From Bolinopsis microptera (Eukaryota > Ctenophora > Tentaculata > Lobata > Bolinopsidae), in NCBI RefSeq assembly GCF_026151205.1, contig NC_087081.1, positions 11,967,113 to 12,031,112 on the forward strand: DNA of 64,000 nucleotides, written 5' to 3'. Below the pieces are notes generated by a model. It searched no databases. It had not been told where the DNA came from and saw only the letters and a list, made by a program, of their open reading frames with translations. Below are positions 1-64,000 of this stretch, piece by piece. Within the stretch, counting starts at the first letter, position 1; the number at the start of each line of letters is the position of its first letter. Both the position numbers and the translations under genes were made by a program.

Positions 1-530
1 GTACTGTTGCTCATTATGAAATATTTCCAAGAGTGCGGAAGTCCAACAACTAGAAGGGATTCAGCACACATTCACAACAAGAATAGATGGCCAGCAGCAT
101 CTAAAATACTGGCAGAGACTGAAGGCCTTAAATTTGATGTCATTGCAACGGAGGAGAGAACAATATACCATTATCCACATGTGGGAAGTGCTGCACGGCA
201 AGTGCCCAAATGATGTCAACATCCAGTTCTCCGCGACACTCCGACATGGCCAAAAGGCAGTTATCCCCACTCTGAAGAAATCTAGCAGTCAGCCCAACCA
301 AACGCTTAAAGACAATTCGTTTGCAATTATCGGACCTCGATTGTGGAACTAAATCCCACCAAACATGCATACTATCGAAGACCCCCTGCACTTTAAAGAA
401 ATGCTTACGGACCTTTGTGAAATCATTCCCGGATGAGCCTCTGTGGCAGGATACAGCTGTCGAAACTCGTTACTGGATTGGAGTGCAGTAAAGGCAGTGA
501 CCTTGCTGTCTGGGTGGTTAGCAACTCTGA
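1..530 (+). pseudogene. LINE 3' fragment, CR1/jockey-like C-terminus
   Basis: This is the C-terminal end of a non-LTR retrotransposon polyprotein, cut by the window edge. The frame around positions 80-350 reads a stretch with RRREQYTIIHMWEVLHGKCP, then GPRLWN. A nearby frame continues through an FKEML-like segment and ends near NSLLDW. The order (RRERY..IY.WK..., GP.LWN, FK..L, then PDEP...SLLDW) is typical of the region downstream of reverse transcriptase in CR1/jockey-type LINEs. A stop codon directly after GPRLWN (349-351) and a later frame change mean this copy is dead. The upstream RT and endonuclease lie outside the window or are missing. Clade assignment is from memory of the motif pattern and is approximate. 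Confidence 0.7.
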
Positions 531-1440
531 TGACCCGATAGAGGATTCTATGAAGCACACCAAAGTAACCAAAGTAAATAATCTGAGAAGCTGCAACTCT
601 CATTTTTTCAGGACAAACGTGTTTCGAATGGCCAAAAACAATTCAATAAAATTTGGCTCGATCTGGTTATCTAAAGTATCAAATAAATGCGAAATGAACC
701 CTCAAAAATTAAACACGAATATTTTTTGATTTGACAAATTACTCAATTGGGCACTCAGTGACTGAGCTATTAAGGCCAATGTATGGATACTAACTCCCCC
801 CTATATAATCTGAAGTTTGATATTTAAACCTGGTTTTAAGAAGACTCCAATTCAACTGTCAATGGGAAGTGATGTCACTGTCAAACTGCAAACTAGTAGA
901 ATGTTACCAGATACTGTCAATCTGTTGTAAAATTCATAGTCCTAAATTGAAAAGGGTTAAATATTAAGCAAAGATGAGTATAGAACTTCACATAGCTATG
1001 TAATGTGTATACGTGACGCGCTAGTTTCACAAGTAGAATATACAATTGCCGCCTCTTTGCCGCCTTCGGCGGTCGCGCGCTACTGCAAGCAAGAAGGCTC
1101 TGATTAGAGCAAGTATAAAACATTTCTGATCCGATTTTGACCATTGTTAATGATTTGGCCTGGCGCACGCTACTTCGTAGAACTTGCCATCGGGCCATAA
1201 CATTTCGAGAAGAAAGCGCGGCGCGCGCTACTTCGATGAAATTTAGACGAGTAACATCCGTCAAATCCGATTGCATCATAAATATGGATTGTTTTACTGG
1301 GCCGCGCTCATCCTGTCATTCCGCCTAATCTTTATGTTTATGAACATGTTAGCCTGAGGTCCCCAAGTAAGAATTGTTGTGCCGTATACAGATGTTGACT
1401 TGAATTGGATTGAATTAAATTGAGTTGATGTAGCAAAGCT
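531..1440. other. Gene-free repeat-like stretch
   Basis: No open frame here looks coding. The stretch probably includes the untranslated tail of the LINE fragment upstream. Positions 1070-1115 carry one copy of a GC-rich motif, GGTCGCGCGCTACTGCAAGC, followed by a purine-rich tail and an AGAGCAA end. The motif recurs near 1550 (inverted), 5540, 15450 (inverted) and 15885, so it is part of a dispersed repeat family. Confidence 0.5.
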
Positions 1441-1995
1441 TTGTATCACGTTGTGACCCCAACGGTCATTTCACTATAGTAAAAACCCCTGTAGAGTTTC
1501 TACGATACAGGGGAGCCGCGCACTCGTGCGCGGCGGGTCAAGGTTTGCTCTATCCAGAGCCCTTGCGCTTGCAGTAGCGCGCGCCCGCCTTGACTTGTGA
1601 AACAAGCGCGCCCGCAGTGGCGCGAAAGCACATGGTTAGGTGAAGGTCAAGGTATACGGGTCAAGGTATATAAGGTACAGTGGGGTGACATATGTTTTCG
1701 TCACTTCTGAATGCGCGCATTTTAGCGCGCGAGTTTGCGTGCACGTCACGTGATATTGTTAGCAGTGAGTGTAATCACGAGTCTGGAGAATTTGTCTAAT
1801 ACAAGGCCCATACCCTTTGGCGTATCTGTAGTAAATTTTGTGGCGATGTCATATCTATGACTCCACTAAAAATTTTGTCATACGTTGTATGACCCGCCGC
1901 GCACGAAGTGCGCGGCTCCCCCTGTAGCGTCGAAGACGCTACAGTACTATAGTGTACTATAGTGAAGCGGCAGTGGGGGTCACCGCGTGATACAA
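1441..1995. mobile_element. Small palindromic TIR element
   Basis: The stretch starts TTGTATCACG and ends CGTGATACAA. The inverted similarity continues inward: GTGACCCC/GGGGTCAC, then ACTATAGT, then CAGGGG + AGCCGCGCAC near 1510 mirrored at 1895-1930. It has the shape of a small non-autonomous DNA transposon about 555 bp long. Short internal hairpins such as CTGTAGCGTCGAAGACGCTACAG lie next to the right arm. No coding sequence is present, and I could not find a clean target-site duplication, so the exact ends are uncertain. Positions 1670-1715 are also inverted relative to 5288-5325, so part of the interior is a separate older repeat. Confidence 0.6.
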
Positions 1996-2430
1996 TAAAA
2001 ATTGAGGAATGGGGAAGTGTTCACAATATCCAACTTAGCATGGTAAACTTATGCTATCTCTGGCTGGAGATTAACGACTCTAACAGTATTTATTTTAATC
2101 AACTGAGAAACATTTGGTCTTGTTACCTTATCAATTTTATCGAAATCGAACGATGCAGTACAAAGATATTCCGTTTTAAAATTCATGGTAATATTGAAGT
2201 AGAGAAAAGTTCGTCGCTTGCTATTAAAACATGTGCTCCTTCATAAATAGTATCATTATCGTGATCAAACCCCTTATTTATGGGCCTGCCAGTCTCTTCT
2301 GAAGCACGAATGAACTTAATTTCTACTGTCCGAGAAAAGTGCAGAATTTTCTCTAAACACCCATTTTTGAATTTTGTAAATCGGTGGTCCGGAAGCGGAG
2401 TTATGGTTTAATGAAAATTGTTAGTTTAAC
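1996..2430. other. No gene seen
   Basis: This is AT-rich sequence between the palindromic element and the Penelope-like insertion. The short open frame here has no recognisable domain and no repeat partner elsewhere in the window. Confidence 0.5.
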
Positions 2431-2554
2431 GCTGTTTGTATTCTGGTGGATTCGTGTAGTGTTTTTGAGTCTCATGATTTGATAGTTCTTTTATTCAAAT
2501 TTCTGATTGTTTCTGAATAGACTCAGTGAAGACAGATTCTAATGGAAATAAATA

Positions 2555-3913
2555 CCTTAGATGCAAAAAATTTAATGCCGAAAAATTTCAGCTAAACTCA
2601 AAACGCGGACGAAATTTTCCGGCATTAAATTTTTCGTCGACGAAATTTTTTAACGACGAAATATTTGGGATGCCTACTTTTTTGGTATTTTTTTGCATCA
2701 TTAAATTTTGAAAGTTAAAATTGAGTACATACGAATTAATTCAACTTCAGTTAATAATCTAATTTGGAATGATTCATATTTCATACAGTATAAGAATTGA
2801 AACATTTCATACCAAAATGATCATACGATCATAATATCGTAATATCATAACATTTCTCGCCATCTAATTCTACATTAAATCCGCGAATGGATCCAGCTTT
2901 CACTGACAAAGTTTTCAGAGGCGGCATCGGTTATTCCTGCTTTGGAAAACCCTTTAATTATGTCGTCTTTTCTAGTTGATAGAAAGTTGTAGGTGTCTAT
3001 GATCCATTCCGGCTCACAATTCCGCCTTTTCACACCAGCAATTGTTTACGTTCAAGTTCATGTCAGTAGAAGCTGTTTTAAAAACTGTTATAGCCAGTCG
3101 TGGCTTTCATGTTTACATGAAATCGACATGGCCGAAGCCGGATCTTAGCGGCAAGCTCAAAGACCAAAGTTCAACTGGATAAAGATAACAATGACGACCC
3201 TTTTACGGTAGCTGTTATTAAGATCAATAACACGAAAGATAAATCAGCAGCTGGAGAAGTGGTGGGACACTTTCCGAGAGAAATAAGCAGGCATGTTCAT
3301 TTCTTCATAAAGTTAGGCGGGAAAGTCGATGTATCTGTTTATGATGTTAAATTGCATAAAAGTTTGACAGCCTTGAAAGGTCTTGAAATACTACTGAATG
3401 CGTCGTTCAAAATCTCTGGGGCGAAAAAATTCGCAGTACTCGAGAGGCTTAAAGATCACATAGAGAGCAACTATAAAACACCTGTTAGAATTGTTGGAGC
3501 AGAAGAGGACGCAGAAAACAACTCTTCGGATAAAGCTGATGAAATGGAGGCAGGAGCGAAGGTAGACAGCAATTCTTCCAACCACGCTACAGTATCAGGA
3601 GCAGAAGCAGCGAGCAGTTGATTGGACAAAGCTATTAATGAAGGAGTAGTAGTCAGAAATTCCCCGGACAAAGTTGATAAGGTTGTCTACTACCAAATTT
3701 CTAACGATAGTAGCTCCGACTGTTCTGATTTAGAAGTAATTTTTGATTAATTTATTTTGAAATATTTGTTTTATTGGTTTCCTAAATGTCTAAATTTGAC
3801 AAAATAGGACGAAATTTTTCGCAGACGAAAAGTTTTGTGAGCAATTGACGAAATTTTTCGGACGAAATATTTCGGAATAGTTTTTTTCGCGACGAAATTT
3901 TTTGCACCTAAGG
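2555..3913. mobile_element. TA-flanked DNA transposon with CCTTAG ends
   Basis: The ends are CCTTAGATGCAAAAAATTT (left) and its near mirror AAATTTTTTGCACCTAAGG (right). The flanking TA at 2553-2554 is repeated at 3914-3915, and the interrupted Penelope arm reads continuously across the insertion. Subterminal sequence is rich in GACGAAATTTTTC-like words in inverted orientation. TA duplications point to the Tc1/mariner/pogo-like cut-and-paste group. No DDE transposase is visible. The only gene is a HIRAN-like ORF (3060-3750), so the copy is probably non-autonomous and carries a gene of unknown use. Confidence 0.75.
3060..3750 (+). pseudogene. HIRAN-like small protein carried in a transposon (broken)
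   Basis: An ATG at 3060 opens a frame that includes EAVLKTVIASRGFHVYMKS. The homologous reading then shifts frame near 3170-3180 and continues through VVGHFPREISRHVHFFIK (from about 3258) and GGKVDVSV, then GLEI. The core VGH.PREIS....F...GG.V...V...GLEI resembles the HIRAN fold of SNF2-type helicases, which binds DNA ends. This is a family resemblance by eye, not a search result. The C-terminal part is acidic and Ser-rich. A TGA at 3619-3621 interrupts it, but the same frame stays open to a TAA at 3748-3750 (ending SDCSDLEVIFD). One frameshift and one in-frame stop mean this copy is probably dead. It sits inside the TA-flanked element at 2555-3913, so it is likely transposon cargo rather than a host gene. 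Confidence 0.5.
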
Positions 3914-3915
3914 TA

Positions 3916-5205
3916 GCTGAATAACGTATCGACATTTCTACGTCATACTCATATTCTGAAATAGTATTAATTCAATTATAACGATCAATATTCACATTAA
4001 AAATTTGACGACGAAATTCATTTCAAACAAAATATATAACTGTAAAATAGTTATCAACCGTAAATAGTTTTTAACGAAATCGGAGCAAATATGAACATAA
4101 AACTGACAACATTTATCAAATAGGGCTCATCTGAAAATTAACGAATAGCGTGACGTTATACAGGAGATAAAAGATTAAAAGAGATAAAAGAATTAAACGA
4201 GAATATTACTATTTACACGTCACTCAACTAAAAACTGTGTTAGATTGTTCAACTCTGTTTTATCGTTGAGTGTTGGTTTATTTTCAACTAAAAATCGGGC
4301 TTCTTTAATCTTTCTGTTGATGAGTGATGTTCCTCTATCTACGATTTGAAGTTTAAACTACCCTATGTCAACGAAGCTACTAGTCGCAAATACAGAGATG
4401 CTGTCAGACATAGTGGACTCCCCATCAAAATTGTCGAGAAACCTGGACGGAAACTGAAGGATCTCCTTACAGACTCCAGACCCCTTGACAAGAAATCCTG
4501 TACAACATCAAACTGCAGAACATGCGCAGCTTTAACCGATGGAGAATGCACCACAACTAATACCGTCTACCACATCACTTGCGCGCGAAGTAGACAATTG
4601 TACCGAGAACTATGGTGGGGAAACATACAGACCGATCAAGTGCAGGTTCGACGAGCATTACCGTAGTGCGGCAAATCCAACAGCAAAATCTTACGAAGAT
4701 AAGCCACTAGCAAAGCACTACAGGGAAAGTCACCCTCAGCACAAAGGCCCCCCAAAACTTAAACTTCAAATCGTAGATAGAGGAACATCACTCATCAACA
4801 GAAAGATTAAAGAAGCCCGATTTTTAGTTGAAAATAAACCAACACTCAACGATAAAACAGAGTTGAACAATCTAACACAGTTTTTAGTTGAGTGACGTGT
4901 AAATAGTAATATTCTCGTTTAATTCTTTTATCTCTTTTAATCTTTTATCTCCTGTATAACGTCACGCTATTCGTTAATTTTCAGATGAGCCCTATTTGAT
5001 AAATGTTGTCAGTTTTATGTTCATATTTGCTCCGATTTCGTTAAAAACTATTTACGGTTGATAACTATTTTACAGTTATATATTTTGTTTGAAATAAATT
5101 TCGTCGTCAAATTTTTAATGTGAATATTGATCGTTATAATTGAATTAATACTATTTCAGAATATGAGTATGACGTAGAAATGTCGATACGTTATTCAGCT
5201 ATTTA
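3916..5205. repeat. Long inverted repeat of the Penelope 3' region
   Basis: Left arm 3916-4355 and right arm about 4763-5205 are near-perfect reverse complements. For example, the left arm reads AGCTGAATAACGTATCGACA and the right arm reads TGTCGATACGTTATTCAGCT. The spacer of about 400 bp holds most of the GIY-YIG coding region, and the right arm holds the last codons and the 3' UTR. Such a structure would extrude as a large hairpin and could be lost or shortened by recombination. Confidence 0.85.
4346..4895 (+). pseudogene. Penelope-like element, GIY-YIG endonuclease end
   Basis: This is the C-terminal endonuclease portion of a Penelope-like polyprotein. Recognisable pieces are a Cys-rich lead-in (KKSCTTSNCRTCAALTDGEC), VYHITC, then ENYGGETYRPIKCRFDEHYR, NPTAKSYEDKPLAKHY, and a terminal segment with DRGTSLINRKIKEARFLVE. 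In Penelope elements the GIY-YIG domain follows the reverse transcriptase and nicks the target; the arrangement CxxC, YxGET.RP...RF.EH, then RKIKEA is characteristic. The copy is 5'-truncated (no RT here) and broken, with its coding pieces in two overlapping frames. It belongs to the insertion bounded by the 12-bp duplications at 2431 and 5268. Confidence 0.75.
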
Positions 5206-5279
5206 TTTCCATTAGAATCTGTCTTCACTGAGTCTATTCAGAAACAATCAGAAATTTGAATAAAAGAGCTGTTTGTATT

Positions 5280-6850
5280 GTCATTATCAGAAGTGACGAA
5301 AACATATGTCACCCCACTGTATAACAAGGGTTAACGTGACGTTCGAATCGAGCGCATACCTAGATTCCATGACTATTTCTCACCTAGATTGCTTCACTAT
5401 TTTTTGCGCATTCAGACATCAAAAATTAACGGGTGATACTTGTAAAATATTTGTTCCGTATATTGGACCCGTGGACCGTCGACGAGTCCAACTCGTCGCG
5501 CGTCCTGGTAGGTTACATATAGCCATGTGTATACGCGTACTGCGGTCGCGCGCTACTGCAAGCGAGAGGGCTTTGGTTAGAGCAACTGGTAGGTTCTAAA
5601 CCTACAAATCAAAAAACGCGCTGAAACGGTAATATGATTCATTTTCATTTAGATTCTTTATTCACCAATTGTGGTAATGTAGTATAATTGTATGGATGTC
5701 GGATGATATTAATTTATATCCTTGATTACCATTACTAAGTTTAACTCTTATCTTGGGTACGTTGGTGAACTCTGCTGTAATATTACGGTATCAACATTAC
5801 ATGACATGCCACACGGATCATCCATAGTTGTCAGGTCACCCGCAAGATAGTCAATATGTCATCTAAGCCTTTATCTCTTGCCCGCATAGGAGCTCTTCCA
5901 ATGGGGCGGCCCGTCAAGCTCTTTAAAATGCAACACGGTGTGACAAGTGAACTTAGTGTACTCATCCACTCATCACACCTATTTATTGAAATTTGTTATC
6001 ACATCACACATGTATAGCTTCTCGCTCACTATAGCACCCTACAAATGCACCCTGGCCCACTTAAGAAGACCTATAGTTCTACCATTGTGTGACAGCTGGT
6101 AACGGCTGTTACTAGGTAACTATCAAAATCAAGATCCTTATCCTTATCTTCTAGTCACAACTGAAGCGGCTCAACTACCTCACGGACATTGACAGCCCTG
6201 GTACAGGCGTTCGAGCAGCTTCTTCGACGCGGAGAGCTGCAAGATATTACCACTATCAATGTATCACGTACCTTGTCAGCCGCTTCAAGTACATTATCAC
6301 AAATCATTGTCACATGATCATTCAAGCACGTGGGTCACATGATCACCCACGCGACTATATACATCTTTTGATGCACAGAATATAGCAGAGTTCAGCACCA
6401 CAATCCCGATCTGTATTGCCAGCTCTCATATGAGTGACTGTCATAAAGTTAGTTATAAGTTAGTTATAAGTTAGTTGTAAGTTAGTTATGAGTTAGGAAA
6501 GATATTGATGTATATTATTCATTGTAGTCCACTCTCTGTAACTAATAGTGTCTCCCGTATTTATTCTACGGGTTACTTTAACCAACAATTTTAGTGTCTT
6601 TATTTTGTAACCCTTAGCATTAGGAATGGCCGTTTGGCACATGGCTTAGAATCAAGTATAAGTAATTAAATGATGTCACAAATACTAACCTCAAGGTTAC
6701 AGTCCTAAGTAAATCTTAATCAATCAAGTAGCTAGACGTGAACATTAATAATTATCAATCAATTATCCTAGTACGGCTCCCTCCCTTACTCCCTAGCGTA
6801 TTGATGAGGTTAGCTCGAACCCGGAGTCATTTATATTAACTGCAGTCTTT
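5280..6850. other. Gene-free region with dispersed-repeat pieces
   Basis: Positions 5288-5325 are inverted relative to 1670-1715. Positions 5430-5600 share a block with the core of the palindrome at 15590-15700 (ACGGGTGATAC, TCGACGAGTCCAACTCGTCG) and include a copy of the GGTCGCGCGCTACTGCAAGC motif at 5543. Between 5640 and 6850 I see no coding frame. Short tandem GTTAGTTATAA words occur at 6448-6495. The stretch 6090-6580 has a vaguely promoter/LTR-like look but no supportable ends. Confidence 0.4.
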
Positions 6851-6852
6851 AA

Positions 6853-7487
6853 TAGTTTTAAGTTCAACGTACAATTTTTATTTTTACATTTTATTTTTAC
6901 GAAAACCTACTATTTATTGTCACTAAAACAATAGCATATAATATAAGCATCTCAATACTCAATACTCAATATATTACATTTGCAGCAACCGACCGCAATA
7001 CAGAACAGTTTTAAGTTCAACGTACAATTTTTATTTTTACATTTTTTTGTTACAAAAACCTACTAGTACTATTTATTGTTACTAAAACAATAGCATATAA
7101 TATAAGCATCTCAATACTCAACACTCAATATATTACATTACAGCAGCCGACCGCAATACAGAACAGTTTTAAGTTCAACGTACAATTTTTGTTTTTACAT
7201 TTTTTTGTTACGAAAACCTACTAGTACTAGTACTATTTATTGTTACTAAAACAATAGCATATAATATAAGCATCTCAATACTCAACACTCAATATATTAC
7301 ATTACAGCAGCCGACCGCAATACAGAACAGTTTTAAGTTCAACGTACAATTTTTATTTTTACATTTTTTTGTTGCGAAAACCTACTAGTACTATTTATTG
7401 TTACTAAAACAATAGCATATAATATAAGCATCTCAATACTCAACACTCAATATATTACATTACAGCAGCCAACCGCAGTATAGAATT
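6853..7487. repeat. Satellite array, about 155-164-bp unit, four copies
   Basis: Units start at AGTTTTAAGTTCAACGTACA near 6853, 7007, 7165 and 7329. Each contains ACTAAAACAATAGCATATAA and ends near CAGC(A/C)(A/G)CCGACCGCAATACAG. Differences are few and include variation in the number of CTAGTA words, which explains the changing unit length. No coding sequence. Confidence 0.9.
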
Positions 7488-8384
7488 GAACCTTTTTAAG
7501 TTCAAAAATTTATTATCAAATTTACTTACTTAGTTTTATCATTTGTTGCTACTATATGGACACGTTCATTGAAGTTTGAGGATATTGGTAAATATTAGTG
7601 ACCCTACTAAATGGCACGATGATGTAAAATGTGTCACACTATAAAACTATATAAACCCTTAATGGTTAGGATAATCGTTTCATCCTCTAGATAAACTTTG
7701 TCGCATAACGATATCTTTATCAGACGATAAGATATCGCTTAAATGCGGCCGGCAGTGAGTTGTAAACTTTGTCACACTATAAAAATGTGACAGAGTTTAT
7801 ATGGACCCCTTATTGCCGTGTTTGACCAAATTTTCGAATTTCAAATTTATAGGATAGTTGCATATGACTATTATCTACATATTTAGCTACTTTTTTCGTT
7901 AAATGGTAGCACCATGTAAACTCCGTCACACATTTAAGAAATTTATATGAGGGATGTTTATGACATCCTGACAAGAAATGCCGAATAGTCTAACATTATA
8001 TTGTGAGCTGAATGTGTTTGGAATTGTTCACATATTTCATTGTTATAGGCAAATACAAATACAGAAGGCAGAAATAGGTAAATTTAGTCACATAAATTTG
8101 TATGATATCTCAACATGTGTGAAATTGAGTAAATATTAGTATACCAACTTAGACACCCTATATTACGTACTATGGATCAATTAACAATATTTCAACCATA
8201 CGCCGGTCATATAAATTATTATATGGCAGTGATATGTTAACATTGGCAAAATTTCAACACCTGAACAGGGTAAAAATTTGTAAATTTCGTCACAAAAAAA
8301 ATATTATAACTTTATTTGCTCCGTGTTGGCAAAATAACTAATTTATCGACATAGTGATGGTGATAAAGTAACATTATATACTAA

Positions 8385-9060
8385 TTGAGGTATGATTCTT
8401 CAAAATAGGGGCAAGAAATGTAAATTTCGTCACATCAGCCATAGCATTAGTTAGATAGATTTTCTTTCATATCAACTGACCTTATTATAGCTAGAATGGA
8501 TTTATACAGGAAATATAGAAACCCATGCCCATTTTTCATCACATTGAAATTATACTGTTGGGGCAGGAAAAGTAAATTTCGTCACATTTCGGTAAATTAG
8601 TGATATCAAACTCAGCATTGTTAAACTTGGGTTCTGATTTGCTGAAAAATAACCAACCAATAATTCCTGGAAGAAAATTGAATTTTAACTGAGGTATGGT
8701 TCTTTAAAATAGGGGCAAGAAATGTAAATTTTGTCACATACGTAATTTTAAAATTTAGATAGATTTTATTTCCTACCAATAGTCCTTATTATAGTCGGAA
8801 TGGATTTATACAAGAAATGTAGAAACCCATGCCAATTTTTCATCACATTGAAATTATACTGTTGGGGCAGGAACAGTAAATTTCGTCACATTTCAGTAAC
8901 TTAGTAAAATTAAACTCAGCATTGTTAAACTTGAGTTCTATTTTGCTAAACAATAACCAACCTATAATTCCTGGAAGAACATTGAATTCTAACCGAGGTA
9001 TGGTTCTTCAAAATAGGGTCAAGAAATGTAAATTTCGTCACATACGAGTACGTCATTGTA
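8385..9060. repeat. Internal tandem repeat, about 300 bp, with a motif every 150 bp
   Basis: The segment starting GAGGTATG(A/G)TTCTT and running through AAAATAGGGGCAAGAAATG recurs at about 8388, 8692 and 8997. Within each unit two GTAAATTTCGTCACAT-like motifs lie about 150 bp apart (8424, 8573, 8724, 8878, 9029). The same array is seen in reverse complement at 16975-17950 in the second element copy. Confidence 0.85.
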
Positions 9061-9220
9061 AAATTTAGATACAATTTCTTTCACGTGAACAGTCCTAATT
9101 ACAGTCCGAAATGATTAATACAGAGATACAGGAAATATAAAAACCCCTGCCCATTTTATAATGTATGTAATATGTTAATCACAGACTATTTCATTCTATA
9201 ATCATTGCTTCCAAATTTAA

Positions 9221-9432
9221 CCTATTTATGATGTCGTATCATTTTGTGACGATGTTTACATCAACTGCCCTATACTTGAATCAACTGTATCCGTGTATCG
9301 TCCTTATATAGAGTTTTCCCGCAAAATGTAACCTATTTACGATGTCGTATCATTTTGTGAGGATGTTTACAACAACTGCCCTATACTTGAATCCACTGTA
9401 TCCGTGTATCGTCCTTATATAGAGTTTTCCCG
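9221..9432. repeat. Direct tandem duplication, 111-bp unit
   Basis: CCTATTTATGATGTCGTATC at 9221 recurs at 9332 with one early change. Both units run through TGTATCCGTGTATCGTCCTT to GAGTTTTCCCGC. It lies in the right part of the TIR element. Confidence 0.9.
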
Positions 9433-10118
9433 CCTTCCACACCAAAATCAGACATAAATGATTTCGGAAATTCACCCAGAATTTCAAATTCCATTATATA
9501 ATGTGACAGAATTTCCATCATTTCCCAATAACCAAGTGCATGTATTAGCTAACTTTTCAAAACAACATATTTTAGGGCTATGATTGGCAGAAGAACCATC
9601 AAATAATGAGTTGAAAGGGTTTTGAGGACACCTCACAGTAGAAAAGAGGTCTCGTATTCTGAGTGTGACAAAGTTTACGAAATATTGCCTTAAAGCCGTT
9701 CGATCCGTGCCCTTTAACCAATGTTGTATCATAATTGTTAGATTGACCTAATCTACTATATTTCAGACCAAGGAATGATAATTGGGCAGCTATGGTAAAC
9801 AATGTCACAAAAATGTGACATTTTTTACATTATAGTGCCTAAAAGCACTACATTTTATTTCTGAGCAGTGCATATGGGAGTATGGGTCACGTGGCTAATG
9901 TTCAGAACTTATGAACACGCTAGATTAATAGATGCTAAAATTAAGCCACTATCGTCGAAAACGCTATTTTAGAAATTTACCAATATTCTCAAACTTCAAT
10001 GAACGTGTCCATATACTAGCGGGTTCAAAGGACAATAGACGGCGCGGAACTTATTGACATTTTGATCTCAGAAAAATATTGTATTACTCTTCTATTATGT
10101 TGTCCTTTCAATAAAGTT

Positions 10119-10142
10119 GGGGGGGGGGGGGGGGGGGGGGGG
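10119..10142 (+). repeat. Poly-G tract (24 G)
   Basis: An uninterrupted run of 24 G lies just outside the right end of the TIR element. The length given is what the assembly shows, and such runs are error-prone. It could form a G-quadruplex. Confidence 0.9.
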
Positions 10143-10399
10143 CCAAATTCTAAATATTTTTTGGCCTAAATTTTTTGGCGCTTCACGCCAATGCCTGAAT
10201 TTCGAGGGTAAGGAAAAAGGAAATTGCAGCATGTGCGGTATCACGATTTTTCACTTTTGCCGCGACAAATCGCATTTTCCTTTAAATCTGAGGACCAAAT
10301 TCGCGTATTTTCCTTCATATCTGTGGGCCAAATATCACGTTTTCTATAATTAGTATATGAAACCAATCAGTATCACATCCACAACCTTCTGCATGTAGG

Positions 10400-11290
10400 T
10401 ATACGGACTTCAAAAAACCGAAAAATTTATTTTCGGCTCAGAATGATCAAAGTAGCATGAAACATGAACAAAAGTAATTTCCAGAAAAACTTTGAAAAAT
10501 TTTGACTTAGAAAATTTTCGGTCCGAGTCATGTTCGATACCAGATACGTACCTCTGAAAGCAAAGCTCCCGCTTCCGAGCTCGTATTGCGAAGGGAGGCC
10601 TGCCTTCCGAGATCGCATTACAAAGGGGAACCCTCAAGTAAACAATCGTATATCGAAAGGTAGGTGCGGACTTTGAAAACCGAAAAAAAACTTTGAAAAT
10701 TTTTTAATTTTCGGTCCGAGTCATTCTCGATACGTACCTCTGAAAGCAGAGGTCCCGCTTCCGAGCTCGTATTGCGAAGGGGAGGCCTGCCTTCCGAGAT
10801 TGCATTACAAAGGGGAACCCTCGAGTCCAAAATCGTATATCGAACTTCGAAAACCGAAAAAAATATTTTTAGCTCATAATGATCAGGGTAGCATGAAACA
10901 TAAACAAAAGTAGTTTCCAAGAAAACTTTGAAAATTTTTGACTTAGAACATTTTCAATTCGAGTCATTCTAGATACGTCGTACCTCTGAAAGCAGAGCTC
11001 CCGCTTCCAAGCTCGTATTGCGAAGGGGAGGCCTGCCTTCCGAGATCGCATGACAAAGGGGTACCCTCGAGTCCAAAATCGAAGGGTAGGTGCGGACTTC
11101 GAAAACCGAAAAAAATATTTTCGGCTCATAATGATCAGGGTAGTATGAAACATGAACAAAAGTAGTTTCCAAGAAAACTTTGAAAATTTTTGACATAGAA
11201 AATGTTCAGTCCGAGTCAAATTCTCGATACGTACCTCTAAAAGCAGAGCTCCCGCTTCCGAGCTTTTCTCATATTGCTCGCTTTTCCCAT
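10400..11290. repeat. Imperfect tandem array, about 170-260-bp units
   Basis: Four units start near 10405, 10668, 10842 and 11094 with GGACTTCGAAAACCGAAAAA-like sequence. Each continues through TCATAATGATCA, CTTTGAAAATTTTTGACTTA, GATACGTACCTCTGAAAGCA and GGAGGCCTGCCTTCCGAGAT. Unit 2 lacks the TCATAATGATCA part. The start of the unit resembles 21595-21730 and, degraded, 23900-24110. Long antisense open frames here are accidents of the repeat. Confidence 0.85.
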
Positions 11291-12110
11291 TCATTCACGG
11301 CTTACGAATTGTAATAAGTTTCGATTGATTACATCAATCAGATGCTGTAAAAATCTCTTTGGGTTGCGTTCGGGATAAGGGTGGTAGTTAGTGAATTAGC
11401 TGAAGTTTATTGAATCTTTATTGCCGAGAACCTAACTGCCTTCGGGTAGTTCTTCTTAATCTATTACAATTGTAAATGAATGGGAAAAGCGAGCGACCGA
11501 TTTCATTCTTGGTATCATTTTGCATTTGAGAACGGTCAATCAAATTAATATCATTTCCTTTTGTTTGGGAAAGAGAGCAGAGAAACACTGGCAGCGGTCC
11601 ACTCTACCCATGATTATGGGTTTTGGTCAAATATCATCTCTTTTTGATTATAATGTCAGGGTACTTTATAAAGTCGAAATATAAACTGATATCTTCATTA
11701 TAAATTTATGTAAGGAGGAAGTTTCAACGATTTCGAAATTTTTCCTTTAAAAACAATTCCTTGTGTTTAGGTAAGCATATCGGTCGATCACTGACTGAAT
11801 ATGCCACTTAATACTCAATCAAGTTGGAATTAAATTCATATATAATGACATTAAACTGTCGTGGCAAAGCAGAATTTGTTGGAAATCACGAATGAGCAAA
11901 ATTCTCACCTTTCGCACGTACTTGCAAACTTTGAGCGGACGTTGCGTGCGCATCCAATACTAAATCGCCGTAAATTTTTTTATGTTGGTGTTTTATATAT
12001 ACAGGGTGTTTCAAGACTCGTGTCCAAATTTTGTTTGATAAGCATGCAAAGTTTCAAAGTATTTCAAGAAGAACTGTAATCACAACGGCACTCTAAAGTT
12101 GACAGAGAAT
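11291..12110. other. Repeat-derived stretch, inverted relative to 19.2-21.3 kb
   Basis: Positions 11470-11640 (TTGGTATCATTTTGCATTTG to CCATGATTATGGGTTTTGGT) match the reverse complement of 19259-19334 plus 20947-21010. Positions 11861-12080 similarly match the reverse complement of about 21065-21260. Here the sequence is uninterrupted, so it is the empty-site version for the hAT-like insertion at 19335-20946. TATATACAGGGTGTTTC near 11996-12012 resembles a Tc1/mariner terminus, but no partner end was found. No gene. Confidence 0.6.
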
Positions 12111-12114
12111 GACG

Positions 12115-13575
12115 AAAACAGTAATTTTCAGTGATTTTAGCAATTTTTTCCTTTTCACCCTTTTGAAAAAAGGCAATAGTGAAAGGTTAAGAATGGAGGT
12201 TTTTGCAGAAAAACGTGGATTTTGGAGAACGAGATAGGTGGGTTTAAATATGTCGTGTGTCCTTCCTTCCGTTCGTTACCATGCAACGAAAAAGTTGGGT
12301 GCGCGCGAGGATTGCTTGCGGAGATGTGATGTATAGATAGCCTGTGATCTATGAATGCGCGGCGCGACTGTGTTTTCAGTTTTAATGTATATGATGCATG
12401 TAATGTATAATATTACTATTAGGTAATACGCCCAATTTGTACGTGGCACGCGTAGTGTATTGATGTGTACACGTGTATAGTTTACCTTTGCTGATAATTT
12501 CTTGAATTACAGATACAAGTTAAGTTCTACGGCAATTGAACTGAATTTATATTATCATTATGAAGATTAAAGAGAGCTGATTGGAGCTTATACTTAAATT
12601 TATAGTAAATGTGAAATGGAAATCTAGCGTCCGCCAAAACGAAACAACGGGCGCAATTCTTGTTTATCAATTTGGGCGTGTCCCCACGTGTGCAACTTTT
12701 TGATTCATAACTTTAAAACTAGCCTAATACACAATTTAGACCTATAGAAAGCAGAACTGAGCTCCACAACCCAAGGCATGGCCCAACACCAGAGAATACT
12801 AAATCGCAAAATTGACGTTTTATAAAATAATTCTTCAAAAAAGCACAAACTTCAATGACAAATATTTTTATGAAGGAGCAAGCTAGAAAAACTTTCCGGT
12901 AGATTTTCAGAATTCTCAAACAATTATCTAACTTCAATGTTGCCTCGAATTCTGAATAAAATTACTCCTTAATGGCGTCAAATCGATTTTAAAAGTGATT
13001 ACTTTGTGAAAAATCAAGTTTTAACAAGAATTGCGCCCGTTGTTTCGTTTTGGCGGACGCTAGATTTCCATTTCACATTTACTATAAATTTAAGTATAAG
13101 CTCCAATCAGCTCACTTCAGTCTTCATGATAATAATATTGATAAATTATGCATTAAGTACAGGAATTGAGGAAACACTTGAAATTCAGTTCAATTGCCAA
13201 AGAACTTAACTTGTAAAGCAAAGAACTTAAATTGTAAGCAAAGGTAACTATACTCGTGTACACATCAATACATTACGCGTGCCACGTACAAATTGGGCTT
13301 ATAACCTAATATTATACATTACATCGTATACATTAAAACACAGTTGCACCGCGCATTCATAGATCACAGGCTATCTATACATCACATCTCCGCAAGCAAT
13401 CCTCGCGCGCGCAACTTTTTCGTCGCATGGTTACTAACGGAAGTAAGGAAGGACTGACGACATATTCAGACCCACCTACTGCAATCTCCAAAATCCACGT
13501 TTTTCTGCAAAAACGTCCATTCGTAACCTTTCACTATTGCCTTTTTTCAAAAGGGTGAAAAGGAAAAAATGGTTA
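12115..13575. repeat. Large palindrome (1.46 kb, arms about 550 bp)
   Basis: The left arm runs from about 12115 to 12665 and the right arm from about 13018 to 13575 in reverse complement. Matching landmarks are CCTTTTCACCCTTTTGAAAA against TTTTCAAAAGGGTGAAAAGG, AGATAGCCTGTGATCTATGA against TCATAGATCACAGGCTATCT, and GCGTCCGCCAAAACGAAACA against its mirror. The central spacer of about 350 bp has no recognisable coding sequence. It is probably a foldback-type mobile element or a fused inverted pair. A 22-bp ATGATGACGTCATCA-like symmetric word lies just outside at 13580-13605. Confidence 0.85.
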
Positions 13576-13768
13576 ACTTGATGACGTCATCAAGTGGTGA
13601 TGATGACGTTGAATCACTTTTTAACATAATGTAAACTAAAGTCTAAACAATTATCTTCAAGACCTGTGGTCCGAGATGGCTGTATCTTTAAATATTTTGA
13701 ATCTACGGACACCTGAATATAGCCTATAATTGACTGGCAAAGCGTCTATCTCTGAATATATATTATGT

Positions 13769-16700
13769 ATATGGACACGTTCATTTGAGTTTGAGGATAT
13801 TGGTAAATAAAAATAATAGCGTTTTTGACGATAGTGGCTTAATTTTGACATCTATTAACCACATAACCCATACTCCCATATGCACTGCTCAGAAAGAAAA
13901 TCTATTGTTGTTAGACACTAAAATGTATCAAATGTCACATTTTGTGTGACTTAATCAACTGCAGTTGTCTAATTACCATTCCTTGGCCTGAAACATAGTA
14001 GATTAGGTCAATCTAACAATTATGATACAACATTGGTTAAAGGGCACGGATTGAACGGTTACAAGGCAATATCTAGGTAACTTTGTCACACTCAGAATAC
14101 CATACCTCTATTCTACTGTGATGTGTCCTCAAAACCCTTTTTAGTTTTTACTCATTATTTGATGGTTGATCTACCAAGTACGGAGTACCAATCATAGCCC
14201 TTAAATATGTTGCTTTGAAAAGTTAGCTAATAGTAATACAGGCACTTGGTTATTGGGACATGAGGTTAATTCTGTCACAATATATGGAATTTAAAATTTT
14301 GAGCGAATTATTTATATCTGATTTTGGTTTGAAAGGCGGGAAAACTTTACATGATGACAAAGTAGTTGATGCAAGTTAAGATCAGTTGATGTTTACATTG
14401 TCACAAAAAATTATACGAAATCGCAAATAGGTTAAAAACAATGATTATATAATGAAATAGTCTCCTTTAATAACTCTTATAATAACTGATGTGACGGCAC
14501 TATCTGTCGCGGAGTCGAGTCCGCGGCGGAGCCGCCGGACTCCGAGCGGACTCCGGCGGAGCCGCCGGACTTCGAGCGGACTCCGGCGGTGCTCCGCCAA
14601 AATGTATTTACAGTGGACTCGAGTACATTTTGGCGGACTCCGAGCGGAGCCGAGCGGACTCCGAGCGGACTTTAAAGTCCGCCGCGGACTAAGCCACTAG
14701 GCGGACTCCGGTCCGCCGCGGACTCCGGCGGAGTGCTTGGCGGACTCCGCCGGACCTCTCCGCCAGACTTGAATCCGGCGGAGCTTGGCGGAGTCCGCCA
14801 GCTCGGCGGACTCCGCTCGGAGTCCGCCGGACTCCAACAGAGTCCACTGACTTCCGACCTCCGTCTTCCGACCCTCGGCTAAATTTGTCACGTGACATAC
14901 AACATAGCATTTTGCAATATTGTGGTCAGATGAAAAGGTCGCTAGCGATAAACCTTAACCATTACCCTCACAATGTCAATAGTGTACAACTCTAGTCCTA
15001 ACTTTGACCCTATAATGTATAAACGTTGACCCTAACCCTCCACCAAACCGTCCGCAGCGAAATATCAATGTCATTGACTGGTCACGTGACCAAAACAATT
15101 TTTGTCATATTATCTCATATGGGGAAGCGTTTTTAGCAAACAAAAATACGTCGACCATCACAGGACGACGCCAGCCAGCACTCTCTACGCTCTTCGAGCT
15201 CCGATCGTCCTGTGACGAAGTAAGGACGAAGCCTGAGGTCCTCAGGTAACATCGACCACCGATTGAAAATTCAAAGATTTTTTGACATAAAGGTCAAATG
15301 TAAAACTAAAATCTTGATGTTGATTGATTGACGACGTCAATTTTTGAGCACAGCGCGAGCGCATGCGGAAAAGGACCGCGTAGCTAGTCAAGATGTTGAT
15401 AAATATTTGGCTTGTGGCGCGATGTGTTGCTCTAACTATAGCCCTCTCGCTTGCAGTAGCGCGCGACCGCCGGAGGCGGAAATGACCTGGTTAGCTAGGT
15501 AAACGCGATGTGCCTTGTAGGATGAAATCCTACTAGCTGACGCCATTCGCAGCTGCCCAGAAAAGCTTACCGGCTGGCCGTGGTACTTGTAGGTTTACAA
15601 CCTACCAGGACGCGCGCCGAGTTGGACTCGTCGACGGTCCTGGAACAGATATTTTACGAGTATCACCCGTTAACGAGAAAAATTGCGTGGCGCGTCGGGT
15701 GGCACATCTTAACGGGTGATACGCGTATAAATTTCGATCGCTGACGTACAGCGAACATCACAGCTGCGAGTGGCGTCAGCTAGTAGGATTTTATCCTACA
15801 ATGCAAGGCACATCGCGTTCATTTAGCTAACCAGGTGCTTTCGCGCCGCTTCGGGCGCGCTTGTTCCACAAGTCATTTCCGGCGGTCGCGCGCTACTGTA
15901 AGCGAGAGTGCTATAGTTAAAGCAACACATCGCGCCACAAGCCAAATATTTATCAACATCTTGACTAGCTACGCGGTCCTTTTCCGCATGCGCTCGCGCT
16001 GTGCTCAAAAATTGACGTCGTCAATCAATCAGCATCAAGATTTTAGTTTTACATTTGACCTTTATGTCAAAAAATTTTTGAATTTTCAATCGGTGGTCGA
16101 TGTTACCTGAGGACCTCAGGCTTCGTCTTTACTTCGTCACAGGACGATCGGAGCTCGAAGAGCGTAAAGACTAAGAGTGCTGGCTGGCGTCGTCCTGTGA
16201 TGGTCGACGTATTTTTGCTTACTGGGGTCCGGCCGAATGACGCCACATGCAACGTGTAGGGTAAAACTTAAAACGCTTCCCCATATGAGATAATATGACA
16301 AAAATTGTTTTGGTCACGTGACCAGTCAATGACATTGATATTTCGCTGCGGACGGTTTGGTGGAGGGTTAGGGTCAACGTTTATACATTATAGGGTCAAA
16401 GTTAGGACTAGAGTTGTACACTATTGACATTGTGAGGGTAATGGTTAAGGTTTATCGCTAGCGACCTTTTCATCTGACCACAATATTGCAAAATGCTATG
16501 TTGTATGTCACGTGACAAATTTAGCCGAGGGTCGGAAGACGGAGGTCGGAAGTCAGTGGACTCTGTTGGAGTCCGGCGGACTCCGAGCGGAGTCCGCCGA
16601 GCTGGCGGACTCCGCCAAGCTCCGCCGGACTCCGCCGGATTCAAGTCTGGCGGAGAGGTCCGGCGGAGTCCGCCAAGCACTCCGCCGGAGTCCGCGGCGG

Positions 16701-18754
16701 ACCGGAGTCCGCCTAGTGGCTTAGTCCGCGGCGGACACTCCGCCGAGCCGCCGCGGAGCCGCTCGGAGTCCGCGGCGGACTTTAAAGTCCGCTCGGAGTC
16801 CGCTCGGCTCCGCTCGGAGTCCGCCAAAATGTACTCGAGTCCACTGTAAATACATTTTGGCGGAGCACCGCCGGAGTCCGCTCGAAGTCCGGCGGCTCCG
16901 CCGGAGTCCGCTCGGAGTGCGCTCGGAGTCCGGCGGCTCCGCCGCGGACTCGACTCCGCGACGGATAGTGCCGATGTGACAAAGTAAACATGTCTTGCCC
17001 CTATTTTGAAGATCTATATATTCTATAACTTTATTAGAATTCAACATTCTTTCAGAAAAAATTGGTAGAATATTGTCCAGAACATCAGAGCTCAAGTTTA
17101 ACAATTTTAGGTTAAATTTGTCAAAGTCACTAAAAATGTGACAAAATCAACTTTTCCTGCCCAAAAATTTCAAAATTAGCATATGCTGCCTTATTACCTA
17201 AATAAATCAATCCAAACTACAAAAAATATATGTTAATGTGATGACAATTACCTAACTGTAATAATAACTGATGTGACAATGTAAAAATGTCTTGCCCCTA
17301 TTTTGAAGATCTATTACTGTATTAGAATTCAATACTCTTTCAGAAACGATAGGTAGAATATTTTCCAGAACATCAGATCTCAAGTTTAGCAATTTAGGTT
17401 AAATTTGTCTAAGTCACTAAAAATGTGACAAAATTAACTTTTCCTGCCCCAACAATTTCAAGATAGTGTGTAAAAATTAGCATAGGCTGCTTTATTACCT
17501 AAATAAATCAATCCAAACTACAAAAGAATATATGTTAATGTGATGATGATTACCTAACTCTAATAATAACTGATGTGACAAAATAAACATGTCTTGCCCC
17601 TATTTTGAAGATCTATTTATCTATAACTGTATTAGAATTCAACATTCTTTCAGAAACAATTGGTAGAATATTGTCCAGAACATCAGAGCTCAAGTTTAAC
17701 AATTTCAGGTTAAATTTGTCTAAGTCACTAAAAATGTGACAAAATTAACTTTTCCTGCCCCAACAATATCAAGATAGTGTGTAAAAATTGGCATAGGAAT
17801 TAGGATGCTTTATTGACTATATTAATCGAACCATACTACGAAAAAGATCGGTTAATCTGATGACGATTACCTAACTCTTATAATAACTGATGTGACGAAG
17901 TAAACATGTCTTGCCCCTATTTTGAAGAACTATACCTCTATTAGAATACTATGTAACTTTATCATCAAAAAAATTTCGATAAACTAGTTATTTTGCCAGC
18001 AAGGAGCTGACAGAGTTATAATAATTTTTTTGTGACGAAATTACCCTATTTTTGACCATGTTGCGGTAGTTTAATTGTGACACTGTTAACATATTACCAC
18101 CCGATAATGATTTATGTGACTGGTGCATGGTACTAGCAGTGTTGTTTGATCCATAGTACGTAATACAAAGGGTTTAAGCTGGTATATCATTATTTGTTCA
18201 ATTTCACACATGTTGAGATATCATGTGACAAAGTAAACTTGTCTGTGCCTTCTGTGTTTTAATTCCTTGCGACTATATGATATAATAACAATTCCTAGCA
18301 CTTCCAGGCCATTAAATAAACCTACACTATTCAGCATTGCTTATCAGGGTTCCCTAAACATTCTTCACATATTTTCTTAAATGTGTGACACAGTAAACCT
18401 GAGTGCACCATCTAACGAAAAAAGTCGTCAAATATGTAGGTAATGGTCATATGTACCCATCAAATCAACTGGACACTCAAAATTTTGGTCAAAAACGGCA
18501 GCAAGGGGTCCATATTTACTCTGTCACATGTTTATAGTGTGACAATGTAACCATTTCCGTGCCGGCCGTATTTAAGCGATATCTTATCACCTATCATTGT
18601 TATGTGACAAAGTTAGCCTAGAGGATGAGACGATTATCCTAACCATCAAGGGTTTGTGTAATTTCATAGTGTGACAAAGTCAACTACACTGTGCTTTTTA
18701 ATAGGGTCACTTATATTTACCAATATCCTCAAACTCAAATGAACGTGTCCATAT
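13769..18754. mobile_element. GTCACA-rich TIR element, copy 2, inverted and split by another element
   Basis: It has the same ends as copy 1 (ATATGGACACGTTCATTT at 13769, mirror at 18754) but in the opposite orientation. Its left part matches the right part of copy 1, and its right part (18754 backwards) matches 7554 onward base for base over long stretches. Removing the 2477-bp insertion at 14496-16972 leaves about 2.5 kb, the size of copy 1. The TGTGACAAAGTAAAC-type motifs recur about every 150 bp from 16975 to 18680. The two copies, in opposite orientation about 3.75 kb apart, make the whole 7.5-18.8 kb stretch an inverted duplication. Confidence 0.8.
14496..16972. mobile_element. Palindromic hAT-like element with 8-bp target duplication
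   Basis: It starts GGCACTATCTGTCGCGGAG and ends with the mirror, finishing GATAGTGCC. The 8-bp sequence GATGTGAC directly flanks both sides (14488-14495, 16973-16980), an exact target duplication. Essentially the whole element is one palindrome: arms of about 1.2 kb meet near 15690. The outer 400-480 bp of each arm is a GC-rich minisatellite of 10-11-bp words (GCGGACTCCGA, GTCCGCCGGA). Inner landmarks such as TTGGTCACGTGACC and GGAGGGTTAGGGTCAACGTT are mirrored. No transposase gene. The 8-bp duplication suggests hAT, though the terminal bases are not the usual CAG form. Confidence 0.85.
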
Positions 18755-19334
18755 CTGCAGTAAGTGTATCATACAATGCTGGCAAGCATTACCGTCGCCC
18801 TTATATTCACAATACTATTTACCCCCTATACTATTTAATAGTATAAACAATAAAGGGGATATAATAGTAACTATTATATCCCCTTTATTGTTTTCCAGGC
18901 ATTAAGACTCATCGAAAGTAGTTCAGCAGGTATATTTAAGTTCAAAACATTCTAATTCAATGTTAAAGATGACAGGAATAAGAAATAGTTATATGGAGGT
19001 TTTTAAGAAATTTGCGCAAAATACGCGCCAGCATGTTATACGAAATTAGGTAAAAAACCCAAAATCGCCATATTCAGGTGCCTTAAAAACCATGTTAAGA
19101 TTGAGTTAGAGATCTGAAACTTTACAGGGCGTCTAGACCTTGTCCAAATCGACTGTAAACAAAATTTCATGTTTCAGCAGTATCGGCAAGTGGGTTCTCT
19201 GGAACCCCTGTTTTACAACAGATCGTCGTGAAGTATATATTAATATAATATATATATTTGACCAAAACCCATAATCATGGGTAGAGTGTACCGCTGCCAG
19301 TGTCTCTCTTTTCCAAACAAAAGGAAATGATAGT
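18755..19334. other. Repeat-derived stretch, inverted relative to 37.5-37.9 kb
   Basis: GCTGGCAAGCAT...TTATATTCACAATACTATTTA at 18780-18830 and TTAAGTTCAAAACATTCTAA to TATACGAAATTAGGTAAAAA at 18936-19060 match the reverse complement of 37540-37890. The same sequence appears in corrupted form at about 24880-25330. No gene. Confidence 0.65.
18846..18892. repeat. Perfect 23-bp hairpin
   Basis: AACAATAAAGGGGATATAAT and three further bases are followed, after a single unpaired A at 18869, by the exact reverse complement ending CCCCTTTATTGTT. It is probably a collapsed copy of the GGGTAAATAGTAAAG minisatellite element seen at 37720-37870. Confidence 0.85.
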
Positions 19335-20946
19335 TTAGGCTATCCATTATCGGTATGAAATCTTTTATCTAGATAAACAGATAAAAATTTAGGTTTTATC
19401 TAGATAAAACCGATAAAACGGATAATTTTTTGCTGAAGGCCAAAGCCAAAATGTATTCCAAATTTCACAAAAACTAATTGTCGACTTTTATCACTGTTGA
19501 CCAGTTATCTTGATAAAGTACAACACCAACGGTTTCCTTCTCCTGAGAACAGTAACGCACTAGTTCTCTTCAAAACAGTAGACCACCGGTTTCCTTTTCC
19601 TGAGAACAGTAACGCACTAGTTCTCTTTAAAACAGTAGACCACCGGTTTCCTTCTCCTAAAAACAGTAGTGTACCAGTTCTCTTCAAAACAGTAGACCAA
19701 GGGTTTCCGTCTCCTGAGAACAGTAAGTAGTAACGTACTAGTTCTCTTCAAAACAGTAGACCAAGAGTTTTCTTCTCCTGAGAACAGTAACGCACTAGTT
19801 CTCTTCAAAACAGTAGACCACCGGTTTCCTTCTCCTGAGAACAGTAACGCACTAGTTCTCTTCAAAACATTAGACCACCGGTTTCCTTCTCCTGAGAACA
19901 GTAGTGCACCAGTTCTCTTCAAAATAGTAGACAAAGGGTTTCCTTCTCCTGAGAACAGTAGTGTACTACCAGTTCTCTTCAAAACAGTACACCAACGGTT
20001 TCCTTCTCCTGAGAACAGTAACGCACTAGTTCTCTTCAAAACATTAGACCACAGGTTTCCTTCTCCTGAGAACAGTAACGCACTAGTTCTCTTCAAAACA
20101 TTAAACCAGCGGTTTCCTTCTCCTGAGAACAGTAGTGCACCAGTTCTCTTCAAAATAGTAGACAAAGGGTTTCCTTCTCCTGAGAACAGTAGTGTACTAC
20201 CAGTTCTCTTCAAAACAGTACACCAACGGTTTCCTTCTCCTGAGAACAGTAACGCACTAGTTCTCTTCAAAACATTAGACCACAGGTTTCCTTCTCCTGA
20301 GAACAGTAACGCACTAGTTCTCTTCAAAACATTAAACCAGCGGTTTCCTTCTCCTGAGAACAGTAGTGCAACAAATACCAATTCTCCTCGAAACAGTAAA
20401 GCATTGAAAGTGATTCAGTGAATTGTTTCCTTATCCTGTGGAAAACTTGGAGCAACAGATTCCTTCTCCTGAAGACAATGTTTCACGCCTAGAACAATTA
20501 CGGAATTTAATTCAGTGCCCTGCCGGTATTTTTGACTCTAGTTAACAGAAACATGCTCGTTCCCGTCTCCAGAATGGTTGTAAGGTAGAACGCCAGCACC
20601 CTAGCCTCAAAATAACAATGTCAATAACTTTCTCTAGACTTCTACAGTTGTACAGTTCTACAGTTCCATAGGTATACAAATGTAAATAAACCTCTTAAGC
20701 TCACATTTAAGTAAACTACCTCTTCTATCATACAATAAAACGTTTGGGACTGTTTTTTGGATTACTTGGGAAGGCAAAAACACTAATATTTCTTTAAAAT
20801 TTTACGGTATTGTGGCAGTTTTTTCGGTAATTTCTAGTGAATTTTTATACCGATAAAAATATGTTTTATCTAGATAAACAGATAACCTTTTTTAACGAAT
20901 TATCGGAGATAATTATCGGTAACGATTATCGGAGTGGATAGCCTAA
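19335..20946. mobile_element. hAT-like non-autonomous element with internal satellite
   Basis: The ends are TTAGGCTATCCA (19335) and its mirror TGGATAGCCTAA (20946). Inside each end are inverted TTTATCTAGATAAAC and ATTATCGG words. The flanks are ATGATAGT (left) and ATGATATT (right), an 8-bp target duplication with one difference. The empty site is present in reverse complement at 11540-11560 and reads straight through. The 8-bp duplication suggests hAT. There is no transposase; the middle is a tandem array. Confidence 0.85.
19510..20395. repeat. Tandem array, 57-60-bp unit, about 15 copies
   Basis: Each unit reads CGGTTTCCTTCTCCTGAGAA, then CAGTA.CGCACTAGTTCTCT and TCAAAACAGTAGACCA. A higher-order duplication of about 240 bp is visible (19900-20130 repeats at 20140-20375, including the odd ACTACC insertion). 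The long antisense open frame with ALLFSGEGNRW repeats is a by-product: unit lengths near a multiple of three keep it open. Confidence 0.9.
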
Positions 20947-20954
20947 ATGATATT

Positions 20955-21888
20955 AATTTGAATAACCGTCCGCAAATGCAAATTGATACCGAGAATGAAA
21001 TCGGTCGCTCGCTTTTTCCATTCGACCACGGCTTACGAATTGTAATAAAGCTTATTAACTTTGGAGTCCCGTTGTGATCCAAGTTCTTTTTGAAATCTTC
21101 TGAAACTTTGCATGCTTATCAAACCATATATTAAATACCACTATGCAAAAATTTACGGTGATTGAATATTGTATGCGCACGCAACGTCCGCTCAAAGTTC
21201 GCACGTGCGAAAGGTGAGAATTTTGCTCATTCGTGATTTCGAATATATTCTGCTTTCCACGATTAGGGGAAAAGTGGTCGATTTAAGGGTTCCGTTGGAT
21301 TTGAATGTTCACAAGGATTTCTCAACGGAATATGGTAGTTAGGACCCCTACGAACATAATTAGACTTGTCACCAATTTTGTATCTCACGGAAACACCTCT
21401 TTTTACCACTTTTTACCACCTTCTTACCACCTTTCTGGTTTGCCAACTATCTTTAGTTGTGAACGTCGTAGAAGGTTGCAAATTAATCGAGGATGTTCAT
21501 CTCATCAAAGAGAAAAACTTTTGTTAGAAAACTTTTTACGTTGGATAATCAGCTAATTGGGATAATTACCAATTAGCTAATTACCAAAAAAAGTGAAAAT
21601 TTTTATTGGCTCAAAATGATTGAAATCGTTTAAAACACGTAGAAATGTAGTTTTTAGAAAAACTTCAAAAATTGTTCACTTAAAATTTTTTTTCGAGACT
21701 TGGAAAAAAGTTTGAAAATTTGAAAATATATTATTCCGCCAAAAAGTGATCGAATTGCATGAAACGTGGATAAAAATGCTTTGCAGAAAACTTCGAAGAT
21801 TTTTTAGATTGGGGAATACTAAAATCATCAATATTGAAGTTGGAGTTCAGTAAAATCTCGACATATTTTTTATTTAATTTGGGTTTGC
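20955..21888. other. Repeat-derived stretch, left arm of a large inverted repeat
   Basis: The first 300 bp continue the sequence interrupted by the hAT-like element and match the reverse complement of 11861-12080 in part. Positions 21300-21875 are the clean arm of an inverted repeat whose other arm (23835-24365) is in the corrupted block. Short open frames here show no recognisable domain. Confidence 0.5.
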
Positions 21889-23834
21889 TTTGCGGAAAGG
21901 GCTGAACCTGAAAAAAGGGTTTAAACCCCACCCCCAAAAGGGTTTTCCCCTAAAAAATTAAAAACAAACGTTACAAAATTCCCCATAAAGAAACAACACC
22001 CAAAAAAACCCTTTTAAAACGAAACCCATTTTTTCCTGCGTACATCATTTTTTTTGATTTTAAAGATCAAAACCCCCTGGACCGTCCCCTCTTGCCAATC
22101 TATACCGGGGATCTGAATGAAACCCGGCCCTCTTATTTCCTTATAAAAGCCCCGTTGGCAAAAAATGCCCTTTCCACGGATTTCTTTTAGTTTTTAAAAT
22201 GTGCACTTTTTTTCACTCTCGCAAGAGGCCCCGGGGGAAAAGGGGGGATAGGAAAACGAGGGAATTTCCTTTCCCCATCCCCGTGGCATTTTGGATTTTG
22301 GGAAGCGCCCGCCGCTTCGGTTGGGGGTTTCCAAACCTCAAAAAAACCCCCATTTTTCCTTGCCAGGGGGCGGGGTAGGCGGGAAGATTTGAGGGTTGCT
22401 GAAAAAAGAAGATTTGAGGAAACTGGGGGTTTAAATGGGGGGCTAAAGGTTTTGAAAAGAGGGACACGGGGGGTTTTAATTTGGGTTGGGGTTTTTTAAT
22501 TTGGCCAAGATGCCCGGGAAATAAAGTTATTAAGATTGCGGGGGGGGCAGGGTAAAAAAGGTGGGTCAGGGACCGAGCTTTAATGGGGTACTCCCAAAGA
22601 ACAGGGCAACTGAAGATCCATGGACGGAAAATAAACGAAGATTTTTACCTAAAAAAAGCTCTAAAAGAAAAAGAGGGCTAAAAAAAGACCACCGATCAAA
22701 AAAACCCGGGGGGCAAGGTTTTGTAGCCGGGTAAGAAAATACAATTTAATAATTCATTCGAAAAGGGCGTTTTTTATTAAAGGGGGTTTTGTTTTAACTA
22801 AAAAGGGTGGGGCAAACTCTCTGTTTTCCCCAATTTTGGGGGAAAGGCGTTTTAAACTCAAAGGTGTTTTTAAAATTAAAATCGGTTTGCGTCCCTTTTT
22901 CTTTTTGCCCACCCTTTTCGACTTTGGGGTTAAATTTTCCCCACCCCCCCTTTCCCCAAAAACCTGGGGAGGGAAACCCCCCTTCCCCTCTTCTTTTAAA
23001 CAAAAATCAGGGGCTGCTCCTCTCCCCCCCTGCACCATTCTTTTCCCCCTCGGGGTTTTTTTTACTGTTGCCCAAAGGAACACGCACTGTTTTTTGCAGT
23101 AAATCCGCACGGTTTTTTCTGTGTCCCCGACTCCACCGTGGTTTTTCACTGGGCCCCCCAACCCGCGACTTTAAATAACTTTAGTTCCCCCGGGACTCTT
23201 TTGGGCCCTTTAAAAAAACCAAATCCAATTTAAAACCCCCGGAGTTCGTTCTGCTACATCCATGCCGCACCCCCAGCAAACCCCCAGTTTACTCAAATCT
23301 TCTTTTCTAGCAAACCCCTTTGAGGGTATCCCCGCCTTTTCCCCACCCCGGCAATTTAAATTTTGGGGGGGATTTGAGGGTTTTGGCATAACAAACGAAC
23401 CGGGGGCCATTCACAATACAATTTAAAACCACGGGGTGAAGGAAGAAAAATTAACTCGCCCCCCTTTTTCCCCCCATAATTCCCCGGGCCCCTTTCGGGT
23501 GCCCAAAAAGGCCCAGTTAAAAAAAAAAGAAAAACCTTGGAAACCCCATTTCTGGGCCAAAATGGGGTTTAAATTTTAGAGGGAAATAAAGGCCGGGGAC
23601 ATTCCGTACCCCGGGAAGGTTGGAAGATTTAAAGGGCAGAGGGTTTTTATCATTTAAATCAATAAAAGTTTGTACAAACAGGTAAAAACGGTTCGTCTTT
23701 TTTTGGTCCTTTTGTCTGTTTCTTTTGGGGGAATTGGTTTAAAGCGGGAATGAAAATTTAGTTTTTAAAATCTAATAGTGGGGTTAACCCTTTTCAGGGT
23801 TAGCCCTTTTGCAAAACTATTCCCATTTTAAAAA

Positions 23835-24365
23835 AATATGTCGAGATTTACGGACTCCAACTTCAAAATAAATTTATGATTTTAGTATTCCCCCAAAAAA
23901 AACTTCGAATTTTTCTGCAAAGCAAATTTTATCCACGTTCATGCAACGATCACCTTTTTTTGGGGGAATAAAATTTTTTTCCCAAAATTTTTAAACTTTT
24001 TTCCCAAAATCTTTGAAAAAATTTTTAAATGACAATTTTTTAAGTTTCTAAAAATAAAATTTTTCCCTGTTTTTTTAAAAGATTTTAATCATTTTGAGCC
24101 CTAAAAAAATTCCCTTTTTTGGTAATTTTTGCTTATTTGGGAATTTTTCCAAATTTGCTATTTTCCCAAAAAGAAAAAAAAATTTCTAACAAAAGTTTTT
24201 CCCCTTTTTATGAAGGGAAAATCCTCGATTAATTTTTTACCTTTTACACTTCCCCAAAGATATTGGGAAAACCCGAAAGTTTGGGAAAAAGGGGTAAAAA
24301 GTGGTTAAAAAAAGTGTTTCCGGGGGGAAAAAATTGGGGGCAGGTTTTTAAATTTTGGTTTTTAG
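23835..24365. repeat. Corrupted inverted copy of 21300-21875
   Basis: CGAGATTTACGGACTCCAAC at 23841 corresponds to the reverse complement of GTTGGAGTTCAGTAAAATCTCG at 21838-21860. The match continues through TTTTCTGCAAAGCA...ATCCACGTTCATGCAA and CATTTTGAGCC to about 24365. The right arm is error-laden, and the left arm is clean. Confidence 0.8.
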
Positions 24366-24639
24366 GGGGCCTAACTATTTTTTTTTGTTGAGAAACCTGT
24401 AAAATTCAAACCAACGGAAAAACCACCTTTTTCCCCAAATAGATATTTAAATGGCATTTTTAGGAATTTAATGGCCCCCTTGTGATAAAAAGTGCCAAAT
24501 TTTGTCGGTTTTCGACAGAAAAACCTACCAAAAACCCCAAGGAAAAAGTTTTTTAAAGGCAGGGAAATTTTTAATCGTTGAAAAAACCCCCTTCCCCTTT
24601 TTTTGAAGTTTCGCCGGGTAAAATTTTCCTGGGCATTAT

Positions 24640-25330
24640 AACAAAAAGATATTTTTTGACCAAAACCCTTTAAACATGGGTTGAGTGAACCGCGCCAGGG
24701 TCTCTCCCCCCCTTTTCCAAACAAAACAATACGCTTTTACAATTCGTAGGCCGTGAAAGAATGGGAAAAAACGAGCGAAAACCCATTTAATTTTCGGAAA
24801 AATTTTCATTTGCGGACGGTCCCCCAAAATTTAAAATTTATTTCCTTTTTTTTGGAAAGAGAACCCCCGGGAGCGGTTCACTCACCCTGATTTGGGGTTT
24901 TTGGAAATATATCAAATTTTTTTTATTCTGCTTTTCTGTTTGTATATGGGGGCCGCACGACAATTAACCCCCCCCTCGAAAACCGGGGTTTTTAGAAAAC
25001 CCTTTCCCCCATGCCCTAAATTTTAAACTTTTTTTGCAGTCGATTTTGGGCAAAAAAAGCCCTCCCAAAATTTCCGGCTCTAAACCCAAAAATTAAAAAA
25101 AGGTTTTTTAAGGCCCCGAAAAGGGGGTTTTTTTGGGGGTTTTTTTTCCGAAATTTTGTATCTTAAGGTTGGGGGGTGGCGCGTTTTTTGAAACCAAAAT
25201 TTTTTTAAAAAAACCACCCCTTAAATATTTTAACCTAAATTTTCCCCTATTTAAAATTAAAATTAGAAGTTTTGACTTTAAAAAACCCGCTAAACCACTT
25301 TAAAGGGTTTTAATGCCGGAAAACCTTTTA
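24640..25330. repeat. Corrupted inverted copy of 18.9-19.3 kb and 20.95-21.0 kb, without the hAT-like insertion
   Basis: TTTAAACATGGGTTGAGTGA at 24671 corresponds to ATAATCATGGGTAGAGTGTA at 19271, but reads in the same local order as the mirrored arm. 24740-24800 matches the CGGCTTACGAATTGTAATAA region, and 24880-25330 matches 19260 back to 18900. The 1.6-kb hAT-like element is absent here. Confidence 0.65.
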
Positions 25331-25339
25331 AAAGGGGGA

Positions 25340-25530
25340 TAAAAAATAAAGGGGGGGTTTAAAAAACAAGGGGGGGAAATTTTTTGGGGTTAAAAAGAAA
25401 AAGGGGGAAATTTGTAAAGGGGGGAAATAAAAAAGGGGGGAAATAGTAAGGGGGTAAATATAAAGGAGGTAAAAAGTAAAGGGGGGAAATAGTAAAGGGG
25501 AAATGTTTTTGGAATTTTAAGGGGAAAAGG
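25340..25530. repeat. Corrupted copy of the GGGTAAATAGTAAAG minisatellite
   Basis: Repeats of GGGGGAAATAGTAAAGG-like words correspond to the clean array at 37720-37870. Copy number and unit length are unreliable here. Confidence 0.7.
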
Positions 25531-25639
25531 TCTTCTTGCCACATTTTGACTTGCAAAAACCCCGGTTTTCCCCGGGAAAGGGAAAGGCTCCGCATCCCCT
25601 TTTTTAATTTCAAAAACCCCCTTTTAAATAACGACGGGT

Positions 25640-25860
25640 TGCAGTGAAACCTAAATTTTCAAATAAGTTGAGGTTTGAAAACGCTTTCCGCCGGGTTAAC
25701 TTACAAGTTTGGGATTTCCCGCTTTTCCCAGTCCCCCGCCCCTGTTCTGTTCCCGTACTGCAACTGAAGGTAAGAAAAAGAAAGTACATTTTTTATTCGA
25801 TTGGAATTAATTTCGGTTTGGGAAAAAGTAAATTTTTTGGGGATTTAAATTTAAAACCCC
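25640..25860 (+). pseudogene. Corrupted copy of the first exon/intron boundary of the Lys/Ala-rich gene
   Basis: CGTACTGCAACTGAAGGTAA at 25756 followed by ATTCGATTGGAATTAATTTC matches 42812-42870 (CTACTGCAACTGAAG...ATTCAATTGGAATTAATTTC). In this copy the exon end is followed by a canonical GTAAGA donor, which is altered in the 42.8-kb copy. The repeat exon itself is not seen downstream here. The sequence quality is poor, so this is a homology call only. Confidence 0.5.
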
Positions 25861-26215
25861 TACCTCGGGGCTGGAAGTGGGCGAATTTCGCCGTATTTCA
25901 TTGGTTTTTTACAACCCCACCAGGGGGGGGCGCCGGTTGGCTCGTCGACGGGCAATTTTTATGGAACGGCAAATAGGGAAAAAATTTTTTGGTCAAACCG
26001 GTTAATTTATTTCATTTTGGTTTTCCCAATAAACCCCCCGCAGACCCATTTAAAAACAAAAAAATTCATTTGCGCGTGCAGTAAACTCAATTTTTAAAAC
26101 CTAATTTGTTCCGAAATTTTCCCAAAAACAAAAACCCCGGGACAAATTAATTTGCATGCCCCGTAAATCAATTTCCTTTTTTAATCAAATTTCGGCACTT
26201 AAATTTGCTGGCCCG

Positions 26216-29200
26216 CCCCACTGGACCAAAAAAAAAATTATAAATCTCCGGGGTTATTTTTTATCGCCCGAAGGTATAGCGGGCCCCGCTAAAATCGCGG
26301 GCTGGGAAGCGGGGTGGGTAATCTTTTTTCTAAGTCTCTACGGGGGTGCCCCGGTTTCCGGGTGGCCCCAAAAGTACAATTCCCCCCGGGGGGATTTATA
26401 TGGGGACTTTTAACCATCTCCTGTTTCCTTTAAGCCCCTTTTAAAACCCCAATTTATACTTTTGGGGCCATCCTTTTTGGGTTTTTTCCCTTCCCAAAAC
26501 CAAGGGTCAACCGGGTCCAACCTTTTTTGGCCGGGGCGGGAAAGGGGAAAAAGTGCCCGGATGGGATTAAAACCCCGGGGGCCCGGGTTGAGCCGGGACC
26601 CGGGGCCCCGGTTTTTTACCACCCAAATGGGGGGCCCCCCCGTACGTTTGGCTAATTTGGGGGTAAAAAATCCAACGGGGTTGAATCAGGTTTTTGAAAA
26701 CACTTCATTATCACCCTGTAAAATGGAATATTTTGTTTTGGGAAAAAACTTTTTGGGAAAGGGTGGGGGGCCGTTTGCATAAAAATAAACAAAAGGGAGA
26801 TGGTTGGATAAACTCGCCCTTTGTTTATTTAGAAAAACTCTAAGAAAAGTTTTGGGCGGGTTTCTCGGGCCAAAAGTTGAATTTAGGGCCCCCAAATATT
26901 AAAAAATTTTTTTTCCGCGGGTTCATACAAGATTACTTTTTAAAATTTAATCCCGCTGGGGAAAAGTAAAAACCCTCAGGGTTTTTTCGCAATTTAAAAA
27001 AACAAATGGAGGAAACAGCAAAAACCTGTGAGCAACTTTTAATGTCATCAACCAAATGTTTTGTGTGTTTTTGAGAGGATATTGACATGGGGTTTCGAAT
27101 GTTTTCTGGGGGACTGGAGGAAGTGATGGGGCTTGATCAAAAAGGGATAATTTTAATTTTTTTTCCCATTAAAAAATTTAAAAGGGGTTGCCTTTTTGGG
27201 CAAAAGGCCGGGGGCAATTGAATCTGTACGGAACCAGTTGTTTCAAACCTTTTTAACTGCCCCTACCCGCAAGGGAACCCCTTCTTTTTCCCCGGGGGGC
27301 CCAAACTCCCGTCCCAAATCCATGGGCAAAAGGGGTTTTAACTAGCCCAGTTACAAGAAATTCCTTGGTTTGAGAAGAGTCGTTAGAAGCTTTCCCTTTT
27401 TCCTCATAACCCCCAGTTTCCCAAGGTTTGGGAACCCGCCAAGGGGAAAACCCCTTAAACAATTTTCCCTCGGTGTTTTAAACAAAAGGGTTTCATTAAG
27501 AACAATTTAAACGGGGGCAGAGTTGAATTGTCGGAAAAAGGTTTCAATTCCTTGTTAATGCCGTACAGGGAAGGTCATCACAAATTTAGGGCAGGCCACA
27601 TTAAATCCCTCAAAACTCCATTACAAAGGGTTTATAATTTAAAAGCGGGTTGGTTTAATTTGGCAATCTTTTGCACTAAAAAATCGGCCCAAAATTTCCA
27701 AAAATTATTCGGCCTAAAAACCCCTAATTTTGGAAAAATTCCAAAAAACGCACGGTAGGATCCGAAATAAAAATATTTTCCCAATTATTTTTTGGGGTCG
27801 GACAGATGGCGCCCCCAAACTGACAAGGTCACCCTATATCTGAAAAAAATACAAAAAAGGGCCCATTTGCTTATCAGGGGGTTTTTTCAATTTAAATGAA
27901 ACCCAACCGGGTCGGTGCAAATAGCGGTTTTGGACAAACCCAAAAGTTTCCCCAAGGCCCGGGCCCAAATATAGGGGTGGACGATGGGGAAACCCAAAAA
28001 AACTGATAACTTTGGGAAACCAAAAAACCCCTTTCTACCCCCCAACCGTCTTTTTTTTCTGATTTTGATAATTCAAGTACCCAAAAATTTTGGCCGGGTT
28101 TCCCCAAACCAACCCATAAAGTAAAAAGTTCTAGTTTTCCCAAATTTTAGAATAGGGATGAAACCCGAATTTAAAAGGGAGCTTAAAATAGAATTTTTCC
28201 CCAGGAAGGGGGGTTTTAAGTTACTAGCCCTAAAAGTCCAAAAAGTAAAAGGGAGAGCCCCAATTGGGGTAAACTATTAAAGGTTTGGTTAAAGGTTTTT
28301 GTCCTGGATAAATTTGAGGATTGAATTTTTTGGAATAACGAGGAAAATGGTTAGATGTAAAACTTTTTGGGGGTGAGAAAATGCGGAAGGGGCTTTTAAA
28401 CTGTTTTTGTTTCTCCAAAAATTTTTGAATGTTTTCCCTGGGGGAACATTTTGGGTGTGCGCAAATAAAGGGTCGCGAGGGTTTTTTAGCCCGGAACCCC
28501 AAAATTAAATCCTCCTTGATGTTTTTATTTTGGATGCCAAAAAAAAGGTTTTTAAAGAAAAATCTCCAAAATAAGCCATAAAACCCCATGTAGCTTTTAG
28601 CTTTTTTTGGGAAAAGGGCCTTTTTCCGTTAGTTTGGGGTAAAAAAAGGGGGGCCCCCAAACCCGGGCCCGAAGCCCAAAATAAAAATTAAAGTATTTGG
28701 GGCTTTTGGGAAATTTGAATTTTTTCCTCTAGGGGTTTGGGAAATAAATGAAGGGAAATTTCGTACCTTTTAACAATCCGGGAAAGCCGGGCAAAGGAAA
28801 CCCGAAATTTTTAAAAAAAATTTCTAACCAAAAGGGGGGGCCTAAAGCTGGGGCCCCACCGGGCACCAAAAAAAAAATATTTAATTAATATCTTCCGGGG
28901 GTAATTATTAAAATTCGCCCGTTTGGGATAGGGGCTCCCCCTAACAGGGGTGTGGAAGGGGCCCGGGGTATTTCATGGGCTTCTAAATCAACTTCCGGGG
29001 TCCGGTCGGGGGCCCCAAATTAGTAAAACCCGCGGGGGATTTTTATATGGAACATCTAACCAACCTCGTTTATTCAACCACTTTAATCCCCAAATTTTTT
29101 AAAAATCTGACCATCTCCCGGGGTTTTTTCCATCCGGGAAACCCGGCCAACCGGGGCCAAAAATTTTTTTGGGCCGGGGGGGGACTGGGGAAAAAATGGC

Positions 29201-32200
29201 CCGGGCTGGGAAAACAAAGGGGCCCGGGGGTTTAGGGCCGGGACCCGGGTCCCGGGTTTACCACAAAATTGGGGGCCCCTCCATATTTTGGCTTTAAACA
29301 AAAATCCAAAGGGTTTTAAAACAGCGTTCTGAAAAAAACTACTTTTCACCCCCGTAAAGTGGAATTTTTGGTCTGTAAAAACATTTGGAAAGGGGGGGTG
29401 GGGTAAAGGGTTGTTTAAAAAGGGAGGGGAGAGGGGATAAACCGCTAGTTTTTTCAGAAAATTTCTCTAAGAAAAGTTTTTTCGGTTAAATCGGACAAAA
29501 CCGGGTTCAGACCAGTCCAAAACTAAAAAAAATTTTTTTTCAGCGGGGGAGAAAAAGATAAATTACCTATATTTTAACACCGCTGGGGAAGGGAAATAAA
29601 AAACCCAGGGTTGTTTTGCATTAAAAGGGGCAAATTTTGGGGAAAACGCTGGAACCCCCGGGTGATGCAACTTCAAGCATCAAAACCCAAAAGGTTTTGT
29701 TGTGTTGAGAGGATTTTGACATCGGGGGGTTAACCGTGTAAATTTTTGAGGCTGGGGGGAAGGGGGGCTTATTTTAAAAAAGGTGTTTTAAAAATTTTTC
29801 GAATATAATAGCTGGGGTTTGAGTTTAAAATAAAAAACTAAAACAATTTTGCACTTAAAAAACCCCTAAAAATTACAAAGTTATTGTCCTTTAACCCCCA
29901 TTTCTTTTGGGGAAATTCCGGAAAACGACGGGAGGTTCCCCAAAACTAGGGTCCCCAAAATTTTGAGGGCGGAGGGGAATGGCGCCCAAACTGGGTCAAG
30001 GTGGGCCCCCTTAGCCAAAAAACCACAATGTTCTGTAAACAGTGGGGTTTTTCTAAATTTTCGGAAAATCCCAGGGGTCGGTTTCAAAAAGGGCGGGATT
30101 TGAACAACACTTTTTTTCCCCAAGGGCCCTGCCAAAAATTTTTAGGCGGGACGTTTGGTTTAAAACCAAAAGGGTTGTAAACTGGGAAAAACCCAAAACC
30201 CCTTCGTTTCCCCAAACGCTTTTAATTTTTAGCATATTTATAAATTCATGTACTTTTAAAGAATTGTCCGGGCCCCAAACCAAACCTCATATTAAATTAT
30301 TTTGGGTTTTTCCCAATTTTGAATAGGCCTGAAAAAAGAATTAAAAGGGGGGGTGAAGTAGATTTTACTTCCTGGGTGGGTTTTAAATTGGGCTTCCCAA
30401 TTTTCAAAAAACGGGGGAGCCCAAATTGTGGTATCTAAAACGGGTGTTTGATTTCAATGTTCAGTAAAAAATTGAGGATTGAATGTTTTAAATAACCCAT
30501 AAAGGAAGGGTTAAAGGATACATTTTTTGGGGGAAGAGTTTAAAATTTCTGGGGGACTTCGAAACGAAAATTTTGGGGGGTACCCAAAAAAATTTCCCGA
30601 AGGGGTTTTTGCGGAACAAAAAGGGGTGTGCGCAAGGGAAGGTCCCGGGGGCTTTTTTAGCCCGGAAACCCAAAATTTTGGACTCTTTGAGGGGTTTTTA
30701 TTTTAGGGGCACAAAAATTAAAAATTTTAAAAAAATAAATCCAAAATAGCACTATAAAAACCCTTTTGGTTTTTTTTAATTTGTTAATGTAAAAGGGGCC
30801 TTTTCCGGGAGTTTGGGGTAAAAAAAGGGGGGGCCCACCCCGGGCAGAAGCCCGGGAAAAAAAGTAAGGGTTTTTTAGCTGGGTAAAATTGAAAATTTTT
30901 CCCCTTTGGGTTTTTAACTTTATAGAAAAAGGGGTACCTTTTTTTAAACAATCCCGAAGCCCGACAAAGGGCCGGAAATTTTTTAAAAAAAAAAGGGGAA
31001 TTTAAAGGTTCCCGGACCAATCACGGGGAGCCCCACCGGACCAAAAAATAAATATAAATTTTATATTCCGGGGTATATTATTATATCGCCCCCATGGAAA
31101 AGCGGGCTCCCCTATTTCCGCGGGTGGGGGAAGCGGGCCCCGGGGGATATCGGCTTCTAAATTTAACGGGCGGGCCCGGGCCCGGGTGGGGGCAAATATT
31201 GGATTCCCCGGGGGAAAAAATATTGTTTAATTTTAAAAACCTCTCCCCTGTTTACTTTAACCCTTTTAAAACCCCAAAATTTTTAAAATTTTGACCACTC
31301 TCGGGTTTTTCCTTCGTTAAAACCAAGGCTCAAACCGGGGCCAAATTTTTTGGGGGACCCGGGGGCGGGGGAAAAAAGGGGCCCGGATGGGATTAAAAAC
31401 CGGGGCCCGGGTTGAGACCGGGGGGGGGTTTCCCCGGCTTACCCCCAAATTGGGGTCCTTTCCTACTGGGTTTGGAAATTTTGGCAAACAAATCCATAAG
31501 GGGTTTGAATCCGCGTTCTGAAAAACACTACCTTTTTCCCCCCTTTAAAATGGAATATTTTTAACGGAAAAAACCCTTTGGGAAAGGGGGGGAGGGGCCG
31601 TTTTTCTTAGAAAAAGGAAAGGGGAAAGGGGGATAACCGTTAGTTTAAAAAAGGAAAAATTTCCTAAGAACAGTTTTTTTTTTCCTGGGGCCCAAAAGTA
31701 GTCAGACCAGTCCAAAAAACTTTAAAAAAAATTTTATTTCAGCGGTTCAGTTCCAGAATTATTAAAATTTGAAACCGGGGCAAGAAGAAAAAAACCCCCC
31801 GTTTGTTCGCTTTAAAAATTTTAAAAAGGAAGACAGCGGGGCTCCGTGTGGCAAAATTAAAATGGCATCAACCAGTTTTTTGTGTGTTTTTGAGGGTTTT
31901 GACCTTTGGGGGTTACGAAGGGGATTTTGGGGCCGGAGGGGAAGGCTGATTATAAGGATAATTTCAAAATTCGAATATAAAGCTGGGATTTGGTTAAAAA
32001 CCCAAAACTAAAGCCCTTTTTTTGCAAAAGAAAACCCCCAAACTTACCCGGGTTTTTTCCATTTCACCAACTAAGGGGTTTCCTGAAAGTCGCACGGGAA
32101 AAGGTCCAAAAAAAACTTTTTTTGAAAAACCCCTTTTTCTGGTGGACGTTTCGCCCCCCTTTTGGCCCAAAGGGGCCCCATTTCTGCCAAAAAATTCCAC

Positions 32201-32663
32201 AATGGCTCAATAGCTTTTCAGGGTTTTGGGGAAATTAAAATGAAATCCCAAACCCGGGTCCCGGGCAAAGCGGTTTAGAGCCCCACACATTGTTCCTCAA
32301 CCCGCCAAAATATATTTTGGCCATGGTGAAACCAAAAAGTTTGTAAATTGGGGAAAACTAAAACCCCCCTTTTTTACCCTCAAAAAGGGCTTTTTTTTCT
32401 AGCCTTTTTGGAAAAATTTAGGTTTCATTAAAGTTGACCCGAATTTCCAAACCAAAAATCATTTAGTAAAATATAGTTCTGGGGGCCTTTTAAATTTTAG
32501 AATAGGCAAAAAGAATTAAAAGGGAGCAAAGTTTAATTTTTCTTTAGAGGGGGGAATTTAAGGTGACAGCCCTAATTTGCAAAAAAACTGGAGAACCCAA
32601 ATTGTGGGTTTTTCTAAAACGGGATGTTTGAGGGGATGTTCATGTAAAATTTTAGGTTTTAAC
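26216..32663. repeat. Three corrupted tandem copies of a 2.2-2.6-kb unit
   Basis: Landmarks recur three times. GGACCAAAAAA...CCGGGG...CGCCC occurs at about 26222, 28860 and 31038. TAAAATGGAATATTTT...GGGAAAGGG occurs at 26719, 29357 and 31548. TGTGTTTTTGAGAGGATATTGACA occurs at 27061, 29698 and 31878. Copy 1 is longer by about 450 bp near 27130-27770. The tail of the last unit continues in clean sequence at 36384-36900, on the far side of the LINE inserted at 32671, so the LINE landed in this tandem array. The identity of the unit is unknown. Confidence 0.75.
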
Positions 32664-32670
32664 GTTTGAA

Positions 32671-35600
32671 TTTTGCTCCCCATTTCACTGGGCCGGGCGT
32701 TACCCCGATCCACCTGGGAGTGGTAACACCACAAAACCGTTAATTGCCTGTCAGTGCTATATCACTGGGGGGTCGGTTGCTGTGGCGGCGAGAGGATGCG
32801 ATTGCTGGGTGGTGCTTGGTGATGCTGTCATGTGGCAGGGTCATCTGTGTGTCACTCACGGTTCACCATTTTGTCCAAGTCTTGGTTGCCCTGTGTAATC
32901 GAGCATTTGCTTGGTGATCTTGTCTCTGACATGATCACTTACGGTTTAATTTTGATTCCCTATGGGCTTCAGAAGCTCTGCATGCTTTAACTTTACGTAT
33001 CGAACCTAACCACCAGCTTGCTGGTGTCCGGACGGAGCGCTTACTTCTTGATGTCGGTGCTGCCTCTGGATCGGGTGCGAAGGTCCGGCAAACCATCCAC
33101 CTTAAATCAAACCGCTACAGAAACGTCTACAGTGTCATTCAATAGTATTATACGTGGAGGCGCAGGTGGAGTGATGACGGCGACTAGGCAAAGCCGAAAG
33201 GACCCTAGTAGCTTGATGTCTGTTTGCAACTCCCGTAAGAGCCGACGTAAACACTGTAAATACAGAATTCCTTTATCAGATTTGTCATTTGTAAACAGAC
33301 AGTCAAGTATGTCTAATCCTGTAAATATTGTAAAGAATCCTCTCTGTATCAGTACATGGAATGTTACTTCTCTTGTCAGTAATTCCAGTAAGATGTATCA
33401 ATTAGGAAAAGGTTTTGATGATTATGGACTAGAGCTCCTTGGGGTAACTGAAACACATATGGCTGGATCAGGAACTCAGACTTTGGACAATGGGGCTGTT
33501 TTGGTTTATTCTGGCAGGAGCGATGGAGTACGGAGAGAAGGAGTTGGTGTTGTTCTTTCCAAAAAGATGAAGAATACTCTCATATCATACACCCCTGTAT
33601 CAGGACGGGTTATGACTGCCCGTTTACATAGCAAACACATCAACATTAGTGTTACAGTTGTGTATGCTCCAACTGAGGATGCAGAGATCAGTTTAAAAGA
33701 CTCATTCTACAAGGAATTGAATGATGTTCAATCGGGACTACCAGCACATGATATAAAGATAGTTATAGGAGATTTTAATGCTCGTGTTGGAAGGGATACT
33801 GATGCTCACCCTGGTGTTATAGGAAAACACTCATATCACACAGAATCAAATGATAACGGAAAACGGATGCTAGATTTCTGTACTATGCACCAGCTGACGA
33901 TCGGAGGCACACTCTTTGAACACAAAGATATCCACAAGACAACATGGAGATCCCCAAATGGTAACACCGTCACTCAAATTGACCATATGTGTATTTCGAC
34001 GAGATGGAGCCATTCTTTGCTTGATGTCAGGAGCATGAGAGGAGCAGATATAAATACTACTCACTATCTGGTAAGAGGATATGTATCTATTAAACTTAAG
34101 TGTCCTCAGAAAAGAAAGAAGCGTGTAAGACAGCCTGCTTTAGAGCACCTGCGTGATAGATCTAAGAGCCAGGAATATAGTAACAGAATAGCTGAAGAGT
34201 ACTATAACAACGATCAGGAGCATGGAAACTCTCCTTTAGAAGAACAGTGGAAGAAATTGAGAGATATAATAACTGATGTTTCATTTGAAGTGCTGGGTGA
34301 AAGGGGCCGGAAAAAGAGAACAGAACATCTCTCAAGGGATACTAAAAATCTCCTAAAAGAACGAGGGGAGATTAAAAAGAAACCCAGTACTGCTGAGAAC
34401 CGTGCTAAGTACTCGCGGATTAACGGCCTTGTTAGGCAGAACTGTAAAAGAGATGATAATGCTTGGGCTGTTAGAGTAGCTGAGGAATTAGAAGATGCTG
34501 CCAAGCAGGGTCAACAAAGAGATGTTTGGCAGAAAATAAAATACTTAACAAACAAGAGAGTAAGCAGATCTGCGGCAGTGCGGGATAAGAATGGGACACT
34601 TATATCAGATCCCGAAGCTCAGTCACATCGCTGGGCCGAATATTTTGAAGAACTCTTGACGCCAGCAGCAAATGCGGTGGATTTCTCTATATTGGATCAG
34701 GATGAAAAGTTACTTTCTTTTGAATACCTTAGTAATGATGATGAACCACCGTCCTTGTTTGAAATTGAGGAAGCTATCAAGAAGTTGAAGAACTACAAGA
34801 GTGCTGGAATTGATGAAATTTCAAATGAGCAGTTAAAGTACGGTTCTTCTGGACTTCTGCCTTGGTTAAAGGATCTTTTTGAAACTGTGTGGAAAAGTGA
34901 GGATATTCCTAATGATTGGAGAAAAGGAATAATCACCATCATCCCAAAGAAAGGGGACCTCACATATTGCAACAATAACAGAGGTATAACGTTACGTTCA
35001 ACTGTATCAAAGTTATTCCAAATTGTGTTGTTAAAAAGACTGAGTAATGGGCTTGAAAAATTGCTCAGAGAGAATCAGTGTGGTTTCAGGAGAAACCGTT
35101 CTTGTATAGATCAGCTGTACTCACTTCATTGTATAATACACAATTGTATAGAATTCAACGTCCCTTTGTACATAAACTTTATTGATTTTAAAGCTGCTTT
35201 TGATTCAATCAATCGTGACTTTATTTGGAAAGCTTTTGAACATTATGGTCTTCCGACAAAATATATCAATGTTTTCAAAGCGTTCTTTAGAGCAACTGAA
35301 AGTGCAGTTCGTGTCAATGGAGAATTGACAAGATGGTTTGATGTCGATTCGGGGACTGGACAAGGTGATGTGCAAGGGCCCCCCATTTTTAATCTTGTAC
35401 TTAACTGGGGATTAGAACTTGCAGAGAAGTTTAAAAATATATCCCGTGGTTTTACTCTTCAGTATAGACAAAGTTCCAGACAACCGGAAAAATGTGTCAT
35501 TGATCTGGACTATGCTGATGACATCGCAGGAATGGATGACACTGTTGAAGGACTGCAAGAAACTACGGACAATATTGCGAAATACTGTGGGCTCGGGGGT

Positions 35601-36383
35601 CTTAAGATGAACGCAAAGAAAACAGAGATCATGGTCATTGGGAAAGATACATCGCAGCACCCACTCCCAGAGAATAGGACCATAGATATAACTGTCGATG
35701 GAAACTCTGCAAAGCAGGTCACTCAATTCACTTATTTGGGTGCCAAAATTACATCAGATGGCAAGATTGATAAAGAAATAAGTGTCAGGATTGGAAAAGC
35801 AACTGGAGCTTTTAACCAACTCAACAACATTTGGAAGAATAAGAACATAAGCATTAACAACAAAGTGCGAATCTACATCGCAGCTGTTCTTACCATTCTG
35901 ACCTATGGATGTGAGATATGGAACACGACTCAAGTGCAGACAAGAAGATTGGAGTCTTTCCATCAGTACTGCTTAAGAAGAATCCTGAGAGTGAGGTGGT
36001 TCCATCGAGTAAGTAATGAGGATGTTTTAAGAAGGGCATCAATAACTGCTCTTGCTGACATAATAACAACAAAACGGCTGCGTTGGTTTGGACATGTCAG
36101 TAGAATGCCTGAAGATCGGTTACCCAACTATTTACTTGAATGGAAACCCAAGCATGGGAAGAGATCAAGAGGCAGGCCTAGGAAGAGCTTAAATGATGTA
36201 TTTATTGAGGATGCTGAGCAGAGATTGGATCGGAATGGACTCACGATTGATTGTATGAGAAGATTAGCTGCAGACCGAAAGGGATGGAGAAATGTTACCC
36301 GCCGAAGTTGTATAATACAAAGTAATGACGCAGTCGACGCAGACTAATCCTTTTGGATGGAGATCTCGCCATGTATGTATGTA
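32671..36383 (+). mobile_element. Complete-looking LINE with 7-bp target duplication
   Basis: GTTTGAA at 32664-32670 is repeated at 36384-36390. The bases outside join into the tandem unit seen at 28318-28360 and 30473-30520, so these are the true borders. The element is 3713 bp: a 5' leader of about 380 bp, one long ORF, a very short 3' tail and a terminal ATGTATGTATGTA microsatellite instead of poly-A. One ORF with an APE-type endonuclease, RT and a short tetranucleotide tail is typical of RTE-like elements. The intact ORF and matching target duplication suggest a recent insertion. Confidence 0.85.
33051..36347 (+). CDS. LINE polyprotein: APE endonuclease and reverse transcriptase
   Basis: This is an open frame of 1098 codons from the first ATG at 33051; the frame is also open slightly upstream without an ATG. 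Residues 1-95 are basic and Ser/Arg-rich. From about residue 97 (33340) an APE-like endonuclease has CISTWNV, VTETHMAGSG, VVYAPTED, VIGDFNARVG and QIDHMCIS. The reverse transcriptase (about 34760-35760) has SAGIDEISNEQLKYG, YINFIDFKAAFDS and YADD at 35511-35522, plus an unusual GTGQGDVQGPPIF where most LINEs have QGC.LSP.LF. The C-terminus has LRWFGHVSRMPEDRL and GKRSRGRPRKS, a block shared by RTE and related clades. The protein would nick target DNA and copy the element's RNA in place. No stops or frameshifts are seen. RTE-like is my best clade call and CR1-like is less likely. Confidence 0.9.
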   Translation: MSVLPLDRVRRSGKPSTLNQTATETSTVSFNSIIRGGAGGVMTATRQSRKDPSSLMSVCNSRKSRRKHCKYRIPLSDLSFVNRQSSMSNPVNIVKNPLCISTWNVTSLVSNSSKMYQLGKGFDDYGLELLGVTETHMAGSGTQTLDNGAVLVYSGRSDGVRREGVGVVLSKKMKNTLISYTPVSGRVMTARLHSKHINISVTVVYAPTEDAEISLKDSFYKELNDVQSGLPAHDIKIVIGDFNARVGRDTDAHPGVIGKHSYHTESNDNGKRMLDFCTMHQLTIGGTLFEHKDIHKTTWRSPNGNTVTQIDHMCISTRWSHSLLDVRSMRGADINTTHYLVRGYVSIKLKCPQKRKKRVRQPALEHLRDRSKSQEYSNRIAEEYYNNDQEHGNSPLEEQWKKLRDIITDVSFEVLGERGRKKRTEHLSRDTKNLLKERGEIKKKPSTAENRAKYSRINGLVRQNCKRDDNAWAVRVAEELEDAAKQGQQRDVWQKIKYLTNKRVSRSAAVRDKNGTLISDPEAQSHRWAEYFEELLTPAANAVDFSILDQDEKLLSFEYLSNDDEPPSLFEIEEAIKKLKNYKSAGIDEISNEQLKYGSSGLLPWLKDLFETVWKSEDIPNDWRKGIITIIPKKGDLTYCNNNRGITLRSTVSKLFQIVLLKRLSNGLEKLLRENQCGFRRNRSCIDQLYSLHCIIHNCIEFNVPLYINFIDFKAAFDSINRDFIWKAFEHYGLPTKYINVFKAFFRATESAVRVNGELTRWFDVDSGTGQGDVQGPPIFNLVLNWGLELAEKFKNISRGFTLQYRQSSRQPEKCVIDLDYADDIAGMDDTVEGLQETTDNIAKYCGLGGLKMNAKKTEIMVIGKDTSQHPLPENRTIDITVDGNSAKQVTQFTYLGAKITSDGKIDKEISVRIGKATGAFNQLNNIWKNKNISINNKVRIYIAAVLTILTYGCEIWNTTQVQTRRLESFHQYCLRRILRVRWFHRVSNEDVLRRASITALADIITTKRLRWFGHVSRMPEDRLPNYLLEWKPKHGKRSRGRPRKSLNDVFIEDAEQRLDRNGLTIDCMRRLAADRKGWRNVTRRSCIIQSNDAVDAD

Positions 36384-36390
36384 GTTTGAA

Positions 36391-36934
36391 GTAACTATAA
36401 GAGAGATGGTTAGATGTATACATTTGGGGATGAGATAAGATAGCTGGAAGGAGCTTCTGAAACTGAATTGTGTTGCTCCATAAATATTATCTGAATGTGT
36501 TCATGCGGAACATTTTGCTGTGCTGCAAGTAAAGTGTCTGCAAGGCTTTTTAAGCCCAGGATACCCAAATTAAGTACATCTTTGATGTTATTATTTTAGG
36601 ATGCACGAAAGTTAAAACAGTTTTAAATGAATATCTCCAAAACTAAGCACTATAAACCCTATGTTGCTTTTTAGCTTATATGTAAATGTGGCCTTTGCAG
36701 TTAATTTGAGCTAAAAAAGGGGCCCGTACAACGGCCAGAAGCCGAGATACAAAAGTAATGTATTTGAGCTTGAGGGTAATTTAGAAATTTCTCCTCTAGG
36801 GTTGGAACTACTGATAGAAATTGCGTACCTTATCAATTCTGATCCAGAATGACCTGACAAAGGACCTGATTTCTAGAAAAGTTGTAGACACCAAACTGCA
36901 TACTCGATTTCAATAAGCTTCTAAAGTAGATTTT
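36391..36934. repeat. Clean tail of the 2.2-kb tandem unit
   Basis: GGTTAGATGTA...GAAGGAGCTTCTGAAACTG through TGCGGAACATTTTGCTGTGC to GGATGCACGAAAG and AGCTAAAAAAGGGGCCCGTA is the accurate version of 28350-28720 and 30510-30850. No coding sequence is recognised. Confidence 0.75.
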
Positions 36935-37447
36935 TTCACTCGCCCTAAATCAGTTCGTCTGAATTTTTTCCAAAAGCAAGCATTTGGGGCCTTTATGACC
37001 GTTATATGAACTATAAAAACGTCGGAAAATGTCATTGGAAACACGATTTACCGCAATTTCTAGAGGCTGGAACAAGTTTGTCATGTTGGCGGGGACTAGC
37101 TTATGAACTATGTTGTTGAGTGCCATAATTTCGTTGACTTTTTCCGCCAAGTGACCCTTGAAAACATCATATACTAATAGAGTTTTCTGTGCCTCCGGCA
37201 GACCAAGGAGAACCTTTCCGTCGTTTACTTACGGCACAATAAAGTTATCATAGTTGTCATATTCTGGACAAAAAGTTCGAAGTGGAAAAAGTTTTGAACA
37301 AAATTCAACGGACTTTAGCTTTATTTTAACTTTACTTGGACGGACCTTAAATGAACGGACTTTGTTTGAAGTTTGAACGGACATTAAGATGAACGTTAGG
37401 GCCTCCAGCGTTCAATTAATGTCCGTCCAAATAAGGTCCGATAAGGT
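36935..37447 (-). pseudogene. pogo/Tigger-like transposon fragment (copy 1)
   Basis: The minus-strand frame reads EKVNEIMALNNIVHKLVPAN then MTNLFQPLEIAVN. This is the well-known VPANMTHLFQPLD.TVN block near the end of pogo/Tigger DDE transposases. The GGTCCGATAAGG terminus is present at 37436-37447, preceded inward by ATGTCCGTCCAAAT. The other end is missing and the catalytic Asp residues upstream are absent. Compared with the copies at 46291 and 50982 it keeps a little more of the 3' coding end (HKGPKCLLLEKIQTN). Dead fragment. Confidence 0.75.
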
Positions 37448-37715
37448 TGATACTGTTAGTGTAGTAGATGTATTTAAGTCAGGACACTGTTACTGTAATA
37501 TGTCTGAATTCTGATACTGTTAAATGAATATGGCGATTTTGGGTTTTTTACCGAATTTCGTATAACATGCTGGCGCGTATTTCGCGCAAATTTCTTAAAA
37601 ACCTTCACATAACTATTTCTTATTCCTGTCATCTTTAACATTGAATTAGAATGTTTTGAACTTAAATATACCTGCTGAACTTCTTTCAATGAGTCTAATT
37701 CTAAATGCCTGAAAA
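37448..37715. other. Repeat-derived stretch shared with 18.9-19.1 kb
   Basis: It matches the reverse complement of 18900-19080 (TATAACATGCTGGCGCGTAT, CTTATTCCTGTCATCTTTAA). It is possibly untranslated sequence of the LINE fragment on its right. No gene. Confidence 0.55.
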
Positions 37716-37870
37716 CAATAAAGGGGTATAATAGTAAAGGGGGTAGAATAGTAAAAGGGGTATAAAAATAATGGGGGTAAATAGTAAAGGGGGTAAGTAA
37801 TAAAGGGGGTAAATAGTAAAGGGGTAAATAGTAAAGGGGGTAAATAGTATTGTGAATATAAGAGGCACGG
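37716..37870. repeat. GGGTAAATAGTAAAG minisatellite
   Basis: About nine imperfect 15-19-bp units (GGGGGTAAATAGTAAA) start at CAATAAAGGGGTATAATAG. The array interrupts the LINE-like reading frame near 37890. Related sequence occurs as the hairpin at 18846 and, degraded, at 25340. Confidence 0.85.
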
Positions 37871-37879
37871 TCATGCTTG

Positions 37880-38225
37880 CCAGCATTGTGATCTTAACAC
37901 AGAAGTGTCTTTTCTCAAGGTAGGACTTTAACCATTGCAGTGCAATCCCAGTAATTCCATAGTCTTTCATAAGCTTCTCCAGTAACACTGTGTGTTCAAT
38001 GGTATCATACGCTGCACTTAAGTCGAGAAGTACAACTATAACAACATTCCCAGCTTCAATTTCTTTGTTAACTGTTAAGATCATCACACATTCTTACAAG
38101 TAATGTTTCGCAGCTGTGATTAGGGCGGTATCTAGATTGGACTTCTGAGTCAGAGAACTGAGTAAAGGTTATGATTCGTGAGATGGACATTTGGCTGGTT
38201 TAGTACAATTACCTCTAGGATCTTG
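37880..38225 (-). pseudogene. LINE reverse transcriptase fragment, CR1/L2-like
   Basis: The minus-strand frame (from about 38087) reads VVIVVLLDLSAAYDTIEHTV, then LLEKLMKDYGITGIALQWLK and SYLEKRHFCV. This is the RT fingers/palm block around the first catalytic Asp (LLDLSAAFDT.DH..LL..L...GI.G.ALQW..SYL). Upstream, across a stop, TQKSNLDTALITAAKH resembles the preceding QS.FR...STETAL segment. The domain ends where the minisatellite at 37716-37870 begins. 5' and 3' portions are missing. Confidence 0.75.
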
Positions 38226-38389
38226 GAGAAGGCAGGGATGTTAATTATACAGTCTAATCTACAGTGTATGAATTCATGAACGAATTTATTAAGGCAGATT
38301 GGTAGAAAAACGATCGTTAATGCTAATTTTCAGTAACAGTGGAAAGTGTTCTTAAGGGAGACTGTTGTGCAGCTGCATGCCGGGAGTTT

Positions 38390-39935
38390 AAAACACGTCA
38401 TTAAAAACACTTTCCAACTACAAAACTTAAACACAAAACCAGCTCTGAGCACTATTTCTAGGTTCTCAAACGACTAAATGATGCGAATTATAACTCCTCA
38501 GAGCTGATCCCACTCTACATTAAAAAAACTTTCCAACTACAAAACTTAAACACAAAACCAGCTCTGAGTACTATTTCTAGGTTCTCAAACGACTAAATGA
38601 TGCGAACTATAACTCCTCAGAGCTGATCCCACTCTACATTAAAAACACTTTCCAACTACATAACTTAACCACAAAACCAGCTCTGAGTACTATTTCTAGG
38701 TTCTCAAACGACTAAATGATGCGAATTATAACTCCTCAGAGCTGATCCCACTCTACATTAAAAACACTTTCCAACTACAAAACTTAAACACAAAACCAGC
38801 TCTGAGTACTATTTCTAGGTTCTCAAACGACTAAATGATGCGAATTATAAATCCGCAGAGCTGATCCCACTCTACATTAAAAACACTTTCCAACTACAAA
38901 ACTTAACCACAAAACCAGCTCTGAGCACTATTTCTAGGTTCTCAAACGACTAAATGATGCGAATTATAACTCCTCAGAGCTGATCCCACTCTACATTAAA
39001 AACACTTTCCAACTACAAAACTTAAACACAAAACCAGCTCTGAGTACTATTTCTAGGTTCTCAAACGACTAAATGATGCGAATTATAACTCCTCAGAGCT
39101 GATCCCACTCTACATTAAAAACACTTTCCAACTACAAAACGTAAACACAAAACCAGCTCTGAGCACTATTTCTAGGTTCTGAAACGACTAAATGATGCGA
39201 ATTATAAATCCTCAGAGCTGATCCCACTCTACATTAAAAACACTTTCCAACTACAAAACTTAACCACAAAACCAGCTCTGAGCACTATTTCTAGGTTCTC
39301 AAACGACTAAATGATGCGAATTATAAATCCGCAGAGCTGATCCCACTCTACATTAAAAACACTTTCCAACTACAAAACTTAACCACAAAACCAGCTCTGA
39401 GCACTATTTCTAGGTTCTCAAACGACTAAATGATGCGAATTATAACTCCTCAGAGCTGATCCCACTCTACATTAAAAACACTTTCCAACTACAAAACGTA
39501 AACACAAAACCAGCTCTGAGCACTATTTCTAGGTTCTGAAACGACTAAATGATGCGAATTATAAATCCTCAGAGCTGATCCCACTCTACATTAAAAACAC
39601 TTTCCAACTACAAAACTTAACCACAAAACCAGCTCTGAGCACTATTTCTAGGTTCTCAAACGACTAAATGATGCGAATTATAAATCCGCAGAGCTGATCC
39701 CACTCTACATTAAAAACACTTTCCAACTACAAAATTTAACCACAAAACCAGCTCTGAGTACTATTTCTAGGTTCTCAAACGACTAAATGATGCGAATTAT
39801 AAATCCTCAGAGCTGATCCCACTCTACATTAAAAACACTTTCCAACTACAAAATTTAACCACAAAACCAGCTCTGAGCACTATTTCTAGGTTCTGAAACG
39901 ACTAAATGATGCGAATTATAAATCCTCAGAGCTCC
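38390..39935. repeat. Satellite array, 120-bp unit, about 13 copies
   Basis: Each unit includes CATTAAAAACACTTTCCAAC, CACAAAACCAGCTCTGAGCA, TTCTAGGTTCTCAAACGACT and CAGAGCTGATCCCACTCTA. Marker variants recur every three units. ACAAAACGTAAAC appears at about 39138 and 39497, GGTTCTGAAACG at 39175, 39534 and 39892, and AAATCCGCAG at 38851, 39329 and 39687. The right part is therefore a higher-order repeat of about 358 bp. No coding sequence. Confidence 0.92.
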
Positions 39936-40860
39936 CACTGCGTAAGATTTTTATAGCCGGTAAACTAATTAACCGGCTAAAAATTTATGCTGAGACGGCT
40001 ATTATGTATTATCGTAACGACATGACCACGGCCGTTAAAATGCTTATTAGTTGACTGTTTATAACAGCTGCTCTACATTTGTGCGCTCTATCATAAGGTT
40101 GTTTCAGAGCTGCTAAACTCCGGCTAATATAACAAGCCTTTTTATATAGCCATTTAAGAAGGAAAAATACTTAGCACTTTACAACCAACAATCACTGTTT
40201 TTAATGTTTTAAACCTTTATAATTATAGCGAGTCGGCATATTACAATTTTACCGAAGTCAATTATTTGTACTTATATAAGTATAAGAGTTAAGACTGCAG
40301 CATCTTTAGTGTTATAAGTATAAAAAGCAGAAAAACACGCCACATGAGGTCTCAAAATATAGTTAACAGTAAGATTTTTAATCTGCCTGCACGACGCACG
40401 TGAGATGGGCGAATGTTTTTTATTCTTCTTCTTTGCAGGAAGTGGTAACCTGTTTTTATAGTCCCTCTAGTTCTTTTTGTTACGCCACTGCTTGTTGTAT
40501 TTCCTGCTACCACTGCTTATGTGTTCCGGCCCTGTTAGGGTTCTTGGACAGCCAGGACTGTTTTTTTTCTTTGCTCCTGATAAGATATTTATGAAAAATA
40601 AAATAAGGAGGAAAGGAATTATTCAACGTTTCAATGTGACAACATCGTAATCAAACGTGGGATCAACAGAAATTTTACCCACATAAATAATATTGAATTC
40701 GGATTTCACATATAATAAGTAGCTAAATAAAGTAGTGTTTAAACCAAATTAATTGATGAGTACACCCGTCTTATTATATGCTATAGATTGAGTTATACAA
40801 TATCAATATATACATGTATGCAGAATTTGATATGTATGAATCATGATCCCACCTAATTTG
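39936..40860. other. No gene seen
   Basis: AT-rich sequence. A symmetric AGCCGGTAAACTAATTAACCGGCT word lies at 39955-39978. The short Cys-rich open frame at 40400-40590 has no recognisable domain and no support. Confidence 0.5.
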
Positions 40861-40986
40861 TGAATGGAAATTATTGCGGAATCGAAACTTTTTTTTAAAA
40901 GTTTTGATTCCGCAATAATTTCCATTCACGCGGTAAATCAGGGTTTTACTGTATTTAAAAATACAGTAAAACCCTGATTTACCGCG
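40861..40986. repeat. Two adjacent perfect hairpins made of transposon ends
   Basis: Hairpin 1 (40861-40928) has arms TGAATGGAAATTATTGCGGA and its exact mirror. Hairpin 2 (40929-40986) has arms CGCGGTAAATCAGGGTTTTA + CTGTAT and their mirror. CAGTAAAACCCTGATTTACC is the sort of terminus seen in pogo/Tigger-type elements, so two ends appear to face each other across TTTAAAAA. To the right, CGCGGTAAATCGGGGTT words repeat at about 41010 and 41030. Confidence 0.8.
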
Positions 40987-41065
40987 GAGTTTGGGGGAAA
41001 GGAAACATCCGCGGTAAATCGGGGTTCGTGGTAAATCGGGGTTTTGTTTGTTTACATTATACTAA

Positions 41066-41850
41066 TTGTATCGATGGAAATACGTTTGGTCAAAGAAGAG
41101 TCAACCTAAAAGTAACAATTTCATGATAGTTCAGTACACTAATTATAAGTATGTTGAGGATATCAACCTTAACAAGATTCTGGAAGACCCTGACATCATG
41201 AGAAGTTGCCCACTTGGAGATACAGCGGCTACCCCTACTGTATCCAACAAGTACCCAGCTAATATTCGTTCGAAGATAGTCAACTATCGTCAAACGCATG
41301 AAGCTAACTTAGATCATCAGCAGCTTGTTTGTGATTGTGTAAGAAGTCAATTCAAGGATAATCATCATCAACATGTCGTGACTGGAAATTTGAACATTAT
41401 TGAAAACAGCGATCTTAGAACTCTTCTCAAGAAAGGTCTCAATTTTAGAGATCAAGCATTTCCTGACAAACAGAAAGCTCTAGAAGCAGTTAAAAAGGCT
41501 CTTAATTCTTACATTAAGAAAAAGAGCTCTAAAACTTGTCGACCTGAAGTGATGTTTAGTAAATGGAAAGCGAGTATTTTGGACAAGCTGTTAAGAATAA
41601 GTTAGAGGACTTTGGACCTAACCTATCAGTTAGCCACTGAAACGGAGGAGGAAATCATTCTCAGACATGCAGACTTCCTCAAGTCTCATGGAATTAAAAT
41701 CAAGTCTGAGAATAGAAAGCTTCCATATCTGTATGGTAAAAATGCACAAGGACCCTATTAAATTTCGATTCATTACGTCTGGAAGAAATAGTTCCTTGCA
41801 GCAGTTGTCTGTAGCTGTTGGATTATGTTTGAAAACGTGTCTGTAAGTTG
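41066..41850 (+). pseudogene. Penelope-like element, N-terminal and RT start fragment
   Basis: The open frame to 41605 contains PANIRSKIVNYRQT, CDCVRSQFKD, HHQHVVTGNLNIIENSDLRT and KKGLNFRDQ. From memory this order (IRSKI.NY, C.C, GHV.TGDL.II....LR.L...GP.FR) is the conserved lead-in to the reverse transcriptase of Penelope-like elements. Further on, 41735-41845 reads MHKDPIKFRFITSGRNSSLQ and SVAVGLCLKTC, the AKMHK.P...RFI start of their RT. The copy is broken and stops there, where a GTAAGT donor-like site occurs. No GIY-YIG end is seen nearby, so this is a different fragment from the one at 4.3-4.9 kb. Confidence 0.6.
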
Positions 41851-42092
41851 CTAAAAATTATTCTAAATATACAAATAATTTTTATCGGAGGAATGATTTT
41901 TATGTAATTGATAACAACAGTGACGTTCTAGATTTTATGTTTGGAAATAATTTTATTTCAGGAAACAAAAGTATTTGCACTTTTGATTACAGTACTTTAT
42001 TTACGTCAATCCCCCGTAATCGATCTAACTAAATTTGCAAATAGAATTTTTGATATCAAAGAAAAGAAAAAGAACATAATAATTGTATTTAT
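41851..42092. other. No gene seen
   Basis: AT-rich. A TTTATTTCAG acceptor-like site is present near 41955, which could pair with the donor-like site at about 41844. The frame after it shows nothing recognisable. Confidence 0.35.
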
Positions 42093-42809
42093 GGTCATAG
42101 ATCAGACAAGGCTGGTCGGTCGGAGGTTGGTCGGAGGTCGGTCGACCGACCTCCGACCGACCTCCGACCGACCTCCGACCGACCTTCGACCGACCTCCGA
42201 CCGACCTCCCACCGACCTCCGACCGACCTCCGACCGGCGCCCGACCGACCTCCGACCGATCTCCGACCGACCTCCGACCGACCTCCGACCGACCTTCGAC
42301 CGACCTCCGACCGACCTCCGATCGACCTCCGACCGACCTCCGACCGATCTCCGACCGACCTCCGACCGACCTCCGACCGACCTCCGACCGACCTCCGATC
42401 GACCTCCGACCGACCTTCGACCGACCCCCGACCGACCTCCGACCGACCTCCGACCGACCTCCGACCGACCTCCGATCGACCTACGACCGACCTCCGACCA
42501 ACCTCCGACCGACCTCCAACCGGCGCCCGATCGACCTCCGACCAACCTCCGACCGACCTCCGACCGACCTCCGACCGACCTCCGACCGACCTCCGACCGA
42601 CCTCCGATCGACCTCCGACCGACCTCCAACCGGCGCTCGACCGGCGCCCGACCGGCGCCCGATCGACCTCCGACCAACCTCCGACCAACCTCCGACCAAC
42701 CTCCGACCAACCTCCGACCGACCTCCGACCGGTGTTCACCTACCGCCGACCGGCGCCTGACCGACCTCCGATCGAACTCTGACCGACCAGCCTTGTCTGA
42801 TCTATGACC
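42093..42809. mobile_element. Foldback element filled with an 11-bp GC-rich minisatellite
   Basis: The ends are exact mirrors: GGTCATAGATCAGACAAGG (42093) and CCTTGTCTGATCTATGACC (to 42809). Between them lies an array of about 55 copies of the 11-bp word CCGACCGACCT, which flips orientation at GGTCGACC near 42143. Because three 11-bp units make 33 bases, all frames stay open and give repeated DLRPTSDRPPT-type peptides on one strand and SEVGRRSVGGR on the other; I regard these as non-coding. It stands directly before the exon end of the Lys/Ala-rich gene. No target duplication is evident. Confidence 0.85.
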
Positions 42810-42940
42810 TCCGCTACTGCAACTGAAGAAAATATGAACGTAAATGTTTTATTCAATTGGAATTAATTTCGTTGGTAAAATGTAAATTTTGTATCATTAA
42901 TGTAGCATATACATTATTTTAAACTAATTTCTTATTTCAG

Positions 42941-43322
42941 AAGCTGAAGATGCTAAAAAGGCTTCTGTTGCTAAGAAGGCTGCTGCCGCTAAGAGGGCTG
43001 CTGCTGCTGCTGCAAAGAAGGCTGCTGCTGCTGCTCCTAAAAAGGCTGCTGCTGCTAAAAAGGCTGCTGCCGCTAAGAAGGCTGCTGATCTTAAAAAGAG
43101 CAGCAAGTTTCTTAAAAAGAGCAGCAAGTTTCTTAAAAAGCAACTTGCTGCTGCTAAGAAGGCTGCTGCCGCTAAGAAGGCTGCTGCTGCTAAGAAGGCT
43201 GCTGCTGCCAGAAAGGCTGCTGCTGCTAAGAAGGCTGCTGCTGCCAGAAAAGCTGCTGCTGCTAAGAAGGCTGCTGCTGCTAAGAAGGCTTCTGCTGCTA
43301 AGAACGCTGCTGCCGCTAAGAG

Positions 43323-43355
<33 letters not shown>

Positions 43356-45628
43356 AAAGAAGGCTGCTGCTGCTGCTGCTAAAAAGGCTGCTGCTGCTAA
43401 AAAGGCTGCTGCCGCTTTTAGGGCCTACTTTATTTATACTTTTTCTTAATGACATTACAGAGGATTTGTCACCGGAAACAAATATAACCATGTATGCTGA
43501 TGATACTAAAATATGGCGTAGAATCACGTCCCAGGATGACCATTGGCTGCTCCAGCGGGATATTAACAGTCTTCAAAATTGGGCTCATCATAATAAGATG
43601 GTGTTTCACCCTTCAAAAAGTCACGTTCTTTCTATTACCCGAGCATATTCTATGAATCGTAGTGTTAATTTTGTGTACTCAATGAATGAAACGGCTATCG
43701 AATACACAGATATTGAAAAAGATCTTGGAGTACATATCAATAGTAAGTTAGATTGGTCACATCACTGTGATATGATATACTCTAAGGCTAGTCAGAGGTT
43801 AGGCCTTCTAAAAAGAACATGTTACTTCACCAAGAACACTAAAAAACGTCGGGCCTTCTATCTATCTCAGGTTAGAAGTCATTTCGAACACTGCACAATT
43901 GTCTGGCGGCCTCATTCAGAAACCTCGGTGGAGAAACTTGAATCGATACAAAAAAGAGGTATCAAGTGGATCCTAAATGATATTTACTTGAGCCTTAGGG
44001 ACAAAAAAAAGTATTTCATAGCGTGTAAGGAACTAAATATCCTTCCACTCTCGGTGAGGTTTGATTACAAGGATATATTATATTTTCATAATATTTTTTA
44101 TGACATGTCAGTTGTGACATTTCCACCTTACTTACGACGTTTCATGGGAAGTAGGTTAAGGCGATCACATCTAGACGATCTCAGTATGATTAGTGACATT
44201 TCTCCTCAAGTTCCACAAAACCTTACGTCAAGCCAGACCAGATGTTCAGGCATATCTAAGTCTTACTTTTACAGAGCACACATTCTTTGGAATAAACTCC
44301 CTTATGAATTAAGGGAAATCTCAAGGCCATCCGTGTTTAAAACCCATTTAATTAAGTACCTCTGGACAGTTCTAAACGACCATATAACATCCTCTGACAG
44401 TTAAACAATTTACCTTAATGTAACTATATTGTCTAAATATAAATTGATAAAAAGTATAATTAATAAAATATGTTAAATAAAGTGTGTGTGTTTATAATTA
44501 TGATTTATGGTACATTGTTATTTATTATATTTATATTTTAGGCTGTAACCTTATTAGTTCAATGGAATAAACCTAGCATGCCTTGGTTGCAGCATCGCTT
44601 CACTTATAGGTGCATTTAGGGCCCGATGTAATTGCTATGATCAGTTTACTGGTCAACTGGTGTTTCGGTGTCCCTTATTTTGTTTACACTCGGTCACTTG
44701 TCAAGGCATGTAAGGTCATTCGGCGATATTTTCTTTGAAATAAAATGATGTATTTGTGTAACAATTTGAAAGTTTATTGATAAAAAAAAAAAAAAAGGCT
44801 GCTGATCTTAAAAAGAAACTTGCTGCTGCAAAGAAGGCTGCTGCTGCTGCTAAAAAGGCTGCTGCTAAGAAGGCTGCTGCTGCCAGAAAGGCTGCTGCCG
44901 CTAAGAAGGCTGCTGATCTTAAAAAGAGCAGCAAGTTTCTTAAAAAGAGCAGCAAGTTTCTTAAAAAGCAACTTGCTGCTGCTAAGAAGGCTGCTGCCGC
45001 TAAGAAGGCTGCTGCTGCTAAGAAGGCTGCTGCTGCTAGAAAGGCTGCTGCTGCTAAGAAGGCTGCTGCTGCCAGAAAAGCTGCTGCTGCTAAGAAGGCT
45101 TCTGCTGCTAAGAACGCTGCTGCCGCTAAGAGGGCTGCTGCTGCTGCTGCTGCAAAGAAGGCTGCTGCTGCTGCTGCTAAAAAGGCTGCTGCTGCTAAAA
45201 AGGCTGCTGCCGCTAAGAAGGCTGCTGATCTTAAAAAGAAACTTGCTGCTGCAAAGAAGGCTGCTGCTGCTGCTAAAAAGGCTGCTGCTAAGAAGGCTGC
45301 TGCTGCCAGAAAGGCTGCTGCCGCTAAGAAGGCTGCTGATCTTAAAAAGAAACTTGCTGCTGCTAAGAAGGCTAACCCAGCTGCTGCTCGTGCTGCTGCT
45401 GCTAAGAAGGCTGCTGCTGCTAAGAAGGCTTCTGCTGCTAAGAAGGCTGCTGCCGCTAAGAGGGCTGCTGCTGCTGCAAAGAAGGCTGCTGCTGCTGCTA
45501 AAAAGGCTGCTGCTGCTAAAAAGGCTGCTGCCGCTAAGAAAGCTGCTGATCTTAAAAAGAAACTTGCTGCTGCTAAGAAGGCCGTGCTGCCGCTGGCTAG
45601 GAAGGCTAGAAGACACCACGGACAGTAA
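42941..45628 (+). pseudogene. Lys/Ala-rich histone H1-like protein gene, split by a LINE
   Basis: The exon starts after CTTATTTCAG (42931-42940) and reads EEAEDAKKASVAKKAAAAKR if joined to a preceding ...ATATEG-phase exon end at about 42827. It runs as AAAKKA-type repeats with KSSKFLKKSSKFLKKQL and AADLKKKL blocks to 43416. A LINE occupies 43417 to about 44796. The same frame then resumes with KKAADLKKKLAAAKKAAAA and ends AVLPLARKARRHHGQ, stop at 45626-45628. About 158 and 278 codons are in register without the LINE. The composition (Lys, Ala, few Arg, no aromatic residues apart from Phe in KSSKFL) fits a histone H1-like or sperm chromatin protein that would neutralise DNA in the nucleus. The upstream donor here reads GAAGAAAA rather than GTAAG, and the exon border is hit by the foldback element, so this copy is probably non-functional. 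A polyalanine antisense frame is a shadow. Confidence 0.6.
43417..44796 (+). mobile_element. 5'-truncated LINE (CR1/jockey-like) inserted in the Lys/Ala-rich gene
   Basis: The frame begins abruptly inside the RT with GPTLFILFLNDITEDL, then MYADDTKI (YADD at about 43491). It continues through WAHHNKMVFHPSKSHVLSI, DLGVHINSKLDWSHH, QVRSHFEHCTIVWRPHS, LESIQKRGIKWIL and ends with YFYRAHILWNKLPYELR...FKTHLIKYL, stop at 44402-44404. All of these are standard blocks from RT motif A/B onward to the C-terminus of jockey/CR1-type elements. A 3' UTR of about 360 bp follows, with AATAAA at 44740 and a terminal poly-A that merges into the AAAAAGGCTGCT of the host repeat. The coding part is open without stops, so the insertion is young. 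The lack of RT motifs before GPTLF is ordinary 5' truncation. Confidence 0.85.
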
Positions 45629-45972
45629 GAACAGTAAGAACATAACGAAACTACAAAGAACAAGTCAACGACTGAGGATAACAACACTCTACCGTTGTAC
45701 TTTATTCGAGATGATGGAACACTTACATTTTCATTTGTCAACTTTTTGTGGCATATCTGTATGTTTATATTCATTTGAGATTGTGAAGTAAGCTGTTCAA
45801 ACATTATGCATTGAATTTTGTGTGTCTTACTTGTCATTTTCGCCCTTGAATTTATATCCAGGGAAGTTGGTCGTTTAGCTCCGGACAGTCTATGCAACGT
45901 CCATAATTCAAATAATATCATATGATCATTGATCACACTGCGTTATTCCCTTCGAACTCCTTTGACTATAAC
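45629..45972. other. 3' flank of the Lys/Ala-rich gene
   Basis: Probably 3' UTR and flank. No separate gene is recognised and no clear AATAAA is seen in the first 150 bp. Confidence 0.4.
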
Positions 45973-46288
45973 TACTGATAGACTAATCTGGTGAATTCGT
46001 GTAGTGTTATTGAGTCTCGTGATTTGATAGTTCTTTTATTCAAATTTCTGATTTTTTCTGAATAGACTCAGTGAAGACAAATTCTAATGAAAATAAATAG
46101 CTGAATAACGTATCGACATTTCTACGTCATACTCATATTCTCAATAAATGTAATAAATTTGTAGTGTTGTAATTAGGTTAAACTAATTACAACACTACAA
46201 ATCTATTACATTTATTGAGATTAAGAATTTGTCTTCACTGAGTCTATTCAGAAACAATCAGAAATTTGAATAAAAGTACTGATAGACT
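45973..46288. mobile_element. Penelope-tail hairpin element with 12-bp target duplication
   Basis: TACTGATAGACT is found at 45973-45984 and again at 46277-46288. Between them (292 bp) are two opposed copies of the same 3' region seen in the Penelope insertion at 2443-5267 (TTATTCAAATTTCTGATT, CTGAATAGACTCAGTGAAGA). The centre is an exact hairpin whose arms start CTCAATAAATGTAATA at 46138. There is no coding sequence. The directly adjacent TA and CCTTATCGG start the next element. Confidence 0.85.
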
Positions 46289-46290
46289 TA

Positions 46291-47161
46291 CCTTATCGGA
46301 CCTTATTTGGACGGACATTAAATGAACTGACATAATTATGAACGGACGTCGGACATTAAGATGAACGCTAGAAGGCATTCAAAACCATCAAAAATCCGAC
46401 GTTTTTTTTTTATTTCAGCAAATGATTTTTAAATCCATTTTGTATACAGTATATCACTATAAGTAAGAAAAGCAGTCGTTAAGCAGTAAAAATGTTAAAA
46501 TATGTGGACACTGTACATGATCAGTGTCTAATATCACGTATCATCTTCGTCAAATGGGTTTTCGTGCATGAAATAGTCCATGCATAAAGCATCAGTGATT
46601 TCTAGCTTCATGGAAAAACTTTTTTATCAAACTACCCCGGTCCTGCATTTTAGTGTTAACTTTACAAGCCATTCGGCGTGAAGTGGTTTTATCTTAGACA
46701 ACTTTAGGTAAACCTTAATCACTTGGAGTTTTCCTAGCACTGTTTCATTACCTCCCCTGAGTAATATGAACTATAACAACGTCGGACAATGTCCACGATT
46801 TACCGTAATATCTAGAGGCTGGAAAAAGTTTGTCATGTTGGCGGGGACTAACTCATGAACTATGTTGTTGAGTGCCATAATTCCGTTGACTTTTTCTGCC
46901 AAGTGACCCTTGAAAACATCATATACTAGTTAGGTTTTCTGTGCCTCTGGCAGACCAAGGAGAACCTTTCCTTCGTTGACTTAAGGCACAATAAAGTTCT
47001 CATAGTTGTCATATTCTGGACAAAAAGTTCAAAGTGGATACATGTTTGAAAACTTGGAAACTTGGACGGACCTTAAATGAACGGACTTTATTTGAACGGA
47101 CATTAAGATGAACGTAAGGGCCTCCAGCGTTCAATTAATGTCCGTCCAAGGTCCGATAAGG
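46291..47161 (-). mobile_element. pogo/Tigger-like element, internally deleted (copy 2)
   Basis: The ends are CCTTATCGGACC and GGTCCGATAAGG with TA on both sides (46289-46290, 47162-47163). The subterminal words GGACGGACATTAA and ACGTAAGGGCCTCCAGCGTT are shared with the other two copies. The minus strand between about 46770 and 47000 is the decayed 3' part of a DDE transposase, with EKVNGIMALNN and HELVPANMTN-like sequence in disrupted frames. Non-autonomous. Confidence 0.8.
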
Positions 47162-47163
47162 TA

Positions 47164-47960
47164 GATTGCTACGTGACACGGTGGAGGCTCTTTCTATATG
47201 AAAGCTTCAGTAAGAATAGTTGTATGCCTAAAATTTCACTACCTGGCTACTAAATACACTATATATCAGTATTATATCTGTCAGATGAGTTCAGTTCGTA
47301 TACAACCACTTTTAATTCCTTTTATCCTTTTATCTTGATGCAAGCAAACTACAGTAAAATTCTCTTTTGGACTGCCTTAACATGGTTTTTTAGACACCTA
47401 AATATCGTCACCTCCAAGTAGAAAGGGTACATCTGAAAAAGTGCTGTTTTGAGTAAATCAAGAAAAACTGTTTAATGCTGTGCATTGTGCCCTTGCAAAG
47501 CAATAGTATGTTAGTATGTTGCTTAGACAACCCCCTTCAGGTTAATTAATGAACAAAACATAAATTTTCCGTTTTATCATTATAGAGGTCAATTAAATAC
47601 GGATTGAAAGACAAGTTGTATCCTTTTAACTTGTTGTATCAAGTTGTACCCTTTTAACTTGCTGGGACCAAAGTTCGAGCATGTTTAATATTGGGGTATA
47701 TCTTTATATATAAGTTTATTGAATAGCAGATCGAGTAGTGTTGTATATATATAGATTTTATTCTAATTTTAGTCGAGTATTTGAACAATTTGTTGTCGTT
47801 TAGCCATTTTTGATTAATAAATTTTATGAGACAGTTTTCTCACATATTTACCAATTTTGTCAGCATGAATAAGAAGTTGTTACTTTGAAACGTCGTTTAT
47901 CCTAACAGTGCAATATCATTTGTCGCAAATCAGAATAATCAGAAACTATTTGAAAAACCC
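47164..47960. other. No gene seen
   Basis: AT-rich. CCTTTTAACTTG words recur at 47623 and 47648 and resemble the TACCCTTTTAAC words at the outer ends of the long-TIR transposon to the right. Confidence 0.45.
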
Positions 47961-48171
47961 AAAAACTGTCTATTTATAATCTATATGTACCCTTTTAACT
48001 CAAAAGACTACTAATACTGTATCTGACCAAAAAGCCACACAATCATTTGAGTATAGTAGGTTTGTGATGTTATTTGGCTCCAGAAGGGTCTATACTCTAT
48101 AGATCAAAAAATATTTGGGTGGAAAAATGTTTTTTTGTCTTCGAAGTCTGTGGCCACGCCCTTTTATAAGA

Positions 48172-48600
48172 TCGTGGGAAAATCCTACAGTTTCCTAAAA
48201 TAAATTCATATTTTGATAATAAAAGCACGTAGGTTAATCAAACCAATGTTTTTGGCTCGGGAAATCGATTGGCGATGTCTATTTGACTTTTAAACCACTC
48301 CCTGATAAGATAACCACGCCCATGCCATGGCCATATTCATAATTGATCAGCTTCAAAATTCCAGAAAATTTTAATGGTTTCCTTGGACAAATTGGATGTC
48401 GAAACTAATGATTTTGGCTCGGGAAATCGATTGGCGATGTCTACTTGACTCTCAGACCACTCCCTGATAAGATGACCACGCCCATATTAACAATTAATCT
48501 TCAAAATTTACAAAAATTTAAGTGATTTCTTGGACAAGTTAGGTGTTGAAACTGTTGTTGTTTTTTTTGGCACAGGAGATCGATTGGTTATGTCGTTTGC
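48172..48600. repeat. Left subterminal tandem repeats of the long-TIR transposon
   Basis: Three imperfect units contain GGCTCGGGAAATCGATTGGC near 48253, GGCTCGGGAAATCGATTGGC near 48416, and a diverged third, GGCACAGGAGATCGATTGGT, near 48571. They are followed by CCACTCCCTGATAAGAT and CACGCCCAT. They mirror the units at 51872-52400. Confidence 0.8.
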
Positions 48601-48723
48601 ACGAAAATGCCACACAGAACTAAATTGAAACAGTTTTTTGAAATAGTTTGCATCAAAATAATATAATATTTAAACATACTGTAATGGCTATTAATGATAA
48701 AAATAAATAAAATCATAAGTATG

Positions 48724-50900
48724 CTTATTTGTTTTCGCAATTAATGGAAAGGCGAAAGTTTGAACATTTTGACCCCTCCGCTTTAACACAAAGATAATGT
48801 TTAGTTTTGCATCCAGTTTTACATCGGCAAGTGTTGCAAAGTTCATCAGGAATAAGGTGAAGTTGCTTGTTGGCATAAAGACCGCCCTCCTGATCTTCCC
48901 AACCGTATTCAAGAACATTAAGGAGGCAGCGTACATGTTCTGGTGTTAAAAGATTGGAACTTTCTTTCAAAAGGTACCACCATCTCCTTATATGCCCATT
49001 CCTAATAAAATAAGAGGTTGGAGGAAGACCAAGAGCAGAACCAGTTTTTTTGTGAACCTGAACTCTAAGGTCATCAAATGTTTTGACTCCATTTGAAGCT
49101 GATAACACATTCACAAGATATTCTTCTGCGACCTTTGGTTGATCCTCATCTAAAATCGCCGTTTTGCCAAAATTACAAAGACTTTTCTCCGGGTCAGCAG
49201 TCAGTGCACATCTCTTTGACCCCACTTTGATTAGGTGATCAGATCCTGTTGCTAGATGTGCACTGAGAATTTCTTGATAAAAGTCTTTTCCGAATCTTTC
49301 AAACATTATGTGCACAGGCAACATCCTTCGCTTCTCACCTTTACCAAGCTGCAAGAATAAGTTCTGTAACCCAAGACTATGAAATTCTTCAAAGTAGTGT
49401 AACAGAAACATAAAGTCGACCACAACAGCCTCATCGTTATATATTAGAAGGATTGCATATAAGATCGTCAGTTTTGAAGGATGCTTTCTTTTCAAGTTCC
49501 TCCCTCATTTTATTTTTGATTGGTTTTACCATCAAAGAACCGTTGAAGAGCGTACTATAGTTTGTAATATCATACTTAAGAACTCTTGCTAAATCTCCAT
49601 CTTTACTTTTTGCTACAGAAACTAGAAAGGACTTTGCTACAGAAACGAGCAAGCCTTGAAGCTCGCTCGTTTTTCTTGATAGACGTTTCAGCGGCATCTG
49701 ATTTAGCAGCTGTAACATGATCCACAGGAAGTAAATTTATCTTGCTGATCTTGTCTGCCAATAACCTTGTCTTTTCTTTGTAAACTGATTTTTGGAACTA
49801 GTCATACTTTTTAGATACAATCTCAAAGAAATCATAATGCATCTTGGCAACACTGTCTTCGGCATAAACTTGCGTAACAAGGTTTTTTATTTGTCGTGAT
49901 TCTCCTTGCAGAATGGATTTCCTTGACTACTTATATAACTTGAGATACTGTCAGTGCGAGCATTGATCTCTTGAATCTTTCTAGAACTTAAATGATGATG
50001 GGAAGATGCATTGGCAGTCTCTGTGTTCCCTCCTTTATCCGAGTTTGTTATCTCCCTAAAGGTGTTGGTTATAGAGAGAACCTCGTGATATTCCGCAACG
50101 TATTCCTGTTTCCTAGTCTGCCCTATGATTCCGTGTGAACTCGTTGAACTACGTTGTATTGTTTGTTCAAGAGCAAGATCTGGCGACACTGCGTTAAAAG
50201 ATCCCGAGGTTCTCTTAACTACAAAATGCTTTTTCAAAAAGGAGTCATGTAACTCTGGGTGAGTGTGCTTGACATTTTTAAGAAGCTCCAAGTAAAAAGA
50301 GTCGTTTCTCAAATAGTTTAGACTGTCACAACCAAAAAAGGTAAAAGGTCTTGAATGGTCTTCATATTCAGATCTCCATCTCTTTCTGATCGTATGAAGT
50401 TTCTTATGAGGTTCATGATTATCAGAAAGTTGAACCAATACTTGCATTGTGACGAGCTTTCCGAACAAATTTTCTCTAAACGATCAATATCCTGTTTTAA
50501 CTAATTTACAGTATTGCAAGAGATCAGACATTTACGATTGAGAAAATGCCTTATTGTTGTCACAGAGAGCTTGCTGAAATCGTTCCAGCTTAACTATAGC
50601 ATCAGAGTAGTTTTGCGGTGGGTGCTCTTTCCAAAAAGCCTTCATTTTCATTCTCGTCTTAGAATTGTAAGACCCCCTAAAGAACGATAGTAATGCTTTC
50701 CATTCATTACTGAATCTACAGTCTTCGGACCAAAGATTCCACATTCTATGAATATGTCCTCGACTCCAGAGTCCAGACCCCTTCAAAAATTTTCCTGCGC
50801 AGTGCAAGGCCGTTTTAGTCAAGTGGAATCCACCAAGCATGGGGAATATCTTCAAGAACAGTTCTGGCTGCAGGCTGCGGCAGGTAGATTTTATCCTATC
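48724..50900 (-). pseudogene. Broken Cys-rich-tailed transposon gene (unnamed metazoan family)
   Basis: Reading the minus strand from right to left: 50900-50532 has LKIFPMLGGFHLTKTALH and KFLKGSGLW; 50468-49887 has FLKKHFVVKRTSGSFNAVSP then DLALEQTIQRSSTSSHGIIG; 49718-49437 has KLLARVLKYD-like sequence; 49495-48725 has GVKTFDDLRVQVHKKTGS, IRNGHIRRWWYLL, NVLEYGWEDQEGGLYANKQL and a tail with CNTCRCKTGCKTKHYLC, a CxCxxxC-rich knuckle. I recognise this order (LG.FH...S..G.....GSG; F.V.R....F..V..D...EQ...R..K..GG; K.FD.LR......; Cys tail) as a common uncharacterised protein type in invertebrate genomes. I know no established function for it. It lies in at least four frames and the N-terminus is missing, so this copy is dead. 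Placement between long TIRs suggests it is the element's own transposase or accessory protein. Confidence 0.55.
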
Positions 50901-50934
50901 TCACATTAATCACTCTTAACGGAAATTTTAGTTA

Positions 50935-52641
50935 AAATTGGGCGTGGTTATCTTATCAATGGGTGGTCTGAGAGTCAAATACCTTATCGGACCTTATTTG
51001 GACGGACATTACTTGAACGCTGGAGGCCCTAACGTTCATCTTAATGTCCGTTCAAATAAAGTCCGTTCAATTAATGTCCGTCCAAGTTAAAGTCCGTTGA
51101 AATTTTTTCAAAAATTTTTTCATTTCGAACTTTTTGTCCAGAATATGACAACTTTGAGAACTTTATTGTGCCGTAAGTTAACGATGGAAAGGTTCTCCTT
51201 GGTCTGCCGGAGGCACAGAAAACTCTACTAGTATATGATATTTTCAAGGGTCACTTGGCGGAAAAAAGTCAACGGAATTATGGCACTCAACAACATAGTT
51301 CATGAACTAGTCCCCGCCAACATGACAAACTTGTTCCAGCCTCTAGATATTACGGTAAATCGTGTTGCCAAGGACATTGTCCGACGTTGTTATAGTTCAT
51401 ATTACTCGGGGGCGGTCATGAAACAGTGCTAGGAAAGCTCCACGTGATGTTAAGGTTAACCTAAGTTGTCTAAGATAAAACCACTTCACGCCGAATGGCT
51501 TGTAAAAGTTAACACTGAAATGCAGGACCGGGGTAGTTTGATAAAAAAGGTTTCCATAAAGCTAGAAATCACTGATGCTTCAAGCATGGACTATTTCATG
51601 CACGAAAACCCATTTGATGAAGATGATATGTGATATTAGACACTGATCATATACACATATTTTAACATTTTTACTGCTCAATGACTGCTTTTCTTACTTA
51701 CTGTATAAAAAATGGATTTAAAAATCATTTGCTGAAATTTAAAAAACGTCAAAAAAATTGAAAAAATTCGGATTTTTGATGGTTTTGAATGCCTTCGAGC
51801 GTTCATATTACTGTCCGTTCATAATTATGTCCGTTCATGTAATGTCCGTCCAAATAAGGTCCGATAAGGTAGACATCGCCAATCGATTTCCCGAGCCAAC
51901 AAACATTGGTTTTGACACACAACTTGTTCAAGAAAAGCACTTAAATTTTTGTAAATTTTGAAGATTATTTGTGAATATTGGCGTGGTTATCTTATCAATG
52001 GGTGGTCTGAGAGTCAAATAGACATCGCCAATCGATTTCCCGAGCCAACAAACATTGCTTAACATTGGTTTTGACACACAACTTGTCCAAAAAAATTACT
52101 TACATTTTTGTAAATTTTGAAGATTATTTGTGAATATGGGCGTGGTTATCTTATCAATGGGTGGTCTGAGAGTCAAATAGACATCGCCAATCGATTTCCC
52201 GAGCCAACAAACATTGGTTTTGACACACAACTTGTCCAAGAAAATCACTTAAATTTTTGTAAATTTTGAAGATTAATTGTGAATATGGGCGTGGTTATCT
52301 TATCAGGAAGTGGTCTGAGATTCAAATAGACATCGCCAATCGATTTACCGAGACAAAAAATAATGGTTTGGATAACCTATATGCTTTTATTATCAAAATA
52401 TGAATTTATTTCAGGAAATTGTAAGATTTTCTTGGCCACAGACTTCGAAGACACATAACTTTTTTTCCACCCAAATTTTGTTTGATCTATAGACCCTTCT
52501 GGAGCCAAATAACATCATAAACCTACTATATATAATATTCATATATATGATTGCAGTGTCGGGTCTATTCACAAAACGTGACATTTAGTCTTGTGTTTAA
52601 ACTTAAAGGGGTACATGTAGACTTATTATACCCTTTTAACC
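50935..52641. repeat. Right subterminal tandem repeats of the long-TIR transposon
   Basis: Units start GACATCGCCAATCGATTTCC at 51872, 52020, 52171 and 52328, each running through CATTGGTTTTGACACACAAC to GGTGGTCTGAGAGTCAAATA. The first unit is split: its predecessor ends ...GAGTCAAATA at 50981 and resumes after the pogo-like element at 51870. The sequence from 52400 to 52641 is the outer TIR. Confidence 0.85.
50982..51869 (+). mobile_element. pogo/Tigger-like element, internally deleted (copy 3)
   Basis: The ends are CCTTATCGGACC and GGTCCGATAAGG with TA duplicated (50980-50981, 51870-51871). The site reads through as an intact tandem unit when the element is left out. The plus strand has FSRVTWRKKVNGIMALNN and VHELVPANMTNLFQPLDITV then NRVAKDIVRRCYSSYYSG, the terminal block of a pogo/Tigger DDE transposase. 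The upstream catalytic domain and HTH are missing. The ORF piece at 51235-51432 is therefore a remnant. Confidence 0.85.
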
Positions 52642-52643
52642 TA

Positions 52644-54162
52644 CAGGGTGGCCCATAAGTGACTACCCACACGCAACCTCTTAATAACTCACGTAATTCG
52701 TCTCCAAATTGCACCAAAATTTCAGAGATTATAGATATGGGTCAAACTTAGATTTCCTGAAAGTTTCGTAAGCCACGCCCAATTACAGTGGGCGTGGCGT
52801 GACACTCCCTCTTTTTCACTATTGTCTTCATAAAATGAGAACGCTTTAAGCTGAGAACTCCAAATTTTTTGCACACATTTGGCTTGATAATTGAAAACCT
52901 TTCCCAAAGTTTCAAGTTCATTGGTTAAAATATGGCTAAGTTATGACCATTTCAAAACTCATCGGATACGTGATCCGAGCACTCAGTCAGTGATCTCGTC
53001 AATTGGTTAATGGCCTGTTTGGCTCACATGCACCGCTTGATTGGTTGCAGCCTGCTTATGGGCCGGCCTATACAGCTGACAGCACCTAAAACGCTATCAC
53101 ACGAATTTATGGTGGTGTCACCATTTCAGGGCTTGTTAGCCCTGCTAGTCACAGGTTCCTTACAATCAATAAAAATGGTTCACTATCCTCCCTTTACTGC
53201 AGAACAACGATTGTTCGTCTACCTGAAGAAAGAAAATGGGGAGTTCTACCCTCAGATTAAACGACAATTTCAGATGAAATTCAACCGACCACCCCCTTGC
53301 CGGAAAAGCTGCTTTGACATTCATCACAAGATCAAGTTTACGTTTTCTGCACACGATCGGCGAAGAGTCGGCAGAACACGAACTACGAGGACTGTAGAAA
53401 ACATCACGATGGTTGTTGGTGACGTGATGGACACACCTAAGATTGGCACCCGGAAACGAGCTCCTGCCTTAGACCTCAGCAGAACAACCCTTCAGCGAAT
53501 CCTAAAGCAAGACCTTTCTAACCGGGCCTACCGAATCACAAAGAAACACAAACTTTTGGACCGTGATTTCCAATCGAGGATAGATTTCGCCAACACATTC
53601 CTTGAACATCTTAATTGAAATTATTGAATTGTTTTTGTGTGGGAATTTTTATTAGTTGATTTCATTTATTGATTTATCCTAAAAATTTGTGTTTTCTTTT
53701 CTAGCAAAGACATCATCGGTATCCAATCAAAGCCTAATGAACCTCATTAATACACGCTAACGCCTTACTCTTGATCAGATTGGGTGACGAGATCACTAAT
53801 TCAGTGCAAATATCACTGACTGAGTGCTCGGATCACATATCCGATGGATTTTAAAATGGTCATAACTCAGCCATATTTTAACCAATGAACTTGAAACTTT
53901 TGGAAAAGTTTTCAATTATCAAGCCAAATGTGTGCAAAAAATTTTGAGTTCTCAGCTTAAAGCGTTCTCATTTTATGAAGACAATAGTGAAAAAGAGGGA
54001 GTGTCACGCCACGCCCACTGTAATTGGGCGTGGCTTACGAAACTTTCAGGAAATCTAAGTTTGACCCATATCTATAATCTCTGAAATTTTGGTGCAATTT
54101 GGAGACGAATTACGTGAGTTATTAAGAGGTTGCGTGTGGGTAGTCACTTATGGGCCACCCTG
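52644..54162 (+). mobile_element. Tc1/mariner-like element with long TIRs
   Basis: The ends are CAGGGTGGCCCATAAGTGAC and GTCACTTATGGGCCACCCTG, with TA on both sides (52642-52643, 54163-54164). The terminal repeats are very long, about 350 bp, matching through CCACGCCCAATTACAGTGGG and TATGGCTAAGTTATGACCAT to the CACTCAGTCAGTGAT region. One truncated transposase ORF lies between them, so the copy is non-autonomous. It inserted at the outer end of the long-TIR transposon. Confidence 0.9.
53175..53618 (+). pseudogene. Truncated Tc1/IS630-type transposase, DNA-binding part only
   Basis: An ATG at 53175 in a good context (AAAAATGG) opens 147 codons. The in-frame ATG at 53010 is less likely because the family usually starts just before an FT.E.R.F...Y segment, as here (PPFTAEQRLFVYLKKENGEF). 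A first helix-turn-helix-like region is followed by the linker HDRRRVGRTRTTRTVENI (family form DRPRSGRPRT.RT.ENI) and a second HTH with DLSRTTLQRILKQDLSNRAY. The end FQSRIDFANTFLEHLN, then stop, falls just where the DDE catalytic domain should start. Full-length relatives are roughly 330-350 aa, so the catalytic half has been lost. It could still bind element ends but not cut. Confidence 0.75.
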
Positions 54163-54200
54163 TATATAAAATTTGGTAAGAATGAATTATTAAAAGGGAC

Positions 54201-54590
54201 CATCTCAATTCTCAATTTGTATCTTTTTTATGGGCATTAATGGCAGTATTTTAAAATTTTGCACATTAATGCCCATTAATGCACATTAATGTCCGTTGGT
54301 ACTCCCCCTCTTTAACAACATAATAGGATAGAATATTTTGATGTACCTTTTGAATGAATTCTGATAGTGATACGACTGAATTCTCCTTAGAACACGGTGG
54401 TATTTGCTTTATCAGGATTCAGGGCTTAACTTTCAGTTCTGTTCCTTTTACCAGGTTTCAGTCTCACGTTACTCCGCATTTACTTTTTAAAAATCTTATT
54501 TTTATCTGATATCGATTGATATTTGTAAAAAACGTTGAACTATTTAAGTATTGTCATATTCGTATCCTATTGTTTTAATCTAAAAAAACA
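54201..54590. other. No gene seen
   Basis: Low-complexity GCCCATTAATGCACATTAAT words occur at 54262-54295. Otherwise AT-rich with nothing recognisable. Confidence 0.5.
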
Positions 54591-56063
54591 CTTCCAGGGG
54601 AGAAGAGGAAAATGATCAGCTGATCTCCAGTCCTTCCAGGGGAGAAGAGGAAAACGATCAGCTGATCTCCAGTCCTTCCAGGGGAGAAGAGGAAAACGAT
54701 CAGCTGATCTCCAGTCCTTCCAGGGGAGAAGAGGAAAACGATCAGCTGATCTCCAGTCCTTCCAGGGGAGAAGAGGAAAACGATCAGCTGATCTCCAGTC
54801 CTTCCAGGGGAGAAGAGGAAAACGATCAGCTGATCTCCAGTCCTTCCAGGGGAGAAGAGGAAAACGATCAGCTGATCTCCAGTCCTTCCAGGGGAGAAGA
54901 GGAAAACGATCAGCTGATCTCCAGTCCTTCCAGGAGAGAAGAGGAAAACGATCAGCTGATCTCCAGTCCTTCCAGGGGAGAAGAGGAAAACGATCAGCTG
55001 ATCTCCAGTCCTTCCAGGAAAGAAGAGGAAAACGATCAGCTGATCTCCAGTCCTTCCAGGGGAGAAGAGGAAAACGATCAGCTGATCTCCAGTCCTTCCA
55101 GGGGAGAAGAGGAAAACGATCAGCTGATCTCCAGTCCTTCCAGGGGAGAAGAGGAAAACGAACAGCTGATCTCCAGTCCTTCCAGGGGAGAAGAGGAAAA
55201 CGATCAGCTGATCTCCAGTCCTTCCAGGGGAGAAGAGGAAAACGATCAGCTGATCTCCAGTCCTTCCAGGGGAGAAGAGGAAAACGATCAGCTGATCTCC
55301 AGTCCTTCCAGGGGAGAAGAGGAAAACGATCAGCTGATCTCCAGTCCTTCCAGGGGAGAAGAGGAAAACGATCAGCTGATCTCCAGTCCTTCAGGGGAGA
55401 AGAGGAAAACGATCAGCTGATCTCCAGTCCTTCCAGGGGAGAAGAGGAAAACGATCAGCTGATCTCCAGTCCTTCCAGGGGAGAAGAGGAAAACGATCAG
55501 CTGATCTCCAGTCCTTCCAGGGGAGAAGAGGAAAACGATCAGCTGATCTCCAGCAGAACGGTGAACAATTTGTTGATTTTGAAAAACGATCAGCTGATAA
55601 CCAGGGGAGAAGAGGAAAACGATCAGATGATCTACAGTCCTTCCAGGGGAGAAGAGGAAAACGATCAGCTGATCTCCAATCCTTCCAGGGGAGAAGAGGA
55701 AAACGAACAGCTGATCTCCAGTCCTTCCGGGGGAGAAGAGGAAAACGATCAGCTGATCTCCAGTCCTTCCAGGGGAGAAGAGGAAAACGATCAGCTGATC
55801 TCCAGTCCTTCCAGGGGAGAAGAGGAAAACGATCAGCTGATCTCCAGTCCTTCCAGGAGAGAAGAGGAAAACGATCAGCTGATCTCCAGTCCTTCCAGGA
55901 GAGAAGAGGAAAACGATCAGCTGATCTCCAGTCCTTCCAGGAAAGAAGAGGAAAACGATCAGCTGATCTCCAGTCCTTCCAGGGGAGAAGAGGAAAACGA
56001 TCAGCTGATCTCCAGTCCTTCCAGGGGAGAAGAGGAAAACGATCAGCTGATCTCCAGCAGAAC
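54591..56063 (+). repeat. 42-bp minisatellite, about 34 copies, with a 14-residue open repeat
   Basis: Unit: CCTTCCAGGGGAGAAGAGG, then AAAACGATCAGCTGATCTCCAGT. Every unit contains the 12-bp perfect palindrome GATCAGCTGATC. In frame it encodes SRGEEENDQLISSP repeats (acidic). Most copies are identical. Variant units (AGGAGAG, AGGAAAG, GAACAG) recur in blocks, showing segmental duplication: AGGAGA...AGGAAA at 54930-55020 resembles 55855-55940. One unit at about 55390 has lost a C, so no single frame spans the array. A closing module, CAGCAGAACG(G/C)TGAACAATTTG, occurs at 55551 and 56055. The frame from 55561 to 56124 is open for 187 codons. Whether this is an exon of a gene or a plain minisatellite is undecided. 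Confidence 0.8.
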
Positions 56064-57457
56064 GCTGAACAATTTGATGATCTTTTTTTTTGGAAAACGA
56101 TCAGCTGATTCCAGTGATGAGTGATCCCCAGGATTTTGGAAGACGATCAGCTGAACCCCAGGATTTTAGAAGACGATCACAGATCAGCTGATCCCAAGGA
56201 TGTTAATGATAATTGTCTTAAAGAAATGTGTTTGTTCATTTAATGACTATAGGTTCAAAAAGCTGCATTAAATATTGAGTTTTATTTCTCTTAGAGGTGC
56301 AAAATATTGCAATTTACTTTTATATCAAAAATAAAACATACTCCTATTAAATATAGATATTATAGGGCTTGTGTTAACCTATAACAGTAACACAGTGTTA
56401 GGTTGGAGGATCAGAGTAGAGGGTTGAATTTTGAACTGTCCGTCAGAGCCTTCTAGAGAACTTGCTAACCTTACTCTTAGTCACGTGAAAGTCAAGTGTT
56501 GAGTGATTTATCATCGAATCCTAAAGGTTTTGGTGTTGATATATTTGTTAATCAATAAATAATGAATAAGCAATAATATAGAAGTTTTAAAAAATTCTAA
56601 AACAATTTTAATTTAATTTCCCATTCATTTCAATAAGTGCACTCTATAAGTGTGTGTACTTAATTGAGCTGAACTCATACATCATACCCACATTTCATTT
56701 CAACTAAATTAATTTTCAAAATAATTGCATGATTGATAATAATATAATTACTTAATTAACAACTGACTGTATAATAATTGTGTAATCTCGAAATCACAAA
56801 ATTTCTATTGTCAACTCTTTAGTGTCAGTTTATGGATCTTTTTGTTCTTCTCCGTTACAAAGAACCCATTTAGTGATCGTGGCGTAAAAAATGTAAAATG
56901 TATAACCAGTTAGTAGTTACTCATTACTTTGACATAGAGAAAGAAATCAATCACGTAAACGTATATGAATGTGGCACATAAAAAAGATTAAAACATTCAA
57001 CATTGTGCATGTTGATCATAGATACAATGCAGTCTATTTCTATTTCCTATAATTTCGACTTCCTACAATTAAAATTTCGACTTCCTACTAATTGAAAACT
57101 CGTTATCAATAGCATGGTAATGTAATTAACAATGCTGTGATATAATTTAAGTTTAACCACAGTGCTAGCATTAGCAAGCGTGGCTGTCAATTTGATACGT
57201 TTTAAATAACTGATCACTAACTTCTAACGTATCTAACAATCTAAGATTTTATTTTGAATTCACGACCAAACTTCAAGTCTTCATCTTCTCGGGTTTGTAA
57301 CTTTATAAGCGATAAATAGAACTTATCAGCGACACTCAAAGCTGCAGCTCGTAGCTCGTTACCTAGCGACAGCATTCTATACTGCATCAATAGCCACTGA
57401 TTCAATAAATTCAATTTTTAAATGTACACCCTAGCAAAGATTTCAATTCCATGAAAA
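56064..57457. other. Intergenic, downstream of the aquaporin gene
   Basis: Diverged GATCAGCTGA words from the minisatellite continue to about 56200. The remainder is AT-rich without a recognisable gene. On the minus strand an AATAAA-type word at about 57245-57252 is a candidate polyadenylation signal for the aquaporin transcript, roughly 200 bp after its stop. Confidence 0.5.
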
Positions 57458-60400
57458 TTACTCATAAGCGACATCTCCGTTCGTTTTGTTGGAAATGACA
57501 ATATCTTGGGATGATATGGGTGTTGGAGGGTGGCTGGCAGGAAGACTCGGGGAGTGTCCGTCAAGCTCTATATTCGTCTCACCGTATTTGTCTTCAAACA
57601 CAGGTTTCAGGGGGAAGGAGAAAATAAGCTCGTAGGAGAATGCCCCAACAAAACTGGCCACAAGTGGGCCAACAATGTACACCTACAGATCAGAGGATTA
57701 GTTTCAAATCATTGAAAATCAAGATGTCTACAAACGCATCGTGGTGGCTAAATTAAAGGAATTGCACCTAATAAACCATCCGTTTAATTGAGTCACTAAT
57801 TCAATATGATACTATATCTGAAAGTTAAAACTTGTATACAGAATTCTAGAACCTTCACTTTGCAGCGTTAATTAATTATTATTAAGAGAGTCCTAACTCT
57901 CCTAGCGTCCTAAGATGGCGTTTCTCTTGTCTCATATATTGTACATATTGTACATATCTTATGTACTGTTTGTATTAAGATAAAAGATCGCTTACCCAAA
58001 TTCTGTGCGGAACGTGGTCCCCTATTGCGTTGACCATCAAGGCTCTGGCAGGATTTACACCACACCCGGTAAGGGGCAACTGCAATATTCGTACGATAAA
58101 AATGTGTAGTGTGTACAATAAGAACTCGTCCTTATACTACACCATGTGTGTTAATCAGTCGAACGACTGGTCTAACATTCGGCAGAATCTTTCAAAATGT
58201 GTTTTAAATATCGATTAAAACACGTGCATCAACTGGTAAATTCATAGCTCAAACATGAAATATGATTTATGGAGATTTCAACCATACATTCGCAATTCGG
58301 GTACTATTTCTAGCATCATTTACAGTGAAACAAATAGTAAAAACGAATGATACTTTTTATGGTAGGGTATCAGCACAAGAGCACGTGAAAACGTTATGTT
58401 TTGTACTCACCAAAGTGAGATGCACGACGAATACTGCGAGTCCGAGAGCTATCGGGTAATCATAGCTGGAGACCCTGCACTTTCTGAACGTATTTGTTGC
58501 AGCAAGGTACGTGAAAATTATCGAAAAACTTCCTGATAACAATATGATGAGGTAATACTAAGAGGTTAGGTAATAACTGATGCAATGTTGTATCTTGTAA
58601 CCTGCCGTCAATAAGCAGTGTTCATTTTGGAGCATTTAATTAATGTTCTTCGTATCTCATGTAAGAAATGGTAAAACGAACAAAAGCTTTCGAAATTGAA
58701 GTAAATCAAGATTAGGGCTTTTAAAGCTGTTATTATGAAATTTACCAATAAGTTCACACAAGAAACCGGCCCACTGTTGAACTTCATCTACTGATCCGTC
58801 TTTCTGTCTCAAATCTACCATTCCTGTCACTTCGCCGTTCAGCAAAAGTAATACACCTGAAAAGAATTTATTAATCGGGAGGTTTTCTCGTTATAATTCC
58901 TTATTGACAGTAATTTTATTCAATAATTTGGAAAGATCTTCGTAATATTAATAAAACTGTGTCAAAATATTGGGGAGATATCAGATGATCATCTTAATTA
59001 AATAAAAACTTTTCATTGCCCTTACAAGCTGCAAGAGTAGCGCCTAACACCTGCATTGCCCAGTACAAAAAGCACCTCACAAGCGAAATCCTCTGAGCGA
59101 AGAACATCGCCAGCGAAACTGCTGGGTTAAAATGAGCGCCGCTAATATCATGAAATATGTAGGCTGTGACGGCTGTAGCTGAAATATTATCGAATTTATT
59201 GTTACTGTGTTAATATTATAATAAACTTAATTTTATTATTTTTACCGCTATTATTTTGCTCGGTCTCTTGCTTGAAGAGAGTTCGCAAAGTGTATCAGAA
59301 CGTTTAAGATATCGCGGTATGCAACTGAAAGCTTGTTATATAGGATGTGGAGACTACCGGGGTTTTTGTACATGACGGTTGAAAACAAAAATATACAAGA
59401 TGAAGGGAAGGAAGGGGGGGTGGTGAGATTACCTGTGTGCTGTGTCATGCTCGGAAAACAATTAAATTTCACGAAATAGTATACCGTTAATTAACCGTAT
59501 ATCGTAGAATCATCGCAATAATCTTTTACGAGTAGAAACGATAGAATAATATACAAATGAAACACGAAGACTACTGAAAAGTGAAAAATAGGTTTCACGA
59601 AATAGATTAGTAGATTATCAGTGAAATTGTGAGATAAGGTTTGGTCACAATACGGTCACTATACGGCCTCTATACGGTCAATAAACGGCCACTATACGGC
59701 CACTATACGGCCACGATACAGCCTCTTTATATACAATATGAATAAACGGAAGAGGGGATCATTACGCGAAGATTACCGAAAAAGAGGTTTCACGAAATAG
59801 ACTAGTAGGTACATTATCAGGGAAATTTCGAGGTAGGGTTCGAACTTTGACCACTTTACAGTTTACTGCCATCATATGGCCTATAAACGGCCACTATACG
59901 GCTACGATACGGCATCTACAATCTATACGGCTTCTACAATCTATACGGCCACGATACGGCAACAGATCACTTAACAGGTGGGAACTTTAAACAGAGAGTT
60001 TCATCAACATGAGTTTCATGAAGGTCAGAACTTCAGAAGGGATATTTTTATCTTCTCAAGCATCAAGTATGCAGGAGGTTGAGGTTGTATTTGTAGAGAA
60101 GATTGAGAGCGTTTAACTGTTCGGACGACGAAAGGGGTGTTTCGAGTTGTTTGGATATTTTTGATATCCGTTGGGGTTCAGTGGTCACTAGATCTCGCCG
60201 TATAGTCGGCGTATAGTGGCCGTATAATAGTGGACGTATATAGTGACTGTATATGGCCGTATAGTGGCCGTATATAGGCCGTACAAAAAACACTACTATA
60301 GTACTTCCTACTACACTATAGCTATATTAGCTAACCTGAAAAACACCACAACTAAACTAACACTTACCTATTCCAAATCCTAGTGCCAAGTTTCCAGTTC

Positions 60401-60527
60401 CTCCAATACCAGCTCCAATACCCCAGAACACAACAGAGAAGGTTCCAAACAACTCCGCAATACATGCTCGCAACAGTTTGCCGCTCAAACGGTCAGATTT
60501 CCTTGGTAATATAGACCAGCCTCCCAT
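57458..60527 (-). CDS. Aquaporin (orthodox, water-selective type), six coding exons
   Basis: Exons on the minus strand: 60527-60368, 59178-59026, 58856-58746, 58532-58411, 58079-57996, 57682-57458, all with GT donors and AG acceptors and consistent phases. They give 855 bp, 284 aa, normal for the family. The start MGGWSILPRK is in a good context (GCAATGG). Six membrane spans and two half-helices carry SGAHFNPAVS (NPA at 71-73) and TGCGVNPARA (NPA at 191-193). The selectivity filter residues read as Phe51, His179, Cys188 and Arg194, the set of water-selective AQP1/AQP4-type channels. Cys188 corresponds to the mercury-sensitive Cys of AQP1. The C-terminal 45 residues are cytosolic, Pro/Ser-rich (PSLPASHPPTPISS). 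It would conduct water across the plasma membrane. No breaks are seen. A non-coding 5' exon is possible, since TTTGTTAG lies 6 bp before the ATG. Confidence 0.93.
59560..60295. repeat. Minisatellite of CTATACGGCCA words in aquaporin intron 1, in both orientations
   Basis: Between 59640 and 59960 about 15 words of CACTATACGGC / CTCTATACGGC occur with an 11-bp preferred spacing (TATACGGCCAC). Between 60190 and 60290 they recur in reverse complement (GTATAGTGGCC). The opposed arrangement suggests a foldback element inserted in the intron. A direct duplication of about 195 bp is also present (GGTTTCACGAAATAGA at 59591 and 59785). The whole block sits between coding exons 1 and 2 and does not touch splice sites. 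Confidence 0.75.
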
Positions 60528-60533
60528 TGCAAC

Positions 60534-63500
60534 CTAACAAACAATAACACGGTTCAATAATAATCTCAATATTAATTATATTATTCAAGTGTAAAACATA
60601 CGAGGACAGCGATTGAAGAAGGATGAAGCTGAGATTACAGGGAGTTAGGAAATACACCGATACGGTGAAACCCAATAATACAGGTTCAATTAATAGCTTG
60701 CATACGCTTAGGAACAGACAGGCCGTGACTAGATCCGTGACAACACTCACGAAAGAGTCACAACCTCTAAAAGTCTAAAGACACAACATAAAAACTCTCA
60801 TGATAGACGTGAAAACGTTCATGACCACTAAACAAAATACGTGACTCAAGTCGAGAGGGTTCGACAAATTTACGGGTCAAGTCACGATCCTTACATTCCG
60901 CGTATCGATGGTCATGGCACGGCTGTAAGTGAAGAAGGTATCAATAACAATAACCATAAAATAAACATATCGTTCGAGTGCGAACTGGATCTTGCAGATT
61001 GCAATATAAAAATACAATTATAGAATCTTGCTTTCATCAGTAAACTAATAAACATAGACAAAATTAGATTAAGTACACCTAAAATTAGACAAATCATGAC
61101 GTAATATCTTAGTATCTTAAATACGTGGCATAAAGTAAGGAATGCACCTCACAACCCACAGGGACTATGTAACCAACAAAAATAATGTGAATCGCATTAA
61201 AACAAGTTACACTCATGCATAGTTTCAAAATTACATAGGAACACACGGGCAAAATAACATAATATCCGTTTACCCTGAATCTCACGACAAGATATATCCA
61301 TGCTAGGGAATCAAATCTCTGTAAAAGCTTTAAAACGTGGAATGTGACAAAGGAATGGGGCAGCACACAGGCTGCAGACGAGGCAGGGAGAGAAATAGCT
61401 GGAATGCGGATCTAAATTCGGTGTGGCGTGATCACTGCAGATACACACACAAACGAGAACCATGGTCCGATAACAAACAATCATTTAGATCACTGTGCAC
61501 TACATCATGGGAGTTGAACTCGGTTTATAATTGACCTATAGTTATTGGTCCAACAATCAGCTCATTTTAATTCTTACTGGGGAGTGTGGTGAGATTGAAA
61601 AAAGAACAAAATCCTTTATATTGAAACCCCTTCTATTTACACTCAACTAAGTTTAGTTTTATTGCAAATTGGGTGCTTTTGAATTTCGACGAAGGGTCAG
61701 AATTTAGCGTCGTGTACAACCTTTCAACGTTACAATTTGTTATTTCCACCGCTCCACATTTTTTTGGCACAGCTACCAATTCTCAGTAATGACTGTTCGA
61801 AGAAGAAGCACTAATTAAATGGGGATGGAGTATTTTTTTTGTTCAATGAGGGCAAAATGTCGACAAAAATTGGTATCCAATATTCATGAACTGTTCAGTG
61901 GTCCAAAAACAATCCCTGTACCAATACTATACTTTTATCATCGAAAAAGAGGCAGTCCGGGTTTTCCTAAGAAGCTAGCTTCAACAAATCCCAAAGAACG
62001 ACTATATTATATACTTCGAGATCATCCTGGCAACAGTAAACAAAAATTCCTGAACGCCGAACTATTTTAATGATTGAAACATGATGAATGATCTCATTGA
62101 ACCTGAAGTAGATGAAGGTCCACTACGTAGGACAACAGTCAGCTGGGGAAAAAACTGGAGGTATAGAATTTCCATCACGATTGGATTATGGGAATTGTGG
62201 GACTAGCAATTTGATTACACCGCGCCAGGTCTTGTATAGCCATGTGATTGATAACCATATTTCCTGATTACTCTAACTGTGATTAACCGGGTAAAAGAGA
62301 AATCTAAATTAACGGCTCGTATAGAAATCTCCGCCATGGTTATTATACGCCACATGAGTGGACAGAGACAAAGTTAGGGATCAACCACATGAAGACCATT
62401 AAGTTTCAATGAAACAAGATCCAACTATCTCTTCGTGACTTCATCTCAACTATTTGGAAGAGTATTACAATTTTGATTACCTCCTCATTCTCCTGTAACT
62501 ATGTGGAAGGAATTCAAAGTATTTGAGGTATGTTTACATTGATCTAAGATAAACGCGTGTTAAGCTCAAACTTTAAATCATCTTAGTATTAGACGGGTGA
62601 TCCGATGTGAAGTATAGATTACTCTAATCGGTAGGTACTAGAAGTATAACTAGGCATGTCTAGAAGTACTAGGTATGTCTGATCCTTGGCAAGAAAACTT
62701 TAAAGCATTACGTATACGACATAAAAATTCACAGCCTCTGCTCATGTTCTTCTCGAATAGAATTTCACAATAATTTTCAATCTCAAGAAGTTTTGCTTGG
62801 TTGAGAAAATGTATCTTTTACACTTGCAAATATTAAAAATACCTCGCGATGGAATTAAGATTGAGTAAGACGGTCCTGCATATTGAAAAAATTATACACA
62901 TTTACAAAGAAATATCCTTTCAAATAATTGGTCGGGGCCAACCACTATATTTTCAACACGGATCACATTTCCTGACGGTACAACAATCAACTACCGCCGC
63001 GATAAAAAGCTAACGAGTAACGACCGCAGTTGCAATGGAATTCCAGCTAAGGCACACTGAGTATAAGCGACAAATGCTAGACAATAAACGTGAAACTGAA
63101 AGGTCCAAACAATAAACGTCCACCATGTGAAACGTTTACCCCCAATTAGCATCATCAAACACAAAGTTAAATAATAGCTCTTACATTCACTACCACATCA
63201 GTTTATAGGGCTGAGGCTAGGCTCACATACAATACCGTTACATGTTACACATGATATCTCATGAGATAAATGGGATTTAAATTTTAATACCGTTGTTATG
63301 GCTTAAGACCTTGTTTTTTGTGGTGGTTCTATTCAAGATACTTGTTATAATTATATCAATATAGCGCGTGCTAGGGTACAGACCAAGTCTAAAAACTAAA
63401 CCACATGTTAAACGTAAAACACTGAAGACTCCCCTGTCCGGTGGAATTCTCTTCAAACAAGGCAGAATAAGGATAGGTATTGGTTAAGTATGGCGAGGAC

Positions 63501-63859
63501 AGTAGGAAAGTATAATCACAGACTGGTGAATAGAACAGACTACAGAGTACATAGTTACAAAATGTACAGAGTGGCTCGAGTAGAGTGCAGCACTAGAACT
63601 CCAAATATTAACGACCCGCAAACTCACTATCAAAACATGGCTGGAGACTACAAAATTGAATGACAGATTGATCTGAACAATAATGGAACTAGCAAGTAGG
63701 AAGTACATACTTTGCGTGTGGTTGACAAACCCGGCCTGCGTCACTATATCTCGTTTGTCAATTCTTATAGTCCTAAATTTAGACGTTATGCTGAGGTAAA
63801 AATACCTCAGTAACTTTTGACATTTCTACCGACATTCTTGTCATTTTTACCATGACGCA
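60534..63859. other. Upstream region of the aquaporin gene; no gene seen
   Basis: No open frame here has a recognisable domain. The 83-codon frame at 61819-62070 (starting MGMEYFFCSMRAKC) has an ATG but no known motif and no sign of splice context, so I leave it uncalled. The stretch should contain the aquaporin promoter and any 5' non-coding exon. No TATA box or CpG-rich segment stands out. Confidence 0.5.
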
Positions 63860-64000
63860 CAGGGCCGTGCATTAACTAGTAAAGGAGTAAAATAAAACCT
63901 TACCGGGGCCCCGCGGCGCAGAGGGGCCCCTAAACTTAAAGATTTCAGTTTGTAAATTGACATGAACAGAAGTCGCCATGTATTAAGATCATAGTTGGTC
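63860..64000. mobile_element. Possible left end of a hAT-like element, cut by the window
   Basis: CAGGGCCGTGCATTAACTAG at 63860 followed by CCGGGGCCCCGCGGCGCAGA and GGGGCCCC has the look of hAT-type termini (CAGGG.CGTGC followed by a GC-rich GGGCCCC hairpin). The other end and target duplication would lie beyond 64000, so this rests on terminal pattern alone. Confidence 0.4.

Follow-up and report, generated by a model that had tools for sequence, protein, structure and literature searches.

The locus considered here, which lies in a window of 64,000 nucleotides of the Bolinopsis microptera genome (C10:11967113-12031112), raises the question of what kind of element encloses a broken minus-strand gene of a common, uncharacterised animal protein type between two long inverted arms. 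The element is a decayed, non-autonomous DNA transposon of the cut-and-paste kind. It belongs most probably (at roughly 84%) to AcademX, a lineage of the Academ superfamily, its intact relatives encoding a putative DDE core, a nuclease of the FEN/EXO1 type and a CXC tail; this assignment is made by published description. The search covered this single genome (264.65 Mb, 232 contigs) and scored the best candidates only, so that all copy counts given below are lower bounds. Copies are designated by L numbers and grouped into lineages A to E.

The long-arm element spans positions 48012 to approximately 52571 of the window (Table 1), the right terminus being extrapolated, as the end in the window is degenerate, from how far the last aligned base lies from the terminus of L012. 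The sequence-only reading had treated 47965-54200 as one feature; the left terminus is really at 48012 and the right one near 52571, and the stretch 52644-54162 is no part of the long-arm transposon, representing another element next to it. Copy L014 aligns across both sites (50982-51869 and 52644-54162) without either insert. Inverted ends of more than 600 bp, built of tandem 150-bp units in mirrored orientation, had also been described, of which the units and their mirroring stand, the arms themselves measuring approximately 0.6 kb. The two arms of the window element share 88% identity, and chance is excluded as their origin because the left arm, used as a genome query, returns 52 match rows, several of which derive from one same copy. 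The sequence outside 48012 is common to L014 and is thus regarded as old flank; given this shared left flank, the window copy and L014 probably come from one ancestral insertion.

Table 1. Features of the long-arm transposon and of the insertions in and beside it (window positions)
Feature	Position	Strand	Remarks
Left terminus TAATACTGTATCTG	48012..48025	+	Counterpart of the TAATCCTG end, which sits 3′ of the gene in L012 and L029
Left inverted arm with 150-bp units	48012..48594	+	Unit markers at 48253, 48415 and 48568 (last degenerate)
3′ gene piece: C-terminal half of nuclease region and CXC tail	48725..49504	-	Residues 1126-1317 missing just upstream
Gene fragment from the stretch separating core and nuclease	49437..49736	-	
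Gene fragment with FVVKRTSGSF..DLALEQTIQR block (putative catalytic E)	49887..50483	-	
Gene fragment with LGGFHL..KGSG block	50532..50900	-	Two putative catalytic D blocks upstream lost
Innermost piece of right arm, severed by pogo-like insertion	50894..50981	.	
Pogo-like insertion inside right arm	50982..51869	.	Ends read CCTTATCGGACC; TA duplication; remnant of DDE_1 scoring under the Pfam cut-off
Right inverted arm with 150-bp units	51870..52571	-	Markers at 51872, 52021, 52180 and 52329, mirrored; terminus degenerate, extrapolated
Separate element beside long-arm transposon	52644..54162	.	Arms ~360 bp (97%); TA duplication; match to a Tc3-type HTH weak and under the cut-off

That the arms enclose a broken minus-strand gene, as proposed earlier, is borne out by comparison with the intact L012 protein, residues 645-1125 and 1318-1556 of which are matched by window positions 49443-50870 and 48728-49453, respectively. 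The window gene is without residues 1-644 and 1126-1317 (L012 numbering), and stops and frame breaks interrupt it. By eye, L019 has the same junction, at which most of the nuclease is lost, and the window copy and L019 thus probably constitute a non-autonomous sublineage. A single-sequence structure prediction of the 3′ open reading frame in the window gave a mean pLDDT of 35 and was discarded.

The nature of this gene is apparent from its intact relatives. L012 (C11, lineage A) is a 7.0-kb element with a stop-free frame of 1556 codons between inverted arms of 565 bp, and intact frames were found in elements of four diverged lineages, the lineages being mutually only 21-27% identical. In addition to L012, these comprise L029 (lineage C; 417-bp arms, duplication TCA, 56% protein identity), L030 (lineage D; arms, duplication TTC) and L060 (lineage E; by pattern, its two ends represent the two types). 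A frequent uncharacterised invertebrate protein, suspected in the sequence-only reading of being a transposase or core protein, is accordingly recognised as the core protein of a DNA transposon, since intact frames lie inside elements of all four lineages. The protein search of the genome scored the best 30 of 199 candidates, and among the 34 matches listed were long stop-free ones of 56% identity at three places (C1, C6 and C7) and of 55% on C2, together with four of 26-27% on C2, C6, C9 and C13, three of which proved on closer look to contain one TAA over their full length. In viral contigs, 63 stretches matched a search pattern, and none was confirmed as a relative.

Intact relatives encode one long protein, ordered as an N-terminal cysteine-bearing part, the core, the nuclease region and the CXC tail. 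Three lineages align over the full length, with invariant DNF.H, CDEGVY, G.FH..K and D.ALE blocks and with core residues D452, D631, H660 and E885 (L012 numbering) conserved among them; in L060 the later blocks read FDLPLWLKA, GGFH and DLSIEQ, the first D block being suggested by eye only. It is plausible, judging from sequence, that the core signature D..CDEGV..GGFH..DxALE represents a putative DDE triad (D452, D631 and E885). In Pfam the core approached DUF6589 below the cut-off (22.5 versus 27 bits), and PDB searches with the core found nothing relevant.

The identity of the nuclease region is considered settled, because a profile built from four diverged sequences (L060, L061, L062 and L063) finds Exonuclease 1, which represents five of the six PDB matches (best E value, 9.3e-5); L061 to L063, three of the four sequences in this decisive profile, were picked from distant matches and are candidate members of arm-bearing elements. 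The alignment to Exonuclease 1 covers the greater part of the domain and takes in the VFDG..K..R and GCD..S..G blocks. Between the nuclease profile of the window lineage and the four-sequence profile, the match probability is 98.6%. A profile of eight sequences has EXO1 as the top four of six PDB matches, though only marginally (E values of 0.025-0.062). Narrower comparisons gave no such result: early PDB searches with one protein or with close relatives returned nothing, a nuclease profile of close relatives had no significant PDB match, hhalign against a small alignment of host FEN1, EXO1 and XPG proteins performed no better than an unrelated control, and the transposon nuclease was absent from the matches to the Pfam models XPG_I and XPG_N. 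FEN1 and XPG are nucleases of the same type as Exonuclease 1; the transposon nuclease differs from all three in being fused to a transposon core and a CXC tail. This cysteine tail is of the Tesmin/TSO1-like CXC type (PF03638), scoring above the Pfam cut-off in L063 and below it elsewhere. Homology to a repair nuclease such as Exonuclease 1 is also what would be expected if the gene were a host gene or a passenger captured by the transposon, a reading which we consider highly improbable, as the whole architecture recurs in several deeply diverged lineages with ends and arms of their own.

Evidence for the mode of insertion derives from the termini and their flanks. Of 13 A/B elements for which both ends were printed, 11 have one end that reads exactly TAATCCTG and an opposite end that reads exactly TAATCAAG, the remaining two (L012 and L027) deviating in the TAAT part. 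The ends of lineage C (L029) are TAATACAG and TAATCCTG, those of lineage D are TACTCCAG or TACTCTAG, and those of lineage E are TAGTTAGGG. CACTA elements have CACTA-type termini, to which the termini observed here, beginning with TAAT, TACT or TAGT, do not conform. Target duplications of exactly 3 bp flank 11 of 15 pairs of lineages A to C, versus 5 of 210 mismatched pairings, and 8 of 10 pairs of lineage D, versus 0 of 72; none reached 4 bp. All four lineage E pairs fetched (L070, L071, L074/75 and L076/77) have, by eye, a 3-bp duplication. Pairs without a clean 3-bp duplication are L041/40 (one end missing) and L044/45 in lineage D and, in lineages A to C, L016, L021/22, L027 and L012 itself, the last being an observation which speaks against the main reading. 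It had been suggested that the duplication length be determined from empty sites, and one such site provides it: the B element L025 interrupts a gene of lineage E, for which the intact L060, read base by base, represents the empty site, and the best fit between the two is obtained when 3 bp are removed (duplication ATA). A TA duplication, considered for the long-arm element, was dropped, as the tandem-repeat site of L011 and later pairs fit 3 bp.

In AcademX elements the nuclease is of the XPG type and one long protein is usual. The portion of the source available describes duplications of 3 or 4 bp for AcademX and of 9 or 10 bp for AcademH, linked to an encoded nuclease and an encoded helicase, respectively (PMC10045372). 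The elements described here share with AcademX the 3-bp duplications, the encoded nuclease and the terminal inverted repeats. AcademH may possess a related core; the present elements differ from it in that duplications are 3 bp and not 9 or 10 and in that Pfam scans of their proteins, for those covered, matched no helicase. Both AcademX traits, namely, duplication length and nuclease, are thus present and both AcademH traits are not, and the AcademX filing is, therefore, likely. In the part of the literature available, Academ is counted among the DDE/D superfamilies, its elements averaging 5565 bp in a curated library (PMC10294476). Arms of up to 1.4 kb with repeats, unlike ends (in lineages A to C and E) and palindromic derivatives set the present elements apart, being absent from the portions of the AcademX descriptions examined.

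An alternative reading is a new DNA-transposon superfamily, sister to Academ, with a DDE core, an EXO1-like nuclease and 3-bp duplications. The low mutual identity of the lineages, the lack of any transposase domain above the Pfam cut-off in the proteins scanned and the unlike ends, not found in the few Academ descriptions examined in part, are compatible with this; we nevertheless regard it as improbable, as duplication length and nuclease both agree with the available account of AcademX (PMC10045372). For the same two reasons, the view that the group is an unnamed one, as the sequence-only reading had it, is probably wrong. Among other superfamilies with short duplications, no PIF/Harbinger or Zator transposase domain was matched by Pfam in the proteins scanned. 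Harbinger elements have 3-bp target duplications. Zator elements are likewise assigned a 3-bp duplication in the portion of the source available (PMC10045372).

The repeat-bearing arms bring to mind elements of the Foldback/Galileo type, which are defined by such arms and which have long internally repetitive inverted arms in common with those described here; the available part of the literature attributes to Galileo long TIRs with internal repetition and a transposase that groups it with the P element (PMC3573991). Tandem units in the arms and the mostly-arm derivatives L024 and L028 (1405-bp arms in 3529 bp) would accord with membership. The protein, however, differs, no P-element transposase or MULE domain having been matched in Pfam scans of the proteins, the duplications here are 3 bp, and L029 is without units, all of which makes a Foldback/Galileo assignment very unlikely. 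In the A/B copies examined, the unit marker occurs one to five times per arm, and lineage D copies also repeat an internal stretch of the arm; L029 arms have no unit marker, and self-BLAST revealed no direct repeat in them. A superfamily defined by repeat-bearing long arms, as had been envisaged, thus fails on this relative, which does without repeats.

To our knowledge, how AcademX elements cut and join DNA has not been worked out. For the AcademX-like elements of this genome, we envisage that the core would cut the ends and insert the element at a 3-bp stagger, that the nuclease would trim strands or flaps at the cut ends, and that the CXC tail and arm repeats might assist binding. Identification as a transposon core protein with an EXO1-type nuclease assigns a function to a common uncharacterised animal protein architecture, and proteins of this architecture need not be annotated as host genes. 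With its many copies, together with intact relatives and naturally arisen palindromes, the genome makes it directly testable what the fused nuclease does and whether two unlike ends are required.

A further property of these elements concerns the pairing of their ends. An exact-pattern scan of the genome identified 13 ends of the TAATCCTG type and 13 of the TAATCAAG type, and reversed control patterns (A/B and E) gave no matches. All 12 facing pairs of exact A/B ends are unlike (lists matched by eye), with one end per list unpaired; in two of the 12 pairs the ends stand 11 and 17 kb from each other, and other sequence intervenes. The CCTG end is that on the 3′ side of the gene in the intact L012 and L029. 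In the B elements L024 and L028 the arms share 98% identity along 1405 bp, yet differ at these two terminal bases. In lineage E, where the two end types differ over approximately 30 bp, a search allowing up to three mismatches gave 36 and 26 ends of the two types, respectively (12 unpaired), and facing pairs were unlike in 24 of 25 cases and alike in one. Outside these 25, L074/L075, whose second end misses the pattern, is flanked by a 3-bp duplication even though both its ends belong to one type, one of them bearing a 6-bp insertion. The unlike-ends rule is, therefore, strong yet not absolute. Lineage D had, by eye, no consistent difference between ends in the first 40 bp. The distinction between end types comes down to only two bases (TAATC-CT-G versus TAATC-AA-G) or extends over approximately 30 bp.

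It is proposed, as an evenly balanced proposition, that at least two deeply diverged lineages require one left-type and one right-type terminus, and that their arms are homogenised, or rebuilt as palindromes bearing the 3′ half of the gene on both sides, by template switching, which in L011 apparently took place inside the 150-bp units, the unlike ends filtering which rearranged copies still move. Efficient transposition would accordingly need two unlike ends in lineages A to C and E, and arms would lengthen when repair switches template between them; the simplest model for the palindromes would be template switching between arms in gap repair, followed by selection for both-ended copies. L011 carries the C-terminal coding sequence of the gene in both arms, 3′ ends outward, with 1425 bp of arms 98% alike. 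Its right side tracks the 3′ half of the gene in L012 as far as a position within the tandem units, and the outer part of that side is somewhat nearer the 5′ arm of L012 (93.5%) than the 3′ arm (91.4%). L011 has one CCTG end and one CAAG end and is flanked by a 3-bp duplication. In lineage E, the 3′ coding sequence of the gene lies in both arms of at least 13 of 24 unlike-ended elements, a count which used 64 of 150 match rows. Among the lineage E copies, the second arm of L071 has a coding match of 23 residues only, and L070 has 1097-bp arms of 99.5% identity with different termini.

At L016, another locus in the same genome, positions 1367 to 4697 hold a relative of the long-arm transposon, a B/A-type element (A and B being lineages of that transposon) in which both unlike ends, one terminus of each of two types, are present; a matching 3-bp duplication was sought at its ends and was not found. 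Its interior consists mostly of low-complexity repeats reading Ser/Pro.

Within the window, the long open frame, whose two domains both scored above their own cut-offs in a Pfam scan, represents a LINE-type element, which may be recent. The inverted repeat with 443-bp arms is probably a further recent transposon, and the nested inverted repeats constitute an additional foldback-like element. The 42-bp units read SADLQSFQGRRGKR in one reading frame, dibasic sites included, and their array looks like a precursor of the neuropeptide type, or else a satellite that resembles coding sequence. Several frames are open across the 11-bp array.

Other repeats and coding features in the window
Feature	Position	Details
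Inverted repeat	3914-5201	443-bp arms, 100% complementary, 402 bp between arms
Nested inverted repeats	14536-16921	155, 117, 366 and 293 bp; 97-99% complementary
Open frame	32991-36347	1118 codons; endonuclease and reverse transcriptase domains
119-bp tandem repeat	38399-39933	12.9 copies, 97% matches
11-bp repeat	42143-42788	CGACCGACCTC, 58.8 copies
42-bp tandem units	54591-56000	at least 33.6 copies (repeat search ended at 56000)
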